Shown piece by piece: positions 1 through 64,000 of a DNA stretch of 64,000 bases. The notes under the pieces are model-generated. The model did not search any database and was not told the DNA's origin. It saw nothing but the letters and a program-made list of their open reading frames with translations. The stretch comes from Chloroflexota bacterium (GTDB lineage Bacteria > Chloroflexota > Anaerolineae > Anaerolineales > Villigracilaceae). The DNA lies in contig JACAEM010000022.1 of assembly GCA_013388855.1 (NCBI GenBank), positions 1 through 64,000 of the forward strand, in the 5' to 3' direction. Both the position numbers and the translations under genes were made by a program. Position 1 is the stretch's first letter, and each line of letters starts with the position of its first letter.

Positions 1-17
1 CCATCAAAAACAAAAAT

Positions 18-48
18 AGGGCCGCCCTTTTGGGCGGCCCTCTTTTTC
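18..48 (+). terminator. Rho-independent terminator of a gene upstream of the window
   Basis: A GC-rich stem (AGGGCCGCCC paired with GGGCGGCCCT, loop TTTT) is followed by CTTTTT on the + strand. The minus strand also has a T-rich flank, so it may act in both directions. The gene it serves lies before base 1. Confidence 0.85.
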
Positions 49-129
49 ATCCCCATTACAGGAAGGATGCCCGTGAAAATATTATGAAAGTTGTGGAGAA
101 AATCAAGTAGGTTCTGTCACGTTTTTCAC

Positions 130-158
130 TTGACCCATCCTCTCTCCCGTCCTACAAT
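130..158 (+). promoter_or_regulatory. Sigma-70 promoter of glyA-gcvT
   Basis: The -35 element TTGACC (130-135) and -10 element TACAAT (153-158) are 17 bases apart. Transcription should start near 165, giving a leader of about 37 nt that holds the strong ribosome site AAGGAGAT ahead of the ATG at 202. The leader is too short for a glycine riboswitch. Confidence 0.75.
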
Positions 159-201
159 TCAAAGTGTCTGATAGATCAAAAACTCTCTCAAGGAGATCAT
201 A

Positions 202-3200
202 ATGCCCGACTATCTATTTCGCGGAAACCTTGCCAAACTTGACCCCGACGTTTACGCTTTGACTCAACTCGAGCAGGAGCGGCAAGCCCGCAAGTTGATC
301 CTGATCCCCAGTGAATCGACCGCGCCGCTGGCGGTGCGCGAGGCGCTGGCTTCCGCCTTTCAGAACATCTATGCTGAAGGCTACCCCGATGAAGAGTCGC
401 GTTGGATGACCGAAGATGAGATCCTCGATTACCCAATGCGACTCGCTCATTATCGCCGCAGCGGTGACCCGCGCTACTACAAGGGCGTGGAATATGCGGA
501 TGTGGTCGAAGCGCTCGCCCGCAAACGCGCCGCCCAGACGTTCGCCGCGAACGGATTCTCCGCCGACCAGATCTACGTCAACGTGCAGGCGCTCTCCGGC
601 GCGCCCGCGAATAACGCGGTGTACCAAGCGTTGATTCCGCTCGGCGAGACCATCATGGGACTCAACCTCCTGCACGGCGGGCATCTCTCGCACGGCTCGT
701 CGGTCAACCGCAGCGGGAAGTGGTTCAAGGCGGTGCATTACACCGTGGACGCGAACGAACGACTGGATTACGACGCCATCCGCGCGCTGGCGCTGGAGCA
801 TAGGCCCAAACTCATCATCGCGGGCTACTCCTCGTATTCGTGGGTTCCCAATTGGAAAAAGTTCCGCGAAATTGCGGATGAGGCGGGCGCTTATTTCCTG
901 GCGGACATTTCGCACATCGGCGGGCTGGTGGCGGCGGGAGTCGTCCCCTCGCCGATTGGCTACGCCCATGTGGTGATGTCCACCACGCACAAGAGCCTCG
1001 ATGGTCCGCGCGGCGCGGTGCTGTTGACGACGGATGCCGCCATCGCGAAGAAGATCGATAGCGCAGTCTTCCCCGGCGAACAGGGCGGACCGCACGTCAA
1101 TGTATTTGCGGCTCTCGCGCTGACCTTCAAACTGGCTCAGACCAACCAGTTCAAGCAGTTGCAAACGCAGACCATCAAAAATGCCCAGGCGATGGCAGAC
1201 CAATTCACCAAGCGCGGATTGCGCGTCCCGTTTGGCGGCACAGACTGTCACATGCTCAACGTGGACTGCACAACAGTTAAGGGAGAAGATGGCACAGCTC
1301 TGAGCGGCGATCAGGCGGCGCGGATTCTCGATATTGTCGGGATCGTCGTCAATCGCAACACCATCCCCGGCGACAAGAATTCAAAGGACCCGAGCGGCAT
1401 CCGCATTGGTACGCCGTGGATCACGCAGCGCGGTTTCGATGAGAAGAAGACCCGTCAATTGGCGGATATTATGGCAGATGTCCTGCTCGCCTGTGCCCCG
1501 CACAGCGTGGATACCGTCCGCAAGGGCAAACAGCGCCGCGCAAAACTGGATTTCAAGGTATTGAACGATGCCAGGTTAAAGGTTAGAAAGTTGGCGGAGT
1601 CGGCGGGCATCGATTTCAAATACAAGAAGAGCGGATATCCACACTTCTATTACATCGATGACAAGTCGAAGGCGAAGGATGTGGCGGTCTATGAGTTGAG
1701 CGGTGACCGTGTGCGGCAGATGCTGGATTATGTCGTTTCGTCGGACCTCTCGGCGTTGAAGCCGGGCATGAGTCAGGCGACATCCATCGCAACACCGAAG
1801 GGAACGATCAAAGGCACGTTGAAGAACGTGGATGATATCTTCTTCCAGTTGGCGGTGCCTGCGGCGAAGGCTGGCGTGGCGGCGACCTGGCTGCGCGACC
1901 TTTCGGATGGATACTTGTCCTTCAACCTGGATGGCTCGAAGGATTTCAGCGCCAGGCGCGTGCCGGGTCCGTTCACGGTCAACGAGACCAAGGATAAGGT
2001 CGCGGCGGTGACGGGCAAAGGTGTGGATGAAGGGAAACCCTGGTTTATTGGGATCAGCTCGAATGGTAAGGGTGAGGCGCCATCGTCCCCGAGCGTAGCG
2101 AGTGGGATGCCGCCCTTTGTCTGGAATGAAGTCGAAGACGAGTTGAAGAAGACGGCGTTGAATCAAGTCCATCGGGAGATGGGCGGCAGGATGGTTCCAT
2201 TCGCGGGTTGGGAGATGCCGGTGCAATATACGGGCATTTATGAGGAACATCTGGCGACGCGCAACGCGGCGGGTTTGTTCGATGTGTCGCACATGGGCGT
2301 GTACGATGTGCGCGGCGCAGACGCGGCGTCGTTCCTCGACACGGTCTGCGGCAACGACTGCGGCGGACTGCAACCGGGCGAGTCGCTGTACACACATTTC
2401 CTCACGCCCGATGCGGATGTGATCGATGATACGCTCGTCTACCGCCGCGGCTGGGACAATTATCTTGTGGTGGTGAACGCCTCGAACGATGACAAGGACC
2501 GCACCTGGCTGGAAAGCGTGCGTGACGGCAAAGTGAAGATCGACAACGCGCGGCCGTGGGTGCGGACCTACGGCTACAACGCTGAGATCCGCAACTTACG
2601 GGACCCGAAATCTGGTTCCGATATGAGAGTGGACATCGCCCTGCAAGGACCGAAGAGCCGCGACATTCTGCTGGCGATGGGCGTGGATGATGAGACTCGT
2701 GCACGCATCATGAAGTTGAAGCGCACCGAGTTGTGCGATGCGGTGGTCGGTGGTTTCGATTTAATTGTTTCTCGAACAGGCTACACCGGCGAGAAGATGG
2801 CATTCGAGTTATTTGTCCACCCCGAGCGCGCCGTGGATTTTTGGAAGACTGTCTTGAAAGCCGGGGAAGCGTTCGGTGTGAAAGCCATCGGTCTGGGCGC
2901 ACGAGATTCGCTGCGCACCGAGGCGGGACTTCCGCTCTACGGTCACGAGATGGGACTCGGTTCTGGCAAGTTTGGCGAGCGCGATTTAGGCGTGGCGGAA
3001 GGCGGATTCGGTTCGTATGTGAAGACATACAAGCCGTGGTTCATCGGACGGGATGCGTTTGTGGCAAGAGAGAAGGAGCGTAAGGGCGTAGTCATCCGTT
3101 TTACGTTCGACGAGCAGCGCGTACGCATGGCGCACAACGGTGACCCTGTGATGAACGCGAATGGCGAACGGATCGGTTTCGTCACCTCCTGCGCCATTGA

Positions 3201-3342
3201 CGGGGCACGCTTCATCACCGGTCAGGCGTATGTGGAGAATGCCTACGCCAAGGAAGGCACGCCGATCTTCATCCACCAGGGTAGCGTGATGGATCGCCCC
3301 GCCAGCGCAGCGAAGGTGGTGAGCAGGTTCGCGAAGTTGTAA
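202..3342 (+). CDS. glyA-gcvT: Serine hydroxymethyltransferase / aminomethyltransferase (GlyA-GcvT) fusion
   Basis: This 1046-residue protein joins two folate enzymes that make 5,10-methylene-tetrahydrofolate. Residues about 1-450 are a PLP-dependent serine hydroxymethyltransferase, with the Schiff-base lysine in TTHKSLDG at K264. Residues about 647-1046 are the T-protein of the glycine cleavage system, with MVPFAGWEMP, FDVSHMG, SRTGYTGE and GLGARDSLR. About 190 residues between them (DIFFQLAVPAA, WLRDLSDGYL) match no domain I recognise. The SHMT part has an insert of about 25 residues between EGYP and RYYKG, where typical enzymes run on directly. The T-domain would need P-, H- and L-proteins encoded outside the window. 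Reading is open throughout and the ATG at 202 has a strong ribosome site. The two functions are near certain; the role of the middle region is unknown. Confidence 0.93.
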   Translation: MPDYLFRGNLAKLDPDVYALTQLEQERQARKLILIPSESTAPLAVREALASAFQNIYAEGYPDEESRWMTEDEILDYPMRLAHYRRSGDPRYYKGVEYADVVEALARKRAAQTFAANGFSADQIYVNVQALSGAPANNAVYQALIPLGETIMGLNLLHGGHLSHGSSVNRSGKWFKAVHYTVDANERLDYDAIRALALEHRPKLIIAGYSSYSWVPNWKKFREIADEAGAYFLADISHIGGLVAAGVVPSPIGYAHVVMSTTHKSLDGPRGAVLLTTDAAIAKKIDSAVFPGEQGGPHVNVFAALALTFKLAQTNQFKQLQTQTIKNAQAMADQFTKRGLRVPFGGTDCHMLNVDCTTVKGEDGTALSGDQAARILDIVGIVVNRNTIPGDKNSKDPSGIRIGTPWITQRGFDEKKTRQLADIMADVLLACAPHSVDTVRKGKQRRAKLDFKVLNDARLKVRKLAESAGIDFKYKKSGYPHFYYIDDKSKAKDVAVYELSGDRVRQMLDYVVSSDLSALKPGMSQATSIATPKGTIKGTLKNVDDIFFQLAVPAAKAGVAATWLRDLSDGYLSFNLDGSKDFSARRVPGPFTVNETKDKVAAVTGKGVDEGKPWFIGISSNGKGEAPSSPSVASGMPPFVWNEVEDELKKTALNQVHREMGGRMVPFAGWEMPVQYTGIYEEHLATRNAAGLFDVSHMGVYDVRGADAASFLDTVCGNDCGGLQPGESLYTHFLTPDADVIDDTLVYRRGWDNYLVVVNASNDDKDRTWLESVRDGKVKIDNARPWVRTYGYNAEIRNLRDPKSGSDMRVDIALQGPKSRDILLAMGVDDETRARIMKLKRTELCDAVVGGFDLIVSRTGYTGEKMAFELFVHPERAVDFWKTVLKAGEAFGVKAIGLGARDSLRTEAGLPLYGHEMGLGSGKFGERDLGVAEGGFGSYVKTYKPWFIGRDAFVAREKERKGVVIRFTFDEQRVRMAHNGDPVMNANGERIGFVTSCAIDGARFITGQAYVENAYAKEGTPIFIHQGSVMDRPASAAKVVSRFAKL

Positions 3343-3364
3343 TTGGTAAGCGGCAAATGGGATT

Positions 3365-3414
3365 GGGATAGCCCGGCTGTTCTCGATGAAGAGGGCTGTC
3401 CCAGTTTTATTTTA
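3365..3414 (+). terminator. Terminator of glyA-gcvT
   Basis: GGGATAGCCC (3365-3374) pairs with GGGCTGTCCC (3393-3402) with one G-T wobble, and is followed by a T-rich run. Confidence 0.75.
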
Positions 3415-3549
3415 ATTCTGCCCGCTTTTCGAGAATTGTTCGGTGCATCTCGCTTCCCTTCGCTGAACAGGTACGAATAAAGTGAAACGATCGATAATCC
3501 ATCGAAATTCTTGAATCAGGTATCATCGGACAAAACAAAGGAACAAAAT

Positions 3550-3984
3550 ATGGAATCGATTCTACTTATCATCCTCATCGGCCTCGCGGGCGGGATCGCG
3601 GTGGGACTGCAAAGCCCGATGGCAAGCATGATTACACAGCGGCTGGGGATTTTCGAGAGCGTGTTCATCGTCCACGCGGGTGGAGCGGTCATCGCGTTAA
3701 TTCCGATGTTGATTTACGGAAGTAAATTGAGTCAATGGCGGAGCGTGCCGTGGTACGCGCTGGGCGCGGGGATATTCGGTTTGGTTGTGATCGCGTCGAT
3801 CAGTTACATGATTCCGCGCGTGGGAGTGGCGGCATCCATCACCACGGTTGTGGCAGGTCAACTGCTCGTGGGAGTGATCCTTGACCATTTTGGTTTGTTG
3901 GGCGCCTCGGTCAAGCCGCTGGATGTAACGCGCGTCATTGGCATGGCGATTGTTCTGGTGGGTGTCTGGCTGACGGTGAAGTAG
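3550..3984 (+). CDS. YdcZ-type (DUF606) DMT-family membrane protein
   Basis: This 144-residue, very hydrophobic protein has about five membrane spans and belongs to the YdcZ/DUF606 branch of the drug/metabolite transporter superfamily. Typical features are a glycine-rich first helix, the GLQSPM segment and a C-terminal helix ending VGVWLTVK. Members are half the length of EamA transporters and probably work as dimers. The substrate cannot be read from sequence. ATG 3550 was chosen over a reading-frame start 39 bases upstream because it has an AAGGA ribosome site and begins directly with the hydrophobic MESILLIILI. It stands alone between two terminator-like hairpins. Confidence 0.85.
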   Translation: MESILLIILIGLAGGIAVGLQSPMASMITQRLGIFESVFIVHAGGAVIALIPMLIYGSKLSQWRSVPWYALGAGIFGLVVIASISYMIPRVGVAASITTVVAGQLLVGVILDHFGLLGASVKPLDVTRVIGMAIVLVGVWLTVK

Positions 3985-4003
3985 GGGCGAGATCCTCTCG
4001 CCC
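3985..4003. repeat. Perfect palindrome between two convergent stop codons
   Basis: GGGCGAGA-TCC-TCTCGCCC forms an 8-bp stem. It starts one base after the TAG of the upstream + gene (3982-3984) and ends one base before the stop of the minus-strand gene (4005-4007). It resembles other GTAGGGGCGA-type palindromes in the window (near 13000, 17757 and 37567) and may act as a bidirectional terminator, although T-tracts are short. Confidence 0.6.
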
Positions 4004-4004
4004 T

Positions 4005-4538
4005 TTACAATCTATACGTCAAAGCCGAATAGAATTCTTTCAAAAACCGTGATGGAACTTTTGCCAGCAAACGCGGCTCGGTGAAACCTGCTTTGAGAGC
4101 AAGTGTTGAAAACGATTCAAACGTCAACGGATACGGAACCCACAAGTTCCCCTTGTCCACGTTGTATTCGACGAGCAGAAGCGCGCCATTGGGTTTGAGG
4201 AACGAACGGACGTGTTTCAGAATTTTTTCTTTATCTGTGAAGAAGTGCAGTGAGTTTGCCATCACGATCCCGTCGAGGGGAGGCAATTCGAAAGGCTTTG
4301 AAAAATCATTCGGAAGCGGAATCAGATTCCCCGTCGAAGCGAAGCGGGCGCGGTGAGAATCCTCCAATTCTCGCAATGACGATTTATCCTTGTCCACCGC
4401 GTAAATTGTCGCATCCGATCCCACTACTTCACGCAACGCCAACGTGAACGCGCCGCTCCCCGCGCCGAAATCCGCCCACATGCCGCCTTGATACAAATTG
4501 GCGGGTCGCAATAAATTGACGTGATCGTTGTGATTCAT
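4005..4538 (-). CDS. Class I SAM-dependent methyltransferase
   Basis: A 177-residue methyltransferase with the SAM-binding motif I DFGAGSGAFT near residue 30, an acidic motif II (YAVDKD) and a post-motif LLVEYN. Such proteins transfer a methyl group to small molecules or other acceptors; the substrate is unknown. The ATG at 4538 overlaps the TGA of the response regulator gene as ATGA, so it is translationally coupled as the third gene of the kinase-regulator operon. The bases encoding the residues after VDKD (about 4330-4375) resemble the TCATTGCGAG repeat seen elsewhere in the window, so part of the coding sequence may be repeat-derived. Confidence 0.85.
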   Translation of the reverse strand: MNHNDHVNLLRPANLYQGGMWADFGAGSGAFTLALREVVGSDATIYAVDKDKSSLRELEDSHRARFASTGNLIPLPNDFSKPFELPPLDGIVMANSLHFFTDKEKILKHVRSFLKPNGALLLVEYNVDKGNLWVPYPLTFESFSTLALKAGFTEPRLLAKVPSRFLKEFYSALTYRL

Positions 4539-5188
4539 TCTTTGCGCACCACGCCCTCGCGCCACGCATATACCGCCGCTTGCGTTCGGTCTGCAAGATG
4601 CAATTTGCTCAGGATGTTGCTGACGTGCCCTTTGATCGTCTTTTCGCTCAGCACCAGTTTCGCCGCCATCTCCGCGTTGGACATGCCGTCGGCGATCAAC
4701 TTCAACACTTCGAGTTCGCGCTCGCTCAATTCTGTAAACGGATTCGGCGCGTCTGCGCGCCTGCCCTGCAATTCTTTGATGACGCGCGCCGCCACACGCG
4801 GATGGAGAACTGCCTCGCCTGCCGCGGCTTTCCTCACCGCCGACGCCAGTTCCTCCGCGCTGATGTCTTTGAGAATGTACGATAACGCGCCCGCCTTCAA
4901 CGCGGGGAAGATGTGTTCGTCCTCGTGATACGAAGTGAGCACCACGATCTGCGAACGCGGGCTGACCTGCTTGACGCGCCGCGTGGCTTCCACGCCATCC
5001 ATGTCGGGCATGATTAAATCCATCAGGACCACGTCGGGAATGGATTGCGCCGCCAATTTGACTGCTTCCTCGCCTGAACCTGCCTCACCCACTACAGAAA
5101 TATCTGGCTGTGTTTCTAAAAATGTTCTCACGCCCGAACGCACCACCGCATGATCGTCCACAAGCAAAACTGAGATCGTTTCTGTCAT
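4535..5188 (-). CDS. NarL/LuxR-family response regulator
   Basis: A 217-residue two-component regulator. The N-terminal receiver domain has the acidic pair D11/D12, the phospho-acceptor D57 in VLMDLIMPD, a T/S position in VVLTSY and the conserved lysine in YILKD. The C-terminal LuxR-type helix-turn-helix (about residues 150-212) reads LSERELEVLKLIADGMSNAE, and is expected to bind DNA when phosphorylated. It overlaps the kinase gene upstream by 4 bases (ATGA) and the methyltransferase downstream by 4 bases, so all three form one coupled operon. Its closest known types are LiaR/VraR/DesR-like regulators that respond to membrane or envelope conditions; that link is only inferred. Confidence 0.93.
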   Translation of the reverse strand: MTETISVLLVDDHAVVRSGVRTFLETQPDISVVGEAGSGEEAVKLAAQSIPDVVLMDLIMPDMDGVEATRRVKQVSPRSQIVVLTSYHEDEHIFPALKAGALSYILKDISAEELASAVRKAAAGEAVLHPRVAARVIKELQGRRADAPNPFTELSERELEVLKLIADGMSNAEMAAKLVLSEKTIKGHVSNILSKLHLADRTQAAVYAWREGVVRKE

Positions 5189-6339
5189 TGTGATTTCCTC
5201 ACGGTTGCAATAACTCTCGTGCCTAGAGATTGGATGCTTGAGATTTGCAACTCTCCATTGACGGCTGCCATCCGTTCTTTCATCGAATCCAAACCGATGC
5301 CTTTGGCGATTCGTTCCGCGTCATATCCAACGCCATTGTCTTCAATCATCAACAGGATGTTCTCGTTATCCGACTTCAACGTGATGGTCGCTTTGCTCGC
5401 CTGACTGTGCCGCGCAACATTGGACAGCGCCTCCTGAAGGACGCGAAACAAGGCTTGCTCGGTTTGTAAATTCACAGCAACATCTGAATCTATTTTTATT
5501 TCGGCTTCAATTTTATTTTGCCGCGACCATTCCTCCACATGCCCGCGAATCGCATCAGTCAATACCCTCCTCTCCAAACCTGGCGGACGCAACGCATTGA
5601 TCAGTGAGGTCAACTCCGCGCCGGCCTGCTGCGCGAGGCGTTCTGCCTCCACTACGGATGGATACGCCTTGTCGGATTCTGATAACGCCGTCCGCGCCGC
5701 GCCCAGTTGCATCGAGATGGCAAAGACCTGCTGTTTCACCGAGTCGTGCAGGTCACGCGCGAGGCGATTGCGCTCCTCCAGAACTGCCAGTTCCTGCAAT
5801 TTCTGTTGGGCTTCCTTGAGTTCATCCAGCAATTGTTGATTGCGTTCACTGGTCAACTCGGTCTGCTGGACGGTATGCCCGAAAATGCCGCAAACAACAA
5901 ATGCCGCCAGGTAGAAAAAGACGGCATATATCCCCTCCAAGCCGCGGCTGAGTATCACCACCGCGCTGGCGATCACAAAGAACCCAGCGATCCAAACCGC
6001 CGCCGTACGCGCCTGCAACACCACCGTGGCATGGACCGTCAAAATGTAGAAGAGAAAATTGAAAGCGTCGTTGGCGTCTGACCGCAGCAGGAGCAGAATC
6101 GTCAGGATTACGGTTTGGATCCCAAAATAAACCAGCGGGTTTCGTTCATACCAACCCGTGCGAAACATGAAGCGGTACAGCAGGGCGAAGGTCAGGCATA
6201 ATGCCAGCGCGATGACCTGAAGCAGAAATGTGGGCAGCCCGCTGATGCCCAGCAATGCCATGACCCCCGTGCTGATATACGTGGACGCGTCCAGCAAAAA
6301 CGGGTTGCGAATGTGTAGCACGACCTTGCTCTGCATCAT
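5185..6339 (-). CDS. Membrane sensor histidine kinase, NarX/LiaS (HisKA_3) type
   Basis: A 384-residue kinase partner of the adjacent response regulator. About five or six hydrophobic segments fill residues 22-155, followed by a coiled linker (about 160-190), the dimerisation/phospho-acceptor box ERNRLARDLHDS with H198, and an ATPase domain with N307 in LQEALSNVARH and the G1 box DNGVG at 334-338. No periplasmic sensory domain is visible, so the membrane region itself may be the sensor, as in intramembrane-sensing kinases. Two ATG codons lie side by side at the start; the first is used here. The gene ends in an ATGA overlap with its regulator. Confidence 0.93.
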   Translation of the reverse strand: MMQSKVVLHIRNPFLLDASTYISTGVMALLGISGLPTFLLQVIALALCLTFALLYRFMFRTGWYERNPLVYFGIQTVILTILLLLRSDANDAFNFLFYILTVHATVVLQARTAAVWIAGFFVIASAVVILSRGLEGIYAVFFYLAAFVVCGIFGHTVQQTELTSERNQQLLDELKEAQQKLQELAVLEERNRLARDLHDSVKQQVFAISMQLGAARTALSESDKAYPSVVEAERLAQQAGAELTSLINALRPPGLERRVLTDAIRGHVEEWSRQNKIEAEIKIDSDVAVNLQTEQALFRVLQEALSNVARHSQASKATITLKSDNENILLMIEDNGVGYDAERIAKGIGLDSMKERMAAVNGELQISSIQSLGTRVIATVRKSQ

Positions 6340-6370
6340 GGCATTGTACTCCCGATTATTGCAAAGGTTG

Positions 6371-6400
6371 ACCCGGCTGGAGGCGGCCTCCAGTCGGGTT
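6371..6400. terminator. Hairpin between hydrolase gene and kinase operon
   Basis: ACCCGGCTGGAGG pairs with CCTCCAGTCGGGT around a very short loop. It lies just after the hydrolase gene and before the kinase start on the minus strand. The T-tract after it is poor, so it may be a weak terminator or simply a palindrome. Confidence 0.5.
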
Positions 6401-6405
6401 CAGAG

Positions 6406-7422
6406 TCATGGATGTTGCGATGTGGCGGTTCGGGCGGCGGTCAATACATCCAAAATTCCAGCCGTGCAGACTTGCGCGTCGCTTTCGCGATATGCCAGCG
6501 ACATGTGCGTCGCGCCATCCACGATTGTGTAACTGCCATTGGTGGAAAGAGACGCCATTTCGATATTCGCCTGTGACCATACACTACGGATCGCGTCGTC
6601 AGGTTCGTTTGCGGTCAAAACCAGAAGCGGTATATCTCCCAACGAGGTGATCGCATGCTCTTCCTCGAGAACAATTTGCATTGAATCACTTTGAGCGAGT
6701 ACGGCTTGGAAGAAACGCGACGAGGCGGCAAAGGAAGCGCTTTCGCGGCGGGCTTCTTCGGGCAGATCGAACGTTGGAGATACCATCAGCGGTTGCATCA
6801 GGCGGGTAAGCCCGAAAGGAGCCAGCCAACGCGCAACGCGGAGCATCTGATCCTCCGACTCCGCCTGCGAGTGCAATTCTGGTGGATAACGCGGATCGTC
6901 GTACAGGATGCCCGCGTCCATCAACACCATGCCTGTCACCTCATCTGGATACGTCGCGGCATAGACACGGCTCACACGCGCTCCATAGGAGTGTCCGACC
7001 AGAAGATACGGTCCCTGCTCATTTGCGCCTCGCAGAAGTTGATGCAATTCACGCACCTGTTGCTCCAGCGTGCGCGGCGCGGGACTGAAATCGCTCCAGC
7101 CAAACCCCGCACGATCATACGCGCAGACCCGGGTATGCTCCGCCAATTTAGGCTGGATCAATGCCCAGTCTACAGAGGAACCACCGCCCACGTGATCGAG
7201 GATGATCGTTGGGTTTCCCTCACCCATACAATGGATGTGCATCTTATACCCATCCACATTGACCAAAACGCCGGGCGGAGGAAAATTCCTCCTGTCCGCT
7301 TCGGTGGCCGCGGTCTGGTAGACAGTCCCTGCGATGGCGAGGACCAGGGCAAGGATGATCAGGCGCAGCGACGCGCGCTTGAGAAAGTTCAATACTTTTT
7401 GATAACGGGATTGGGTTTTCAC
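6406..7422 (-). CDS. Membrane-anchored alpha/beta hydrolase
   Basis: A 338-residue alpha/beta-hydrolase with an N-terminal membrane anchor (about residues 17-35, LRLIILALVLAIAGTVY) and no cleavage signal, so the catalytic domain probably sits outside the membrane. The nucleophile elbow is GHSYGA, the oxyanion region follows ILDHVGGG, and a C-terminal GATHM supplies the catalytic histidine. It resembles esterase/haloperoxidase-like proteins acting on small esters; no substrate can be assigned. The start is a GTG at 7422 with AAGGAA 7 bases before it. It follows the CPBP gene by 11 bases, so the two are co-transcribed. Confidence 0.85.
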   Translation of the reverse strand: MKTQSRYQKVLNFLKRASLRLIILALVLAIAGTVYQTAATEADRRNFPPPGVLVNVDGYKMHIHCMGEGNPTIILDHVGGGSSVDWALIQPKLAEHTRVCAYDRAGFGWSDFSPAPRTLEQQVRELHQLLRGANEQGPYLLVGHSYGARVSRVYAATYPDEVTGMVLMDAGILYDDPRYPPELHSQAESEDQMLRVARWLAPFGLTRLMQPLMVSPTFDLPEEARRESASFAASSRFFQAVLAQSDSMQIVLEEEHAITSLGDIPLLVLTANEPDDAIRSVWSQANIEMASLSTNGSYTIVDGATHMSLAYRESDAQVCTAGILDVLTAARTATSQHP

Positions 7423-7433
7423 ATTGGGTTTCC

Positions 7434-8195
7434 TTATTGAAAGTAAATTGGCTGATTCGTCTTGAATTGAGACTTCAGAACCAGAATGAGCGAGAATAAA
7501 GTCGCCGCTGCCATGAACAGCGCACTATAGGCGGTGTGTTCTGCGCCTGTGAACAGGGGATAGCTGAGAGAGCCCATGAGGTTGGACACGAAATGGAGCA
7601 CCATCACTGTCGGAACGCTTCCGCCGCTCCGATACAATACCCAGGCAATGAGCAACTGGAAGGCAAAGCTGAAGATGAAGATATCGAACCAGGGCATGTG
7701 CCCGTACAGGAAGAGCGGCAGATGCCAGATGCTCCGGAACAGGCCTGTGACTAATGCCGCAATGAGCGATCCGTTTGGCAGGTTGGCAAACCGTTCCTTC
7801 ATTTTGGGCAGAAGGTAGCCGCTCCAGCCGGGTTCCTCCCACAGCCCGCCAACGAACAGGAGCATGAGAAATGTTCCCGTCGAAAGTTGAGGCGGGCTTA
7901 CCAGCTGCGCGCCTAACAGAAGATTGATGACAAATCCAATCGCGTGGTAGCCGAGGATGACAGCCGGACCCGCGAGATACCAGACAAACGGAACGCGCCA
8001 ATGTGTGACGCGCCGCCACCATTCGCCGAGTCCCTGCTTTCCAACCGCGAGTCCCAGCACGATCAACGCGGCCAGCGCAGGACCATGTGGGATGATCCGC
8101 CCTTCTGCGAACGGCACCGACCACCAGCTCAGGGCATAGGTCAGTAACAGAAATAGCGGAAGTTCATATTTTTGAATGAGACTTTGAGATTGCAT
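7434..8195 (-). CDS. CPBP-family intramembrane metalloprotease-like protein
   Basis: A 253-residue multi-span membrane protein of the CPBP (Abi/CAAX protease-like) family. The signature region reads WEEPGWSGYLLP, with the paired glutamates, and a later FRSIWHLPLF supplies the histidine. The usual family motif is EExxxR; here the arginine position is serine, so activity is uncertain. Relatives cleave membrane peptides or serve in bacteriocin maturation and immunity. It is the first gene of a two-gene unit with the hydrolase. The ATG at 8195 follows an AAAGGAG ribosome site. Confidence 0.85.
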   Translation of the reverse strand: MQSQSLIQKYELPLFLLLTYALSWWSVPFAEGRIIPHGPALAALIVLGLAVGKQGLGEWWRRVTHWRVPFVWYLAGPAVILGYHAIGFVINLLLGAQLVSPPQLSTGTFLMLLFVGGLWEEPGWSGYLLPKMKERFANLPNGSLIAALVTGLFRSIWHLPLFLYGHMPWFDIFIFSFAFQLLIAWVLYRSGGSVPTVMVLHFVSNLMGSLSYPLFTGAEHTAYSALFMAAATLFSLILVLKSQFKTNQPIYFQ

Positions 8196-8298
8196 GAGAA
8201 ACTCCTTTGGTTGTTCACAGGATACGCCATCACCCCGCCAAAGGGATGAGTCTGGAGACCGTATTCGGGCGAGCCTTTAGGCGGTGTTTGTTTGAGCG

Positions 8299-8304
8299 TA
8301 TAAT
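8299..8304 (+). promoter_or_regulatory. -10 element of the polX operon
   Basis: A perfect TATAAT lies 25 bases before the polX ATG; a weak TTTAGG (8276-8281) is at the correct 17-base spacing. The ribosome site AAAGGA precedes the ATG. Confidence 0.5.
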
Positions 8305-8328
8305 CTGCATCAGCCAAAGGATATTCAA

Positions 8329-10080
8329 ATGAACAACAAACAACTTGCCGACACGTTCACCCTCATCGCCAACTTGCTCGAGATCAAGGGCGAGATCATT
8401 TATAAGACTCTCGCCTATCGCAAAGCCGCGGAGAGTCTCATGGGGCTGGGGCGCGACGCGTCGGAATTTTGGAAGGAGGGCAAACTCGAGGAAATCCCCG
8501 GCGTGGGCAAAGCCATCGCGGAAAAAATTGACGAGTTGTTGAGCACCGGCAAACTTGAGTTTCTGGAAAAACTCAAAAAAGAAATCCCCGAGGAACTCGC
8601 CTCGTGGCTGGCTGTCCCGTCGCTTGGACCGAAAAAAGTGGGGATGATTTGGAAGACGCTGGGAATCACGAGTCTTGCGGACCTTGAGTCTGCCGCCAAA
8701 GCGGGGAAGCTGCGCGGCCTCCCCGGCATGGGCGCCAAGTCTGAGACTGCGATTCTCGAAGGGATTGCCTCGTTATCCCGCAGATCGGGCAGGATGCCGC
8801 TGGGACGCGCTTACCCGCTGGCGCAGAGCATCATCGCGCAACTCAAAAAGGTGAAGGGAGTCGTCGCCGCCGAACCCGCTGGAAGTCTGCGAAGGATGCG
8901 TTCCACCGTCGGCGATCTCGACATCCTCGTCGCCGCGAAAGATTCCGCCGCAGTGATGGAAGCGTTCACGAATCTTCCCAATGTGAGCCGCGTGTTGGGG
9001 AAAGGCGAATTCAAATCGAGCATCGAGTTTGGAGACGGCGTGCGCGCGCAGGTGTGGGTGCATCCGCCGCAGGAGTTTGGCACCGCGCTTCAATACGCGA
9101 CCGGCTCGAAAGACCACAACGTGAAGATGAGACAGCTCGCATTGGATAAAGGCTTGTCGCTATCGGATCATTCGTTCAAGAAAGTAAACCCTTCGACAGG
9201 CTCAGGGCGAGCGGCGGAGAAGGAAATCTTTTGCGCGACCGAGGAGGACGTGTACAAAACAGTGGGCTTGCCGTGGATTCCCCCTGAACTGCGCGAGGAC
9301 CGCGGCGAGATCGAAGCCGCGAAGGCGAACAAACTGCCGAAGTTGATCGAACTCAAAGACCTCAAAGCCGACTTGCAAATGCACTCCACGTGGAGCGACG
9401 GGAAACTTTCGATGTTGGAAATGGCGCGTGCTTCTGCGAAGCGCGGCATGAAAGTCATCGCGTTCACCGACCATTCGGCGAGTCTCGGCGTGACGGGCGG
9501 ATTGACCATGGAAGATCACAAGAAGCAAGCCGCCGAGATCAAGAAAATCCAAAAAGAACTCGGCGATGAGATTTTGATCCTGCACGCGTCGGAAGTGGAG
9601 ATTAAAGCCGATGGTTCGCTTGATTATCCCGATGAATTTTTGGCGAGCCTCGACCTCGTGCTGGCTTCGATGCACACGTCGCTGAGACAGCCGCGCGACA
9701 AAGTGACCGATCGCGTTATCAAAGCCATCCGCAACCCGCACGTGGACATCATCGGTCATCCCACGGGACGGCTGATTCCCGACCGCGAAGGCGCGGATTT
9801 GGACATGGAAGCCATCCTGCAAGCCGCCTCCGAAACCGGCGTGGCGATGGAGATCAACGCCAGTCCCTACCGCCTCGATCTCGACGATGTGTACGCCCGC
9901 CGCGCAAAAGAGTTGGGCATCCCCATCAGCATCAACACTGACGCGCACTCCGAGGAGGATATGGACATGCGCTTCTACGGCGTCGCAGTCGCCCGCCGCG
10001 CCTGGCTGACGAAGAATGACGTGATCAATTGTTGGTCAACGGATAAGTTGTTGAGGTGGTTGAAGAACCGAGGAAAATGA
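8329..10080 (+). CDS. polX: DNA polymerase X / 3'-5' exonuclease (PolX)
   Basis: A 583-residue family-X DNA polymerase for gap filling in base-excision repair. The N-terminal half has two helix-hairpin-helix regions (IPGVGKAIAEKI, LPGMGAKSE) and the polymerase palm with AGSLRRMRSTVGDLDILV, whose two aspartates bind metal. The C-terminal PHP domain (about 350-575) has the metal ligands in LQMHSTWSDG, FTDHSAS, HASEVE, GHPTGR and NTDAH. Residues 287-294 (NPSTGSGR) come from a short dispersed repeat inserted in frame, in a loop between the palm and the PHP domain. It heads an operon with four following small genes. Confidence 0.95.
   Translation: MNNKQLADTFTLIANLLEIKGEIIYKTLAYRKAAESLMGLGRDASEFWKEGKLEEIPGVGKAIAEKIDELLSTGKLEFLEKLKKEIPEELASWLAVPSLGPKKVGMIWKTLGITSLADLESAAKAGKLRGLPGMGAKSETAILEGIASLSRRSGRMPLGRAYPLAQSIIAQLKKVKGVVAAEPAGSLRRMRSTVGDLDILVAAKDSAAVMEAFTNLPNVSRVLGKGEFKSSIEFGDGVRAQVWVHPPQEFGTALQYATGSKDHNVKMRQLALDKGLSLSDHSFKKVNPSTGSGRAAEKEIFCATEEDVYKTVGLPWIPPELREDRGEIEAAKANKLPKLIELKDLKADLQMHSTWSDGKLSMLEMARASAKRGMKVIAFTDHSASLGVTGGLTMEDHKKQAAEIKKIQKELGDEILILHASEVEIKADGSLDYPDEFLASLDLVLASMHTSLRQPRDKVTDRVIKAIRNPHVDIIGHPTGRLIPDREGADLDMEAILQAASETGVAMEINASPYRLDLDDVYARRAKELGIPISINTDAHSEEDMDMRFYGVAVARRAWLTKNDVINCWSTDKLLRWLKNRGK
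9189..9207 (+). repeat. Dispersed repeat A, copy 1, inside polX
   Basis: CCCTTCGACAGGCTCAGGG, read as PSTGSG in frame. The same motif occurs at 15471-15488 and 61474-61492, each time in a different gene and in the same reading frame. Confidence 0.9.
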
Positions 10081-10081
10081 T

Positions 10082-10321
10082 ATGAAGAATCCATTCGGCG
10101 ACCAACAAGTCCCCGGGGCATATCACAACCTGAAAGAGCGGATATACAAAAGGGTTTCGGCGGGTGTCAATGACCGGATATTTGGAATGGCGCAAAAGGC
10201 GTATGAACATGCGTTGAATGAAGAAAACATTGTCCTGAGCCGCCCGGAAAGAAAACGGTTGTTTTCACAGATCCTGAAACAAGTGTTGGAGGATGTACTG
10301 AAGAAGGCAGGTGGAACGTGA
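10082..10321 (+). CDS. Small hypothetical protein
   Basis: A 79-residue charged, mainly helical soluble protein that I do not recognise. It is basic and contains a segment of alternating K/R and E residues (SRPERKRLFSQILKQVLEDV). It begins 1 base after the polX stop codon and its TGA overlaps the GTG of the next gene (GTGA), so it is embedded in the polX operon and very probably expressed. A DNA-repair link is only guilt by association. Confidence 0.7.
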   Translation: MKNPFGDQQVPGAYHNLKERIYKRVSAGVNDRIFGMAQKAYEHALNEENIVLSRPERKRLFSQILKQVLEDVLKKAGGT

Positions 10322-10539
10322 ACGAGCCGATATCCAGGCGCAAACTTTTTATCATTGCCAGTGCCATCGATGTCCTTCTCAGCGGCATCGTACTGTTGAT
10401 CTATTTCGGTGTTCTCCCCGTCGATATTTCGGGTTGGGGCATTCCGCGCTGGGTGGTCGGCGCGGTCGGCGGGATATGGTTCCTGTCTGCGTTCGTCGTT
10501 CTGGCTTATCAACTCACACGGACGGACGGCTCCGAATAA
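10318..10539 (+). CDS. Small two-helix membrane protein
   Basis: A 73-residue protein with two predicted membrane helices (about residues 10-32 and 44-65) joined by a short loop. No family is recognised. The start is GTG, overlapping the previous stop by 4 bases, and the stop is 1 base before the ATG of the next gene, so translation coupling supports it being real. Confidence 0.7.
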   Translation: MNEPISRRKLFIIASAIDVLLSGIVLLIYFGVLPVDISGWGIPRWVVGAVGGIWFLSAFVVLAYQLTRTDGSE

Positions 10540-10540
10540 T

Positions 10541-11008
10541 ATGATCATCTTCAAATCCCTTTTATTCCTGGTCTTCGTCCCGGGCGTGATGGCAGGATAT
10601 GTTCCCCTTGCATTATTGCAGAGGGGTCAACAAATCGAAACGGGGATATTCGCCTGGTTGGCGTTCCCTCTCTGGCTGATTGGTGGAGCGATCCTTTTAT
10701 GGAGTTTCTGGAACTTTTTCGCGCAGGGACGCGGCACACCCGCCCCAATCGACCCGCCCAAGGAATTGGTGATGGTGGGTTTTTATCGTTACACCCGCAA
10801 CCCGATGTACGTCGCTGTGCTCAGTCTGATCGTGGGTCATTTTTTCTGGTTCGGATTCTGGAACTTGTTGATCTACGCCGCAATCATCTTTCTGGCATTC
10901 AACGCCTTCGTCGCCTGCTACGAAGAACCGACCCTTCGTAAAAAATTCGGTGTGGCATATGAGGACTACTGCAAACGCGTGCCGCGCTGGATTTCACCCT
11001 TCAAATAA
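10541..11008 (+). CDS. Isoprenylcysteine carboxyl methyltransferase (ICMT/PEMT)-family membrane methyltransferase
   Basis: A 155-residue membrane protein with four or five helices and the C-terminal signature of ICMT/phospholipid methyltransferase-like proteins: GFYRYTRNPMYVAV, then a cytosolic CYEEPTLRKKFGVAYEDYCKRVPRW. This motif binds S-adenosylmethionine; bacterial members methylate lipids or unknown small acceptors. The ATG at 10541 is used because it begins the first hydrophobic helix and directly follows the preceding stop codon. The frame is open further upstream but only inside the other gene. Confidence 0.87.
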   Translation: MIIFKSLLFLVFVPGVMAGYVPLALLQRGQQIETGIFAWLAFPLWLIGGAILLWSFWNFFAQGRGTPAPIDPPKELVMVGFYRYTRNPMYVAVLSLIVGHFFWFGFWNLLIYAAIIFLAFNAFVACYEEPTLRKKFGVAYEDYCKRVPRWISPFK

Positions 11009-11035
11009 TACTTCTCAATACAAGGACATCCTGTT

Positions 11036-11932
11036 ATGAACTTCATTGGCGAGGTCGCCGCGTTGGCGACATCCTTTTTCTTTGCCCTCACATCCGTCAT
11101 ATTTTCAACGACCGGTCGCATGGTCGGTTCACAGGTAACAAATCGCATCCGCCTCCTGTTTGCGTTGACCTATCTTGTCATCCTGAACGCCATGCTCTTC
11201 CGTGAGCCTCTGCCCTTCTCTGCCGAATCTTCCCGCTGGATCTGGTTGAGCCTTTCAGGGATCATCGGACTATCCCTCGGCGACACCTTTTTCTTTCAAT
11301 CACTGACTTCGCTGGGACCCCGCCTCGGCAGCCTGCTCCTGAGTCTGGCTCCGATTTTTGGCTCGGTCATCGCCTGGGTCTTTTTCGGCGAAACTCTGAC
11401 CGTCTTGCAGATCACGGGCATCGTCCTCGCATTGGTTGGAATCGGCTGGGTGGTCATGTCTCATGAAGAACCACCCGATACCCCACACGGGCATACCAAA
11501 CGAGGCGTGTTCTTCGGAGTATTGGCGGGACTCGGTCAGGCAACGGGGCTTGTTCTCTCCAAGCAGGGCATGTTCGGGGAATTTTCCCCCTTCCAGGCGA
11601 ACGCCATCCGTATGCTCGCAGCGGCGCTTTTTATCTGGATATGGACATTTCTCGAAGGAAAGACAGGTGCCACCGTCAATGCCCTGCGCGGAAAACCGCG
11701 CGTCATCGGTCTGATCGCGCTGGGAGCCCTGGTGGGACCATTGCTTGGCGTGTCGTCATCCCTGCTTGCGGTGCAACACGCGGAGATCGGCGTGGCAAGC
11801 ACACTGATGGCATTGCCGCCGGTCATCGTTCTGCCCATCAGTTATTTTATCTTCAAGGAAAAAGTCGGCTGGCAGGCAGTTGCCGGGACGATTCTTGCCA
11901 TCGCCGGTGTGGCGGTCCTGTTTCTCGCTTAA
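11036..11932 (+). CDS. EamA/DMT-family transporter
   Basis: A 298-residue integral membrane protein with about ten spans and two tandem EamA repeats, each ending with a proline/glycine-rich helix (GETLTVLQITGIVLA in the first, KEKVGWQAVAGTILA in the second). The family exports or imports metabolites such as amino acids or nucleotide-related compounds; this one cannot be assigned. It follows the methyltransferase by 27 bases and is probably the last gene of the polX operon. Confidence 0.88.
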   Translation: MNFIGEVAALATSFFFALTSVIFSTTGRMVGSQVTNRIRLLFALTYLVILNAMLFREPLPFSAESSRWIWLSLSGIIGLSLGDTFFFQSLTSLGPRLGSLLLSLAPIFGSVIAWVFFGETLTVLQITGIVLALVGIGWVVMSHEEPPDTPHGHTKRGVFFGVLAGLGQATGLVLSKQGMFGEFSPFQANAIRMLAAALFIWIWTFLEGKTGATVNALRGKPRVIGLIALGALVGPLLGVSSSLLAVQHAEIGVASTLMALPPVIVLPISYFIFKEKVGWQAVAGTILAIAGVAVLFLA

Positions 11933-12014
11933 TCGGGTCAAACGCCATCTTTCAAATCCCCGAAAGTCAGTGTAAGATGAGCCTATCAACCAATATCGTA
12001 GTGAGGAACCCAGC

Positions 12015-12989
12015 ATGACCCATTCCCCCATCCCGGCAGAGGAAGTCCGTTTTTTTAGCGGCAGTTCGAACCCGGCGCTTGCTGCCAGCATCGCCGGTGA
12101 ACTGGGCGTCCCATTGGACGACACTCATATCACCCGTTTCAGCAACGACAATCTCTACATCCAACTCGGCGCCACAGTACGATACCGCCGCGTGTATATT
12201 GTTCAGTCGCTGACCCCTCCGACCAATGACCATCTGATGGAACTGTTGATGATGCTCGACATCGCGCGCGGCGCGGCCGCATCGGAGGTCCACGCCATCA
12301 TCCCTTACTATTCGTTCGGTCGCTCAGATAAGAAGGATGCGGCGCGCATCTCCATCACCGCGCGTCTCGTGGCAGACCTGCTCAAGACGGCCGGAGCCAC
12401 TCACGTCATGAGCATGATGTTCCACTCACCGCAGGTGCATGGATTTTTCGCCATGCCGACCGATCCGCTCAGCGCCCGCCCGGTCTTCAAGGATTATCTT
12501 GCCACGCACGACCTGTCCGATTACATCGTCGTCGCCCCGGACATGGGGTCCGCCAAATCCGCCGCCCGCTTCGCCAAAAGCCTGAACCTGCCCATCGCCG
12601 CCGGAAACAAGGAACGCATCTCGGACACGCAGGTCAAGATCAGCGGGCTGGTCGGCAACCAGGTACGCGGACATAAACACGCCCTCGTCTACGATGACGA
12701 GATCGCCACAGGCGGCTCCATCCACGAGTTGAGCCGCGTATTGATCGAGGAAGGTGTGGAGAACATTCTTGTAGTCTGCACTCACGGCGTTTTTACCCGC
12801 GGCGGCTTGGAACGCCTGGCGGATGTGCCGCAGATCAAAGAGATCATCACAACCGATACAGTCTATCTCCCGCCTGAGAGACGGCATCCCAAACTGAAAA
12901 TATTATCGGTTGCACCAGTCTTTGCCGGAGCGATCCGCCATAATCTGCATCACGAATCGATCAACGAACTGTTTGTGTTTGGTGAATGA
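12015..12989 (+). CDS. prs: Ribose-phosphate pyrophosphokinase-like enzyme
   Basis: A 324-residue PRPP synthetase-family protein. It has the N-terminal [10 protein letters not shown], the ATP-binding segment around [13 protein letters not shown] and the PRPP loop DDEIATGGS at about 227-235. Canonical bacterial enzymes read DDMIDTAGT there and have a K-R-R loop where this one has NKERIS, so it is a divergent member. It would supply PRPP for purine, pyrimidine, histidine and NAD synthesis. The ATG follows GAGGA at a good distance. Its stop overlaps the next ATG (ATGA), coupling it to the DUF1232 protein and ferritin. Whether it is the cell's main PRPP synthetase cannot be told from this window. 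Confidence 0.87.
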
Positions 12990-13441
12990 TTTCCGTAGGG
13001 GCGATCCGGCGGTCGTCCCTGGTCATGATCGTGTTGGAAAATTTAAGATCCCGCGCTCGTGTACTCAAAAATGAGGCTTTTGCCGTATATCTGGCGGCAA
13101 AGGATCCGCGCACACCGTGGTACGCCAAGGCATTGACCTTTTTCGTTGTCGCGCATACCTTCAGCCCGATTGACCTGATCCCCGATTTCATCCCGGTGCT
13201 CGGCTACCTCGATGACCTCATCATTACCCCGGGCGGATTGTGGCTGGCAGTACGGATGATCCCGCCCGAGGTGTTGGAAGAAGCCCGGAAAACGATGGCA
13301 GCCCAGGGTGTGGAAAGCTCGCATCGAGTCTTGTCGAGACGAAGCGTGGGCTACGTGGGGGCGGCGGTCATCATCATCCTGTGGATTGTCATCCTGATTG
13401 GCGTTGTTTATCTTATAATAAAAGCACGGAGGCTCCCATGA
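12986..13441 (+). CDS. DUF1232 (YkvA-like) membrane protein
   Basis: A 151-residue protein with the DUF1232 signature ([19 protein letters not shown]) at about residues 60-80 and a C-terminal membrane helix (about 126-147). The function of the family is unknown. The ATG at 12986 overlaps the prs stop codon. An alternative ATG at 13025 would remove a first stretch (bases about 12995-13020) that looks like a GTAGGGGCGA-type palindrome, so the true start may be the second one. Its stop again overlaps the ferritin ATG. Confidence 0.87.
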
Positions 13442-13932
13442 TTGGAAAACCCATGCAAGATGCAATGAACGAACAGATCAACAAGGAACTGTTTTCGTCG
13501 TATTTATATCTCTCGATGGCAGCGTACTTTGAAGACAAGAACCTGCCGGGCTTCGGTCACTGGATGCGCGTGCAGGCAGACGAGGAACGCGAGCATGCCA
13601 TGAAATTCTATGACTTCATCCTAGAACGCGGCGGCAAGGTGCTGCTCAAAAGCATCGACGCGCCGAAGACCGAGTGGAAGTCCGCGCTGGAGGTCGCCGA
13701 GGAGGTGGCGGCGCACGAAGCAAAGGTTACCGCGTCCATCCACGCGCTGTACGAACTGGCGCTCAAGGAAAAGGACTACCCCGCCCAGGTGATGCTGCAA
13801 TGGTTCATTACCGAACAGGTGGAGGAGGAAAAGAACGCGGCGGAGATTGTCGCCAACCTCAAGCTTATCGAAGAACGCGGCACGGCGGTTTTGATGCTCG
13901 ACCATCGGCTTGCCAAACGTAAAGGCGAGTAG
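13438..13932 (+). CDS. Bacterial non-haem ferritin
   Basis: A 164-residue four-helix iron-storage protein that oxidises ferrous iron and stores it as a mineral core. Ferroxidase-centre residues are visible in [32 protein letters not shown] and [14 protein letters not shown] 13438 has the ribosome site GGAGG and overlaps the previous stop codon (ATGA). Coupling to PRPP synthetase and a DUF1232 protein has no obvious metabolic logic. Two hairpins follow the gene. Confidence 0.93.
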
Positions 13933-13934
13933 CA

Positions 13935-13961
13935 CCCGGACAATTTTTCATGTTGTTCGGG
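13935..13961 (+). terminator. First hairpin after the ferritin gene
   Basis: CCCGGACAA (13935-13943) pairs with TTGTTCGGG (13953-13961) with one mismatch. It lacks a T-tract. Confidence 0.45.
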
Positions 13962-13979
13962 CACGAGTAGTTTACAATT

Positions 13980-14014
13980 AGGCCCTGAGGAGAACCCAGG
14001 GCCTTTTTATTTTT
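13980..14014 (+). terminator. Terminator after the ferritin operon
   Basis: AGGCCCTG (13980-13987) pairs with CAGGGCCT (13997-14004), followed by TTTTTATTTTT. It ends only 9 bases before the acetyltransferase start; a TACAAT hexamer lies just before it, so it could also fold in a short leader of that gene. Confidence 0.8.
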
Positions 14015-14022
14015 GGAGATAG

Positions 14023-14466
14023 ATGAACTATACCATCCGACGCGCGACCCTCGAAGACAAACCGGAATGGCTCCGGTTGCGGCAGGGACTGTGGCCCGAC
14101 ACCCCACTGCACTACCTGACCTTTGACCTGGATAAATTGCTCGCGGACCCAAATGCCGGCATCTTCGTCGCTTCAGACGCGGACGGGAGGCTGGTCGGGC
14201 TCATCGAGGTGGGACTCCGCGGCTACGGCGAAGGCTGCGAGACCTCGCCCGTGGGTTACATCGAAGCCTGGTACGTGGATCCGCACATTCGGGGGCAGAA
14301 GCTTGGGCGGGAGCTCATGCGGACAGGGGAGGAATGGGCGCGCGAAAAGGGCTTGACCGAGATGGCATCGGATACATGGCTCGAGAACGAGGTCAGCATC
14401 CAGGCACATTTGAAGATGGGTTACCACGAAGCGGAGCGGCTGGTGCATTTTGTGAAACGGTTATAA
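14023..14466 (+). CDS. GNAT acetyltransferase, aminoglycoside AAC(6')-like
   Basis: A 147-residue GNAT-family acetyltransferase. The acetyl-CoA site is VDPHIRGQKLGREL. The layout closely follows the AAC(6')-I family of aminoglycoside 6'-N-acetyltransferases: RxLWPD near the N-terminus, SPVGYIEAWYV in the centre and EMASDTWLEN with a C-terminal LVHFVKR. This gives a plausible aminoglycoside-modifying or chromosomal house-keeping acetyltransferase. True resistance activity cannot be inferred from sequence alone. It has its own ribosome site (GGAG) directly after a terminator. Confidence 0.85.
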   Translation: MNYTIRRATLEDKPEWLRLRQGLWPDTPLHYLTFDLDKLLADPNAGIFVASDADGRLVGLIEVGLRGYGEGCETSPVGYIEAWYVDPHIRGQKLGRELMRTGEEWAREKGLTEMASDTWLENEVSIQAHLKMGYHEAERLVHFVKRL

Positions 14467-14505
14467 GGTTGGAAGGCGTGAAAGTTCGAGGTTCAGCCAA
14501 TTGAA

Positions 14506-15585
14506 ATGAAAAACTTCCTCATCTACGGCTCGTACGGATATACCGGTCAACTCATCGTGGAGTTGGCAGTGAAAGAGGGGATGCATCCCATCCTGGCAGG
14601 GCGCGATGAGACAAAACTACGCGCACAAGCGGAGAAATATAACCTTCCGTATCGCACCTTTTCCCTCGATGAAACCGCCAAACTGGACTCCGCCCTGCTC
14701 GAAGTGGACGCCGTCCTGCATTGCGCCGGTCCGTTCGTGTTGACATTCCGGCAGATGGCGGAGGCATGCATCCGCACAAAGCGCCATTACGTAGACATCA
14801 GCGGCGAGATCGAAGGCTTCGAAGCGCTGGCGAAAATGGACACTGAGGCAAAACAGGCGGGCATCATGCTCCTGCCCGGCGGCGGATTCGACGTTGTTCC
14901 TTCCGATTGCCTCGCGGCGCATTTGAAGGGTCGTTTACCGACAGCGACTCATTTCCGCCTGTTCATTCAAGGCGTGGGCGGCGGCGTCTCACGCGGGACA
15001 GCCGTTTCAGGCATCGAAAACATGCACCGCCAGGGACGCATCCGCCGCGACGGGAAGATTGTGCAGGTCCCGCCTGCCTGGCAGGTACTCGAACAGGATT
15101 TCGGGCGCGGTCCGAAGAAAGCTGTATCCATCGGCTGGGGAGACGTATCCACGGCGTATCACAGCACGGGCGTGCCGAATATCGAGACTTATTTTGCGGT
15201 TAAGTCGTCTGCGATCAACCTTTTGCGCCTCACGCGAGTCATCGGACCTTTGCTCTATACCCGCCTCGCGCGGAATCTTCTACAATGGATCATCCGTTGG
15301 GCGAATCCGCACGGACCTTCGCCCGAGAAAAATCGAAACGGGTTCAACCTCATGGTCGGAGAGATGCGGGACGCGGAGAAAATTGTCCGCACCAAACTGC
15401 GAGTCCCCGAAGGCTATCGACTCACCGCGTTGACCACCGTCGAGATCATGAAGAGAATCCTGAACGGCGACCCTTCGACAGGCTCAGGACAAGGTTACAA
15501 ACCTGGTTTTCAAACTCCTTCGCTTGCGTACGGAAAAGATTTCATCATGCAATTCGAAGGAGTCGAACGAGAGGACCTGCCATGA
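14506..15585 (+). CDS. Saccharopine dehydrogenase / trans-acting enoyl reductase-like protein
   Basis: A 359-residue NAD(P)-binding oxidoreductase. The N-terminal Rossmann motif is YGSYGYTGQLIVELA, followed by GRDETKL and HCAGPFVLT, as in the saccharopine dehydrogenase-like/enoyl reductase family. The middle contains a long LLPGGGFDVVPSDCL segment typical of the family. The substrate is unknown; relatives act in lipid or amino-acid metabolism. Residues about 323-329 (PSTGSGQ) derive from the dispersed repeat at 15471. It starts a chain of four genes that overlap by ATGA. No good ribosome site precedes the ATG. Confidence 0.85.
   Translation: MKNFLIYGSYGYTGQLIVELAVKEGMHPILAGRDETKLRAQAEKYNLPYRTFSLDETAKLDSALLEVDAVLHCAGPFVLTFRQMAEACIRTKRHYVDISGEIEGFEALAKMDTEAKQAGIMLLPGGGFDVVPSDCLAAHLKGRLPTATHFRLFIQGVGGGVSRGTAVSGIENMHRQGRIRRDGKIVQVPPAWQVLEQDFGRGPKKAVSIGWGDVSTAYHSTGVPNIETYFAVKSSAINLLRLTRVIGPLLYTRLARNLLQWIIRWANPHGPSPEKNRNGFNLMVGEMRDAEKIVRTKLRVPEGYRLTALTTVEIMKRILNGDPSTGSGQGYKPGFQTPSLAYGKDFIMQFEGVEREDLP
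15471..15488 (+). repeat. Dispersed repeat A, copy 2, inside the saccharopine-dehydrogenase-like gene
   Basis: CCCTTCGACAGGCTCAGG translated in frame as PSTGSG, near the C-terminus of the protein. Confidence 0.9.
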
Positions 15586-16199
15586 AACAATTGACCTTTT
15601 GTTGTATGATCATGATGGCGATGCTGATTTCGGCATGTGGAGCATCGACGCCGACTTCCGCAGTCATACCCGAACCGGTCATCGCCGAACCGGCGACATC
15701 CGTACCAGCGCCAACCGAACCAACGACCGAACCAACCTCAACGGAGGCGACCATGTCCCTTCAACTCACCAGCGACGCATTCGCGAACGGGCAATCCATC
15801 CCGGCGAAATTCTCGTGCCTCGGCAAGAACATCTCCCCCGCCCTGGCATGGACCGAACCGCCCGCGGGCACACAATCCTTTGCGCTCATCGTCGATGACC
15901 CCGACGCGCCCGGCAGCACCTGGGTGCATTGGGTGCTCTACAATATCCCCGCTGATGTACGCAATTTGCCGGAAAGTTTTTCAGCGCAAGATCCGGTATC
16001 CGTCGGCAAAAACTCGTGGGGCAAACTCAGCTACGGCGGACCCTGCCCTCCGAGCGGCACACACCGCTATTACTTCAAACTCTACGCCCTCGACTCGACC
16101 CTCAGCCTTTCGCCCGGCGCGAGCAAAGAGCAACTGCTCAAAGCCATGGAAGGTCACATCCTGGCGCAGAGCGAACTGATGGGCACCTTCAGTAAATGA
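15582..16199 (+). CDS. YbhB/YbcL-family (PEBP-like) lipoprotein
   Basis: A 205-residue protein with a lipoprotein signal peptide ending in the lipobox ISAC (cysteine about residue 19), a proline/threonine-rich linker (about 20-55) and a phosphatidylethanolamine-binding-protein domain with DDPDAPGSTWVHWVLYNIP and GPCPPSGTHRYYF. Bacterial members bind small ligands in the cell envelope; their function is poorly known. The ATG at 15582 overlaps the previous stop by ATGA, and the end overlaps the esterase gene the same way. Confidence 0.9.
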   Translation: MKQLTFCCMIMMAMLISACGASTPTSAVIPEPVIAEPATSVPAPTEPTTEPTSTEATMSLQLTSDAFANGQSIPAKFSCLGKNISPALAWTEPPAGTQSFALIVDDPDAPGSTWVHWVLYNIPADVRNLPESFSAQDPVSVGKNSWGKLSYGGPCPPSGTHRYYFKLYALDSTLSLSPGASKEQLLKAMEGHILAQSELMGTFSK

Positions 16200-17269
16200 C
16201 GGCGTCCAACTCAAAGATTTTGCGCGCCCGCGCATCGGGCAACCCGGTCATCGACGGGAATGAGGCGACCTTCTTTTGGGAGGGAAACCACGCGCCGCAA
16301 CTAATGAGCGATTGGAACGGCTGGGACGCCTCCCCGCGCCCGTTCAAACGCATCTCTCCCCGGCTTCAAGCTGCCACCGCCAAATCGGTCTGGTATTGCA
16401 CCTTGTCGCTGCCGCGCGACGCCTACATCGAATACGCCTTGTACGACCCGGTCACACAAAAGCGATTCCTCGACCCGCTCAACAAGCGAACTGTCAACAA
16501 CGGCGTGGGCGGACGCAACAACTACTTCTACATGCCCGAGACCATGCCATCGCCGTTTGCCCTCCGCCGCGCGGACATTTCCCTCGGCGCGTTGACGAGT
16601 CACAGCGTGGAAACAAAATGGCTGCGCGACGATTACGAGCGCGAGATCTACCTGTACCGCCCGCCGGTCAAGGAACCTGTCCCGCTGCTGGTCGTCTACG
16701 ACGGGCAGGACTACCTGCACCGCGCCAAACTCGCCGTCATCGTGGACAATCTTATCGCAGATAACCGTATCCGCCCCATCGCGATGGCATTCCTCCCAAG
16801 TGCGGGCCGCTGGCGCAACGTGGAATACGCCTGCTCCGACGGGACACTCCTGTGGCTGGACCAGGTCATCCTGCCGCTGGCAAATGAGAAGTTGAACCTG
16901 CTCGACATCGAGAAACATCCCGGCGCATATGGCGTGCTCGGCGCCTCCCTCGGCGGGACGATGGCGCTCTACACTGGATTACGCATGCCCGATGTGTTCG
17001 GCAACGTGCTCAGCCAATCGGGCGCGTTCATGATCGAAAGCCGCGATTTCGCCCCCGTCGATCTGGTCAAACATAGTCAATCAAAGGATATCCGCATCTG
17101 GATGGATGTCGGTCAATTGGATTTTCTACTCGAAGACAACCGGGAAATGCACGCTCTCTTACAGAAAAAAGGATACAACATAGCCTACCGCGAATTCGTC
17201 GCCGGTCACAACTTCACTGCCTGGCGCGACGATGTCTGGCGCGGGCTGGAGGCGATGTTTCCGGCATGA
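16196..17269 (+). CDS. Enterochelin-esterase-like alpha/beta hydrolase
   Basis: A 357-residue esterase with an N-terminal beta-sandwich (about 10-110) of the CBM48/esterase-N type and a C-terminal esterase-D hydrolase domain. The nucleophile elbow is GASLGG at about residue 245, and the C-terminal GHNFTAWRD supplies the histidine. Family members hydrolyse siderophore or other esters; here no siderophore genes are near. Start ATG overlaps the upstream lipoprotein stop and the end overlaps the Nudix gene (ATGA). Confidence 0.87.
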   Translation: MTASNSKILRARASGNPVIDGNEATFFWEGNHAPQLMSDWNGWDASPRPFKRISPRLQAATAKSVWYCTLSLPRDAYIEYALYDPVTQKRFLDPLNKRTVNNGVGGRNNYFYMPETMPSPFALRRADISLGALTSHSVETKWLRDDYEREIYLYRPPVKEPVPLLVVYDGQDYLHRAKLAVIVDNLIADNRIRPIAMAFLPSAGRWRNVEYACSDGTLLWLDQVILPLANEKLNLLDIEKHPGAYGVLGASLGGTMALYTGLRMPDVFGNVLSQSGAFMIESRDFAPVDLVKHSQSKDIRIWMDVGQLDFLLEDNREMHALLQKKGYNIAYREFVAGHNFTAWRDDVWRGLEAMFPA

Positions 17270-17724
17270 TCCTCGCCACCCTCTGCTACGTCAAACATAA
17301 CGGCAAGACCCTGATGGTCCACCGAAATAAAAAAGCCAACGATATCCACGAAGGGAAGTGGAACGGGTTAGGCGGCAAGTTCGAGCCGGGCGAATCACCG
17401 GAGGAGTGTGTCATCCGGGAGGTATTTGAGGAATCCGGCTTATCCATTCAAAAGCCGAAACTGTGCGGTCTGTTGATGTTCCCAAAGTTCAAGGGCAGCG
17501 ACTGGTATGTCTTCGTCTTCACTGCAACGAAATTTACCGGCAAGTTAACCGAATCCTCGCCCGAGGGCAGGCTCGAATGGGTGGACGACGACAAGTTGAT
17601 CAGCCTCAATCTGTGGGAAAGCGACCCGGTCTTCTTCCCCTGGATCGAAGCGGGGAAGTTCTTCTCGGCAAAATTCAAGTATGAGGGGGATAAAATGCTG
17701 GGGTATGAGGTGGTTTTTCATTAA
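17266..17724 (+). CDS. Nudix hydrolase, 8-oxo-dGTP diphosphatase-like
   Basis: A 152-residue Nudix protein. The Nudix box runs from G37 to L59 with the pattern GX5EX7REUXEEXGU complete (E43, R51-E52, E55-E56, G58). Its close N-terminal YVKHNGKTLMVHR and box position fit MutT/YtkD-like enzymes that clean oxidised nucleotides. It is the last gene of the four-gene overlapping chain and is followed by a repeat element. Confidence 0.9.
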   Translation: MILATLCYVKHNGKTLMVHRNKKANDIHEGKWNGLGGKFEPGESPEECVIREVFEESGLSIQKPKLCGLLMFPKFKGSDWYVFVFTATKFTGKLTESSPEGRLEWVDDDKLISLNLWESDPVFFPWIEAGKFFSAKFKYEGDKMLGYEVVFH

Positions 17725-17728
17725 TCCA

Positions 17729-17860
17729 TGTCATCGCAAGGAGGAGTCGCTGGTTGCGTAGGGCGAGTGGTCTTCCCGCCCGTATCAAAACCAGGCAACC
17801 TCAAATCGATCCTGTTTAGGGAGATTGCTTCACCCTGCCATGCAGGTCTCGTCATGACAT
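17729..17860. repeat. Composite repeat element with inverted ATGTCAT/ATGACAT ends
   Basis: The element starts ATGTCATCGCAAGG and ends CTCGTCATGACAT, and carries GAGATTGCTTC, all typical of the TGTCATTGCGAG family present at 29516 and 58383. A smaller palindrome (GTAGGGCGAG to CCCGCCCGTA) is nested inside. It fills most of the nudix-coaBC gap and its right end lies at the coaBC promoter. Confidence 0.6.
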
Positions 17861-17884
17861 TCTGCGAAATCTTGGCAGTATAAT
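17854..17884 (+). promoter_or_regulatory. Probable leaderless promoter of coaBC
   Basis: TATAAT (17879-17884) lies 6 bases before the ATG at 17891, so transcription would begin at or within a base or two of the start codon. The best -35 (ATGACA, 17854-17859) has a 19-base spacing. No ribosome site is present. Confidence 0.6.
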
Positions 17885-17890
17885 GAGCCC

Positions 17891-19108
17891 ATGTCTGTTC
17901 TAACCAACAAACACATCCTCCTCGGCGTGACCGGCTCCATCGCGGCGTACAAAGCCGCGGATCTGGCGTCCAAGCTCACACAGGCGGGCGCGCAGGTCGA
18001 TGTGATTCTCAGCGCGGCGGCGGAGAAGTTCGTCACGCCGCTCACCTTCCAATCGGTCACCGGTCGGCGCGCCTACAACGATGCCGATTTATGGGGTAAC
18101 GAAGCGCACGTCATCCATGTGGGTCTCGGGCACAAAGCCGACCTGCTCGTCATCGCCCCCTGCACGGCGAACACCATCGCCAAACTTGCACATGGGCAGG
18201 CGGATACGCTCCTTACCGTCACCGCGTTGGCGGCGCACTGTCCGCTCATGATCGCGCCCGCGATGGACGGCGGCATGTACGACCACCCCGCTACGCAGGA
18301 AAATCTCGATACGCTCCGCAAGCGCGGTGCGACAGTCATCGAACCCGCGGCGGGGCATCTTGCCTCTGGACTCGTGGGTGTGGGACGCCTGCCCGAAACC
18401 CATGAACTGCTCGGACACATCCGCCTCGCCCTCGGACATACCGGAGTGCTTGCCGATAAAAGGGTCGTTGTCACTGCCGGGGGGACTCAGGAACCGCTCG
18501 ATCCGGTCCGCGTGCTGACCAATCGCTCCTCCGGCAAACAAGGCTATGCACTCGCCCAGGCAGCGCTCGACGCGGGCGCGCAGGTCACGCTTATCACCAC
18601 CCCCACCATGTTGACTCCACCGGTCGGCGCGCAAGTCATCCAAGTGGAGACGGCAAAGCAAATGCTCGCCGCCGTGTTGAAAGAAGCCGAGGGAGCCGAC
18701 GCTCTCATCATGGCGGCGGCGGTGGCGGATTTCCGCCCGAAGAACGCCGCCAAGGACAAAATCAAGAAGGAAGGCGGGATTCCGCAGATCGAATTCGAAG
18801 CCACAGAGGACATCCTGAAAACGGTATCCGCCTCCGGCTTCGGCGAAGCGGGGAGGCGTCCGCGCGTGGTGGCGGGTTTTGCGGCTGAGTCTCAAAGCCT
18901 ATTGGAAAATGCGACAAATAAGTTAAAATCCAAGGGTCTGGACATGATTGCGGCGAACGACATTTCTGCCAGAGATGCAGGGTTCGCCGTCGAAACCAAC
19001 CGTATCACGCTGTTATTCAAAGATGGGCGCAGGGAATCGTTATCGTTAATGAGTAAGGCTGAGGTGGCTGAGATCATCATCGAACGTATTGCGGCTTTGC
19101 TGGAGTAG
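17891..19108 (+). CDS. coaBC: Phosphopantothenoylcysteine decarboxylase / phosphopantothenate-cysteine ligase
   Basis: A 405-residue bifunctional coenzyme A biosynthesis enzyme. The N-terminal CoaC flavoprotein domain has GVTGSIAAYK, the catalytic histidine in AHVIHVGL and the ANTIAK motif. The C-terminal CoaB domain starts near residue 190 (VVVTAGGTQEPLDPVR) and has the AVADFRP and KDKIKKE motifs that hold CTP. In CoaC the substrate-binding motif is usually PxMNxxMW; here it reads PAMDGGMY with aspartate at residue 126 where asparagine is normally catalytic. The start has no ribosome site but a TATAAT 6 bases before it, so it is probably translated leaderless. Confidence 0.95.
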   Translation: MSVLTNKHILLGVTGSIAAYKAADLASKLTQAGAQVDVILSAAAEKFVTPLTFQSVTGRRAYNDADLWGNEAHVIHVGLGHKADLLVIAPCTANTIAKLAHGQADTLLTVTALAAHCPLMIAPAMDGGMYDHPATQENLDTLRKRGATVIEPAAGHLASGLVGVGRLPETHELLGHIRLALGHTGVLADKRVVVTAGGTQEPLDPVRVLTNRSSGKQGYALAQAALDAGAQVTLITTPTMLTPPVGAQVIQVETAKQMLAAVLKEAEGADALIMAAAVADFRPKNAAKDKIKKEGGIPQIEFEATEDILKTVSASGFGEAGRRPRVVAGFAAESQSLLENATNKLKSKGLDMIAANDISARDAGFAVETNRITLLFKDGRRESLSLMSKAEVAEIIIERIAALLE

Positions 19109-19109
19109 A

Positions 19110-19841
19110 ATGCGCATTCTGGTTATCTCCGATATACATGCCAATTACACCGCCCTCGAAGCGGTACTCAAGGATGCGGGAGAAGTGGATGAGACCTGGT
19201 GCCTGGGCGATATGGTGGGATATGGTCCCGACCCGAACGCAGTGGTCGAGGAGATCCGCGAGATCAAGAATCTTACCTGTCTGCTCGGCAACCACGACGT
19301 GGCAGTCATCGGCAAGATCCCCTTCGAGGCCTTCAACGGCGATGCGCGCCGCACACTGGAATATCATGAACGCGTGCTGACCGCCAGTAACATGGACTTT
19401 TTACGTTCGCTCACCTCCAACCTGAAGGTGCGCGAGGATGCCAGTCTGGTACACGGAAGCCCGCGCGATTCGGTCTGGGAGTATATTTTGAACACGCTGT
19501 CGGCGCGGCTGAACTTCGACCATTTCACGACGCCCTGGTGTTTGGTGGGACATTCGCACCTGCAGTGCATGTTTCATCTCGATGAGCAGAACGACCGTGT
19601 GAGTCTCAAGCCGATCAGGGCGGGGGAACGCATCCAACTTCAGCCGAGGCTGATCATGAACCCCGGTTCGGTGGGGCAACCCCGCGACCGCGACCCGCGC
19701 TCCGCCTACGCCATCTACGACAGCGAATCCAAAACCTGGGAGCCGCGCCGCGTGGAATATAACATTGCCGAAGTGCAGCGGCGCATCCGCGAAGCCGGGC
19801 TGCCGGAGAAACATGCCGTGAGGATCGCCGAGGGGTGGTGA
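19110..19841 (+). CDS. YfcE/MJ0936-type metallophosphoesterase
   Basis: A 243-residue calcineurin-like phosphoesterase. Metal ligands are in SDIHANYTALEAVL, GDMVGYGPDPN, GNHD and GHSHLQ. Relatives of this type hydrolyse phosphodiesters, often cyclic nucleotides, with Mn or Ni; substrate unknown. ATG 19110 was chosen because the protein then begins directly with the MRILVISDIH strand; it lies 1 base after the coaBC stop. A reading-frame start 21 bases upstream overlaps coaBC. Confidence 0.9.
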   Translation: MRILVISDIHANYTALEAVLKDAGEVDETWCLGDMVGYGPDPNAVVEEIREIKNLTCLLGNHDVAVIGKIPFEAFNGDARRTLEYHERVLTASNMDFLRSLTSNLKVREDASLVHGSPRDSVWEYILNTLSARLNFDHFTTPWCLVGHSHLQCMFHLDEQNDRVSLKPIRAGERIQLQPRLIMNPGSVGQPRDRDPRSAYAIYDSESKTWEPRRVEYNIAEVQRRIREAGLPEKHAVRIAEGW

Positions 19842-19850
19842 CTCTCGTCC

Positions 19851-19896
19851 TCCCCCAACTTCCAACGAATTTCAGTTGGAAGTTGGGGAGAGTTTT
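19851..19896 (+). terminator. Terminator-like inverted repeat after the phosphoesterase gene
   Basis: A long stem (CTCCCCCAACTTCCAAC with GTTGGAAGTTGGGGAG, one bulge) around an 8-base loop, followed by AGAGTTTT. It ends the coaBC unit. Confidence 0.65.
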
Positions 19897-19977
19897 CGGG
19901 AGGGGGATAGGAACTTTTCAGGAAGCGATTCGTCTGTAAGGTGAAATCATCTTACGTCGAATGAAGGAGTCAAGACT

Positions 19978-20964
19978 ATGAAACGCCCATTAATGATCAT
20001 CTTTTCGGTGGTTGGAGTATTTTTGCTCATCAGCTTTTTGTTTATGAGCGCCCTGGGACCCAGAGTTGGAAATACTTTTAGTAATGTTTCGCGCGATCTT
20101 GGATATGGCGGTGGCGGAGCAGCGCCCGAATTGTATGCCGCGGAAGAACCCGCAGCGGCCCCCATGGTTTACAACGACTCCGGTCAGTTTGTAACCAGTA
20201 ACGATGCGGACATTGCCCAACAGGTGGAGCGTAAGGTCATCAAGAACGCCGATCTGGCTGTCGTGGTGAAAGACCCGGAAGAAAGCATGAAATCCATTGC
20301 CGCGCTCGCAGAGAAATTGGGAGGCTATGTCGTCTCGTCGAATCTGTACCAGTCCAGTTATGGACCAAACAACATCCCCGTGCCGGAAGCCAGCGTTTCC
20401 ATCCGCATCCCTGCCGAGAAACTGACCGAGGTCCTGGAAATGATCAAAAAGGATGCTGTCGAAGTCGAGCATGAGAACATCTCCGGGCAGGATGTCACAG
20501 ATCAATACGTGGACCTGACTTCCCGCCTGACCGCCAAACAGGCGGCTGAGAAGAAATTGCTTGAGATTCTGGAACAAGCCACCGAGACCGAGGATGTACT
20601 CGCCGTTTACCAGCAGTTGCAACAAATCCAGAGCGAGATCGAAGTGCTGAAAGGACAGATCAAGTACATCGACGAATCCGCGGCGATGTCGTCGGTCAGT
20701 GTACGTTTGATCGCGGACGAAACCGTCCAGCCCATCGAAATCGGCGGCTGGAAATTGCAGGGAACCGCCAAGGAAGCCATCGAGGACCTCGTCTTCTTCA
20801 CGCAGAGTTTTACCCGCTTCCTGATCCGCTTTGTGATTTACATCCTGCCTTCGTTGATCTTGATCGCCATTCCGCTGTATCTGGTCTATCGCGGCGGGCG
20901 CGCCCTGTTCCGCAGGTTTGGCAGGGCTAAGACGGCAGAGTCCGTGAAAGAAGAAAAGAAGTAG
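19978..20964 (+). CDS. DUF4349 membrane protein
   Basis: A 328-residue protein with an N-terminal signal/anchor helix (about 5-25), a DUF4349 domain (about 80-270: KNADLAVVVKDPEES, GGYVVSS, SIRIPAEKL, ISGQDVTDQYVDL, followed by a coiled coil around residues 180-225) and a C-terminal membrane helix (about 275-305). The ring is probably outside the membrane; the family function is unknown, though it resembles periplasmic envelope-stress proteins. Ribosome site AAGGAG precedes the ATG. Confidence 0.85.
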   Translation: MKRPLMIIFSVVGVFLLISFLFMSALGPRVGNTFSNVSRDLGYGGGGAAPELYAAEEPAAAPMVYNDSGQFVTSNDADIAQQVERKVIKNADLAVVVKDPEESMKSIAALAEKLGGYVVSSNLYQSSYGPNNIPVPEASVSIRIPAEKLTEVLEMIKKDAVEVEHENISGQDVTDQYVDLTSRLTAKQAAEKKLLEILEQATETEDVLAVYQQLQQIQSEIEVLKGQIKYIDESAAMSSVSVRLIADETVQPIEIGGWKLQGTAKEAIEDLVFFTQSFTRFLIRFVIYILPSLILIAIPLYLVYRGGRALFRRFGRAKTAESVKEEKK

Positions 20965-20980
20965 CCCCATCTTCAGCATG

Positions 20981-21019
20981 AGACCTGACAGGTTTCCAAA
21001 AGGACCTGTCAGGTCTTTT
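20981..21019 (+). terminator. Terminator of the DUF4349 gene
   Basis: AGACCTGACAGGT (20981-20993) and ACCTGTCAGGTCT (21004-21016) form a 13-bp stem with a following TTTT. The GACCTGACAGGT sequence is a common dispersed palindrome in some bacteria, so it may be mobile. Confidence 0.8.
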
Positions 21020-21021
21020 GA

Positions 21022-21051
21022 TTTACATCACACCGAGCAAGCATGTATAAT
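21022..21051 (+). promoter_or_regulatory. Probable leaderless promoter of rsmG
   Basis: TTTACA (21022-21027), 18 bases, then TATAAT (21046-21051). The rsmG ATG at 21060 is 8 bases after the -10, so the transcript would start at the start codon. There is no ribosome site. Confidence 0.65.
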
Positions 21052-21059
21052 TCCAAACA

Positions 21060-21770
21060 ATGGAAAAACTCATCCACGACGCGCAGGCATTGTTCAACAT
21101 TCACATCACGGGGAGACAGGTGATGTCGCTCATCACCTACGAAAAAGAATTGCTGGAATGGAATCAAAAATTCAACCTGACCGCCATCCGCGATGTGGAA
21201 TCCATCCGCACCAAACATTTCCTCGATTCGTTCTCGTGCGTGCTGGCATGGAAAACCTCGCCGCCCAACCATCTCATCGATGTGGGCACAGGCGCGGGGT
21301 TTCCCGGTCTTCCCTTGAAAATTCTTTATCCAAACATGAAACTGACGCTGGTCGAATCCGTCGGCAAGAAAGCCATGTTCTGCCAGCACATCGTTTCCGT
21401 GCTGGGGTTGGCGAATGTGGAGGTCATCCAGGCGCGTGCCGAGGTGCTGGGGCAGGAGGAAAGTTACCGCGAAAAATATGACTGGGCCGTGGCGCGTGCC
21501 GTGGCAAACTTGAATGTCTTGAGCGAATTTTTACTGCCGCTCGTCAAAATGAACGGTGCAATGCTTGCCCAAAAAGGCGAAAACGGCCCTGCTGAAGCGC
21601 AGTCCGCGGAACATGCCATGAAATTATTGGGTGGGAAATTGAGACAAGTGATCCCCGTCAATTTGCCGGGCGTGGCGGATGAGCGTTATCTCATTCTCGT
21701 AGAAAAGGTCGCGGCGACGCCTCCCAAATATCCGCGTAAGCCGGGGATTCCAGGGAAAATGCCATTATAA
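21060..21770 (+). CDS. rsmG: 16S rRNA (guanine-527-N7)-methyltransferase RsmG
   Basis: A 236-residue RsmG/GidB that methylates G527 of 16S rRNA with S-adenosylmethionine. Visible motifs: NQKFNLTAIRD, HFLDSF, DVGTGAGFPGLPLKIL (motif I), VESVGKKAMF and ARAVANLNVL. Length matches the family (about 210-240). The protein ends with a proline- and basic-rich tail (PPKYPRKPGIPGKMP), also usual. The ATG at 21060 appears leaderless. Confidence 0.95.
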   Translation: MEKLIHDAQALFNIHITGRQVMSLITYEKELLEWNQKFNLTAIRDVESIRTKHFLDSFSCVLAWKTSPPNHLIDVGTGAGFPGLPLKILYPNMKLTLVESVGKKAMFCQHIVSVLGLANVEVIQARAEVLGQEESYREKYDWAVARAVANLNVLSEFLLPLVKMNGAMLAQKGENGPAEAQSAEHAMKLLGGKLRQVIPVNLPGVADERYLILVEKVAATPPKYPRKPGIPGKMPL

Positions 21771-21800
21771 ATTTTTGGGTAATTCATCGAATCTCCCGAT

Positions 21801-22166
21801 TCAACAACTATTTTCATCCACAATCGTGATCTTGTCTTCCTTGTTGGGAATAATGCACAGGAACTCAAACGGCTCGTCTCCCGTGTTCTGATATGAATGA
21901 ACTACGCCCTCAGGGATGAAAACAACATCCCCTGTTTTGACATGATGCGTTTCACCGCCGATGGTGATCGTCGCTTCACCGCGCAGGACATATTGCTCGT
22001 GTTCGAGCGTGTTGGTGTGACGCGGCATTCCGCCGCCCGGCTGCATGGAAAACTTCCGCAAGGCAAAGTTGGGGCCTTCCTGCGAGGAGATCAGGACCTG
22101 GATGGTCGTGTCCTTCCCGGCAGCGACATTTTTCGCTTCGACATCGGCCGAATGTTTGACTGGCAT
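21801..22166 (-). CDS. Cupin-domain protein
   Basis: A 121-residue single-domain cupin. The first motif reads MPRHTNTLEHEQYVLRGEA and the second GDVVFIPEGVVHSYQNTGDE, with the metal-binding His/Glu set (H in RHTNTLEHE, H in VVHS) present. Such small cupins are often sensors or mannose-6-phosphate isomerase-like enzymes; function unknown. ATG 22166 is preceded by GGAG at the right distance; upstream extensions are unlikely. It is the last minus-strand gene after the PP2C gene. Confidence 0.85.
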   Translation of the reverse strand: MPVKHSADVEAKNVAAGKDTTIQVLISSQEGPNFALRKFSMQPGGGMPRHTNTLEHEQYVLRGEATITIGGETHHVKTGDVVFIPEGVVHSYQNTGDEPFEFLCIIPNKEDKITIVDENSC

Positions 22167-22236
22167 GGTAATCTCCATTTCTCCGTGGTTGCAAGGGCAG
22201 TGTCCATCCGCCCGAAGGCTTCTCCTCGCAACGACA

Positions 22237-23334
22237 TCAAGGGTTAACTGTATTCGTAGGCCACGGCGTATAGGTTGGGGCGACAGGCAACGGTTCCGCC
22301 GTGGCAGTCGGGAGGGCGGGTAAAGGAGACTCCGTCGGTGATGGGAACGGAGTCTCGGTAACAAGTGCAGATGGAAGAACGGTCGGGGTGAAGGTGGAGG
22401 GCGGGTTCCGCCTCATCAGGCTGAAGGTCAGGATGGAAGCGGCGACGAGGACGAACATCAATCCCGCCACGCCTCCGATCACCCATGGAAGCCAGTCCGA
22501 ATCCTTTTTTTTTGTCTTCAATTTGAAATCGGACGGCACCGAGATCAGGATGACCGTGATGTTGTCGTGACCGCCGCGCGAATTTGCCAGATCGACCAGC
22601 GCACGCGCCGCTTCCTTCAAAGTGGGTTTGGCGCGCACGATTTCAAGAATCTCGTCGTTCCAGACCAGGTCGGTCAGCCCGTCGCTGCATAGCAACAACA
22701 CATCGTTCGGCAGGAGTTGCGCCCCCTGATTGCCGTCGGCATTCCGGTCGCCCTCACCGTCGAACCACTTCAATCGGAAATCCGGGTCGGGCGGGACGGG
22801 CGATCCCAAATACCGGCGGATGACATGCACATTCGGGTGTTCACGCGCCAGTTCGGGGGTCAGGATGCCCTTCTCGATGGCCTCCTGCACCCACGTGTGA
22901 TCGGTCGTCAATTGCTGGATACGTCCGGAGCGCATGAGGTAGATTCGCGAATCCCCCACGTAACTGGTGTACAGCCTGTCGCCGATGATCCACGCCGTGG
23001 CGCAGGTCGAGCCCATGCCTTTCAGATCGTCGTTCGTCGCGGAATGCGCGGCAATCGCCTCGCTGGCTTCCCCCACCGCAGTCTCCATGGTCTGGCGCGT
23101 GTGCTTCCCGTCACTCTTCGCGACCGCCTGCATAATGTAATTCACCGCCAGTTCCGCCGCCACCTCCCCGCCGCGGTGCCCGCCGATGCCATCCGCCAAC
23201 ACGGCAAACAACACCGGCATCCTATCCTCCAGCATGAACGAAGCCACGGCATAGCGATCCTCGTTGTTCTTGCCCGTCATGCCGGGGTGCGACTGGGCTT
23301 CGACGTTCAGGTGCGCGCGCGATACACGATTCAT
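22237..23334 (-). CDS. PP2C-family serine/threonine phosphatase
   Basis: A 365-residue protein with an N-terminal PP2C domain (about 10-260) and a C-terminal single membrane helix (about 282-305) followed by a proline/threonine-rich, probably extracellular tail. Metal and catalytic motifs are all present: RYAVASF, ADGIGGHRGGE, GSTCATAWI, CSDGLTDLV and GGHDNITVI. It dephosphorylates Ser/Thr-phosphorylated proteins, probably those recognised by the FHA domain of the preceding gene, which it overlaps by 4 bases. No kinase is encoded in the window. Confidence 0.93.
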   Translation of the reverse strand: MNRVSRAHLNVEAQSHPGMTGKNNEDRYAVASFMLEDRMPVLFAVLADGIGGHRGGEVAAELAVNYIMQAVAKSDGKHTRQTMETAVGEASEAIAAHSATNDDLKGMGSTCATAWIIGDRLYTSYVGDSRIYLMRSGRIQQLTTDHTWVQEAIEKGILTPELAREHPNVHVIRRYLGSPVPPDPDFRLKWFDGEGDRNADGNQGAQLLPNDVLLLCSDGLTDLVWNDEILEIVRAKPTLKEAARALVDLANSRGGHDNITVILISVPSDFKLKTKKKDSDWLPWVIGGVAGLMFVLVAASILTFSLMRRNPPSTFTPTVLPSALVTETPFPSPTESPLPALPTATAEPLPVAPTYTPWPTNTVNP

Positions 23335-25244
23335 AAAGTGGATGATTTCTTGACGATGACCTTCGGTTTGGACTCAGCCGGAGGCTGGCTCAGATTAAAA
23401 CGATATGCCAGCTGCCCAAAATGGATTCTGTCTCCGTGCGACAGGCGGCGTCCCTCGCGGGTGACGGGCTCATAGTTCACCCACGTACCCGCGACCGAAC
23501 CATGATCGTAAATAATGAAAACACCGTCATCCATCTGTTTGATACGGGCATGCAGAGGCGAAATGGACGGGTCATCCAGCACCCGCACCGATTGTACCGG
23601 GTCTGTTCCGAAAGTCATATCCTTTTCCAACACGGGAATGGGCGCAGTACTGGCAGGTTCGCCTCCATTCGTCAGGCGGATGAGATAGGCTGGGGCTTGC
23701 GGCACACGAGCCTGTCGGGAGGCAAGCCAACCCATGCGGCGCGGCTCCGTTTTGCTCTTCTTTTTAGCAGAGTTGACGGGCTCCGTCAATGCCACAACAG
23801 GCTGGGTAACCGGGTCTTCGAAACGCTTCTTTTTCTCGCGTCTGCGCCGCCCAAGCCGGGCGCCAAGTCCACCGCGCAGGAGGATGGCAAACAGGGCAAG
23901 CCCCGCCAGGGCAATTGCCCCCAGGACGAGTTGGGAACGGTAACGCGCCAGCAAAGCCTGCACGCCGCGCGGCGGCTGGATCACGGTCAGTCTGACTATA
24001 GTACCCATGCTCGATTTTTTCAAACCGAGCACATCCTCCGCTTCCACCACAATGGTATGTTGACCGCTTTCGTTATAGAGGCTCAGGTCCCACACGAACC
24101 GGTCAAACGGTGCGGATGTGTTCTCAGCGACGAGTTGACCGTCCACATACAGGGCTGTGCGAGTCAGGTCGCGTTTGTGCCCGTCGGGAAATTCCACAAT
24201 GATCCCAATGGGCTGTTCCATTGGTTCCAGGGCTTCCGCGTTATACGGGTCCTCCGCGGGCGGTTGACGCGTGATCTGCAGCGGCGGCGAAAGGAAGATC
24301 GGGTTGGGCGGCTGAATATCCACGCTGAAGGTTTTGTCCAGCGCAGGGATCTGCCCATCGGGAGTATCGACATAGATGCCAAGGGTGTGATCGCCGGAAG
24401 TCGAGAGCGAGGATGTGTACTTCACGGCATAGATATGCCGCAACGGAGCGAGATACAGGTTCGGGTCCGGGAACGGCTCCTTTCCTGAAAACGTGAAGAA
24501 AGAGCCGCCGGATTGTTGTGCAATGGATTTGAACGCGTTGGCGCTGGCGGAGACGAAAAAACTCTCTGCATCCACAAACCAGACAAAGACACGAATCTTC
24601 GAGTCGACGGCGCGCTGGATAAGCGGCGCGATGTTGTTGTCGATGTTCGGGTCGTCCATGTGAGGCGTGACAAACAGGACCGCGCGTTTCATCCCGGGCT
24701 GCGGCGTGGATGCGCTGACCGTATCCAAGGCAATGGCAAGGGTTTGCAGATTGGGCACCGTGTTGCGGAAATCGGGCTTGAACGAGTTGAGACTGACCGC
24801 CCAGTCATTGGCGCCCGCGTGACTGATGAGCGCACCCGATAACGAGACCAGGCTCAGGTCGTCGTTCGAATCCTCCGGCAGGGAGGTGATCCACTGTGTC
24901 AACGCCTGCGTCACGCGATCCATGCGCGGGGTGCCTGTGCCATCACGCACCGCCAGCGGCGGTCCCGGATTGATGGCGACCACAATCTGCACCGGCAGAG
25001 GAATCCGCGTCACCGAATCGACCATGCGGGGCTGGCTGTCTTCGTAGGCAGTCATATCGGCGGGTTTTAGTCCATCGATAAACTGACCATTCGCGTCGTA
25101 CACATCCACGAGCGCGGCGATTTGCGGGAATCCGCCTGCGTCAATGGAGGCAATCTCCGCGTATGCCGCGGCTTGAGCGCGGACAGAGGTTCCGGGCGCG
25201 GCAAGCAGGCAAAGGCTGAGAAAGAACGCAAGGAATCTACGCAT
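23331..25244 (-). CDS. Membrane protein with VWA-like domain and C-terminal FHA domain
   Basis: A 637-residue protein. Residues 1-23 form a signal peptide. Residues about 35-300 resemble a von Willebrand A domain, but the metal-binding DxSxS is replaced (VVAINPG), so a normal MIDAS is not expected. A middle region (about 300-430) follows, then a membrane helix (about 435-455), a basic cytoplasmic stretch and a C-terminal FHA domain (about 540-620: FGTDP, ISPLHARI, GTWVNYEPV) that should bind phosphothreonine. It therefore links an outside domain to an inside phosphopeptide reader. It overlaps the phosphatase gene (ATGA) and the preceding membrane-protein gene by 8 bases. Confidence 0.85.
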   Translation of the reverse strand: MRRFLAFFLSLCLLAAPGTSVRAQAAAYAEIASIDAGGFPQIAALVDVYDANGQFIDGLKPADMTAYEDSQPRMVDSVTRIPLPVQIVVAINPGPPLAVRDGTGTPRMDRVTQALTQWITSLPEDSNDDLSLVSLSGALISHAGANDWAVSLNSFKPDFRNTVPNLQTLAIALDTVSASTPQPGMKRAVLFVTPHMDDPNIDNNIAPLIQRAVDSKIRVFVWFVDAESFFVSASANAFKSIAQQSGGSFFTFSGKEPFPDPNLYLAPLRHIYAVKYTSSLSTSGDHTLGIYVDTPDGQIPALDKTFSVDIQPPNPIFLSPPLQITRQPPAEDPYNAEALEPMEQPIGIIVEFPDGHKRDLTRTALYVDGQLVAENTSAPFDRFVWDLSLYNESGQHTIVVEAEDVLGLKKSSMGTIVRLTVIQPPRGVQALLARYRSQLVLGAIALAGLALFAILLRGGLGARLGRRRREKKKRFEDPVTQPVVALTEPVNSAKKKSKTEPRRMGWLASRQARVPQAPAYLIRLTNGGEPASTAPIPVLEKDMTFGTDPVQSVRVLDDPSISPLHARIKQMDDGVFIIYDHGSVAGTWVNYEPVTREGRRLSHGDRIHFGQLAYRFNLSQPPAESKPKVIVKKSSTL

Positions 25245-26148
25245 TTGCCTCGGTCGCCAGTACGGGGGTCTCCTGTGATTTTGTCAAGCGCATATAAGTG
25301 AGAGTCCATGCGGATTGCATGAAGGTCAGCAAGACGCCCTGGAAAACGGCATACAGCGGCGAGAAAGCCAGCATCCACAAGGTCATAGTTCTGTATATTT
25401 TGCTGAACGCTTCAAAATCCGGTTCGGTGCCTATGTTGGAGATGAAGCTGAACATGGGAATCATCATGGGTATAGAAATGATCATACCCACCACCATCGC
25501 CCCCAAATAGATGATGATGCTCATGAGCGCCATGATCCCCAGATTCTTTTTCACCAGTTCCCAGGCGCGGCGTAGAGCATCCATTACGCTCAGGTCATCC
25601 ACGATGATCGCGCTCATTCCGGTCTCCATGAGCGAAAAGACCAGAATCCCTATCGGGATAAAGAGGAAAAACAAAGGAAAGGCGCAAAGGACACCCATTC
25701 CCATTGTAACCACACTTAAAACGGCTATGCACGCCATGAATACCATCACAAACACGAACATACCCACCCACACCAGCAGGTACATTCCCAGGACCCGCCA
25801 GAAATAGGAAAAGGAATCGCGAATCAATCCTCCAAACGTCAAAACATCTTCCCCCCTTTCCACGCGGCGCGTCGCCAGCGATGGAATCGACATTCCAAGG
25901 ATGTAAAAGGGAATGGAGACAATACTCAATAGAAGAATCAAGCCATTCGCCAGCAGGATCGAGCCCATTTTCTGGTTTATTTCCGCCGGGTCGCTCACCA
26001 TGAACGACATGGGATCATTGAAGAGCAGGCTGATGGGCACAGAAAGCAAACCGAAAACAGCGATAACAATACCGGAAAGCCATAATATTTTATACTTCCA
26101 GGTGATCTGCCCGGCGCGGGTTAAAACTTCCCCAAAGTTGAAGTTCAT
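25237..26148 (-). CDS. Multi-span membrane protein
   Basis: A 303-residue integral membrane protein with about six hydrophobic segments and a low-charge loop pattern, resembling the membrane domain found in glycerophosphoryl-diester-phosphodiesterase-like and DUF975/YciC-like proteins. No catalytic motif is visible. ATG 26148 has AAAGGATTGGA upstream; the frame also opens at 26184 but without a ribosome site. It overlaps the FHA gene, so it is the first gene of a three-gene operon. Confidence 0.75.
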   Translation of the reverse strand: MNFNFGEVLTRAGQITWKYKILWLSGIVIAVFGLLSVPISLLFNDPMSFMVSDPAEINQKMGSILLANGLILLLSIVSIPFYILGMSIPSLATRRVERGEDVLTFGGLIRDSFSYFWRVLGMYLLVWVGMFVFVMVFMACIAVLSVVTMGMGVLCAFPLFFLFIPIGILVFSLMETGMSAIIVDDLSVMDALRRAWELVKKNLGIMALMSIIIYLGAMVVGMIISIPMMIPMFSFISNIGTEPDFEAFSKIYRTMTLWMLAFSPLYAVFQGVLLTFMQSAWTLTYMRLTKSQETPVLATEANA

Positions 26149-26174
26149 GTTCCAATCCTTTCCATCTGAAATCG

Positions 26175-27755
26175 TTATTCCCATTCGATTGTCGCAGGCG
26201 GTTTGCTCGTAATATCATACACCACGCGGTTGATTCCCGCCACTTCATTGACAATACGGCTCGAAATCTTTGCCAACAGGTCGTGCGGCAGGCGTGCCCA
26301 GTCGGCGGTCATGAAGTCGTCCGTCGTCACCGCGCGGATGGCAGCCGCCTCCTGATACGTCCGCTGGTCGCCCATCACACCCACCGAACGCTCCGAGAGC
26401 AGCACCACAAACGCCTGCGAAAGGACCGGCGGCTCCACCTTCAACGCGCCCGTGGCAGGGGTCCCTCCGGAATAGCGCCTGTTCAACAGCCCGGCATTGG
26501 ATAATTCCTCCAGCAGGATGGCATCCGCCGCCCGCAACCGGGACACGCGCTCACGCGTCACCTCCCCGAGACAGCGCACGGTCAAACCGGGACCTGGAAA
26601 CGGTTGCCGCCAAACCAGCGCTTCCGGCAACCCAAGCGCTTCGCCGACCGCCCGAACTTCATCTTTGAACAGATAGCGCAATGGCTCGACTAGTTCGAAC
26701 TGCATATCCTCCGGCAACCCGCCCACGTTATGATGCGTCTTGATCTTGTCAGCTTTGTTCCGGTCCGGCGCGGACGATTCCACCACATCGGGATAGATCG
26801 TCCCCTGCACGAGAAACTTTGGCTGTCCCAATTGCTTTGCCTGCTTCTCGAACACGCGAATGAACTTCTCACCGACGATCTTGCGCTTCTTCTCAGGGTC
26901 GGTGATTCCCTTTAAGGCAGAAAAAAATTCGTCCGCGGCATCCACGGCGATCAGTTCGGCATGCAGATTGTTTCGAAATGCGGAAGCCACCTGCTCCCCC
27001 TCGTTCTTGCGCAACAGGCCGGTATCCACGAAGACCGCCACAAGCTGATCGCCGATGGCGCGATGCACCAGCGCTGAAGCGACCGACGAATCCACGCCGC
27101 CGCTGACCGCCGCCAGGACGCGTTCGTGTCCCACCTGCTTTTGGATGCGTTCCACCGCCTCATCGATTATGGAGACAGGTGTCCAGTTGGGTCGAACGCC
27201 GCAAATATCGACGACGAAGTGCCGGAGCAGTTTGTGCCCGTTGGGAGTGTGATTCACTTCGGGGTGGAATTGCACGCCAAAGTATTTGCGTTTCATGTCG
27301 CCCATCGCCGCAAAGGGACTGTTGCCCGTGCGCGCCAGCGCAATAAACCCCTCAGGCATGCGCGTGATCTTGTCGCCATGCGACATCCACACCTTCGAGA
27401 TGGCATCCAGCATAGTACCGGGAAGCAGTTTCTCGATCTCGGCATATCCATACTCGCGGCTGGAGGAGGCGTACACCTCCCCGCCCAGGGCGTGGGTCAT
27501 GGCCTGCATCCCGTAGCAGATGCCAAGGATGGGAAGACCCGTCTTGAAGATGAAATCCTGCACATAGGGAGCACCGGGCTCATAGACCGAGTTGGGTCCA
27601 CCTGAGAGGATGAATCCCTTCGGCGCGATGGAGAGAATCTTTTCCATGGGCGCATCCCAGGGAAATAACTCGCAATAAACCTGTGCCTCACGCACCCGCC
27701 GCGCAATGATCTGTGCATATTGAGAACCGAAATCGAGAATAGCAATGGAGTCCAT
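26175..27755 (-). CDS. guaA: GMP synthase (glutamine-hydrolysing)
   Basis: A 526-residue GMP synthase making GMP from XMP with ATP and glutamine. The N-terminal amidotransferase has the nucleophile in GICYGMQ and the partner histidine in GVQFHPEVNH. The ATP-pyrophosphatase loop SGGVDSSVA begins near residue 225, and the C-terminal dimerisation domain ends with the typical TSKPPATIEWE. It is followed by 27 bases then the membrane-protein gene, and lies after the HIT gene in a purine-related minus-strand run with xpt. Confidence 0.97.
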   Translation of the reverse strand: MDSIAILDFGSQYAQIIARRVREAQVYCELFPWDAPMEKILSIAPKGFILSGGPNSVYEPGAPYVQDFIFKTGLPILGICYGMQAMTHALGGEVYASSSREYGYAEIEKLLPGTMLDAISKVWMSHGDKITRMPEGFIALARTGNSPFAAMGDMKRKYFGVQFHPEVNHTPNGHKLLRHFVVDICGVRPNWTPVSIIDEAVERIQKQVGHERVLAAVSGGVDSSVASALVHRAIGDQLVAVFVDTGLLRKNEGEQVASAFRNNLHAELIAVDAADEFFSALKGITDPEKKRKIVGEKFIRVFEKQAKQLGQPKFLVQGTIYPDVVESSAPDRNKADKIKTHHNVGGLPEDMQFELVEPLRYLFKDEVRAVGEALGLPEALVWRQPFPGPGLTVRCLGEVTRERVSRLRAADAILLEELSNAGLLNRRYSGGTPATGALKVEPPVLSQAFVVLLSERSVGVMGDQRTYQEAAAIRAVTTDDFMTADWARLPHDLLAKISSRIVNEVAGINRVVYDITSKPPATIEWE

Positions 27756-27765
27756 GATTTATATG

Positions 27766-27812
27766 CCTCACCCCAACCCCTCTCCCTCGGGAAGAGGGGT
27801 AAGGGGTGAGGG
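27766..27812. repeat. Palindromic repeat forming the end of the HIT gene
   Basis: CCTCACCCCAACCCCTCTCCC and GGGAAGAGGGGTAAGGGGTGAGG form an inverted repeat. It carries the HIT gene's stop codon (27768-27770) and its last 14 or so codons. Confidence 0.85.
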
Positions 27813-28148
27813 CGATATCAAATGAAAATGCAATTGCGGAAAATCCTGATACTCCCCGCCGTTGACGATCAGCCGATAGGCAGGGAGATGAAATTCATCC
27901 ACCAGACTTTGCACGGTGGCATACAGATCGGTGAGAAAAGCAGAGTCGGCTGAGTCCAATTTACTCAACGACTCAACCGACTTCTTCGGCACCAGCAATA
28001 TGTGAAAAGCATACGATGGTTTAGGGTGGTGAAATGCCATCAATGTTTTCGTCTCGCGCAGGCGCTTCACAGGAATGGCAAAATTCATATGCTCAAACAT
28101 CCAGCCGATGAAACGCCTGAACCACGGATGCCATAACCATCTCCGCAC
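27768..28148 (-). CDS. HIT-family (histidine triad) protein with repeat-derived C-terminus
   Basis: A 126-residue histidine-triad protein. The core FHHPKPSYAFHILLVPKK and QLHFHLIS fit the family, though the first histidine of the triad motif is glutamine here (QxHxH). HIT proteins are nucleotide hydrolases or transferases. The last residues (SPSPLTPLPEGEGLG) are translated from a palindromic repeat, so the native C-terminus appears to have been replaced or extended. The start is a GTG (28148); an ATG at 28100 is an alternative. It lies between xpt and guaA in the same direction. Confidence 0.8.
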   Translation of the reverse strand: MRRWLWHPWFRRFIGWMFEHMNFAIPVKRLRETKTLMAFHHPKPSYAFHILLVPKKSVESLSKLDSADSAFLTDLYATVQSLVDEFHLPAYRLIVNGGEYQDFPQLHFHLISPSPLTPLPEGEGLG

Positions 28149-28180
28149 ATTAACCTTCCAACCCGCGAACCTTCAACTGT

Positions 28181-28771
28181 TTATGAAGGTTCGCCAAACA
28201 CAATTTTGTCATCTTTCATCGCCGTGATGCACGCCAGCGAATGGATCGGCACGCCCAGCGGCTTGAGCGCCTCGCGCCCCCCCTCGAAAAGTTTCTCGAT
28301 CAACGCGCCGATACCCACGATCCTCGAGCCGGATGCCTCTGCAAGCCTTGCCAGTCCTAGAATGGTCTGCCCGCTGGCAAGGAAGTCGTCGATGATCAAC
28401 ACTTTTTCGCCGTTCGCCAGATATTCCGGTGAGACGATCAACTCCACCATGCGTCCCTTCGTGTGCGAGGGCGCCAGGGTCAGATACACCTGATCCGGCA
28501 TGGTGATCGGTTTATGCTTGCGCGCATACACCACCGGCAGCCCCATATGCACCGCCGTTGTCACAGCCGGGGCAATACCCGAAATCTCGGCAGTCAGCAC
28601 TTTCGTCGCGCCGACCGAAGCGAAAAGCCGCGCAAATTCCCGCCCGCAGGCATCCATCAGTAGAGGGTCCACTTGATGATTGACGAAGCTATCCACCTTC
28701 AAAATTCCCCCGCCCAACACCCTGCCGTCCCGCAGGATCCGTTCTTCAAGTTCCTTCACAGCCGCCTCCAT
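28181..28771 (-). CDS. xpt: Xanthine phosphoribosyltransferase
   Basis: A 196-residue type I phosphoribosyltransferase that salvages xanthine to XMP. The PRPP loop is VLIIDDFLASGQT, followed by the family's EKLFEGGREALKPLG region and N-terminal ILKVDSFVNHQVDP. XMP is the substrate of GuaA, encoded two genes downstream, so the pair forms a direct salvage route to GMP. ATG 28771 is preferred to a TTG 15 bases upstream. The gap to the divergent maf gene is only 95 bases, leaving no room for a purine riboswitch. Confidence 0.93.
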   Translation of the reverse strand: MEAAVKELEERILRDGRVLGGGILKVDSFVNHQVDPLLMDACGREFARLFASVGATKVLTAEISGIAPAVTTAVHMGLPVVYARKHKPITMPDQVYLTLAPSHTKGRMVELIVSPEYLANGEKVLIIDDFLASGQTILGLARLAEASGSRIVGIGALIEKLFEGGREALKPLGVPIHSLACITAMKDDKIVFGEPS

Positions 28772-28830
28772 GAATAGAATAGACAAATTTTCATGATTCT
28801 ACAACCTCTGCCTCTGAATTGCAAACTCAC

Positions 28831-28858
28831 TTTTGCTTAATGCTGGCTGTGTTAGAAT
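28831..28858 (+). promoter_or_regulatory. Probable leaderless promoter of maf
   Basis: TAGAAT (28853-28858) lies 8 bases before the GTG at 28867; TTTTGC (28831-28836) 16 bases upstream is a weak -35. No ribosome site is visible. Confidence 0.45.
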
Positions 28859-28866
28859 CCTCACCC

Positions 28867-29514
28867 GTGAACCTGATCCTGGCATCCAACTCCCCGCGCC
28901 GCCGCCAACTCATTGGCCTGACCGGTTGGGAATTTACCGTCTCCGTTTCGGATGTGGACGAGAGCACGCACGAGAACGAATCGCCCGCCGAATACGTCTT
29001 AAGACTTGCGGAATCCAAAGCCCGCGCCGGGATGAGCCGCGCTCATGAGGATCAGTTCATCCTTGCAGCAGATACAACCGTGGTGGATGGATCGCACATC
29101 CTCGGCAAACCCATTGACGAGGCGGATGCGATGCGGATGCTGACTCAATTGCGCGGACGGACGCATCAGGTCTACACCGGACTGGCCCTGCTCCGAATGA
29201 GCGGTGGTCTGCTCCTGAAAGACCTCTGCGTCACCAATGTGCCCATGCGCGACTACTCCGATGAGGAAATCCGCGCCTACGTTGCCACCGGTGACCCGCT
29301 CGACAAGGCTGGAGCGTACGCCATCCAGCATGCGCAATTCCGTCCCGTCGCCCGCATGGACGGTTGCTATGCCAGCGTAATGGGACTCCCGTTGTGTCAT
29401 GTGGTGCGCCTGATGCAGAAGATGGGCATCGAGCCAAAAGCGAATGTGCCGGATAACTGTCAAAACTTGTTGGAATATGAATGTCCGGTTTTCGAGTCGA
29501 TATTAAGTGAATAA
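28867..29514 (+). CDS. maf: Maf-family nucleoside-triphosphate pyrophosphatase
   Basis: A 215-residue Maf/YhdE-type protein that hydrolyses dTTP, UTP or modified nucleotides. The N-terminal ILASNSPRRRQL loop, the catalytic DTTVVDG, the LRGRTHQVYTGLAL segment and DKAGAYAIQ are typical. The GTG at 28867 makes the protein start directly at the VNLILASNSPRR strand; ATG codons further upstream would add an atypical tail. The start codon is 8 bases after a -10 element, hence probably leaderless. Confidence 0.93.
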   Translation: MNLILASNSPRRRQLIGLTGWEFTVSVSDVDESTHENESPAEYVLRLAESKARAGMSRAHEDQFILAADTTVVDGSHILGKPIDEADAMRMLTQLRGRTHQVYTGLALLRMSGGLLLKDLCVTNVPMRDYSDEEIRAYVATGDPLDKAGAYAIQHAQFRPVARMDGCYASVMGLPLCHVVRLMQKMGIEPKANVPDNCQNLLEYECPVFESILSE

Positions 29515-29515
29515 T

Positions 29516-29618
29516 GTCATTGCAAGACTTGCGAGCCTTAAGGCAAGTGCATATCGAAGCAATCTCTCCTCAACAGGAGATTGCTTCGGACGAGCGAACG
29601 CCGTCCTCACAATGGCAT
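29516..29618. repeat. TCATTGCGAG-family palindromic repeat
   Basis: Starts AATGTCATTGCAAG, carries GAAGCAATCTCTCC and GGAGATTGCTTC as an internal stem, and ends CTCACAATGGCAT, an imperfect inverse of the start. Fills the gap between maf and the PBP gene. Confidence 0.75.
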
Positions 29619-29639
29619 GAATGAATCGAAAGGCAAAGA

Positions 29640-31886
29640 ATGAAATTTCTTCGTTGGTTAAACGTTATCGTCATCCTTACTTTTATCTCTGCCTGTAGTT
29701 CTGGAGGGATCGGCAATTCAGAGGTCCCCACCGAAACGCCCCTCCCTCCACCGGTTGTGGCAGTCACATCCGTGCCGGATGTCAATGCGGCGATCAGCGC
29801 TTACTTCGAGGCGTTCAAAATCGAAGACTATAACCTGATGTACAGTCTGTTGAGCAGGGACGTGCAGGCTGGTATTGCGCTGGAGGATTTCGCCAGACGC
29901 AACCGCGATGCTCTGAACACAATGAGTGCCGGTTCCTTCGATTACGAGGTCCTTTCGTCGCTGGTCAACCCCTACTCGGCAGAGGTCGCCTTCCGCATTA
30001 CCTATCACACCGCGTTGGTCGGCGATATTCAGCGCGAGATGGTTGCCCGCCTGACGCTTGAAGACAGCCAGTGGAAACTACAATGGAATGATGGACTCAT
30101 CCTGCCCGAATTGGCGGGCGGTAATATTCTCAAAATGGATTACGAAGTGCCGTCACGCGGCGAAATCTACGACCGCAACGGCAATCCGCTCGTGGCGCAG
30201 TCCGACGCGAACGCGTTTTACATCCTGCCCGGCAGTGTGACCGACGAAAGCTTGGGCACCCTGCTTTCCGAGGTCTGGCGGCTGTGCGGCATCAGCCAGG
30301 AAGAACTTGCGGACGAGATCTTCAACACACCGGCGCAATGGCCCATCCCGCTGTGCGAAGCCTCAAAGGATGAATCCGAGCGGATCACCTCCATCGCACC
30401 CAGCGGCTTGTTCTGGACCGAGTACAACGCGCGCTATTATTTCGAGCAGGGCGTCGGCTCCAACATCATCGGTTACACCCTCGGCATCGGACCGGAGGAA
30501 CTGGATAAATATCGCCGCCTTGGTTACGCGGGCGACGAGCGTGTGGGGAAAGCAGGCATTGAACAATGGGCGGAGGGATATCTCTCCGGTAAGCGCGGCG
30601 GTACCCTGTATGTCTTCACCCCGGACGGTTCGCAGATCGTCACCCGCATCGCGGAAAGCGCGCCAAAACCTGCTGATTCCGTGTATCTCACCATCGACCG
30701 CAACCTTCAATATTACGCCGAACAGGCCATCAAGGGTTTTACCGGCGCGGTCGTTGTGATGGAGCGCGATACCGGTCGTGTCCTTGCCATGGCGTCCTCG
30801 CCAAGCTTCGACGCGAACGCCTTCCAGCCCACCAACCCGAACAGCCAGAATCAGATTGCGGCGCTGAACCAGTTGAATTCCCCCCTCGTCAACCGCGCCG
30901 CGCAGGGACAGTACCCACTTGGTTCGGTATTCAAGATCATCACTATGGCGGCGGGCATGGAAAGCGGATTGTACATCCCTGAGACAACATTCGATTGTCA
31001 GTATGAATGGACAAAACTGCCGGACCGGGTCCGCTATGACTGGACGTGGCAACATTGCCAGGACCGGCTTGCGGCTGGGCTGGAATGTAACACCAGCGAC
31101 AGCACGCCGTCGGGTGTGCTCACACTTTCCGAAGGGCTGATGCGCTCCTGCAATCCATTCTTCTGGGACATTGGCTACACCCTCTATCAAAACAATCGCC
31201 CAAACGATATCGCCAATATGGCACGCGCCTTCGGACTGGGACAATTGACCGGCATCGAACAGATTGCCGAGAACCCTGGGCAGATCAATGATCCGAACAG
31301 CGACCCAATCGAGGTGGTCAATCAGGCAATCGGTCAAGGGACGGTACAGGTCACGCCGCTGCAAGTCGCGCGTTTCGTTGCCGCCATCGGTAATGGCGGC
31401 ACGTTGTTCCGTCCGCAACTGGTAGAGAAAATTCAGCCCGTTGAAGGTTCCCCGACCATTCTCTTCAAACCGGAAGCCCAGGGGACCCTGCCGCTCACGC
31501 CTGAACGGTTAAAGTTCATTCAGGATGCGATGATCAGCGTGGTCGAGGATTCGCGCGGCACTGCTAACTTCCGACTGCGCGGATTGAGCATCCCTGTGGC
31601 AGGCAAGACCGGCACCGCTGAGTCGGGCGATGTCAGACCGCATGCCTGGTTCGCGGGGTATACCATGGCGAGTGAAAACACCGGCCTGCCTGATATCGCC
31701 ATTGCCGTTATCCTCGAGTATGCGGGTGAAGGTTCGGATTATGCCGCGCCGGTCTTCAAACGCATTGTCGAGACTTATTATCTCGGCTCACCGCAAACGT
31801 TCTACTGGTTCGAATCGAACTTTGGCGTGACAAAGACCCCCACTCCGTTCGGCGGCATCCCGACCAGAACACCGAGGCCCAGATAG
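29640..31886 (+). CDS. Class B penicillin-binding protein (transpeptidase) with NTF2-like domain
   Basis: A 748-residue cell-wall transpeptidase that cross-links peptidoglycan. An N-terminal lipoprotein-type signal (ISAC, cysteine near residue 20) is followed by an NTF2/MecA-N-like domain (about 45-160), the PBP dimerisation domain (about 170-330) and the transpeptidase domain. Active-site motifs: S429-V-F-K432, S503-C-N505 and K656-T-G658. MecA-N-containing enzymes are often low-affinity for beta-lactams. The C-terminus is threonine/proline rich (TPTPFGGIPTRTPRP). Confidence 0.92.
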   Translation: MKFLRWLNVIVILTFISACSSGGIGNSEVPTETPLPPPVVAVTSVPDVNAAISAYFEAFKIEDYNLMYSLLSRDVQAGIALEDFARRNRDALNTMSAGSFDYEVLSSLVNPYSAEVAFRITYHTALVGDIQREMVARLTLEDSQWKLQWNDGLILPELAGGNILKMDYEVPSRGEIYDRNGNPLVAQSDANAFYILPGSVTDESLGTLLSEVWRLCGISQEELADEIFNTPAQWPIPLCEASKDESERITSIAPSGLFWTEYNARYYFEQGVGSNIIGYTLGIGPEELDKYRRLGYAGDERVGKAGIEQWAEGYLSGKRGGTLYVFTPDGSQIVTRIAESAPKPADSVYLTIDRNLQYYAEQAIKGFTGAVVVMERDTGRVLAMASSPSFDANAFQPTNPNSQNQIAALNQLNSPLVNRAAQGQYPLGSVFKIITMAAGMESGLYIPETTFDCQYEWTKLPDRVRYDWTWQHCQDRLAAGLECNTSDSTPSGVLTLSEGLMRSCNPFFWDIGYTLYQNNRPNDIANMARAFGLGQLTGIEQIAENPGQINDPNSDPIEVVNQAIGQGTVQVTPLQVARFVAAIGNGGTLFRPQLVEKIQPVEGSPTILFKPEAQGTLPLTPERLKFIQDAMISVVEDSRGTANFRLRGLSIPVAGKTGTAESGDVRPHAWFAGYTMASENTGLPDIAIAVILEYAGEGSDYAAPVFKRIVETYYLGSPQTFYWFESNFGVTKTPTPFGGIPTRTPRPR

Positions 31887-31953
31887 ACCATCCGCCACAG
31901 AAGTGCAGGCAGGAAATGCTCTGCATCGTCTGTAATTGGAACGATTGGAATTT

Positions 31954-32859
31954 GTGACAGATTCTTTCACACGCGGTTTAATCATCAAAGCCCAGTCCGG
32001 TTTCTTCACCGTGGAGACCGGATTGGGTCTTATTGTTTGTCAATTGCGCGGCAAGTTGAAGCAGGGACGCGCCGCTGGAGACATCGCAGCCATCGGCGAC
32101 AGGGTCGGCATCACGGTGTTGGCGGATGGGAGCGGGGTGATCGAAGAGGTCGAAAAACGGAAGCAAGCCATTGTCCGGCTCGACCCGAGACCTCAGGGCG
32201 AGTACCAACAAGTCCTGCTGGCAAATGCCGATCAGGCGGTTTTTGTCTTCGCGTGCGCGCATCCGAAACCCAAATTGAGGATGCTGGATCGTTTCCTCGT
32301 CATCGCCGAGAAACAACATGTGCCCGCCGTCATCGTGGCGAATAAGATCGATCTCGTGAAGGATGCGAGGAAAATTTTCGGCTTGTACGAACCGTTGGGG
32401 TATCGCGTGATCTACACTTCGACTCAAACCGGCGCGGGGATCGAGGAGCTGCACGGGGTATTGAAGAATAAAATTTCCGCCCTTGCCGGACCGAGCGGTG
32501 TGGGCAAGTCAAGTCTGCTCAACGCCATCCAGCCGGGGCTGGGACTCGCCGTCAATGAAATCAGCGCGGCGATGGGCAAGGGCAAACACACCACCGTCAC
32601 GCGGCAAATGTTCCCGCTGGCGGGCGGCGGTTATGTGGCGGATACGCCGGGATGGAAGTCACTGGCGTTGTGGGATACCGAACCCGAGGAGATGGAGGCG
32701 TATTTCCCCGAATTGCGCGATCTCGTGCAGCACTGTCAGTTCAGCGATTGCACACACACGCACGAGCCAAAGTGTGCGGTGATTGCCGCGGTAAAGGATG
32801 GACGTGTGCATCCGGAGCGATTTGATTCGTTCCTGCGATTGAGAGCGGGACAGGAATAG
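31954..32859 (+). CDS. rsgA: Ribosome small-subunit-dependent GTPase RsgA
   Basis: A circularly permuted GTPase (about 301 residues from this start) that assists late 30S ribosome assembly. The G4 motif ANKIDL precedes the G1 loop GPSGVGKSSLLN and G3 DTPGW, the order expected of RsgA. The C-terminal zinc motif holds the cysteines and histidine in CQFSDCTHTHEPKC. The start is uncertain: GTG 31954 is used, with in-frame TTG codons at 31936 and 31945 as alternatives; none has a clear ribosome site. Confidence 0.93.
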   Translation: MTDSFTRGLIIKAQSGFFTVETGLGLIVCQLRGKLKQGRAAGDIAAIGDRVGITVLADGSGVIEEVEKRKQAIVRLDPRPQGEYQQVLLANADQAVFVFACAHPKPKLRMLDRFLVIAEKQHVPAVIVANKIDLVKDARKIFGLYEPLGYRVIYTSTQTGAGIEELHGVLKNKISALAGPSGVGKSSLLNAIQPGLGLAVNEISAAMGKGKHTTVTRQMFPLAGGGYVADTPGWKSLALWDTEPEEMEAYFPELRDLVQHCQFSDCTHTHEPKCAVIAAVKDGRVHPERFDSFLRLRAGQE

Positions 32860-32895
32860 ATGTACGATTTACGGTTTTTGATTTAAGATTCATCC

Positions 32896-33885
32896 ATGGA
32901 TTCGAACTGGAACTTAATCGGGCATGAGTGGGCGGTGGACATGTTGAAGAAGCATGTCATCCACGAGACGACGCGCCATGCGTATCTTTTCTCGGGACCT
33001 CCAGGGCTGGGTCGCCGTACCCTGGCCTTGCGTTTCGCCCAGGCGTTGAACTGCCAGACTCCCGTTTCGGCAGGGATTCCCTGCGGGGAGTGCCGCGACT
33101 GCAAACAGATCGAAGCCATGCATCACGCAGATCTGTCGGTCATACAAGCCGACTCCGAAGGCGGTATTCTGAAAGTGGACCAGATCCGCGAGGTACGCAA
33201 GACGCTTACCTACAAACCGTATCAATCGAAATACCGCGTGGCATTGTTCCTGCGTTTCCACGAAGCCAACGACAACGCCGCCAATGCCTTGCTGAAAACA
33301 CTCGAAGAAGCGCCTTCGTATGCGGTCCTCATCCTCACCGCCGACAACCCAGAACAACTCCTGCCAACTATCGTTTCACGCTGCGAAGTGTTGCGGCTGA
33401 GACCGTTATCCATCGCAGAAGTGCAAAGAGGATTGGAGAGTAGGGGAATAGAGGAGAGGCGGGCAAAATTGATTGCGCACATTTCAAGTGGAAGGTTCGG
33501 ATACGCACTACGCCTGACAGAAGACGATGCCCTGCTCGACAAGCGCGAGGAACGCCTGAACGATCTGCTGACCCTGCTCCCTGCCTCGCGCGTGGAAAAG
33601 TTCAAATATGCCGACCAGTTGTCGAAGGATAAGGATGCCATGCGGCAGACAATCCTGTTCTGGCTCGCGTATTGGCGCGATGTGATGCTGCGGACGGCTC
33701 AGGCGGCCAGCCCGCTCGTCAACATGGACCGCAATGTGGAAATCGAAGATATTGCCAGCCGCATAGACCTCCCATCCGCGCGGCGCGTGGTCAGCGGGTT
33801 GGAAGAGGCGCTGGAAAAGATGGAAAAGAACGTCAATTCAAGGATGCTGGCAGAGGTCTTATTGTTGGACCTGCCGAAGATATAG
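32896..33885 (+). CDS. holB: DNA polymerase III delta' subunit
   Basis: A 329-residue clamp-loader subunit. The P-loop reads GPPGLGRRT, with arginine in place of the usual Walker A lysine; delta' subunits often do not bind ATP, so this is compatible. The zinc-binding CGECRDC follows, then the sensor-like LKTLEEAP and SRCE motifs. It loads the sliding clamp at the replication fork. A C-terminal domain of about 110 residues ends VLLLDLPKI. Confidence 0.92.
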   Translation: MDSNWNLIGHEWAVDMLKKHVIHETTRHAYLFSGPPGLGRRTLALRFAQALNCQTPVSAGIPCGECRDCKQIEAMHHADLSVIQADSEGGILKVDQIREVRKTLTYKPYQSKYRVALFLRFHEANDNAANALLKTLEEAPSYAVLILTADNPEQLLPTIVSRCEVLRLRPLSIAEVQRGLESRGIEERRAKLIAHISSGRFGYALRLTEDDALLDKREERLNDLLTLLPASRVEKFKYADQLSKDKDAMRQTILFWLAYWRDVMLRTAQAASPLVNMDRNVEIEDIASRIDLPSARRVVSGLEEALEKMEKNVNSRMLAEVLLLDLPKI

Positions 33886-33896
33886 GAGTCCCCCCC

Positions 33897-34106
33897 ATGT
33901 GCAGAAGCATCAAACAACTGAGGAACGCCGAAATCCCCGCCACAGATGAGGAGATCCGCGCCGCGGCGTTGCAGTTTGTGCGGAAAGTCAGCGGCTATCG
34001 CAAGCCATCGAAGAGCAATCAGGAGGCGTTCGATCGGGCGGTGGAGGAAGTGGCGGAGGCGACTCAAAAGTTGCTGGGGAATCTCGCCTCGCGGACTCCG
34101 TCCTGA
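33897..34106 (+). CDS. DUF2277 protein
   Basis: A 69-residue protein with the DUF2277 start MCRSIKQLRN and a helical body ending in TQKLLGN. Members occur across bacteria but have no known function. The ATG at 33897 is 12 bases after the holB stop and has an AGGAG ribosome site. It may be co-transcribed with holB. Confidence 0.85.
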   Translation: MCRSIKQLRNAEIPATDEEIRAAALQFVRKVSGYRKPSKSNQEAFDRAVEEVAEATQKLLGNLASRTPS

Positions 34107-34109
34107 CCA

Positions 34110-34907
34110 TCAGGACCTTATTAAATCCAGCGGATTCTCTCCGAGCAGGATTGCGCGTCCATGCAAGTACAGACCGAACTGGGATAGACCGAACCAGAGC
34201 AGGAAGATTGTCAGGCTGATCGAAGCCCGGTCGATCCAGGTGGGAAGATGTTTAATCAAGTCCGCGATCTGTCCGCGCCAATCTGTTATTTTTTGTTCGT
34301 ATTCCTTGATCGCCGCCAGGAAATTTTGCAGGCTTTCACGCGTCTGGGTCAGGTCGCCGCCCAATAGGTAGGAGGTATCGCTGACAAAGGTCGAAGCCTG
34401 CCGGGCAATTTCCTCCGCGTTGGCGATCTCCGCGTCCATCGAGTCGGCGGAGTCGATCAGGTCGGTCACAATTTTTTCGGGCGCGCCCAGGTCCAAACTG
34501 GGAAGAAATCCGGCGATTCCCTCAATCACCGATTGCAGGTTTTCCAACGCCACGCGGGCGGAATTGATCCGCTCACGCGTCGTTTTCAATTCGGGGAGCA
34601 GTCTGTCGTCCAAGGCGCTCTGAATGCCGCCCAAAATGTTTTCCGCGCTAGCGGATTGTTCCGTCAATTTCTCGAGCACCTTCTCGGTCGCGTCGACGAT
34701 GCGCAGGGCGCGCTCCAATTCGAGGCGCGAAGACTCCAGCGCGGACTGCGCCAGCGCGAATTCCCTGTCCACCTGTCCAAGCCGGCTGATCGCTTCGCGC
34801 GTCAATGGCTCGTTGTACATCCATGCCGCGGCAATACCCATAACGCTCAATAACAGGAAGAACGAACTCAGGACGATCAATGTCCATGCAAGGATTTTTC
34901 GAGCCAT
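34110..34907 (-). CDS. Membrane protein with long coiled coil
   Basis: A 265-residue protein, not recognised. An N-terminal membrane helix (about 6-29) and a C-terminal one (about 228-248) flank a heptad-rich, acidic coiled-coil region (about 40-215) full of Glu, Leu and Asp. Such proteins are often periplasmic spacers or membrane organisers; no enzyme motif is seen. It is convergent with the DUF2277 gene and divergent from the phosphoesterase gene. Confidence 0.8.
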   Translation of the reverse strand: MARKILAWTLIVLSSFFLLLSVMGIAAAWMYNEPLTREAISRLGQVDREFALAQSALESSRLELERALRIVDATEKVLEKLTEQSASAENILGGIQSALDDRLLPELKTTRERINSARVALENLQSVIEGIAGFLPSLDLGAPEKIVTDLIDSADSMDAEIANAEEIARQASTFVSDTSYLLGGDLTQTRESLQNFLAAIKEYEQKITDWRGQIADLIKHLPTWIDRASISLTIFLLWFGLSQFGLYLHGRAILLGENPLDLIRS

Positions 34908-34975
34908 GACGCATTTCCTTTCCCGGGCGAATCGACACTCTTGCCTTCAAAAAATTATACCCTGCCCAACTGGGC

Positions 34976-34981
34976 TATAAT
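34976..34981 (+). promoter_or_regulatory. -10 element of the large metallophosphoesterase gene
   Basis: Perfect TATAAT, 35 bases before the ATG at 35017; the -35 region is not convincing. A GAGGAGG ribosome site precedes the ATG. Confidence 0.5.
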
Positions 34982-35016
34982 AAGCGCACCGCGACCGATC
35001 AGAGAGGAGGATCGTC

Positions 35017-36384
35017 ATGCTCGTCGTCATCAGTGACCTTCATCTCGGGGACGGCTCCACCGCCAGTTCCATCCCCGCCAACGCCTTCCACTTATTTGCA
35101 AACCGCCTGCGCGAAACTGCATACTTCGCCTCCTTCCGCAAGGATGGGACCTACAAGCCCATCGAAAGCCTCGACCTGTTGCTGATGGGCGACATCCTCG
35201 ACCCGCTTCACTCCACGCTCTGGCTGGATACCGCTCCCGGAGCGACGGGCTACACCCGCCCGTGGACCAGTTTCACCAGCCCATTGTTCTCCGCCAAACT
35301 CGCACAAACCACACAAGCCATCATCGATGAAAACAAAGAGTCGCTCGAAGTGTTGAGGCGTTTCGCCAGCGGCGAGACGATCACCATCCCACCCGCCAAT
35401 GCACGCGGCGAGCCAGACCACGAGGCCAGGGAACGCGTTCCGCTCAAGGTGCGCATTTGGTACATGGTGGGAAACCATGATTGGTACTATCACGTCCGCG
35501 GCGCAGCGTTCGACGATATTCGCGGCAACATCATCACGGCGATGGGACTGAGCAATTCGCCCGATATTTTCCCATACGACATCAACGAGGACCACCAGCT
35601 GAGGGATGTGCTCGAAAGATACCGCGTCTTCTGCCGTCACGGCGATTACTTCGACCGGTTCAACTTCAACCCCAAACAGGGACGCGACCACAGCGCCCTC
35701 GGCGACGTTTTCACCATGGAAGTGCTCAACCGCTATCCGATCGCAGTCCAGCAGCAGATCGGCGATAAACTCCCGCAGGGATTGATCGACAGCCTGCGCC
35801 GACTCACGAACGTCCGCCCGGCGCTGGCGACCCCTCTTTGGATCAGCGGGCAGCTCAAACGTCACGCGGGAAGCGCCGCCCTCGAATCCGAACTGAAAAA
35901 AGTGTGGGATGGCATCTGCGAGGAATTCCTCCAACTCCCCGTCGTCCGCGAACAGGACAAGCCCTTCGCGCTCGACACGGTCGATGCCATGCAGTTCGCC
36001 ATCAAAATCGCCAAAGGCACATCCTTCGGGACCATCAACGACCTGGCCTTGTGGATCCGCAGCAAGGTTTCCGAAGGTGAACGCTCGTTTGCCGAACATG
36101 CATTGGAGGAACCGGCGTTCATCAACAAGACCGCCAAATACATCCTCTATGGGCACACGCATCACCATGAGGTCATCTCCCTCGACTCAGACGGCGAGCC
36201 GTTCGAGGTGCACGACCAGATCTACATCAATACCGGCACCTGGCACACCTATTTCGACCTCGCCACCAAGGACCCGAAACAGCAAAAATTCATCCCCTAC
36301 CAGACCCTCACCTATCTTGCCTTCTATACCGACGGAGAGCGCGAAGGCAGGCAGTTCGAGACCTGGTCCGGAACATACGCCTGA
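35017..36384 (+). CDS. Large calcineurin-like metallophosphoesterase
   Basis: A 455-residue cytoplasmic phosphoesterase. Metal ligands are in ISDLHLGDG, LLMGDILDP, MVGNHDWYYH, FCRHGDYFD and YGHTHHHEV, the complete set for a binuclear centre. It is much longer than ordinary bacterial members (about 250) because of an insertion between the GNHD and GHTH motifs. The substrate is unknown. It is followed by an FAD reductase gene after only 9 bases. Confidence 0.88.
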   Translation: MLVVISDLHLGDGSTASSIPANAFHLFANRLRETAYFASFRKDGTYKPIESLDLLLMGDILDPLHSTLWLDTAPGATGYTRPWTSFTSPLFSAKLAQTTQAIIDENKESLEVLRRFASGETITIPPANARGEPDHEARERVPLKVRIWYMVGNHDWYYHVRGAAFDDIRGNIITAMGLSNSPDIFPYDINEDHQLRDVLERYRVFCRHGDYFDRFNFNPKQGRDHSALGDVFTMEVLNRYPIAVQQQIGDKLPQGLIDSLRRLTNVRPALATPLWISGQLKRHAGSAALESELKKVWDGICEEFLQLPVVREQDKPFALDTVDAMQFAIKIAKGTSFGTINDLALWIRSKVSEGERSFAEHALEEPAFINKTAKYILYGHTHHHEVISLDSDGEPFEVHDQIYINTGTWHTYFDLATKDPKQQKFIPYQTLTYLAFYTDGEREGRQFETWSGTYA

Positions 36385-36393
36385 ATTCCCAGC

Positions 36394-37566
36394 ATGGATC
36401 GCGACATTATCATTGTAGGTGGAGGTCCCAGCGGACTCTCCACTGCACTGCATATCCAGCGGATCGATCCGCATCTCGCGCCCCGCGTCTTGATTCTTGA
36501 AAAAGCGCGTTACCCGCGTCCCAAATTGTGCGCGGGTGGACTCGTTATCGATGCGGAAGTCATTCTCGAACGTCTCGGTCTCGACGTGAGCGAAATCCCG
36601 CATGTGGATGTGGAAAGCATCCATTTCGATTTCCACGCGAGGGGTCTGGAAATCCGCATGCCGAAACGGCACGCCCTGCGCGTCATCCGCCGGGATGAGT
36701 TCGATACCTGGCTGGCAGAAAAGGCAAAAAGCAGGGGGATAGAGATTAAAGAATCGATTTCAGTGAAGAATATCATCCCCGATAAAGACGGTGTCACTGT
36801 CGAAACAGATAACGGTACATTTCATGCTCAAGTCGTTGTCGGCGCGGATGGCTCGAATGGGATCACGCGTCGCTGTATTTTCCCCCATGCCCCAGTGTAC
36901 ACCGCGCGGGCGTTGGAGGTGATTACCCCATCCCGGTCTCCCCGGAATACGAAATATTCCAGGGAGGCGCCCAGAGGACAGGAAGAAGCCTTTTTTGATT
37001 TCTTCCCCGTTCCCGACAACATCGCCGGTTATGTCTGGGGTTTCCCCACACAGGTCCACGGAGAGCCAACGCGCTGTTGGGGCATTTACGACACAAACCT
37101 TCTTTCGAACGAAAAGCGACCACAGTTGAAAGAACCGCTTGCCAAAGAGATGTCGCGCCGGGGATTCGATTTGGATAATTACGAACTCAAGGGACACCCC
37201 ATCCGCTGGTTCAGCCCGGATAACCCGATGTCGGCTTCGAGGGTTTTGCTCGTGGGCGACGCCATCGGCGCAGACTCAATCTTCGGTGAAGGTATCAGCG
37301 TCGCGCTGGGTTATGGCAGACTCGCCGCACGTGAACTCAAAAGCGCTTTTGAGCAAAACGATTTTTCTTTCGACAGATACAAAACCCACATACTGATGAG
37401 TCCATTAGGACAGGCGCTGCTTGCGCGCTGGTTCATCACCTACATCATCTATTCCCTAAAATGGAAATGGTTTCAGGTGCTCTTGTGGAGAATCATGAAA
37501 CCAATCGTCCTTGTTGTGGCGTGGATTTTTGTGCTGAATTGGGGGAGGAGAATGCAGAAATTGTAG
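36394..37566 (+). CDS. Geranylgeranyl-reductase-family FAD oxidoreductase
   Basis: A 390-residue flavoprotein with an N-terminal FAD motif (VGGGPSGLSTA), the family's PRPKLCAGGLV near residue 45, and LLVGDAIGADSIFGEGIS near residue 285, as in geranylgeranyl reductases and related aromatic-ring hydroxylase-like enzymes. It may reduce isoprenoid chains of lipids or quinones. A C-terminal hydrophobic stretch (about 345-380) suggests membrane association. Confidence 0.85.
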   Translation: MDRDIIIVGGGPSGLSTALHIQRIDPHLAPRVLILEKARYPRPKLCAGGLVIDAEVILERLGLDVSEIPHVDVESIHFDFHARGLEIRMPKRHALRVIRRDEFDTWLAEKAKSRGIEIKESISVKNIIPDKDGVTVETDNGTFHAQVVVGADGSNGITRRCIFPHAPVYTARALEVITPSRSPRNTKYSREAPRGQEEAFFDFFPVPDNIAGYVWGFPTQVHGEPTRCWGIYDTNLLSNEKRPQLKEPLAKEMSRRGFDLDNYELKGHPIRWFSPDNPMSASRVLLVGDAIGADSIFGEGISVALGYGRLAARELKSAFEQNDFSFDRYKTHILMSPLGQALLARWFITYIIYSLKWKWFQVLLWRIMKPIVLVVAWIFVLNWGRRMQKL

Positions 37567-37584
37567 CGGCACGGCGTGCTGCCC

Positions 37585-38349
37585 CTATTCTTTGATTTTT
37601 TTCAGAAAGCCTGGTGTATTCAACTCGCGTTCGAGCAGATACGTGAAATATCCCTGCATGAGGATTTCGGTCTCTTGTTGCACATCGGGGGTGGGCCGGG
37701 CGCGCGTCGCTTCGGCGTAACTGCTGCGCTGGAAATGGCGCAGATATTTCAATGCTTCGACGGAAATCGCATGCAGGTGCTTCAATCCCTGCCCGCAGCG
37801 CGGACAGATCACCCCGCCCGCGCTGAACGAGAAGAACTGGTCTTCGGGTTTGATCTCGCGTCCACAGTTGGCGCACTCGAAGAGCTGGGGGCGGAATCCC
37901 ACGTGGTCGAGCAGGCGCATCTCATAATATCGGATAACCAGCCACGGGTCCGCGTGGGAGGCGAGGCGGGAGAGGGTGTCGGTCAACAAACGGAATGTGG
38001 ACGGGTTTTCGGTGTCGTCTTCGTAGGTGAAGCGGTCCAATAATTCCAGCACATACGCGGCGTGACCGGTGAGGGTCAGTTCCTCGCGCAGAGGCAGATA
38101 CGCATCCACGGTGTCGGCTTGTGTGAGGATGAACATATCCCTGCCTTTGGAAAGTTGAAGCCGGACATGCGTAAACGGTTCGATGTGACCGGCTTTGCGT
38201 GAGGCGATCTTGCGGGCGCCCTTGGCAATGGCACGCGTCTTTCCAAGCTGACGCGTGTACAGCGTCAACAGGCGGTCAGCTTCGCCGTAGTCGCTGTGAC
38301 GAAGCACAACGGCGTCCACGCGAAAGGAACGGAATTTGGTTTCGGGCAT
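37585..38349 (-). CDS. recO: DNA repair protein RecO
   Basis: A 254-residue RecO, a recombination mediator that loads RecA with RecF/RecR. The N-terminal OB fold (VVLRHSDYGEADRLLTL) and the C-terminal zinc-binding cluster (CANCG and CPRCG) are both present. It is the last gene of the glmU-cdd-recO minus-strand operon. Confidence 0.95.
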   Translation of the reverse strand: MPETKFRSFRVDAVVLRHSDYGEADRLLTLYTRQLGKTRAIAKGARKIASRKAGHIEPFTHVRLQLSKGRDMFILTQADTVDAYLPLREELTLTGHAAYVLELLDRFTYEDDTENPSTFRLLTDTLSRLASHADPWLVIRYYEMRLLDHVGFRPQLFECANCGREIKPEDQFFSFSAGGVICPRCGQGLKHLHAISVEALKYLRHFQRSSYAEATRARPTPDVQQETEILMQGYFTYLLERELNTPGFLKKIKE

Positions 38350-38355
38350 GGAATG

Positions 38356-38763
38356 TTACGGTTTCAACTTCTCCGGCGTGAACGCCTCAGGCAGTAATTC
38401 ACGCACCGTTGTTTCTTTGATCAGCCTGCCATCTTTGTCCGCCATGAGGACAATCGTATCGAGACCAAACTCCGCCAGCACTTGACGGCAGCCGCCGCAG
38501 GGCGAGCCGCCGTTATCGGTTGCCACGGAAATGATTTCGAATTCCCGCTCCCCCTCCGAGACAGCTTTGAAGACCGCCACGCGTTCGGCGCACATGGTGT
38601 GTGGATACGCGGCATTCTCGATGTTTACGCCGGTGAAGACCCGCCCGGTCTTTGTGCGGAGCGCCGCGCCGACCTGATACTTGGAATACGGCGCATATGC
38701 CCGCTTACGAGCCTCATTTGCCAAATCGATCAACGATTGTTTTTCTTCCCTGGTAACGGTCAT
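38356..38763 (-). CDS. cdd: Cytidine deaminase
   Basis: A 135-residue homotetrameric-type cytidine deaminase for pyrimidine salvage. The zinc and catalytic residues are C58-A-E60 in MCAERVAVF and the cysteines C89 and C92 in SPCGGC. It lies 6 bases upstream of recO and 60 bases downstream of glmU, from which it is separated by an inverted repeat. Confidence 0.95.
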   Translation of the reverse strand: MTVTREEKQSLIDLANEARKRAYAPYSKYQVGAALRTKTGRVFTGVNIENAAYPHTMCAERVAVFKAVSEGEREFEIISVATDNGGSPCGGCRQVLAEFGLDTIVLMADKDGRLIKETTVRELLPEAFTPEKLKP

Positions 38764-38777
38764 GGAAAACCCTTCCC

Positions 38778-38824
38778 AGCCACGGAGAATTGAAATTTCT
38801 TTATGCCTTTGTGACTCCGTGGCT
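38778..38824. repeat. Intercistronic inverted repeat between glmU and cdd
   Basis: AGCCACGGAG (38778-38787) and CTCCGTGGCT (38815-38824). The outer arm overlaps the glmU stop codon. On the + strand it is followed by ATTTTTTC, but genes here run minus; it may modulate cdd-recO expression. Confidence 0.65.
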
Positions 38825-40184
38825 ATTTTTTCGTTTTTCGTTCCAACCTTCGGATAGCGCGTGCGGGCATGCCGACAACCAAAGTATCTTCGGGCACGTT
38901 CTTGGTGACGACCGCACCGGCGCCGGTACGCGCGCCGTCCCCCAGTTTGACCGGCGCCACCAGCATCGTATCCGACCCGATGAAGACATCCTCGCCAATC
39001 TCGGTGGGATGTTTCTTCTCGCCGTCGAAGTTGCAGGTGATCGTCCCGGCGCCGATATTGGTGTTCGCTCCGATATTTGCATTGCCGATGTAGGAGAAAT
39101 GCCCCATCTTCACGCCTTCGTGTAGCGTGGAGTCTTTCACCTCGCCGAAATTACCCATGTGGACGTGACTCTTCAAATGCGCACCCTTCCGCAACCGCGC
39201 GAACGGGCCCATATCCACGTCATCTTCAAGCGCCGCGCCTTCCAGCACAGAAGCCAATACTTTGCAGCGATTTCCAATCTTTGTATCGCGGATGATTGTG
39301 TTGGGTCCGATGATATTCCCTTCGCCGATTTCCGTTTCGCCATGGATGTACGTGTTCGGCAGGATGGTCGTATCTTTGCCGATCCTCACGCCTGCTTCGA
39401 TATATGTGGATGTCGGGTCCATCATGGAGACGCCATTGAGCATGTGCCCGCGGTTAATGCGCTGGCGCATGGCGGCTTCCGCTTCACTCAAATGGACGCG
39501 CGTGTTGATGCCGATGGTCTCGATAAAGTCATCGTGCACCACCGCCTGCACGGGTAAATTATCTTGTACGGCGATCTCGACAATATCGGTCAGATAGTAT
39601 TCGCCCTTCTTCGGATTCTTCTGAATGCGATGCAGTGCATCCCAGAACCAATCTGCTTTGAAGCAGTAGGCGCCGACGTTTAGTTCCCTGATCTTCTGCT
39701 GTTCGGGTGTGGCGACATATTCCTCGACGATGGCTTCCACTGTCCCATCGGCTTTACGCACGATCCGCCCGAAGCCGCGCGGGTCCTCTGCGATAACGGT
39801 TAGCAGGCTGAGGGGTCCGGGGTTGAGGTGCTGTGTTTCCACAAGCCGCTTGAAGGTCTCGCCGCGCAGCAGAGGCATATCCGCATAGGTCACGATGATG
39901 TAATCCGTTTTATTCCGGAGCAGGGGTTCGGCTTGCATCGCCGCGTGTCCCGTACCGAGCTGCGGTTCCTGCAAAACGGTCTGCGCCGACTCACCGAGAT
40001 ATTTCGTCACTTCCTCAGCGCCATGCCCCACCACGACAACCGGCTTCTCCGTCGCGGCTTCTTTTAAGGCTTCAAGCACATGCCATAGCATCGGCTTGCC
40101 ACATAACGGATGCAGTACCTTCGGCAGAGAGGATTTCATGCGGGTTCCCTGACCCGCCGCCAATAGAACAGCAGTAACTTTCAT
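38823..40184 (-). CDS. glmU: Bifunctional UDP-N-acetylglucosamine pyrophosphorylase / glucosamine-1-phosphate N-acetyltransferase
   Basis: A 453-residue enzyme making UDP-GlcNAc for cell-wall synthesis. The N-terminal uridyltransferase domain has LAAGQGTRMKS and LPKVLHPLCGKP; the C-terminal left-handed beta-helix has repeated hexapeptides and the catalytic region IGNANIGANTNIGAGTITCN. Length is standard (about 450-460). First gene of the glmU-cdd-recO operon. Confidence 0.96.
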   Translation of the reverse strand: MKVTAVLLAAGQGTRMKSSLPKVLHPLCGKPMLWHVLEALKEAATEKPVVVVGHGAEEVTKYLGESAQTVLQEPQLGTGHAAMQAEPLLRNKTDYIIVTYADMPLLRGETFKRLVETQHLNPGPLSLLTVIAEDPRGFGRIVRKADGTVEAIVEEYVATPEQQKIRELNVGAYCFKADWFWDALHRIQKNPKKGEYYLTDIVEIAVQDNLPVQAVVHDDFIETIGINTRVHLSEAEAAMRQRINRGHMLNGVSMMDPTSTYIEAGVRIGKDTTILPNTYIHGETEIGEGNIIGPNTIIRDTKIGNRCKVLASVLEGAALEDDVDMGPFARLRKGAHLKSHVHMGNFGEVKDSTLHEGVKMGHFSYIGNANIGANTNIGAGTITCNFDGEKKHPTEIGEDVFIGSDTMLVAPVKLGDGARTGAGAVVTKNVPEDTLVVGMPARAIRRLERKTKK

Positions 40185-40339
40185 TGCATCTCATCTCCTA
40201 GCCCCACCCTTCCTTCCCCATTTGTCGACGAATTCCAGTCGAAAACGGGGCGGTGCCCATAATCGTTCCCGCATGGGGAATGGGCGGAGGGGGTAACAAA
40301 AACAGGCTCACCGCGTGATGTCAGCGAAGCCTGTTTAGA

Positions 40340-40367
40340 AAATAAGCCCCGCCTTCGCGGGATTTTT
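40340..40367 (-). terminator. Terminator of the tRNA-Gln gene
   Basis: On the minus strand CCCGC-GAAG-GCGGG is followed by CTTATTTT, directly after the tRNA 3' end. Confidence 0.75.
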
Positions 40368-40441
40368 TGGCAGGGGCGCCTGGATTCGAACCAAGATCCA
40401 CAGCTCCAAAGGCTGGTGTGCTGCCCTTGCACCACGCCCCT
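40368..40441 (-). tRNA. tRNA-Gln (anticodon UUG)
   Basis: Read on the minus strand, the acceptor stem AGGGGCG pairs with CGCCCCT; the T arm CTTGG-TTCGAAT-CCAGG, the D stem GTGC/GCAC and the anticodon loop CTTTGGA (anticodon TTG, 40407-40409) are complete. The CCA end is encoded. The outermost anticodon-stem pair is a C-U mismatch. Discriminator base G73. Confidence 0.93.
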
Positions 40442-40452
40442 GTAAGGCGCAT

Positions 40453-40481
40453 ATTGTATCACAGCGAACGATGCCGGACAA
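40453..40481 (-). promoter_or_regulatory. Promoter of tRNA-Gln
   Basis: Minus strand: TTGTCC at -35 (40476-40481), 17 bases, TACAAT at -10 (40453-40458) with a TGn extension. Transcription should start about 5 bases before the tRNA. Confidence 0.75.
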
Positions 40482-40483
40482 TG

Positions 40484-41587
40484 TCACTTCTTTTTCAGCG
40501 TGCCGGTGGAACGGAGCGGGATGGTCTCACCCTTGCCGGGATTCAACCCCAGCTTGCGCGCTTCCTCGAAGGTGATCACATCCGGGTTGGTCGGGATATT
40601 CGCCGTCTTTTCCACCGCGCTATCCCAAAACGCATCAATATCCTTGATCTTCGATTTTTTACCGGCGGATGCGAACAACGCGTCGACATCCACCTCCGGT
40701 TCCGGCTCGGCGGAGATGGACATGGTCACAGGTTCACCCGCTTCACCCTCAGGGACGGCTGTTTCCGTCACCGCGGGCGCAGGCACCACTCCAAGCGATT
40801 GCAGGATGTTTTCCACATCGCCGCGCACGAACAACATTGCCTCCACGGTTTGCATGATGCGGTCCGAATTGGCAAGTCCCTTGCCTGCCAGCAACAAGGC
40901 ATGCAGGGAATCGATCGGGATGAGGATCAAGTCATGGTCGCCGCCGCGAAAGACATGGTAGTTATCCAGGTGTTCCTGCCGGATGATGCGCGAGACTTTC
41001 AACCCCGCAGCATAGATGCCCATCAACGCCGAAAGCAACGAGACTTCCATGCTGCTGTCATAGAGATCGCCAGCGCGCGCCAGCACGCGTCCCCGGTCGC
41101 TGATGAGGAAAACCGCGTCCGCCTTGATCTTCTGGCGAAATCCAGCCAGGAGTTCGGAGAGGGATTGCCTGTGTTCCTCCGCCTCCTTGCTTGTTTCGGG
41201 CGGAAAGATCGTGCGGACCAGCCCCAGGCTGCGTTCGACCGCATCCAGGAAATCCGCCAGCGGGATGGGCTTGTCGAAGATGGCAATCGCGCCTGCGCTC
41301 AGCATTTCATCGCGCGCCTTGCGTTCGGTCATGCCGGAAATGAAGATGACCTTCATCTCCGGGTTGCGGACGCGTATCTTGCGCATCAATTCCACGCCGG
41401 AAATGCCCGGCAGGAGATAGTCAGCCACCAGCAGGTCGACTTTGCGCCGGGAGGCTTCCAGTAACGCCTCCTCACCCGAGGGCGCGTCGACAATATCCAA
41501 TTGATGACCGAGCGTTTGCAGGGTGGAATGAAGCAAACGCACGATATCGCGCTGGTCGTCAACAAGGAGGATGCAAGGAACGGTCAT
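40484..41587 (-). CDS. Receiver-domain protein with roadblock/LC7-like middle domain
   Basis: A 367-residue protein. Residues 1-120 are a response-regulator receiver domain with the acidic pair D10-D11, phospho-acceptor D56 in LVADYLLPG, and the conserved lysine in IFDKPIPL. Residues about 130-250 look like a roadblock/LC7 domain (ISDRGRVLARAGD, SRIIRQEHLDNYHVFRGGDHDLILIPID), usually a partner of small GTPases. The C-terminal about 110 residues are acidic and disordered with a DIDAFWDSAV helix. No DNA-binding domain. It lies 17 bases after the second ATPase gene and is probably the last gene of that unit. Confidence 0.85.
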   Translation of the reverse strand: MTVPCILLVDDQRDIVRLLHSTLQTLGHQLDIVDAPSGEEALLEASRRKVDLLVADYLLPGISGVELMRKIRVRNPEMKVIFISGMTERKARDEMLSAGAIAIFDKPIPLADFLDAVERSLGLVRTIFPPETSKEAEEHRQSLSELLAGFRQKIKADAVFLISDRGRVLARAGDLYDSSMEVSLLSALMGIYAAGLKVSRIIRQEHLDNYHVFRGGDHDLILIPIDSLHALLLAGKGLANSDRIMQTVEAMLFVRGDVENILQSLGVVPAPAVTETAVPEGEAGEPVTMSISAEPEPEVDVDALFASAGKKSKIKDIDAFWDSAVEKTANIPTNPDVITFEEARKLGLNPGKGETIPLRSTGTLKKK

Positions 41588-41604
41588 GGTATGTCAGTGG
41601 ATCC

Positions 41605-42594
41605 TTACTTCGCAAGCCAGCAAGCCACCCAATGTTCGGGACTTACCTCGAGGAATTGCGGTTCCTCCTGTGAACACTTTTCGACCGCCACCGGGCAACG
41701 CGGGTGGAAACGACAGCCCTTTGGCGGGTTCAACGGGCTTGGCACATCGCCCTTCAACACGATGCGCTGTCTTTTTAGGCGCGGGTTGGGCACTGGTATG
41801 GCGGACATCAATGCCTGCGTGTACGGGTGCATCGGGTTGCGGTACAGTTCCTCGCGCGTAGTCAATTCCACCATCTTGCCGAGATACATCACCGCCACAC
41901 GATCTGAAACATGCTCGACGACCGAGAGGTTGTGAGCAATGAACAGATAAGTCAATCCAAATTCCTTTTGCAGATCCTTCAAAATATTCAGCACCTGCGA
42001 TTGGATGGAAACATCCAGCGCGGAGACCGGCTCATCGCAAATGATGAAACTGGGACGAAGCGCCAACGCCCGGGCAATACCGATACGCTGTCGCTGACCG
42101 CCGGAGAATTCGTGTGGATAGCGGCGGGCATGATAGTCTTCCAATCCCACTTTCTTGAGAGTCTCCAGCATGATATCCATGCGCTCTCTCGGGGTGCCAA
42201 TCCGGTGGATGTGCAACCCCTCCATCACCGATTCACCGATGGGCACGCGCGGGTCGAGCGAGGCATACGGGTCCTGAAAGATGATCTGCATATCGCGGCG
42301 GACATCCTTCAGCTCCTTTCCCTTCAAGGCAAGCACATCCTTGCCCTGAAAACTGACGGAACCTGAAGTGGGCTCGATGAGCCGCAACATCGACCGCCCG
42401 ACGGTGGTCTTGCCGCAACCTGATTCGCCCACCAGCCCGAGCGTTTCACCCTTCTTCACCACAAAGCTGACATCGTCCACTGCCTTGACCTGATTGACAA
42501 CGCGCTGTAACAAACCAGCCCGCACCGGGAAGTATTTGACAAGATTCTTTACTTCTACAAGGGTCTCCCCTTTGTTTTGCGTATTAGTTTCCAT
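41605..42594 (-). CDS. Peptide/nickel ABC transporter ATP-binding protein (OppF/DppF-like), second copy
   Basis: A 329-residue ATPase of a dipeptide/oligopeptide importer. Walker A is [12 protein letters not shown], the signature is [14 protein letters not shown] and Walker B follows as [12 protein letters not shown]. The C-terminal oligopeptide-ABC extension has [19 protein letters not shown], a possible cluster-binding cysteine set. It is paired with the next upstream gene (OppD-like). Confidence 0.93.
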
Positions 42595-42618
42595 GTAGTT
42601 GCATGCTCCAAAAGGGGA

Positions 42619-43638
42619 TCAGTGTACTTTCAGCGGGGCGGAATGCCCGTTCGCGCTTTGGTATAACCAGCATCGCACCTTGTGACCGGGCTTGATATCC
42701 TCCAGCTCAGGTTTCTGCTCTGTGCAAATGGAGAGGGCATGTTTGATGCGCGCCTGGCACCGGGGGGCAAAGCGGCATCCCGGCGGCAGGTTGACGAGGT
42801 TCGGCACCGAACCGGGGATGACATCCAGTTTTTCCTTGATCTCGCCGAGGACCGGTATTGACCCAATCAAGCCCTGTGTATAGGGGTGCAACGGTTCATC
42901 GAACAGGCGGTTGACATCTGTCTGTTCGACAATTTCCCCCGCGTACATCACCGCCACACGTTCCGCCATTTCTGCCACCACACCGAGGTCGTGGGTAATG
43001 AGGATGACGGATGTTCCCATCTCCTTGCGCATGTCGCGCATCAGGTCGAGGATCTGCGCCTGGATGGTCACATCCAGTGCAGTGGTGGGTTCATCGGCGA
43101 TAAGCAGTTCGGGGACACAGGCGAGCGCCATTGCAATCATGACGCGCTGCGCCATGCCTCCTGATAGCTCATGCGGATACGCTTCTGCGCGTCTTTCGGG
43201 ATCGGGCACGCCCACCATTTTGAGCAAAGCCACCGCGCGGTTCCAGCCGGCTTCCTTGCCCATGTCCTGGTGAACGTTCAACACTTCCGCCAATTGATCA
43301 CCGACCTTGAACACCGGGTTCAAGGCGGTCTGTGGCTGTTGGAAGATCATCGAGATGCGGTTGCCGCGCACCTTGATCATTTCCTCTTCGGGTAATTTCA
43401 ACAGGTCTTCGCCATCCAATAAGATTTCCCCCGCATCCACTCGGCCGGGTTTGGAGATCAGCCGCATGATCGAAAGCGATGTGACACTTTTGCCGCAACC
43501 GGATTCACCGACCAGACCCAACACTTCACCGGGGTAGACTTCGAAGCTCACGCCATCCACCGCGCGAACAACACCGTCTTCTGTGTAAAAGTACGTCTTA
43601 AGACCTTTCACTTCCAGCAAAGGTTTGTTGTTGGTCAT
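42619..43638 (-). CDS. Peptide/nickel ABC transporter ATP-binding protein (OppD/DppD-like), second copy
   Basis: A 339-residue ATPase partner with Walker [13 protein letters not shown], signature [15 protein letters not shown], Walker [12 protein letters not shown] and the C-terminal [18 protein letters not shown] 43638 is preceded by GGAGAAG; a TTG 15 bases earlier lacks support. An extended -10 promoter lies directly upstream (43671-43679), so this pair can be transcribed without the substrate-binding protein gene. Confidence 0.93.
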
Positions 43639-43670
43639 TGCAGACTTCTCCAATTTTCAGGAATGGATGC

Positions 43671-43679
43671 ATTATAGCA
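43671..43679 (-). promoter_or_regulatory. Extended -10 promoter of the second ATPase pair
   Basis: On the minus strand TGCTATAAT, a TGn-extended perfect -10, lies 33 bases before the ATG at 43638. No strong -35 is seen. Confidence 0.6.
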
Positions 43680-43787
43680 AAATATCGCATCGATGGGACA
43701 TGCCATTCATGTTTGTAAAGCAGAGCTTGATGCGAACATCATCTTCAACGGTGACAATCTCGAGTCCGGCATGAAGCGAAGAATGGA

Positions 43788-45728
43788 TCAAGGCGTGCAG
43801 GATGGTCCGTAGTCGAATTCTTCGATGTTCGCCAGCGAATAGGATGATGTCGGGTCGAGCGCAAACCCGCAAAAGTCGGGACGGGTCGCGGCGATCTTGA
43901 GACGCAGGTACAGCGGGATGGACGGGAGGTCTGCCGCGAAGATCGCCTGGGCCTCCTGGTGCAACGCATACTCCGGCTCATCCGGCAGGGATTGCAACGC
44001 CTGCTGGCAGGCGGAGTCGAACGCGGGATTCTTGTAGCCGCTGATATTGGTGCCGACCCAGTTGTTGGCTTCATTCGGGATCTGTGCGGAGGTGAACCAG
44101 CCGCATTGTGGTTCAAGGCTGTTCACGCCAATGGCATATTCGGCAAGGTCAAACTGACGTCCAAAGAGCGGACCATCCGGTCCCGGCGCATACAGGTTCA
44201 CGGCGGTTTCATACACCGGGTTCAAACCGATCCCGCACTGCGCCAGGGATTGGGTGAAGATGTCCACCACCTGGCGGCGTTGAGTCGCCGAAGAGGTGAC
44301 GTAATTGAGCACCAGAGGAGTACCGGTGGGAACATTCGTCACTCCGAAGGACGTGCGTGGGGTATCCGGATTATTATCCTGGTCGATCCATCCCACCTGT
44401 TGCAGGATCTGGTTCCCCGATGTGGGGTTGAATTGGTAGGTCTGAATATTGCCGTTGTGCAGGGGATGGTCCGCCGGAAGGTAGCTATCGGGAACTTGCG
44501 AAAGACCAAAGAGAACGGTATCCACAACCTTTTGACGGTCAAGACACAAGGCAATCGCCTGACGCGTACGCGCGTCTGCAAAAATATCGGGACGGTCCTG
44601 TTTCGACGAGGCATTGTAGCCGTTGTCGTACGAAGCGGGGACAATGCCGATGCCGAGCCATTCCATTGTGCTGGTTTGCGCGGTCAGCAGTTTCGCCTGG
44701 TCGTCCTCCTGCATTTTTTGCAACAAACCCACCTGCCCATCCAGCCGGATGGAGGGGTCGAGCAGGTCACATCTTCCGTCCGACAGGGCCGTCAACGCCG
44801 CATTTGTATCGGGCATGAACAGGAATGTCAGTTCGTCGAACTTGGGCAGGTCACTATCGGCGCGGAAATAGTTGAGGTTCTTGATCAGGTGGATGCTTTC
44901 TCCCGCCGTCCATTCGTCCACGATGTATGGGCCCCACCCCAGCGGCGTGCGCGAGGAAATTTCCGCCCGCAACAGATCGGAGGCGGATAGTTCGCCCCAA
45001 GCATGCCTGGGCAGAGGCATCCAGAAATTGGTGAAATAATCGGGGTCAATGAAACCGGGTACGCCCCACCATTGCACGGTGAGATCATCGGCAGCTTCGT
45101 AACTTTGAGTCCGGTCGATCAGGAACTTTGAGACGGGAGTGTCATTCTCCGAAGCCACTTCAAAGGAAAAGACCGAATCGTCGGCTGTCAGGGGTTCGCC
45201 ATCGGACCAAAGGAGCCCCTCGAGGAGAGTGAAGGTAACGACCATCTGATCCATTTGCAGACTGCTGGAGCCGTCATAGGTGAGCACACAACCTTCCTCG
45301 CGGCATTCGTTTGGGCGGATCTTCACCCCCGCTTCCAGGACGACAAGATTTCCTGTGGAATCGATCACCCTGTCTCCTGCGTTCACAGTCACCGGCACGA
45401 GCTGCGCGTCTTCGTCCTCGATGCTGGGAACCTTTTCGAGGATGACGGCTTGGTATCCATACTCAACCACATCCATCGGTCCGTCGTAAACGGCGGAAAG
45501 TACGCTGCGCGCGGCGGAGTTCAAACTTCCGTACGGATAAAGAGTCTCCGGCTCATCGCCAAGACAAACCGTCAATGAACGGGAGGCAGGCGTCGGCGTG
45601 ACAGGAGGCGGGGGAGTCCCGGTGGGGGTTTGCGGGGCGACCGGAATCTCCGTCTCGCGCGGCGAACAGGAGGTCACAGTCAAAACCAGTAACAGGCATA
45701 AAGAAAGGATTTTTTTCATAGGGTTCAT
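43788..45728 (-). CDS. ABC transporter substrate-binding lipoprotein (peptide/nickel family), second copy
   Basis: A 646-residue SBP_bac_5 protein. The signal peptide ends with a lipobox-like VTSC at about residue 21. Then comes the core with LTVCLGDEPETLYP at the N-terminal lobe, TFLLEGLLWSDGEPLTADDSV and the C-terminal ATRPDFCGFALDPT. It delivers a peptide or similar ligand to a permease. A Pro/Thr-rich linker (PTGTPPPPVTPTPA) precedes the domain. ATG 45728 is chosen because AAGGGA precedes it; another ATG lies 9 bases downstream. No permease genes adjoin it, so it may share OppBC of the neighbouring operon. Confidence 0.92.
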   Translation of the reverse strand: MNPMKKILSLCLLLVLTVTSCSPRETEIPVAPQTPTGTPPPPVTPTPASRSLTVCLGDEPETLYPYGSLNSAARSVLSAVYDGPMDVVEYGYQAVILEKVPSIEDEDAQLVPVTVNAGDRVIDSTGNLVVLEAGVKIRPNECREEGCVLTYDGSSSLQMDQMVVTFTLLEGLLWSDGEPLTADDSVFSFEVASENDTPVSKFLIDRTQSYEAADDLTVQWWGVPGFIDPDYFTNFWMPLPRHAWGELSASDLLRAEISSRTPLGWGPYIVDEWTAGESIHLIKNLNYFRADSDLPKFDELTFLFMPDTNAALTALSDGRCDLLDPSIRLDGQVGLLQKMQEDDQAKLLTAQTSTMEWLGIGIVPASYDNGYNASSKQDRPDIFADARTRQAIALCLDRQKVVDTVLFGLSQVPDSYLPADHPLHNGNIQTYQFNPTSGNQILQQVGWIDQDNNPDTPRTSFGVTNVPTGTPLVLNYVTSSATQRRQVVDIFTQSLAQCGIGLNPVYETAVNLYAPGPDGPLFGRQFDLAEYAIGVNSLEPQCGWFTSAQIPNEANNWVGTNISGYKNPAFDSACQQALQSLPDEPEYALHQEAQAIFAADLPSIPLYLRLKIAATRPDFCGFALDPTSSYSLANIEEFDYGPSCTP

Positions 45729-45757
45729 GCTCGCATCCCTTAGTGGTGGATTAGCCT

Positions 45758-45763
45758 ATTATA
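45758..45763 (-). promoter_or_regulatory. -10 element of the second substrate-binding protein gene
   Basis: TATAAT on the minus strand, 29 bases before the ATG at 45728. It lies in the gap after the cytochrome gene, so this half of the locus has its own transcript. No convincing -35. Confidence 0.45.
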
Positions 45764-45795
45764 CAGTCAAGCCGCCCATGCAGCGGCTCGATGAT

Positions 45796-46497
45796 TCAGG
45801 GTGAACCCCTGCGAAACCGTCGCAGCAAAATGAACAGAAGAAGGATGAGAACGAGAACAGGGAACAGGAGCCAAAGCGAAACGCCGGATGCCCGACTCGT
45901 ACCCTGCGGAGGGGTGGGAGACGCTTCGACCTTCCTAATCACAACCTGCTCCGCGTTGGACGCGTTGAGTTCCACCCGGGCATCCCACAGACCATTCTCG
46001 CGCAGCAGGAAGGCTGTGATGCGCCAGATCTCCTCCTGTTTCAGGCTGCCCGGATCCCAATAAGGCATGGCGGCAAATATGTAGGATTGCAACACCGCCG
46101 CGTTGGCGAATTTTTGCAGGGCGTCCTCGCCGATGACCGCCGGGATGACCATCGGAAGCGTAAACCCGTTCTCGTAGGGGCGCTTGCCATGACAGCCCGA
46201 TTGCCAGCAATCGACCTCGCCCGGGGGGTATGTTTCCCGGAATTCCTGGGTGAGTCCCTGTCCGCGGTCACCGTGGCAGGGAAGGCAATACAGCCAGTAA
46301 TCCTGCGCGCCCAAATCCGCCTGGGATGGTTCGGCAGGGACTGTCGGCTTGGCGAGCCGTTCCAAGGGCGAGAGCGTGCCGGTGGGAGTGGCTTGCTGGT
46401 TCACGGATGCCGCCCCGCCATCGAAAAATAGCCCTGCCATGAGCAGGGCTATTCCTAAAGCGATTGTACCGGTTCTAACCAGGAGTTTTGCGTACAC
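45796..46497 (-). CDS. Membrane-anchored c-type cytochrome
   Basis: A 233-residue protein with an N-terminal membrane helix (about 8-25), a haem-c motif YCLPCHGDRGQG with a further GCH (CX4CH) site in CWQSGCHGKRP, a possible methionine ligand in AAMPYWDPG, and a C-terminal membrane helix (about 205-225). It should carry electrons on the outside of the membrane. GTG 46497 is used because it lies just after the oppC stop; an in-frame ATG at 46548 would overlap oppC. A cytochrome inside a peptide-transport operon is unusual. Confidence 0.8.
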   Translation of the reverse strand: MYAKLLVRTGTIALGIALLMAGLFFDGGAASVNQQATPTGTLSPLERLAKPTVPAEPSQADLGAQDYWLYCLPCHGDRGQGLTQEFRETYPPGEVDCWQSGCHGKRPYENGFTLPMVIPAVIGEDALQKFANAAVLQSYIFAAMPYWDPGSLKQEEIWRITAFLLRENGLWDARVELNASNAEQVVIRKVEASPTPPQGTSRASGVSLWLLFPVLVLILLLFILLRRFRRGSP

Positions 46498-46501
46498 AGA
46501 A

Positions 46502-47542
46502 CTAGGTCTTGCCTCGCATGCGTGGGTCGAGAACGTCGCGCAGGGCATCGCCCAGCAGGTTCCATCCCATCACGAAGAGTACCAGCGTCAGACCGGGCCA
46601 GACCACAATGTACCAGTATTGGTTCAGGCTGATGATCCAGTTGCGGGCGAAGGACAGCACCTGTCCCCAGTCGGCATAGCCGATCTCTGTACCGATCCCC
46701 AGGAAGGACAGGGCGGCAAAGGAGAGCACCACGTCGCCGATCGCCAGGGAAGCCAGCACCAGTGTGGGGAAGATGGCGTTGGGCAGGATGTGGCGGAACA
46801 GGATGCGGCTGTCTTTGACGCCGATGACGCGCGCCGCCATGACATAGTCACGTTCCTTGGTGGAGAGGATGTCGCCGCGCACGATACGGGCGTATCCCAT
46901 CCACCCGAACGTGATCAGGGCAAGGATGGAGGGAACCAGGCTCCTTCCTATCTTGGGCGTGAGAACGGCTGCCAGAATCAAGGCCGCGAGCAGGAAGGGA
47001 AGCGTGAGCATAATATCCACGATGCGCATGAGGATGTTATCCACGACTCCGCCGTAGTATGCTGAAACCGACCCGATGACCACACCGATGAGGAAGGTCG
47101 AAATCACCACGATCATGCCGGTGGTGAAAGCGGTGCGGGTTCCCCAAATCACCCCATAGAAGACGTCGTACTGTCCCTGGGATGTGCCAAAAATGTGGAC
47201 CCATTGATCCGTCTTCATGATAGGCTTCCACCAGAACGGCAGTGGAGGCTGGTTGCGATTCCAAGGAGATCCCATCGGCTGGGGATCTGCCTTGAAACCA
47301 TCGCGCGGGATCTTATAAGGATCATTGGGATTCAAGGGCGGCGCAATGACCGGGGCGGCAAGCGCAATAATCACAAAGAACACGATCAGCGAAAAACCCA
47401 TGATGGAAGCCGGGGTCTTGAACATCCCCATGAGTACGCGGTAGTTTTCCGGACCCAGAAAACGTTCCAGCCGCCCGATCTTGCGCATCGCGACGGTTTC
47501 GCCCAGTAGGGAGTTATCCCCTGTTGGTGTATGTGTGGTCAT
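46502..47542 (-). CDS. Peptide ABC transporter permease (OppC/DppC-like)
   Basis: A 346-residue permease with about six helices. The N-terminal soluble region precedes the first span (IMGFSLIVFFVIIALAAP), and the EAA loop reads MAARVIGVKDSRILFRHILPN. Forms the channel with the OppB-like protein upstream, 9 bases away. Confidence 0.93.
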   Translation of the reverse strand: MTTHTPTGDNSLLGETVAMRKIGRLERFLGPENYRVLMGMFKTPASIMGFSLIVFFVIIALAAPVIAPPLNPNDPYKIPRDGFKADPQPMGSPWNRNQPPLPFWWKPIMKTDQWVHIFGTSQGQYDVFYGVIWGTRTAFTTGMIVVISTFLIGVVIGSVSAYYGGVVDNILMRIVDIMLTLPFLLAALILAAVLTPKIGRSLVPSILALITFGWMGYARIVRGDILSTKERDYVMAARVIGVKDSRILFRHILPNAIFPTLVLASLAIGDVVLSFAALSFLGIGTEIGYADWGQVLSFARNWIISLNQYWYIVVWPGLTLVLFVMGWNLLGDALRDVLDPRMRGKT

Positions 47543-47551
47543 TCCGTCCTC

Positions 47552-48616
47552 CTAGGACAACCGTACGCGAGGATCGACGGTCGCGTATAGAATATCGACA
47601 ACGAGGTTGGCGACGATCAGGATCAACCCGTTAAAGAGGGCAAAACCCAGTACCGTCACCACATCCAATTGACCTGCCGCCTCCGCCGCCGCTTTGCCGA
47701 TGCCCGGATAGTCGAAGACCGTCTCAGTGATCACCACGCCGCCCATCAATCCGACCACCGTAAAACCAGCCAGGGTGATCACCGAGATCATGGCATTGGG
47801 CCTGGCATGCTTGTAGACCACATCGCGTTCGGGCAGACCTTTGGCGCGCGCCGTGGTGACATATTCCTGGCGCAGGGTCTCAAGCATCGAGGAACGCGTT
47901 ACGCGCAGGAAGGTTGCCCAGTTGATGTAGGAGAGCGTCAGGATGGGCAGGATCATATGCCGCAAAGCGTCGAGGAACACGTCGAAACGTCCATTCAAGA
48001 GGCTGTCAATTGTCAGGAGCGACGTATACGTCTTGAAGCTGTCCGAACTTACGACTGCCTGCATGTCCGTCGAGAGCCTGCCTGGGGGAAACCATTGCAG
48101 GTTGGCATAAAAAACCATCAGCATCAACAGACCAAAAACAAAGGTCGGGAAGGATGTACCGACGATGCTGAAAATGCGACCTGCCTGGTCGATGAAACCA
48201 TTGTGATGAACTGCCGCCTGGACCCCCAACCAGATACCGACAAGAATCACCGGAGCAACCGCCCAAAGGGTTAGGTCGAGCGTATTGGGGAAGCGCGTGG
48301 AAATCAATTCTGCAACAGGCTGGGAACCGGTCCGCGACCAGCCAAAGTCCCCGAAAAGGATACCGCCCGTCCGCTCGCCAGTGACCGGGTCAATTGTACC
48401 CACCAGCCAGCGCCAGTATTGAATGTAGATGGGTTTATCCAAGCCGTACTTGAGGATGATCCCGTCGACCTGTCTTTCGGTCTTGGGAATGTCACGGACG
48501 TACAACGCGGAGCGCTCGACCGGTGTGAGGAACTGTAACATGCCAAAGATCAGAATCGTCACGCCAAATAACAGCACCGGCACGAGCAATAACCGCCGAA
48601 TAATATAAGTGACCAT
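47552..48616 (-). CDS. Peptide ABC transporter permease (OppB/DppB-like)
   Basis: A 354-residue permease with the family N-terminus MVTYIIRRLLLVPVLLFGV and the EAA loop TTARAKGLPERDVVYKHARPN. About six spans. It follows the first substrate-binding gene, from which it is separated by 148 bases with a strong hairpin. Confidence 0.93.
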   Translation of the reverse strand: MVTYIIRRLLLVPVLLFGVTILIFGMLQFLTPVERSALYVRDIPKTERQVDGIILKYGLDKPIYIQYWRWLVGTIDPVTGERTGGILFGDFGWSRTGSQPVAELISTRFPNTLDLTLWAVAPVILVGIWLGVQAAVHHNGFIDQAGRIFSIVGTSFPTFVFGLLMLMVFYANLQWFPPGRLSTDMQAVVSSDSFKTYTSLLTIDSLLNGRFDVFLDALRHMILPILTLSYINWATFLRVTRSSMLETLRQEYVTTARAKGLPERDVVYKHARPNAMISVITLAGFTVVGLMGGVVITETVFDYPGIGKAAAEAAGQLDVVTVLGFALFNGLILIVANLVVDILYATVDPRVRLS

Positions 48617-48708
48617 TTTGCCGTCTCCTTCAGATTATGTCATTCGGAAAGCGGCGAAAGGGTCAATTCGTCGCATTCCGCAGAACAAAATCGAATGATT
48701 TTGAAGAT

Positions 48709-48739
48709 ATGGGGAGGGGCGCTCGGCGCCCCTCCCCAT
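48709..48739 (-). repeat. Intercistronic hairpin between the binding-protein gene and oppB
   Basis: ATGGGGAGGGGCGC and GCGCCCCTCCCCAT form a near-perfect 14-bp stem with a tiny loop. It lies 26 bases after the stop codon of the substrate-binding gene. The downstream bases on the minus strand (ATCTTCAAAATC) are not a T-tract, so it looks more like a partial terminator or mRNA-end stabiliser that raises binding protein over permease. Confidence 0.8.
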
Positions 48740-48764
48740 AAAAGGTTCTGCTTACAGGAACATT

Positions 48765-50828
48765 CTACTCTTCGTACATCGTGTAGTAGTAGAAGCCGCT
48801 GTAGTTCTGGTTGTACTTGATGCCCTTGACGTAGCGGGGCATGAAGCCATGGCTGGTCGCCAACACGCCGATGATACCGGGCGCGTTGTCGTAGACCAAC
48901 TGGTTCAATTGTGTGTAAATTTCATGGCGCTTGGCAGGATCGCTCTCGAGCACACCGGCGTTAATCAACGGGACGAACTGGCTCTTGATCTCAGCGGGGA
49001 TGCTTTGGCGGCTGGCGTAGAAGGTCACGAGGTAGGGCACGTACCAGTTGTGCGGGTCGTGAATGTCCTCATGCCAACCAACGAAGAAGAGCGGGGCGAG
49101 CTTGGCGTTGATCGAGCGCAGGAAGGCGGGCCAAGGCAGACCGACGGACTCAACGATGAATTTCTCATTGATCGAGTTGACGTTCGCGGAGACCATCTCG
49201 ACGAGGGTCTGGCGGGTGGTGTTGCCCTGGTTGTAGGTGCCGGAGAAGCGGAAACCAACGGTCCAGATATCGCCTTCGGGATCCTCACCAGCCGGGATGC
49301 CGTCTTTGTCGGCGTCAGCCAGTTTGAATTCTTCCTCGCACTTGGCGGGGTCGTAAGTGTAGACGGGATCGTCATCATTCCAGCCGGGCATGTCTTCGAT
49401 CACAAGGCTGGTGGACTGGATGGCTTCACCATTGAAGATGTCATTGATGTAGGTCTCCCAGTCGAAGCAGTAATTGAAGGCTTTGCGGATGTGGACATCA
49501 TTGAAGAAGTCCGCAGGAATACCGTTGCCATCCAACTTGCCGGAACCGAGGTAGGTGTTGCTTCCGTCCGGATTGCCAACATTGAAGTTGAAGAAGATAT
49601 CCGAGCGGGTGTTGCTGGAGCGGCCCAGGGTTACGCGGAACGGCTTGCTGTCATCTGTGACTTCGCAGACATAATCGACAGCCGCTTCATCCCAGTTACA
49701 AACTTCGCCGACCAACGCATCCATCTGCGAGCGGTTCTCGGGCGGGACAGCCACAAAATCAGCATCGCCGGCTTGCATCATGGCAAAGCGGGTGCTCCAT
49801 TCGTCCACTTGCTGGAAGACGACGCGCTCGAGCTTGGCGGGTTCGCGCCAGTAATTATCGTTGCGGACCAAGACGATCTCTTCGCCGGCGGTCCAGTGAT
49901 CGAGGATGAACGGACCAGTGCCATTGGCGGTGTCATAGATCGGGTCGTTCTCAGGCTGCATGGCGTAGAAGTTCTGCCAGGTATCGCAGGAGCCATCCCA
50001 ACCGCCCTGAGCGGCCACCCAGTCCTTATCCATGGCGGAGCTCCAGTAGCCCGCAATGGTGGAAATGAAGGGGGCCCACGGCAGAGCCAAGGTCATGCTG
50101 ATGGTGCCGGCGGCATCATCCACCACAAAGCGGGAATAGAGGTCTTCACAGACGCCCTTGAGGATCGCCGGGTCAACAGCCTTCATGCCTTCGACATTGT
50201 CATAGAGTTCGTACGGGATCCCGCCGATTTCCTCGGTAGAGACGCCGTCAGCAAGAGCCTCGAGTCCGTAGACTTGGGCAACTTCGACGATCTCAGAGAT
50301 GTCAGAGGTGCCAACGCCGTAGAACGGTTCAACAATCAGGAATTGGGGCGAGGAGCCGCCGCCCTGCAACAGACCACGAACGAACGAATAAGCCACGTCC
50401 GAAGCGGTCAGGTCGGCGCCATCGTGGAACTTGATCCCCTGATGAAGCTGGAAGGTATAGGTCTTCCCATCATCAGAGAGCGTCCAGGATTCAGCCAGCA
50501 GGGGTTCGAACTCGGAAAGGGAGTTGCCCTTGTAGGTCACCAACGTCTCATAGACGTTCTGGAGGATTTCACCACCGGCGGTTTCATAGTCGAGGGCCGG
50601 GTCGAGCAGGTCGGGTTCACCGAAGGAGGCCGATACAAAGGTGGTCGGGTCCTTCGACTTGGGTCCGGTAGCGGCCGGTTCCTCGGGCGCGCTGGTGGCA
50701 GCCGGTTCTTCAGGGGCGGTCGTAGCCGCAGGCTCTTCAGGAGCCGAGGTCGCAGGTGTGCCACCGCAGGCGGCCAACACCATACTGGCAACCACCAACA
50801 GGCTTAGTAAAGCAAACAGTTTACGCAT
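48765..50828 (-). CDS. ABC transporter substrate-binding lipoprotein (peptide/nickel family), first copy
   Basis: A 687-residue SBP_bac_5 protein. The signal peptide ends in the lipobox VLAAC at about residue 20, then an Ala/Pro/Glu-rich linker with three repeats of EEPAAT. The core has DLLDPALDYETAGGE-like start, TFQLHQGIKFHDGADL and the C-terminal VKGIKYNQNYSGFYYY. ATG 50828 is chosen for its AGGAG ribosome site and because it begins the signal MRKLFALLSLL; a GTG 60 bases upstream is not supported. It shares the operon with OppB, OppC and the first ATPase pair. Confidence 0.93.
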   Translation of the reverse strand: MRKLFALLSLLVVASMVLAACGGTPATSAPEEPAATTAPEEPAATSAPEEPAATGPKSKDPTTFVSASFGEPDLLDPALDYETAGGEILQNVYETLVTYKGNSLSEFEPLLAESWTLSDDGKTYTFQLHQGIKFHDGADLTASDVAYSFVRGLLQGGGSSPQFLIVEPFYGVGTSDISEIVEVAQVYGLEALADGVSTEEIGGIPYELYDNVEGMKAVDPAILKGVCEDLYSRFVVDDAAGTISMTLALPWAPFISTIAGYWSSAMDKDWVAAQGGWDGSCDTWQNFYAMQPENDPIYDTANGTGPFILDHWTAGEEIVLVRNDNYWREPAKLERVVFQQVDEWSTRFAMMQAGDADFVAVPPENRSQMDALVGEVCNWDEAAVDYVCEVTDDSKPFRVTLGRSSNTRSDIFFNFNVGNPDGSNTYLGSGKLDGNGIPADFFNDVHIRKAFNYCFDWETYINDIFNGEAIQSTSLVIEDMPGWNDDDPVYTYDPAKCEEEFKLADADKDGIPAGEDPEGDIWTVGFRFSGTYNQGNTTRQTLVEMVSANVNSINEKFIVESVGLPWPAFLRSINAKLAPLFFVGWHEDIHDPHNWYVPYLVTFYASRQSIPAEIKSQFVPLINAGVLESDPAKRHEIYTQLNQLVYDNAPGIIGVLATSHGFMPRYVKGIKYNQNYSGFYYYTMYEE

Positions 50829-50911
50829 TTTCTTCTCCTCACAAAATGTTGAAAGGTTTTGATTTGACACGTACAGTAGAACTGACACTTACTTCTATAT
50901 CGGCTGGGAAC

Positions 50912-50922
50912 CACCTCCTTTC
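50912..50922 (-). promoter_or_regulatory. Orphan extended Shine-Dalgarno sequence upstream of the first substrate-binding gene
   Basis: The minus strand reads GAAAGGAGGTG, fully complementary to the usual 16S rRNA 3' end. No start codon lies at a usable distance: the next gene begins 84 bases downstream. It is 28 bases after the oppF stop. It could be a 5' mRNA stabiliser (as the Stab-SD of some Bacillus transcripts) rather than an initiation site. Confidence 0.6.
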
Positions 50923-50950
50923 AAAAGGGGACTCTATGTACCTTTGCCTT

Positions 50951-51952
50951 TTATATGAATCTTTCAGCAAAAAAACAGGCGACAAAGTGACCTGGTTTTA
51001 TCTCGCGGAACTCAGGACGTGATTCGGCGCACTGCGCCTCGGCGATTGGACACCGGGTGCGGAACCGGCAACCGGAGGGGGGATTTGCGGGTGAAGGGAC
51101 GTCACCAGTAAGGATGGTTCGCTTCCGCTTCGCATCCGCGACCGGATCCGGGATCGGGACGGCTGATAACAGCGCCTGGGTGTACGGATGAAGCGGGTTG
51201 GAATACAAGGCATCGCGGTCGGCCAGTTCCACGATCACACCGAGGTACATGACCGCCACGCGGTCACTGATATGCTTCACCATCGAAAGGTCGTGGGCGA
51301 TGAACAGATAGGTCAGATTGAATTGCTCCTGCAACTCCTCCAGCAGGTTGACCACCTGCGCCTGGATTGAAACATCCAGCGCGGAGATCGGCTCATCACA
51401 AATAATGAAGGATGGCTGCAACGCCAGGGCGCGCGCCACCCCGATGCGCTGGCGCTGTCCGCCGGAGAATTCGTGCGGGTAGCGGTTGGCGAACGACGGA
51501 TTCAGGTTGACCAGTTCGAGCAAATGCTGGACGCGCTCGGAAATTTCCTTGCCAGTCCCAACATTGTGCACCATGAGCGGTTCGCCCACGATCTCGGCGA
51601 CGGTCATACGGGGATTCAAGCTGGCATATGGATCCTGGAAGATCATCTGCATCTTGCGCCGCATCTTGCGGAGTTCCTCCCCTTTGAAATGCACAAGATC
51701 GACTCCCTCGAAATGGATGGAGCCTGCCGTCGGGCGGTACAACTGTAAAATGGTGCGCCCCGTTGTGGACTTGCCGCAACCGGACTCGCCAACCAATCCA
51801 AGTGTCTCGCCGCGTTTTACATTGAAGCTGACACCGTCCACCGCGCGCACAGCGCCAACCTGACGCTGGAAAACGCCGCGGCGAATCGGAAAGTGCATCA
51901 TCAGATTTTCAACCCGGAGCAGGATTTCGTTGTTTGTACTTTGAATGCCCAT
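50951..51952 (-). CDS. Peptide ABC transporter ATP-binding protein (OppF-like), first copy
   Basis: A 333-residue ATPase. Walker [13 protein letters not shown], signature [14 protein letters not shown], Walker [13 protein letters not shown], and the C-terminal [16 protein letters not shown]. The start codon overlaps the last base of the upstream ATPase gene by one base. Confidence 0.93.
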
Positions 51953-52941
51953 TATCTTGGTCTCCCGGTCTTGGTATCCACCCAGCAGGCAACACGGTGC
52001 TCAGGCGCAACCATCTCGAGCGTGGGGTTTTCTTTCCAGCATCGCTCCATGGCCCATTTACAACGCGGAGCAAAAGGACAGACGTTCGGTTTTTCGTATA
52101 AAACCGGAGGCAGTCCTTCGATTGAATACAGTTTGGAGCGTTCCTTCTCATCGACACGCGGGAGACTGCCGAGCAATCCAATCGTATAGGGATGAGACGG
52201 ATTGGCGTACAGGTCGTTGACCTGCGCTTCTTCGATGATGAGACCACCGTACATGACCGCCACGCGCCGCGCAAGTCCCGCCACAACACCCAAGTCATGT
52301 GTGATCCAGATGATTGCCATACCGAGTTCGTCGCGCAGTCTCTTTACCAGGTCGGTAATTTGCGCCTGGATGGTCACATCCAGCGCGGTGGTGGGCTCGT
52401 CGGCAATCAGAATCTGCGGACTGCAGGACAACGCCATGGCGATCATTACGCGCTGGCGCATACCGCCGGAGTATTGGTGGGGATAATCGTTCAAACGTTC
52501 CTTGGCGTTTGGAATGCCCACCATACCCAGCAGTTCAGCCGCGCGTTCGCGTGCCTGCTTCCGGGTCATACCCACATGGATCATGAGCGGCTCTTCAAGT
52601 TGACGTCCGATGGTCAACACAGGATTCAACGATGTCATTGGATCCTGAAAGATCATGGCAATCTGTGCGCCGCGTATATGTCGTAATTCTTCTCTGGACA
52701 TCTGGATGAGATCTTGCCCGGAAAATATCGCTTTCCCCGCAATGATCTTTCCGGGAGGGGAGGGAATCAAGCCCATGACCGAGAGCATGGTCACACTCTT
52801 GCCGCACCCGCTCTCACCAACCACCCCTAAAGTTTCACTTTCTGCAAGCCCGAAGGAGACACCATTTACTGCGTGTACCACTCCATCCGGGGTCTTAAAA
52901 GTCGTTTCAAGCCCTTGCACATCAAGTATGAAGTCGGGCAT
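51952..52941 (-). CDS. Peptide ABC transporter ATP-binding protein (OppD-like), first copy
   Basis: A 329-residue ATPase with Walker [13 protein letters not shown], signature [15 protein letters not shown], Walker [12 protein letters not shown] and the C-terminal [14 protein letters not shown]. First gene of the ten-gene-scale minus-strand transport locus, behind a strong promoter. Confidence 0.93.
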
Positions 52942-52971
52942 CTACGTATTTCCTTTACAGCAGTGGAGTAT

Positions 52972-52988
52972 TAGAACATCCTGTTCTA
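52972..52988. promoter_or_regulatory. Perfect palindromic operator-like site in the opp leader
   Basis: TAGAACA-TCC-TGTTCTA, a perfect 7-3-7 inverted repeat. It is at about +12 to +28 relative to the predicted start, between the promoter (53007-53034) and the oppD ATG at 52941. It may be bound by a repressor that blocks elongation or start. It differs from the LexA box (GAAC-N4-GTTC) by an extra base. Confidence 0.65.
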
Positions 52989-53006
52989 GAGTGCCAAGCA
53001 GACCGA

Positions 53007-53034
53007 ATTATACCTAATTCTCCAAGTGCGTCAA
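53007..53034 (-). promoter_or_regulatory. Promoter of the first opp operon
   Basis: Minus strand TTGACG (53029-53034), 16 bases, TATAAT (53007-53012). Expected start near 53000, giving a 59-base leader to the oppD ATG. Confidence 0.75.
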
Positions 53035-53076
53035 CAGTAGCGCACTCGTAGGGCAATCATAGGGCAATCGAATCAC

Positions 53077-53104
53077 AAAAAACAGTTCTAGAGAACTGTT
53101 TTTT
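53077..53104. terminator. AT-flanked hairpin in the opp-mscL divergent region
   Basis: AAAAAACAGTTCT-AG-AGAACTGTTTTTT, with A and T runs on the outer arms, a bidirectional terminator shape. No gene is known to end here; it sits between two divergent promoters and so may insulate them or end a small RNA. The rest of the 303-base region holds the two promoters and the operator only. Confidence 0.65.
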
Positions 53105-53176
53105 ACAACACTCCAGCAGGATGACAGGGCAGCGATTGAAGTTGCAGGGATATACCGTCAAACGTTTCCATATTCG

Positions 53177-53205
53177 TTGACATCCCCTTTTCCAAACGGT
53201 AGAAT
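53177..53205 (+). promoter_or_regulatory. Promoter of mscL
   Basis: TTGACA (53177-53182), 17 bases, TAGAAT (53200-53205). Followed by the strong ribosome site GGAGGAGG before the ATG at 53245. Confidence 0.8.
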
Positions 53206-53244
53206 ACATTTGGACACGATATTTTTCATCTGGAGGAGGTTTTC

Positions 53245-53631
53245 ATGCTGAAAGAATTCAAGGAGTTCGCCATGCGCGGCAACGTCATGGACCTGGCAAT
53301 TGCAGTAATCATCGGCGGCGCGTTCGGAAAGATCATTGCCTCGCTCGTCAACGATGTGCTGATGCCGTTGATCGGGCTGTTACTCGGCGGACTCGACTTT
53401 AGCGGGCTGGCGATCACCGTACGTGACGCGTCCATCAAGTATGGTTTGTTCATCCAAGCCATTGTGGACTTCATCATCGTTGCTTTTGTCATCTTCCTGT
53501 TGGTACGGACAATGAATAAGATGAAGAAACCGGCTCCTGCGGCGGAACCCACCACCAAGGATTGTCCACACTGTTTCACCGCCATCCCCATCAAAGCCAC
53601 ACGCTGCCCGAATTGCACTTCGCAATTGTAA
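53245..53631 (+). CDS. mscL: Large-conductance mechanosensitive channel with C-terminal zinc ribbon
   Basis: A 128-residue MscL that opens under membrane tension to release solutes. The N-terminal [25 protein letters not shown] and the second helix (about 70-90) are typical. Unlike standard MscL, residues about 105-128 carry a zinc-ribbon (C107, C110, C121, C124) after a proline/alanine linker. This replaces the usual C-terminal helical bundle. Terminator follows. Confidence 0.95.
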
Positions 53632-53651
53632 ATTTCATACCCAACAGCATG

Positions 53652-53690
53652 AAGTAGAGAGTAGGTTTGTGATAGACTACTCTCTACTTT
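53652..53690 (+). terminator. Terminator after mscL
   Basis: AAGTAGAGAGTAG and CTACTCTCTACTT form a 13-bp stem; a short T-rich run follows. Confidence 0.75.
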
Positions 53691-53747
53691 CTATTTCAAA
53701 GAGCGTATTTGACGTTCTCTACCGTCAATGTTGCGCCAGGTTATTTC

Positions 53748-55913
53748 ATGGACTTTCTCGATAAACTCAACAACCAACAGCGCGCCGCGGTCACAGCGGG
53801 GAACGGACCCGTTTTGGTCGTGGCAGGACCGGGGTCCGGCAAGACGCGGGTGCTGACCCAGCGAATCGCCTACCTTATCGCAGAGGAGGGCGTCCGCCCC
53901 TGGCAGATTCTGGCGGTCACCTTCACGAATAAAGCAGCCAGGGAAATGGGCGAGCGCGTCAAAAAACTGCTCCCCGACCAAGCCATCGAGGGGATCATGC
54001 TTGGCACCTTCCACTCGATCTGCGGGCGCATCCTGCGGCGCGAAACGGAATACCTGCCCATCCAGTCGAACTTCGTCATCTTTGATACTGACGACCAGGA
54101 ACGGATCGTCAAGAACGTCATCCGTGAATTCAATATCAACGAGAAGTTGTACCGCCCCGCCAGTGTGCTGGGAGCGATCTCGCGCGCCAAGAACGAGTTG
54201 ATCACAGCGGACGACTATCCCACCCAGACCTATCGCGATGAGATCGTGAAGCGCGTGTACGCCGAATATCAAAAGCGGCTGGTTGCCAGCAACGCCGTGG
54301 ACTTCGACGACATGCTGATGTACACCGCGCGCCTGCTGGAGGAAAACCCGTCGGTACGGGATAAATACGCACAACGCTTCCGCCACGTGTTAGTGGACGA
54401 GTTTCAAGATACAAACCTGGCGCAATACGCACTGGTCAAGCAGCTCGCTTCCTTTAATAGGAATATCTTTTGCGTGGGCGATCCCGACCAGTCGATTTAT
54501 GCCTGGCGCGGCGCAGACTGGCGCAACGTGCAGCGCTTCGAGCAGGATTTTCCCGATGCACAGACGATTTTGCTCGAGCAGAATTATCGCTCGCGGCAGA
54601 CCATTCTCGACGCGGCAATGGGAGTAATCGATCGCGCTCACAACCGGCGCAAGAAAAAATTATTCACCGACCGCGGCGAAGGAGAGAAAATCTTCTTTTA
54701 CGAAGCGCCCGATGATTACGCCGAAGCATCGTTTGTTGTGGATACCATCGCACAACTCGTCGCATCACGCCAGTTCGAGCCGGGCGATTGTGCGGTGATG
54801 TATCGAACCAATGCCATGTCCCGCCTCATTGAAGAAGCGTTCTTGCAGGCACGGCTTCCCTATCGTCTGGTCGGCGCGCAGCGATTCTATGGGCGCCGCG
54901 AGGTCAAAGACATCATCGCCTTCCTGCGTCTCGTCCACAACCCTGCCGACGAAGCCAGCCTCGACCGCGTGATCAACGTCCCGCCGCGCGGCATCGGTGA
55001 CAAGACACTGACCACTTTACATTTGGTTGCCCGTCAGAACAATCTGCAACCCGGTCATGTACTTCTCGATCTGGCACGCGGTAAAGAATCCCCTTATTGG
55101 GAATCGTTTTCAGGTCGCGCCGCGCTTCCTCTGGCTGACTTCGGCGGGATGCTTGCCACCTGGCGCACCGCTGCATTGTCGCTCACTGTGCCCGAGCTCT
55201 TCGACCGTGTGGTCAAAGACCTTGGGTACAAGGAATACATCGACGATGAATCCGAAGAAGGCGAAGACCACTGGGAGAACGTGGATGAATTGCGGCGGCT
55301 CACCCTCGAGTATTCCACCCGCACGCTCGACGAGTTCCTCGAGAACATCGCCCTCGTCTCCGATCAGGACACCATCACCGAAGGCAACGTGCCCACACTG
55401 CTCACCCTCCATGCTGCCAAGGGCCTGGAATTCGGCGCGGTCTTCATCGTCGGTCTCGATGACGGCATCCTGCCGCACAGCCGTTCGTTCGACGAGCCCG
55501 AAGGCATGGAGGAGGAACGCCGTCTCTTTTATGTGGGCATCACGCGCGCCAAAGATAAACTTTATCTCATCCGCTCCATTCAACGCGGTGGGCGCGGCTC
55601 ACAAGAGGAAACCTTCCCCTCCCGCTTTTTGGACGATATTCCTGCAGACTTGCTCATTGGTAAAACGCGGACCGGACGCGCCATGCGAGGCGCGCCTGCC
55701 GAGACAAAATGGGCGATTCACACCCGAACCCAATCTGCCTCCGTTATCGAGACCCAATTCCGCGCCGGGACGCGTGTCAAGCATTCTTCCTGGGGCGAGG
55801 GCATCGTGCTCGACAGCAAGATCCAGGATGACGACGAGATCGTGGATGTGGTGTTTAACTCCGTAGGCATAAAAAGACTTTCCGCAAGTCTGGCGAATTT
55901 GAAAATCATCTAG
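53748..55913 (+). CDS. pcrA: UvrD/PcrA-family ATP-dependent DNA helicase
   Basis: A 721-residue superfamily 1 helicase for repair and replication restart. Motifs in order: Q-like LNNQQRAAV, Walker A AGPGSGKTRVLTQRIAYL, Ia TFTNKAAREMGERV, II DEFQDTN, III GDPDQSIYAWRGAD, IV QNYRSRQTIL, V TLHAAKGLEF, VI RRLFYVGITRAK. A C-terminal segment (FRAGTRVKHSSWGEGIVL) resembles the PcrA RNA-polymerase-binding tail. ATG 53748 replaces an upstream TTG at 53709 because it starts with the typical MDFLDKLN. Confidence 0.96.
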   Translation: MDFLDKLNNQQRAAVTAGNGPVLVVAGPGSGKTRVLTQRIAYLIAEEGVRPWQILAVTFTNKAAREMGERVKKLLPDQAIEGIMLGTFHSICGRILRRETEYLPIQSNFVIFDTDDQERIVKNVIREFNINEKLYRPASVLGAISRAKNELITADDYPTQTYRDEIVKRVYAEYQKRLVASNAVDFDDMLMYTARLLEENPSVRDKYAQRFRHVLVDEFQDTNLAQYALVKQLASFNRNIFCVGDPDQSIYAWRGADWRNVQRFEQDFPDAQTILLEQNYRSRQTILDAAMGVIDRAHNRRKKKLFTDRGEGEKIFFYEAPDDYAEASFVVDTIAQLVASRQFEPGDCAVMYRTNAMSRLIEEAFLQARLPYRLVGAQRFYGRREVKDIIAFLRLVHNPADEASLDRVINVPPRGIGDKTLTTLHLVARQNNLQPGHVLLDLARGKESPYWESFSGRAALPLADFGGMLATWRTAALSLTVPELFDRVVKDLGYKEYIDDESEEGEDHWENVDELRRLTLEYSTRTLDEFLENIALVSDQDTITEGNVPTLLTLHAAKGLEFGAVFIVGLDDGILPHSRSFDEPEGMEEERRLFYVGITRAKDKLYLIRSIQRGGRGSQEETFPSRFLDDIPADLLIGKTRTGRAMRGAPAETKWAIHTRTQSASVIETQFRAGTRVKHSSWGEGIVLDSKIQDDDEIVDVVFNSVGIKRLSASLANLKII

Positions 55914-55918
55914 TGGCG

Positions 55919-55987
55919 TGTCATGCTGAGCGAAGCGAAGCATCTCTACGACCATAAAAGAGACTCTTCGCTCCGCTCAGAGTGACA
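55919..55987. repeat. TGTCATGCTGAGCG-type palindromic repeat
   Basis: TGTCATGCTGAGCGAAGCG and its approximate inverse CGCTCAGAGTGACA form a long imperfect stem. It lies between pcrA and the aldo/keto reductase gene. Confidence 0.8.
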
Positions 55988-56005
55988 TATAAAGAAGGAA
56001 ACATT

Positions 56006-56989
56006 ATGCAATACACAAACCTCGGTAAAACTGGAATGAAAGTTTCACGGTTGTGCCTCGGCATGATGAGTTATGGCTCGAAGAATTGGCGTGAATGGGT
56101 ATTGGATGAAGAGGAAGCCAAGCCCTTCGTACGATGCGCGCTGGATGCGGGTATCAACTTCTTTGACACTGCTGATGTCTATTCACTCGGCGAGAGCGAG
56201 AAAATCACCGGCAACCTGCTCAAATTCTTTGGTGTGCGGCGCGAGAATGTGATCGTCGCCACCAAGGTGAATGGGCAGATGAGTGACGACATCAACGACA
56301 AGGGACTCTCACGCAAGCACATTCTGGATTCCATCGACAAATCCCTCAAACGCCTGCAAATGGACTACGTGGACCTGTACCAAATCCATCGCTGGGATTA
56401 CGAGACGCCCATCGAGGAGACGATGGAAGCGTTGAACGACATCGTCCGCGCGGGCAAGGCGCGCTACATCGGAGCCTCGTCCATGTTCGCATGGCAATTC
56501 TCCAAAGCGCAGTACACAGCCCAACGTAACGGTTGGACACGGTTCGTTTCCATGCAGAATCACTACAATCTTGTGTACCGCGAAGAGGAACGGGAGATGA
56601 TCCCGCTGTGCATCGATCAGGGAGTCGGTCTCATCCCCTGGAGCCCGATGGCGCGTGGCTTCTTCGCCAAAAACCGCACACGGGATGGTGGCGGAGAGAC
56701 GGCGCGCGCCAAAGCCGACCCCTTTGCAAAACAGTTGTACTTCCGCGAGGAGGATTTCACCGTTGCCGAGCGCGCCAATGAGATCGCTGATGCGCATGGC
56801 GTTACCGGTTCGCAGATCGCGCTGGCATGGCTGTTGAGCAAACCGCACATTACCTCCCCCATCGTCGGCGCGACCAAACTGGATCACCTCGAACAAGCCA
56901 TCGCCGCGCTCGAGATCAAACTTTCGGAGGAGGAGATCAAGCGGCTGGAGGAACCCTACAAGCCGCATCCCATCCTGGGACATTCGTGA
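56006..56989 (+). CDS. Aldo/keto reductase
   Basis: A 327-residue NADP-dependent oxidoreductase of the aldo/keto reductase family. Catalytic residues are in FFDTADVYSLGESE (D and Y), VATKVNG (K) and YQIHRWD (H). It most resembles the YajO/IolS-type open-chain group. ATG 56006 has AAGGAA upstream. The usual substrates are sugars or aldehydes; not determined here. Confidence 0.92.
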   Translation: MQYTNLGKTGMKVSRLCLGMMSYGSKNWREWVLDEEEAKPFVRCALDAGINFFDTADVYSLGESEKITGNLLKFFGVRRENVIVATKVNGQMSDDINDKGLSRKHILDSIDKSLKRLQMDYVDLYQIHRWDYETPIEETMEALNDIVRAGKARYIGASSMFAWQFSKAQYTAQRNGWTRFVSMQNHYNLVYREEEREMIPLCIDQGVGLIPWSPMARGFFAKNRTRDGGGETARAKADPFAKQLYFREEDFTVAERANEIADAHGVTGSQIALAWLLSKPHITSPIVGATKLDHLEQAIAALEIKLSEEEIKRLEEPYKPHPILGHS

Positions 56990-56997
56990 CATCCACC

Positions 56998-57034
56998 GCT
57001 CCCTTCGGGACTTGGGCCCGAAGGGAGCTTTTCT
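56998..57034 (+). terminator. Terminator of the aldo/keto reductase gene
   Basis: GCTCCCTTCGGG and CCCGAAGGGAGC pair; TTTTCTTT follows. Confidence 0.85.
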
Positions 57035-57137
57035 TTGAACCATCGAAACCGTGAAGGGAACGGTAACGAACCCTTACTGTTTCCCGTCTTTTCATTGGTA
57101 CAATACGCTGGAACTGAAATCAATCCTGGAGGACCCC

Positions 57138-58172
57138 GTGTCGGAAACCTTCAAAATCGTGATTCCCATGGCAGGCTGGGGCACGCGCATGCGTCCCCAC
57201 ACGTTCAGCAAGCCCAAACCGCTCGTCAGCGTGGCAGGCAAGACCACGCTCGAACACCTGCTCGACATGTTCAAGACCATGCCCAACCCGGAGAACCTTG
57301 AATATGTTTTCATCCTCAGCCCGTTCCTCGGCGAGATTCAGATTCCTGCGTTCATCAAAGAAAAATATCCGAACATCAAGGCTCATTACGTGGTGCAACA
57401 CGAGATGAAGGGACAGTCCCACGCCCTGTGGCTGGCTCGCAAATACCTGCATGGACCGATGCAGATGGTCTTCTCCGATACGCTCATCGAAACGGATTTC
57501 TCGTTCCTCGCGCACGAGACGGCTGATTCCGTTGCCTGGGTGATGCCTGTCCCCGACCCGCGCCGCTTCGGCGTGGCGGAACTTGGCGGGGATGGATACG
57601 TGAAGCGTTTCATCGAGAAACCCCAGACGATGGAGAACAATCTCGTCATCGCCGGATGCTATTACTTCAAGGAAGGAAAGGAACTGGTCGCCGCCATCGA
57701 GGAACAATTCGAGCGTAACATGACCCTCAAGAACGAATTCTTCCTGGCAGACGCCATGTCCATCATGATCGAACGCGGGACGAAGATCCGCACTCATCAG
57801 ATCAGCACCTGGCTCGACACCGGGACCATCGACGCGACCCTCGAAACGAACAAAATCCTGCTCGAACGCGGCGCGGCAAACGTCATGCAGGATGAGAACC
57901 GGGGCACCATCCGGATTCTGGCGCCCTCCTTCGTGCATCCCAGCGCGGAGATCAGCGAAGCAGTAATCGGACCCCACGCCTCCATCGGCGCAAACTGCAA
58001 GATCAGTCAGGCGGTCGTTCAGGAAAGCATCATCGAAGAAGGCACGGAACTCAAACGCACCGCCCTGACCCGTTCGCTGATCGGGCGCAACTGTTATGTG
58101 GAAGGACAACCGAACAAGGAAGAGCCCATGTCGTTGAACATTGGCGACAGCAGTTCGGTGATTGCAAAATAA
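57138..58172 (+). CDS. Glucose-1-phosphate nucleotidyltransferase-like protein
   Basis: A 344-residue sugar nucleotidyltransferase. The N-terminal VIPMAGWGTRMRPHTFSKPKPL is the nucleotide-binding motif; FSDTLIE and RFIEKP follow. A C-terminal left-handed beta-helix stretch (about 265-330) has acyl-transferase-like hexapeptides (PSAEISEAVIGPHASIGANCKI), as in dTDP-glucose or GDP-mannose pyrophosphorylase relatives. GTG 57138 has GGAGG before it; the upstream ATG is too far. A TACAAT at 57099-57104 may be its -10. It probably feeds polysaccharide synthesis. Confidence 0.88.
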   Translation: MSETFKIVIPMAGWGTRMRPHTFSKPKPLVSVAGKTTLEHLLDMFKTMPNPENLEYVFILSPFLGEIQIPAFIKEKYPNIKAHYVVQHEMKGQSHALWLARKYLHGPMQMVFSDTLIETDFSFLAHETADSVAWVMPVPDPRRFGVAELGGDGYVKRFIEKPQTMENNLVIAGCYYFKEGKELVAAIEEQFERNMTLKNEFFLADAMSIMIERGTKIRTHQISTWLDTGTIDATLETNKILLERGAANVMQDENRGTIRILAPSFVHPSAEISEAVIGPHASIGANCKISQAVVQESIIEEGTELKRTALTRSLIGRNCYVEGQPNKEEPMSLNIGDSSSVIAK

Positions 58173-58382
58173 ATGAACACGGTCGAGTGCCGCTCCGACT
58201 CCACCTTCGCGGAACGTCCGCTCTCCCTCACTTGGGGTGGCGTCCGCTATGAGATCGCGGAGATCGTGGCACGCTGGCGCGGACCCGGCGAAAAGGGCTT
58301 TCGCGTGAAGACCACGGACGGACAGGCTTTCGATCTCACCTATCGGGAACTTTCCGATGAGTGGTTGATACAACCAATCTAA
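58173..58382 (+). CDS. Small beta-rich protein resembling DUF6504
   Basis: A 69-residue protein whose ATG directly follows the TAA of the preceding gene. The pattern TWGGVRYEIAEIVARW and DGQAFDLTYRELSDEWLI resembles DUF6504 proteins seen near translesion polymerases, but the match is from memory and uncertain. Function unknown. Confidence 0.65.
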   Translation: MNTVECRSDSTFAERPLSLTWGGVRYEIAEIVARWRGPGEKGFRVKTTDGQAFDLTYRELSDEWLIQPI

Positions 58383-58471
58383 TGTTATTGCGAGACATGC
58401 AGAGCCGGTTGAAGCAATTTCCTCACCAAAGTTGGGATTGCCTCGCTCGCTACCGTTCGCTCGCAATGGCA
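58383..58471. repeat. TCATTGCGAG-family palindromic repeat
   Basis: Starts ATGTTATTGCGAG, has GAAGCAATTTCC against GGGATTGCCTCG inside, and ends CTCGCAATGGCA. Same family as 17729 and 29516. Confidence 0.8.
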
Positions 58472-58490
58472 AAAAATTAATGGAGGCATC

Positions 58491-59669
<1,179 letters not shown>

Positions 59670-59749
59670 AGAAGTCCGCTCCGGCTGACAACGAGGCGCC
59701 TCCAAGCTTGCGAGACGCCCTTCAATTGCAGCAGACTCTCCCTATAATG

Positions 59750-59791
59750 ACGACAAAAATCCCCAAGATGTATCCTGGGGATTTTTGTCGT
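59750..59791. terminator. Bidirectional terminator between aminotransferase and cold-shock genes
   Basis: ACGACAAAAATCCCCA and TGGGGATTTTTGTCGT form a long perfect stem with A/T runs, suitable for both convergent genes. Confidence 0.9.
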
Positions 59792-59802
59792 TTGGTGGTC
59801 AA

Positions 59803-60015
59803 TTAGCCAACGATGATAACGTTGCTGGCTTGCAGTCCCTTGGGTCCCTGTTCGACAGTGAACTCGACCTTCTGGCCTTCCTGCAGGTTCTTGAACCCGT
59901 CAGCCTGAATGGCTGAGAAGTGGACGAAGACGTCCGGTCCGCCGTCACGGGCGAGAAAACCATAGCCTTTCGTTCCGTTGAACCACTTGACTGTACCGTT
60001 GATACGTTCCGACAT
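59803..60015 (-). CDS. cspA: Cold-shock-domain protein (CspA-like)
   Basis: A 70-residue cold-shock RNA chaperone. RNP-1 is KGYGFLARD and RNP-2 is VFVHFSAI. Ribosome site AAGGAGG at the right distance from ATG 60015. The message has a leader of about 142 bases with a perfect hairpin (60098-60120), as in cold-regulated csp transcripts. Confidence 0.96.
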
Positions 60016-60097
60016 TTTTGCCTCCTTGGCAAATAAGAAATATGGAGGGTACTTCTGGTATTGCATCGGAGCCGCCTCACCGGCGGTAAAACAAAGC

Positions 60098-60120
60098 GGC
60101 TCACGGACGATCCGTGAGCC
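60098..60120 (-). promoter_or_regulatory. Hairpin in the cspA leader
   Basis: GGCTCACGGA-CGA-TCCGTGAGCC, a perfect 10-bp stem lying about 37 bases after the predicted start and 83 bases before the ATG. May take part in temperature-dependent folding. Confidence 0.65.
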
Positions 60121-60163
60121 AACCTGGTAAATCCAAAGCAACTACTGGTATCCTACAGGGCTT

Positions 60164-60192
60164 AAGATAACATGAGAAACCATCGGTGTCAA
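60164..60192 (-). promoter_or_regulatory. Promoter of the cold-shock gene
   Basis: Minus strand TTGACA (60187-60192), 17 bases, TATCTT (60164-60169). Expected start near 60157. Confidence 0.75.
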
Positions 60193-60264
60193 TGAGGATA
60201 TTCCACCGCCAGCGGGGAGCAGGTTAGAATTCAACCACAAAACCAAAGGAAACAGACCTGATAG

Positions 60265-60429
60265 ATGAACACGACCTCGCAACCTGGATTGATCTGGCAA
60301 GATTGGCAAAACAAGCTTATGACCGGACCCGGGCGGAGGCGGAATGAACAAAATTCCCGTATGGACAATGAACTCCATGAAGAATATGAGTGGATCGTTC
60401 CTGAAGTGTTGAGGGAGTTCATGGTGTAG
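60265..60429 (+). CDS. Possible short reading frame
   Basis: A 54-codon frame (from MNTTSQPGLIWQDW to VLREFMV) in the otherwise empty region between the cold-shock and oxidoreductase genes. AAAGGAAA lies about 17 bases before the ATG, which is too far for a good ribosome site. No family is recognised. The rest of 60193-60478 holds no other signal I can support. Confidence 0.3.
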   Translation: MNTTSQPGLIWQDWQNKLMTGPGRRRNEQNSRMDNELHEEYEWIVPEVLREFMV

Positions 60430-60478
60430 GAGAAAATTCTGAAAATTGAGCAAAACTCAAAATAATAGTGGAGGGCAC

Positions 60479-62128
60479 ATGACAGACTACGACACCATCG
60501 TCATTGGTTCGGGTGCGGGCGGGTTGACCGCCGCCGTCGCGCTGGCGCAGGCAGGCAGGCGCGTGCTGGTCCTCGAACAGCACGACCGCCCCGGCGGATG
60601 GACGCATTCCTTCACGCTTGGCGGCTATCGCTTCAGCCCCGGCGTGCATTACATCGGCGATTTGCAGGAGGGCGGCGGTCTGCGGCGCATCTACGACGGG
60701 CTGGGCGTCTCGCAGGATTTGGTCTTCTGCGAACTCAACCCCGATGGCTACGACCACATCGTCGTTGGCGAGAAGCGCGTGGATTTCCCCAAAGGGAAGG
60801 AGAATCTCATCGAGCGGCTGAAGAGTCACTTCCCGCGCGAGGCGCAGGGAATTGACGGCTACTTTCGCGACCTGACCGCCATGATGGACGGTCTGCGCGC
60901 GCTTGGCAGGCTGGAGAATCCACTCGCCGCGGCGAAGGGCGCGGGGAACGTCCTGAAGTGGATGCGCGCCACCGGCGCAGACCTCATCAACGCCCACGTC
61001 AGCGACCCCGTGCTGCGCGGCGTGCTGGCGGGTCAGTCGGGCGACCACGGTCTACCGCCCTCGCGGGTGAGCGCGTTCATGCACGCGGGAATCACCCATC
61101 ACTACCTCGAAGGCGGATACTACCCGCAGGGCGGCGCGTTCACCATTCCGCGCGCCTTCGTTCGGGCGTTGAAACGCGCGGGCGGCGAAATCCGCCTCAA
61201 GTCACGTGTGAAGCGGATAATGATGGAGGGGAGAAAAGTCTTAGGCGTGGAATTGGAATCGGGGGAGGAAATCCGCGCCGGAGTCGTCATCTCCAACGCC
61301 GACCCCGAAGTGACCTTCGGCAAGTTGATTGGGCGCGAGAATCTCTCGCCGAAGTTGCGCCGCAAACTGGACGGGCTGACGTATTCGACCTCCTGCCTGA
61401 GCCTGTTCTTTGCGACGGACATGGATCTGCGGGGGGCGGGTCTCGACTCGGGGAATTTCTGGTACTACGACCACCCTTCGACAGGCTCAGGGCAAGCGCC
61501 TGACGTTGACCGCATCTACGCCGACGGGCTGACGGACGCGCTCTTGCGCGAAGAGACGCCGCCCGGCATGTTCCTGACGGTGACGACGTTGAAAGACCCC
61601 TCGAAGATGCACACGCACGGCGCGACGGCGGGACATCACACCTGCGAGTCGTTCGCCTTTGTGTCGTATGACGCTTTTGCAAAGTGGGCGCACACGCGCT
61701 ATGGGACGCGTCCCGCCGACTACGAGGCGATGAAGGAAGACCTGGCGTGGCGCATGGTGCGCGGGCTGGAGAAGCGCATCCCCGGCTTGAGCAAACACAT
61801 CGTTTTCTGGAGTCTCGGCACGCCGCTGACGAACGAACATTATCTCAACGCGACGCGCGGCAATCTCTACGGCATCGAGAAGTCGCCGGGTCAGGTGGGT
61901 CCGCTGGGCTTCACGGCGCGGACGGAGTTCGAGGGGCTGTTCCTGTGCGGGGCGAGCACCACCAGTCACGGCGTGGCGGGAGTCACCGCTTCGGGCATCG
62001 AGGCGGCGAAGGCGGCGCTGAATTGTCGGACGAGGGATTTGCTGCGCGAGGGCGGCGCGGGTCCCAGGTTTCTGCCCGCGGAGGATTTGTCCGCGTGGGG
62101 GGAGGTGAGGGGGGTGGAGGAGGAGTGA
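60479..62128 (+). CDS. Phytoene desaturase/carotenoid isomerase-like FAD oxidoreductase
   Basis: A 549-residue flavoprotein of the CrtI/carotene isomerase type. The N-terminal FAD motif is VIGSGAGGLTAAVAL, followed by LEQHDRPGGWTHSF. The C-terminal motif GVAGVTASGIEAA is also typical. Substrates may be carotenoids or other polyenes or retinoid-like compounds. Residues 333-339 (PSTGSGQ) come from the dispersed repeat at 61474. ATG 60479 has GGAGGG before it. The C-terminal tail is Glu/Gly-rich. Confidence 0.9.
   Translation: MTDYDTIVIGSGAGGLTAAVALAQAGRRVLVLEQHDRPGGWTHSFTLGGYRFSPGVHYIGDLQEGGGLRRIYDGLGVSQDLVFCELNPDGYDHIVVGEKRVDFPKGKENLIERLKSHFPREAQGIDGYFRDLTAMMDGLRALGRLENPLAAAKGAGNVLKWMRATGADLINAHVSDPVLRGVLAGQSGDHGLPPSRVSAFMHAGITHHYLEGGYYPQGGAFTIPRAFVRALKRAGGEIRLKSRVKRIMMEGRKVLGVELESGEEIRAGVVISNADPEVTFGKLIGRENLSPKLRRKLDGLTYSTSCLSLFFATDMDLRGAGLDSGNFWYYDHPSTGSGQAPDVDRIYADGLTDALLREETPPGMFLTVTTLKDPSKMHTHGATAGHHTCESFAFVSYDAFAKWAHTRYGTRPADYEAMKEDLAWRMVRGLEKRIPGLSKHIVFWSLGTPLTNEHYLNATRGNLYGIEKSPGQVGPLGFTARTEFEGLFLCGASTTSHGVAGVTASGIEAAKAALNCRTRDLLREGGAGPRFLPAEDLSAWGEVRGVEEE
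61474..61492 (+). repeat. Dispersed repeat A, copy 3, inside the desaturase-like gene
   Basis: CCCTTCGACAGGCTCAGGG, read as PSTGSG in the same frame as the other two copies. Confidence 0.9.
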
Positions 62129-62236
62129 AAAACAGACAGGCTGCTCGACGGCAGGACGTGGGACGAGATGCCGCGAGAGGTCAATTTGGCGAGGGCGTAA
62201 ACGAATCGGCGGCGGAAGAGCCGCCGTTTTGTCTGT

Positions 62237-62584
62237 TCACCCTCCTGCAATCTTCACCCGATACCCTATCCGCTCCAGCACAGCCGCAATCCTCTCGCGG
62301 TGCTCGCCCTGGATTTCGATCACGCCGTCCTTGACCGTCCCGCCGGAGCCGCATTCCTGTTTGAGCGTTTTGGCGAGAGACTTCAAATCATCTTCGGCGA
62401 GCATCAAATTTTTCACCAGCGTCACCACCTTGCCGCCGCGTCCGCCCTTGTCACGGTGCAGGTAGGCGGTTTGTTGCTGAGGCGGGAGCGACGCCCCTCT
62501 CCTTGTAGGAGAGGAGGCGGGGGTGAGGTCCTTCTTGCGCAGGTCGCCCTCATCCGACGACCAGACGGTTCGATTATTTGACAT
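62237..62584 (-). CDS. eIF1/SUI1-family protein (YciH-like) with repeat-derived insert
   Basis: A 115-residue member of the translation-initiation factor eIF1/SUI1 family, found in some bacteria. The SUI1 core is DKGGRGGKVVTLVKN, followed by KQECGSGGTVKDG and IEIQGEHRERI. The N-terminal MSNNRTVWSSDEGD matches the YciH type. Between residues about 20 and 32 a palindromic repeat (62492-62528) adds TPASSPTRRGASL in frame. ATG 62584 is used; an in-frame ATG three codons earlier is possible. Confidence 0.88.
   Translation of the reverse strand: MSNNRTVWSSDEGDLRKKDLTPASSPTRRGASLPPQQQTAYLHRDKGGRGGKVVTLVKNLMLAEDDLKSLAKTLKQECGSGGTVKDGVIEIQGEHRERIAAVLERIGYRVKIAGG
62492..62528. repeat. Palindromic repeat inserted in the eIF1-like gene
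   Basis: The stem CCTCTCCT-TGT-AGGAGAGG (62496-62514) is perfect, flanked by GCCCC and GGCGGGGGTGAGG. It is read through in frame. Confidence 0.85.
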
Positions 62585-62657
62585 GGCAGCCATCCATCAT
62601 TGAAATCGAAAATAGTTTAGATGAAAGGAAGGGCGATGTCAATGTTATACTACCGTC

Positions 62658-63845
62658 ATGGAATCTGAGTACAAGCCGCTCGTCCGGGAACGCATCCTCC
62701 AGCGCAACAGCCTCATCCGCGCGGTGTTCACCGGCGAACAGAAAGGCGCTTCCCTGCCGTGGATCAGGGTCACCGTGCGACCGGTCGAACTCAAGGGACA
62801 GGTGCATTGGCAGTTCTCCTACTTCGACGAAAAGAAGGACATCACCCGCAACCACCTCGACGACGCGCCCGCCAGGGTGGACGAACTGCTGGCGCTTCCC
62901 TTTCGTAACATCCACATCGAAAGCGCCGACGGCAACGTGCAGGTCAATTTCACGAAGAAGGGGAGACCTCTCATCAGTAAATCCAAACCTTCGCACAAAC
63001 CGACCGATCTCTCGCACGACCGTCACAAGGACAGACTGCTCAACGAAACAAACGCCGCTCCGTTCCTCAAAGCCATCGGCGTCATGACCGGCGACGGACG
63101 CATTAAAGCAGACGTGCGGCGCAAGTTCAAACAGATCAACGAGTTCCTTCGATTGGTGGAAGAGACCGCCTCGTTCCGCGACTGGGGTGGGACTCCGTTA
63201 ACTGTGGTGGACTTCGGCTGCGGCAGCGGTCACCTCACCTTTGCGGTGTACTACTATCTTCGGGAGATTCTAAAACTGGATGCACACATCACCGGCGTGG
63301 ACATCAAACAGGAGTTGATGGATCAGCTTCAGGCGAAGTCTGAGGCGCTGGGTTGGGATGGAATAAATTTCCAGACCGGTTACATCTCCGAATACGAATC
63401 CGACATCCGCCCCGACATCGTCCTGGCCCTGCACGCTTGCGATACCGCCACCGACGACGCGCTTGCGAAAGGAATCCGATGGGACAGCAAGGTCATCGTG
63501 TGCGCGCCGTGCTGCCAGCACGAGTTGCAGTCTCAAATGGCGCGGACCGACTTGCCGAAACAGTTATCTCCCGTTTTCCAACATGGCATTTTCTTCGAGC
63601 GCATGGGCGATATTCTCACTGATACCTTTCGCGCCAGCATCCTGCGCATCATGGGCTACCGCACCGATGTGACGGAGTTCGTGCCCATCGAGCATACCGG
63701 CAAGAATCTGATGATCCGCTCGGTGAAGACCGCTCCCGTTGGCGAAACGCGTTGGGTCGAGGAATATCGCAGCCTGAAATCATTCTGGCGCGTTACGCCG
63801 TATCTGGAGAAAGTATTGGGCGAAGAGTATGCCCGTTTCTTGTAA
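62658..63845 (+). CDS. Class I SAM-dependent methyltransferase (Methyltransf_32-like)
   Basis: A 395-residue protein. A large N-terminal domain (about 1-170) precedes the methyltransferase core with DFGCGSGHLTFAVYY (motif I), the acidic VDIKQE and ALHACDTATDDALAKG. The later APCCQHEL resembles the CC motif of Methyltransf_32/GSTCD relatives. Substrate unknown, possibly RNA or protein. The ATG at 62658 lies just past the eIF1-like gene on the opposite strand. Confidence 0.85.
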   Translation: MESEYKPLVRERILQRNSLIRAVFTGEQKGASLPWIRVTVRPVELKGQVHWQFSYFDEKKDITRNHLDDAPARVDELLALPFRNIHIESADGNVQVNFTKKGRPLISKSKPSHKPTDLSHDRHKDRLLNETNAAPFLKAIGVMTGDGRIKADVRRKFKQINEFLRLVEETASFRDWGGTPLTVVDFGCGSGHLTFAVYYYLREILKLDAHITGVDIKQELMDQLQAKSEALGWDGINFQTGYISEYESDIRPDIVLALHACDTATDDALAKGIRWDSKVIVCAPCCQHELQSQMARTDLPKQLSPVFQHGIFFERMGDILTDTFRASILRIMGYRTDVTEFVPIEHTGKNLMIRSVKTAPVGETRWVEEYRSLKSFWRVTPYLEKVLGEEYARFL

Positions 63846-63852
63846 ACGAACC

Positions 63853-63893
63853 TCCCGAAGGTTTTCGAGATTTATCCATGCAGGCCTTCGGGA
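63853..63893 (+). terminator. Inverted repeat after the methyltransferase gene
   Basis: TCCCGAAGG (63853-63861) and CCTTCGGGA (63885-63893) with a 23-base loop. No T-tract; may be a repeat rather than a terminator. Confidence 0.5.
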
Positions 63894-63920
63894 CGATCCA
63901 TAAACATCAGGAGGTGTCTC

Positions 63921-64000
63921 ATGCAAGTTCTTGGCATTGACGTGGGCGGCTCGGGCATCAAGGGCGCGCCCGTCGACACGGAGACCGGTCAACTGCTGGC
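63921..64000 (+). CDS. ROK-family polyphosphate-glucokinase-like protein, start only (partial)
   Basis: Only the first 26 codons lie in the window. The N-terminus [19 protein letters not shown] is the ATP/phosphate-binding strand of ROK kinases and matches polyphosphate glucokinases, which phosphorylate glucose with polyphosphate or ATP. The ATG is preceded by AGGAGG. The gene continues beyond base 64000. Confidence 0.8.

Follow-up and report, generated by a model that had tools for sequence, protein, structure and literature searches.

What can an FHA protein and a PP2C phosphatase do together when no kinase is encoded beside them? A locus in the window analyzed here, positions 1 to 64,000 of contig JACAEM010000022.1 from a Chloroflexota bacterium (family Villigracilaceae), raises this question. 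On the minus strand, where all features described below lie, guaA (26175..27755; GMP synthase, NCBIfam, 757.3 bits), which we treat as context outside the claimed mechanism, is followed in tight packing by the genes for a polytopic membrane protein (25237..26148; 303 aa from the supported start), a VWA-FHA protein (23331..25244; 637 aa), and a PP2C (22237..23334; 365 aa). The polytopic and VWA-FHA genes overlap by 8 bases, and the VWA-FHA and PP2C genes overlap by 4 bases. The longest polytopic ORF starts at 26184, but the homolog consensus and an AAAGGA-like site favor the ATG at 26148, which is 26 bases past the guaA stop and leaves these two genes without overlap. A sequence-only reading had described a three-gene set behind guaA with this start and without an adjacent kinase; the ORFs confirmed the set, its start was supported, and the nearest kinase gene, the only one on the contig (C24:66879-67628), lies ∼41 kb from the module.

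Homologs of the VWA-FHA protein were present in 37/37 genomes of the family and in 58 of all 61 genomes searched. These homologs and the conservation of gene order described below showed that the module is not a product of chance, and we discarded chance ORFs as an explanation. We divided the homologs at a profile score of 620, a value of our choosing, into 105 inner and 52 outer sequences; homolog ORFs were called from the first start codon and may be overlong. A PP2C gene lay directly downstream in 97 of the 105 distinct inner-clade homologs, at a distance of no more than 60 bases in 82 of these pairs and with the same 4-base overlap as in the window in 60. No PP2C was seen in 8 inner loci, in one of which (L124) the contig ends. 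The gene order, whose conservation had been proposed as a check, is conserved. The polytopic gene was undetected in 28/105 inner loci, some of them with short flanks. In one genome (G015), the VWA-FHA homolog gene is broken into two frames. A promoter/terminator scan returned 7 versus 3.9 expected and 10 versus 7.3 expected, respectively, and we gave these counts no weight. Regulation by an RNA element was set aside, with nothing in positions 18000-32000 matching Rfam at E values of 1 or below.

The polytopic protein is a member of a family of unknown function. Its AlphaFold2 model is all helical (pLDDT 90.3) and resembled nothing in the PDB at E values of 0.001 or below. The window sequence matched only DUF7847 in Pfam, below the cut-off, and 58 aligned members (E up to 0.01) gave 40 matches to DUF7544, 33 to DUF7847, and 12 to GPDPase_memb. 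Any role of this protein in the module is conjectural.

The PP2C consists of a catalytic domain (∼residues 9-266), a C-terminal TM helix assigned by hydropathy (∼280-308), and a Pro/Thr-rich tail (309-365). It matched Pfam PP2C above the cut-off (66.4 bits) and reached 207.8 bits with the NCBIfam Stp1 model, against an equivalog cut-off of 230, so we call it Stp1-like and do not file it as Stp1. The closest solved sequences were bacterial PP2Cs, namely, 5iti (144 bits), 2j82, Stp1 (2pk0), and PstP (2cm1). The acidic residues D26, D48, D218, and D257, which we take to be those of the PP2C metal site, were kept in 49, 49, 48, and 48, respectively, of 49 aligned sequences. The enzyme looks intact and active, with a catalytic domain of the Stp1/PstP type. 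We also considered a defense system and rejected it, as the PP2C had only a weak PADLOC match (19.3 bits).

The VWA-FHA protein is predicted to contain, in order, a signal peptide, a VWA-like ectodomain, a beta-sandwich/Ig-like part, one TM helix, and a cytoplasmic FHA domain. Pfam did not recognize a VWA domain even with E values as high as 0.1 allowed, and the NCBIfam VWFA match was weak (24.6 bits). However, residues 82-270 of the AlphaFold2 model (24435..25001) aligned with VWA domains with Z scores of 17.5 to 19.1 over 164 to 184 residues, among the 50 matches listed, and in this model the VWA fold of the ectodomain is real. The fold has no MIDAS, with N92-P-G-P-P at the place of DxSxS. 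The MIDAS Asp column holds Asn in 100/105 inner homologs and Asp in 45/52 outer ones; a full DxSxS was found in 0/105 inner and only 7/52 outer homologs, so loss of the MIDAS extends to the outer homologs as well. The Ig-like beta domain (23979..24224; residues ∼341-422) was recognized by its strands in the model and by a Pfam Big_7 match below the cut-off. The TM helix (23874..23939; residues ∼436-457), supported by the model and by hydropathy, is followed by a basic stretch, and we therefore take the FHA side as cytoplasmic. Mean pairwise identity was 54% for the FHA domain, 53% for the Ig-like part, 43% for the VWA part, 39% for the TM helix, and 29% for the linker; of these five, the FHA domain and the Ig-like part are the most conserved.

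The FHA domain (23397..23636; residues ∼537-616) scored above the Pfam cut-off (58.6 bits) and matched FHA structures in Foldseek (e.g., 6hc1, TMt 0.83). The same part also matched Yop-YscD_cpl (Pfam, 38.8 bits) and the YscD structures 4a0e/4d9v (Foldseek). The accessible part of PMC1262709 names GR, SxxH, and NG as the FHA binding residues; in the window protein these positions read G546-T547, S562-P-L-H565, and A585-G586, respectively. The Arg position, occupied by Thr547 here, held neither R nor K in 98/105 inner homologs and still held R/K in 7/105. The His of SxxH was kept in 104/105, the Ser was kept in 73/105 and lost in 32/105, and Ala replaced the Asn of NG in 103/105. As the named loci had been fetched with an FHA-apex pattern that accepted only Ala or Ser in place of the Asn (best 80 of 194), we counted the other 47 inner sequences separately: 44 had no R/K and 3 had R at the Arg position, while all 47 had Ala at the Asn position and 42 had the PP2C. 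The eight other FHA matches of the genome served as a control, and GR was kept in 8/8 and the Asn in 6/8. The Asn was found in only 12/52 outer homologs and in 7 of the 22 outer homologs with a kinase. Because it is so often missing in GR-bearing relatives too, we regard the Arg as the telling residue. The inner apex is itself strongly conserved in a rewritten form, G-[TSA]-D-P-x-Q ... S-[VI]-A-G-T-W-V-N-Y. Compared with the canonical phosphothreonine readers, the domain has, as judged from its sequence, the fold and SxxH and lacks GR and NG, the latter being a weak criterion. The membrane-anchored phosphatase (Pfam match, TM helix, and intact acidic residues) and the degenerate VWA-like outside domain (fold in the model, with the MIDAS Asp replaced) of the sequence-only reading thus held up, whereas an FHA domain reading phosphothreonine is unsupported at the sequence level. 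That reading had named as refuting it a gene order that is not conserved together with key FHA residues that do not bind phosphothreonine; on the second point a key residue is gone from the sequence, whereas on the first the gene order proved conserved.

Kinases elsewhere in the genome had been another suggested check, and we found 13 Pkinase matches, none adjoining the module, versus 2 PP2Cs, a number on which two models agreed. Elsewhere in the class, a cassette encodes a kinase-FHA protein, the VWA-FHA protein, a TM kinase, and PP2C; in L094 and L206, Pfam identified a kinase-FHA protein, an FHA protein, a kinase, and a PP2C encoded consecutively. In distant members of the class, GR persists and kinases are often adjacent, and the Arg was present in 22/22 outer homologs with a kinase within 5 kb. 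One inner homolog (L088) has no Arg yet has a kinase within 5 kb. We searched for the TM kinase of the cassette, listing matches at E up to 1e-20 and choosing 150 bits as the threshold for an orthologue. No match exceeded 110 bits in 37/37 family genomes, the best match in the genome studied here being 87 bits, whereas 5/24 other genomes of the order gave 159 to 928 bits. Relocation of the cassette kinase is therefore unsupported for the family, where all matches fall under the threshold. The profile with which neighboring kinases were sought drew on 8 of the genome's 13 kinases, so remote ones may have escaped it. The cassette (L094, L095, L189, L206, L228, and others) shares with the window the VWA-FHA homolog and the PP2C in the same order but has its own kinase genes, which the window module lacks, and a GR..SxxH FHA domain, where the window protein is without the Arg. 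The module seems to be a derivative of this cassette that was stripped of its kinases.

How closely does loss of the Arg follow absence of a kinase? Among 119/157 proteins (38 were left out for short flanks), and with kinship ignored, 76 proteins without R/K had no kinase within 3 kb and 0 had one, whereas 22 proteins with R/K had no kinase and 21 had one. The table is striking, yet it is not independent evidence, and its 22 R/K proteins without a kinase show that kinase absence fails to predict Arg loss. On a tree of 99/157 proteins, built without the FHA columns and with no root inferred, the Arg requires 8 changes, of which starred branches force at least 4, and the adjacency of a kinase requires 5. 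A tree-aware independent-pair test of Arg versus kinase yielded 4 pairs (p = 1). The link between kinase and Arg rests on few evolutionary events; we read this unrooted tree as pointing to an early absence of the kinase and a later, repeated loss of the Arg.

We read the gene order, the folds, the residue losses, the retained PP2C motif residues, and the missing TM-kinase match in the family as pointing to an envelope module in which an active membrane PP2C is paired with a receptor-like adaptor that has a pseudo-FHA and a pseudo-MIDAS and binds without phosphate, a proposal to which we give an even chance. The VWA-FHA protein would be a single-pass receptor-like adaptor, with a metal-free VWA ectodomain outside and the FHA domain inside. 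Lacking the phosphothreonine-binding Arg, this FHA domain would most likely bind its partner independently of phosphate, and the co-encoded PP2C would be the first candidate for that partner. The adaptor may position or gate the PP2C at the membrane on an outside cue, and the PP2C would act on substrates of the separately encoded kinases of the genome. The module and the kinase cassette probably share ancestry, the form with kinases being presumably ancestral. A stronger version, which we advance tentatively and expect to fail rather than hold, is that the cassette lost its kinases and became a phosphatase receptor, an outward-facing protein whose former reader FHA docks without phosphate and directly controls the membrane PP2C, so that regulated dephosphorylation alone carries the envelope signal.

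Other explanations account for part of these data. The VWA-FHA protein could be a structural scaffold, used like the degenerate FHA domains of EssC or YscD as a building block of some envelope complex, with the PP2C merely a co-transcribed general phosphatase. The Yop-YscD_cpl and YscD matches fit this idea, as does the FHA domain of EssC, which is described in the accessible part of PMC4925161 as having no phosphothreonine-recognition residues. However, no secretion gene was found by Pfam among nine window proteins scanned around the module, and the PP2C accompanies the VWA-FHA gene beyond the family and in 13 of the 15 inner loci where 4 kb or more of upstream sequence contains no guaA; we consider a scaffold unlikely. 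The same loci bear on the view that the genes act separately and are linked only because one lineage passively inherited a guaA operon. Although 78/105 inner homologs do have guaA on their own strand no more than 6.5 kb upstream, the retention of the pair where guaA is missing and its occurrence in the kinase cassettes of other families make a mere passenger highly improbable.

The canonical switch, in which the FHA domain would read phosphothreonine on the substrate of a distantly encoded kinase and the PP2C would reset it, draws on the intact FHA fold, the retention of Ser562 and especially His565 among inner homologs, the 13 kinases, and the active-looking PP2C. The variable Asn does not weigh heavily against it, as this residue varies even among GR-bearing relatives. 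The loss of the Arg in 98 and of the Ser in 32 of the 105 inner homologs does, all the more as the other FHA matches of the same genome retain GR, and we judge such a switch to be quite unlikely.

In Stp1/PstP-type signaling, the outside input is usually at the kinase, and RsbU/RsbP/SpoIIE-type proteins receive input via a PP2C-like phosphatase in other domain designs. A conserved module that retains the phosphatase and a receptor-like protein, with neither a kinase nor the phosphate-reading Arg, would offer a natural way to test if an Stp1-like phosphatase is an entry point for envelope signals. It also carries a warning that a fold score alone should not annotate such proteins as phosphothreonine readers. 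YscD is a further example of a phosphate-independent FHA domain; EssC, afadin, KIF13, and YscD belong to unrelated systems and share an FHA fold without phosphate binding, as proposed here. The afadin FHA domain binds SCRIB PDZ1 without phosphate, and KIF13 is likewise mentioned, in the accessible part of PMC9355967; the accessible parts of that paper and of PMC4925161 report no PP2C partner for the FHA domains of EssC, afadin, or KIF13.

Our search of the open-license literature found no paper describing this combination of genes and domains. Gene sets of conflict systems usually link the kinase gene with genes for an active PP2C and a standalone vWA protein (PMC7159879, accessible part); these sets are centered on a GTPase, whereas the module has no kinase and its vWA is fused to a TM helix and an FHA domain. 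In Mycobacterium tuberculosis, FHA genes cluster with kinases and a phosphatase (PMC1262709, accessible part), and PstP, a TM PP2C (PMC12088040, accessible part), is among the closest solved sequences to the window PP2C; that cluster includes a kinase, and the module does not. The threonine-phosphorylation pathway of type VI secretion (PpkA, PppA, and Fha) resembles the module in placing an FHA protein and a PP2C at the inner membrane. PpkA bears a VWA domain (PMC1262709, accessible part), and TagF can bind Fha independently of the phosphorylation pathway (PMC5995506, accessible part). The module differs from this pathway in having no adjacent PpkA-type kinase, in joining the VWA-like and FHA domains in one membrane protein, and in the Arg-less form of its FHA domain.

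The three genes lie on the minus strand after guaA (26175-27755), in the order polytopic membrane protein (25237-26148), VWA-FHA protein (23331-25244, 637 aa) and PP2C phosphatase (22237-23334, 365 aa). The polytopic gene overlaps the VWA-FHA gene by 8 bases, and the latter overlaps the PP2C gene by 4 bases. PP2C and FHA scored above the Pfam cut-offs (66.4 and 58.6 bits, respectively) and the structural model contains a VWA fold. The sequence-only reading had listed the parts correctly: a polytopic protein, a VWA-like/FHA protein and a PP2C following guaA. The polytopic ORF could also start at 26184; since the consensus start of its homologues is MNFNFGEV and an AAAGGA-like site stands upstream of the ATG at 26148, we prefer 26148, the start chosen originally. 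A cupin gene (21801-22172, minus strand) lies about 65 bases after the PP2C gene; most loci of the genus share this arrangement, which none of the compared loci from other genera shows.

The VWA-FHA protein was present in 58 of 61 genomes, including all 37 of the window's family, in 91 of 298 genomes sampled from the class Anaerolineae (E up to 1e-20) and in 29 of 301 sampled from the phylum (E up to 1e-40), none of these 29 falling outside the class. The named loci (best 80 of 194) were mostly Anaerolineae/Anaerolineales or unplaced Chloroflexi metagenome-assembled genomes, with one labelled Herpetosiphon sp. We divided the relatives at a profile score of 620, a cut of our own, into inner (n = 105) and outer (n = 52) homologues. 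PP2C is directly downstream in 97 of the 105 distinct inner homologues, 60 of these 97 sharing the window's overlap and 82 lying within 60 bases, and the polytopic gene is found within 8 kb in 77/105, in one to four copies per locus. An upstream guaA on the same strand, no more than 6.5 kb away, accompanies 78/105; it is missing from 15/105 with at least 4 kb of upstream sequence (12/105 could not be scored); 13 of the 15 loci without guaA retain PP2C. Altogether, the module is real and conserved.

Duplications of the polytopic gene just upstream of the VWA-FHA gene were seen in L050, L051, L054, L056, L154 (four copies) and other loci. The polytopic protein diverges fast, mostly with about 28-40% identity to the window's copy in the genus, in contrast to 58-73% for the VWA-FHA protein. 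One genome from the window's genus, G015, has its VWA-FHA gene broken into two overlapping frames (L082:7237-9169).

An AlphaFold2 model of the VWA-FHA protein (65 input sequences, mean pLDDT 88.7) comprises an N-terminal helix, an ectodomain (about residues 28-421), a transmembrane (TM) helix (436-457), a low-confidence linker and the FHA domain (about 519-618). Residues 82-270 adopt a VWA fold, with Z of 17.5-19.1 to VWA domains among the matches listed; FHA structures and YscD were also among the ranked Foldseek matches. Neither ligand site is canonical. In the VWA part, N-P-G-P-P stands where DxSxS is expected; DxSxS was missing from all 105 inner and from 45/52 outer homologues, and the Asp column of the MIDAS holds Asn in 100/105 inner and Asp in 45/52 outer homologues.

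PMC1262709 names GR, SxxH and NG as FHA binding residues. GR reads G-T in the window, and the Arg column of the 105 inner homologues contains T 57, S 19, A 17, R 5, N 2, K 2, I 1, Q 1 and C 1. The proposal that this FHA domain reads phosphorylation is thus unsupported, with R or K in only 7/105. In SxxH, Ser is retained in 73/105 and His in 104/105. The NG column holds A in 103 and S in 2, although 58 of the 105 sequences were obtained only through an FHA-apex pattern demanding A or S there; in the 47 sequences independent of the pattern, it is Ala in 47/47 and the Arg column reads T 26, S 9, A 6, R 3, N 2 and Q 1. Outer homologues carry Arg in 49/52 and, at the NG column, Asn in 12, Ser in 22, Ala in 7 and others in 11. 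Asn is a weak marker, because just 12/52 outer homologues have it, and 7/22 of those with a kinase within 5 kb, where Arg is found in 22/22. The window's genome has nine FHA matches, one being the window's own protein; GR is present in 8/8 of the others, and NG, on our reading of the sequence stretches, at the expected place in 6/8.

Mean pairwise identity among the 105 inner sequences is 54% for the FHA domain and 53% for the Ig-like part, compared with 43% for the VWA and the following beta part, 39% for the TM helix and 29% for the linker. G546, D580, G586, W588 and N590 are invariant in 105/105; for 58 sequences the retrieval pattern itself required G586, W588 and N590. The FHA domain is not decaying, and its apex carries new conserved sequence, which argues that it has retained a role in binding, though not that of a canonical phosphothreonine reader.

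A kinase lies within 5 kb of 22/52 outer versus 1/105 inner homologues (L088). In two loci of other class members, L094 and L206, Pfam identified a kinase-FHA protein, an FHA protein, a kinase and a PP2C consecutively. The L094 TM kinase has clear relatives in 5/5 chosen genomes with this cassette (230-928 bits, the query's own genome counted) and exceeds 150 bits in 5/61 genomes, none of them from the family though all from the order; among the 37 family genomes, the best match reached 110 bits, and that of the window's own genome 87 bits. The simplest account is that the cassette kinase was lost in the window's family. As the tree is unrooted, a gain of the kinase in other lineages is also conceivable. 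Some genomes hold both forms, since in G049, one of the five, the TM kinase adjoins a second VWA-FHA-like match (contig C35). Arg state and kinase adjacency are strongly associated when kinship is ignored; a tree-aware test had four independent pairs and gave p = 1, and some R/K-bearing proteins have no nearby kinase. It is fair to say that inner-clade members nearly always lack the kinase, and that their Arg state has undergone more than one change. Separately, eight outer loci (L192, L194, L195, L198, L200, L202, L203 and L226) carry two oppositely oriented VWA-FHA paralogues, which in most cases adjoin each other; our profiles found PP2C in L226 only and a kinase in none.

The closest solved sequences to the window's PP2C are bacterial PP2Cs, Stp1 and PstP among them. 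Its acidic motif residues are retained in all 49 aligned sequences or in 48 of them, and its single TM helix (about 280-308) is C-terminal to the catalytic part. Ser/Thr kinases do occur elsewhere in the genome: 13 Pkinase matches versus 2 PP2Cs (with each of two models, SpoIIE-type phosphatases being outside the count). The other PP2C, which has no evident TM helix, belongs to a second cluster on contig C36 (L104, G000:C36:33001-48000, about 5491-10435). Its neighbors there are a kinase whose repeats look PQQ-like by eye, a DnaJ-VWA protein with DxSxS and a zinc-ribbon FHA protein with GR, and the cluster resembles a cytosolic version of the module in the window.

From gene order, we infer that PP2C is the partner of the VWA-FHA protein. 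We favor the view that the latter would act as a phosphate-independent adaptor placing or gating PP2C. EssC (PMC4925161) and afadin (PMC9355967) are precedents for FHA domains that do not read phosphate, and in type VI secretion TagF does not depend on the phosphorylation pathway when it acts via the FHA protein (PMC5995506).
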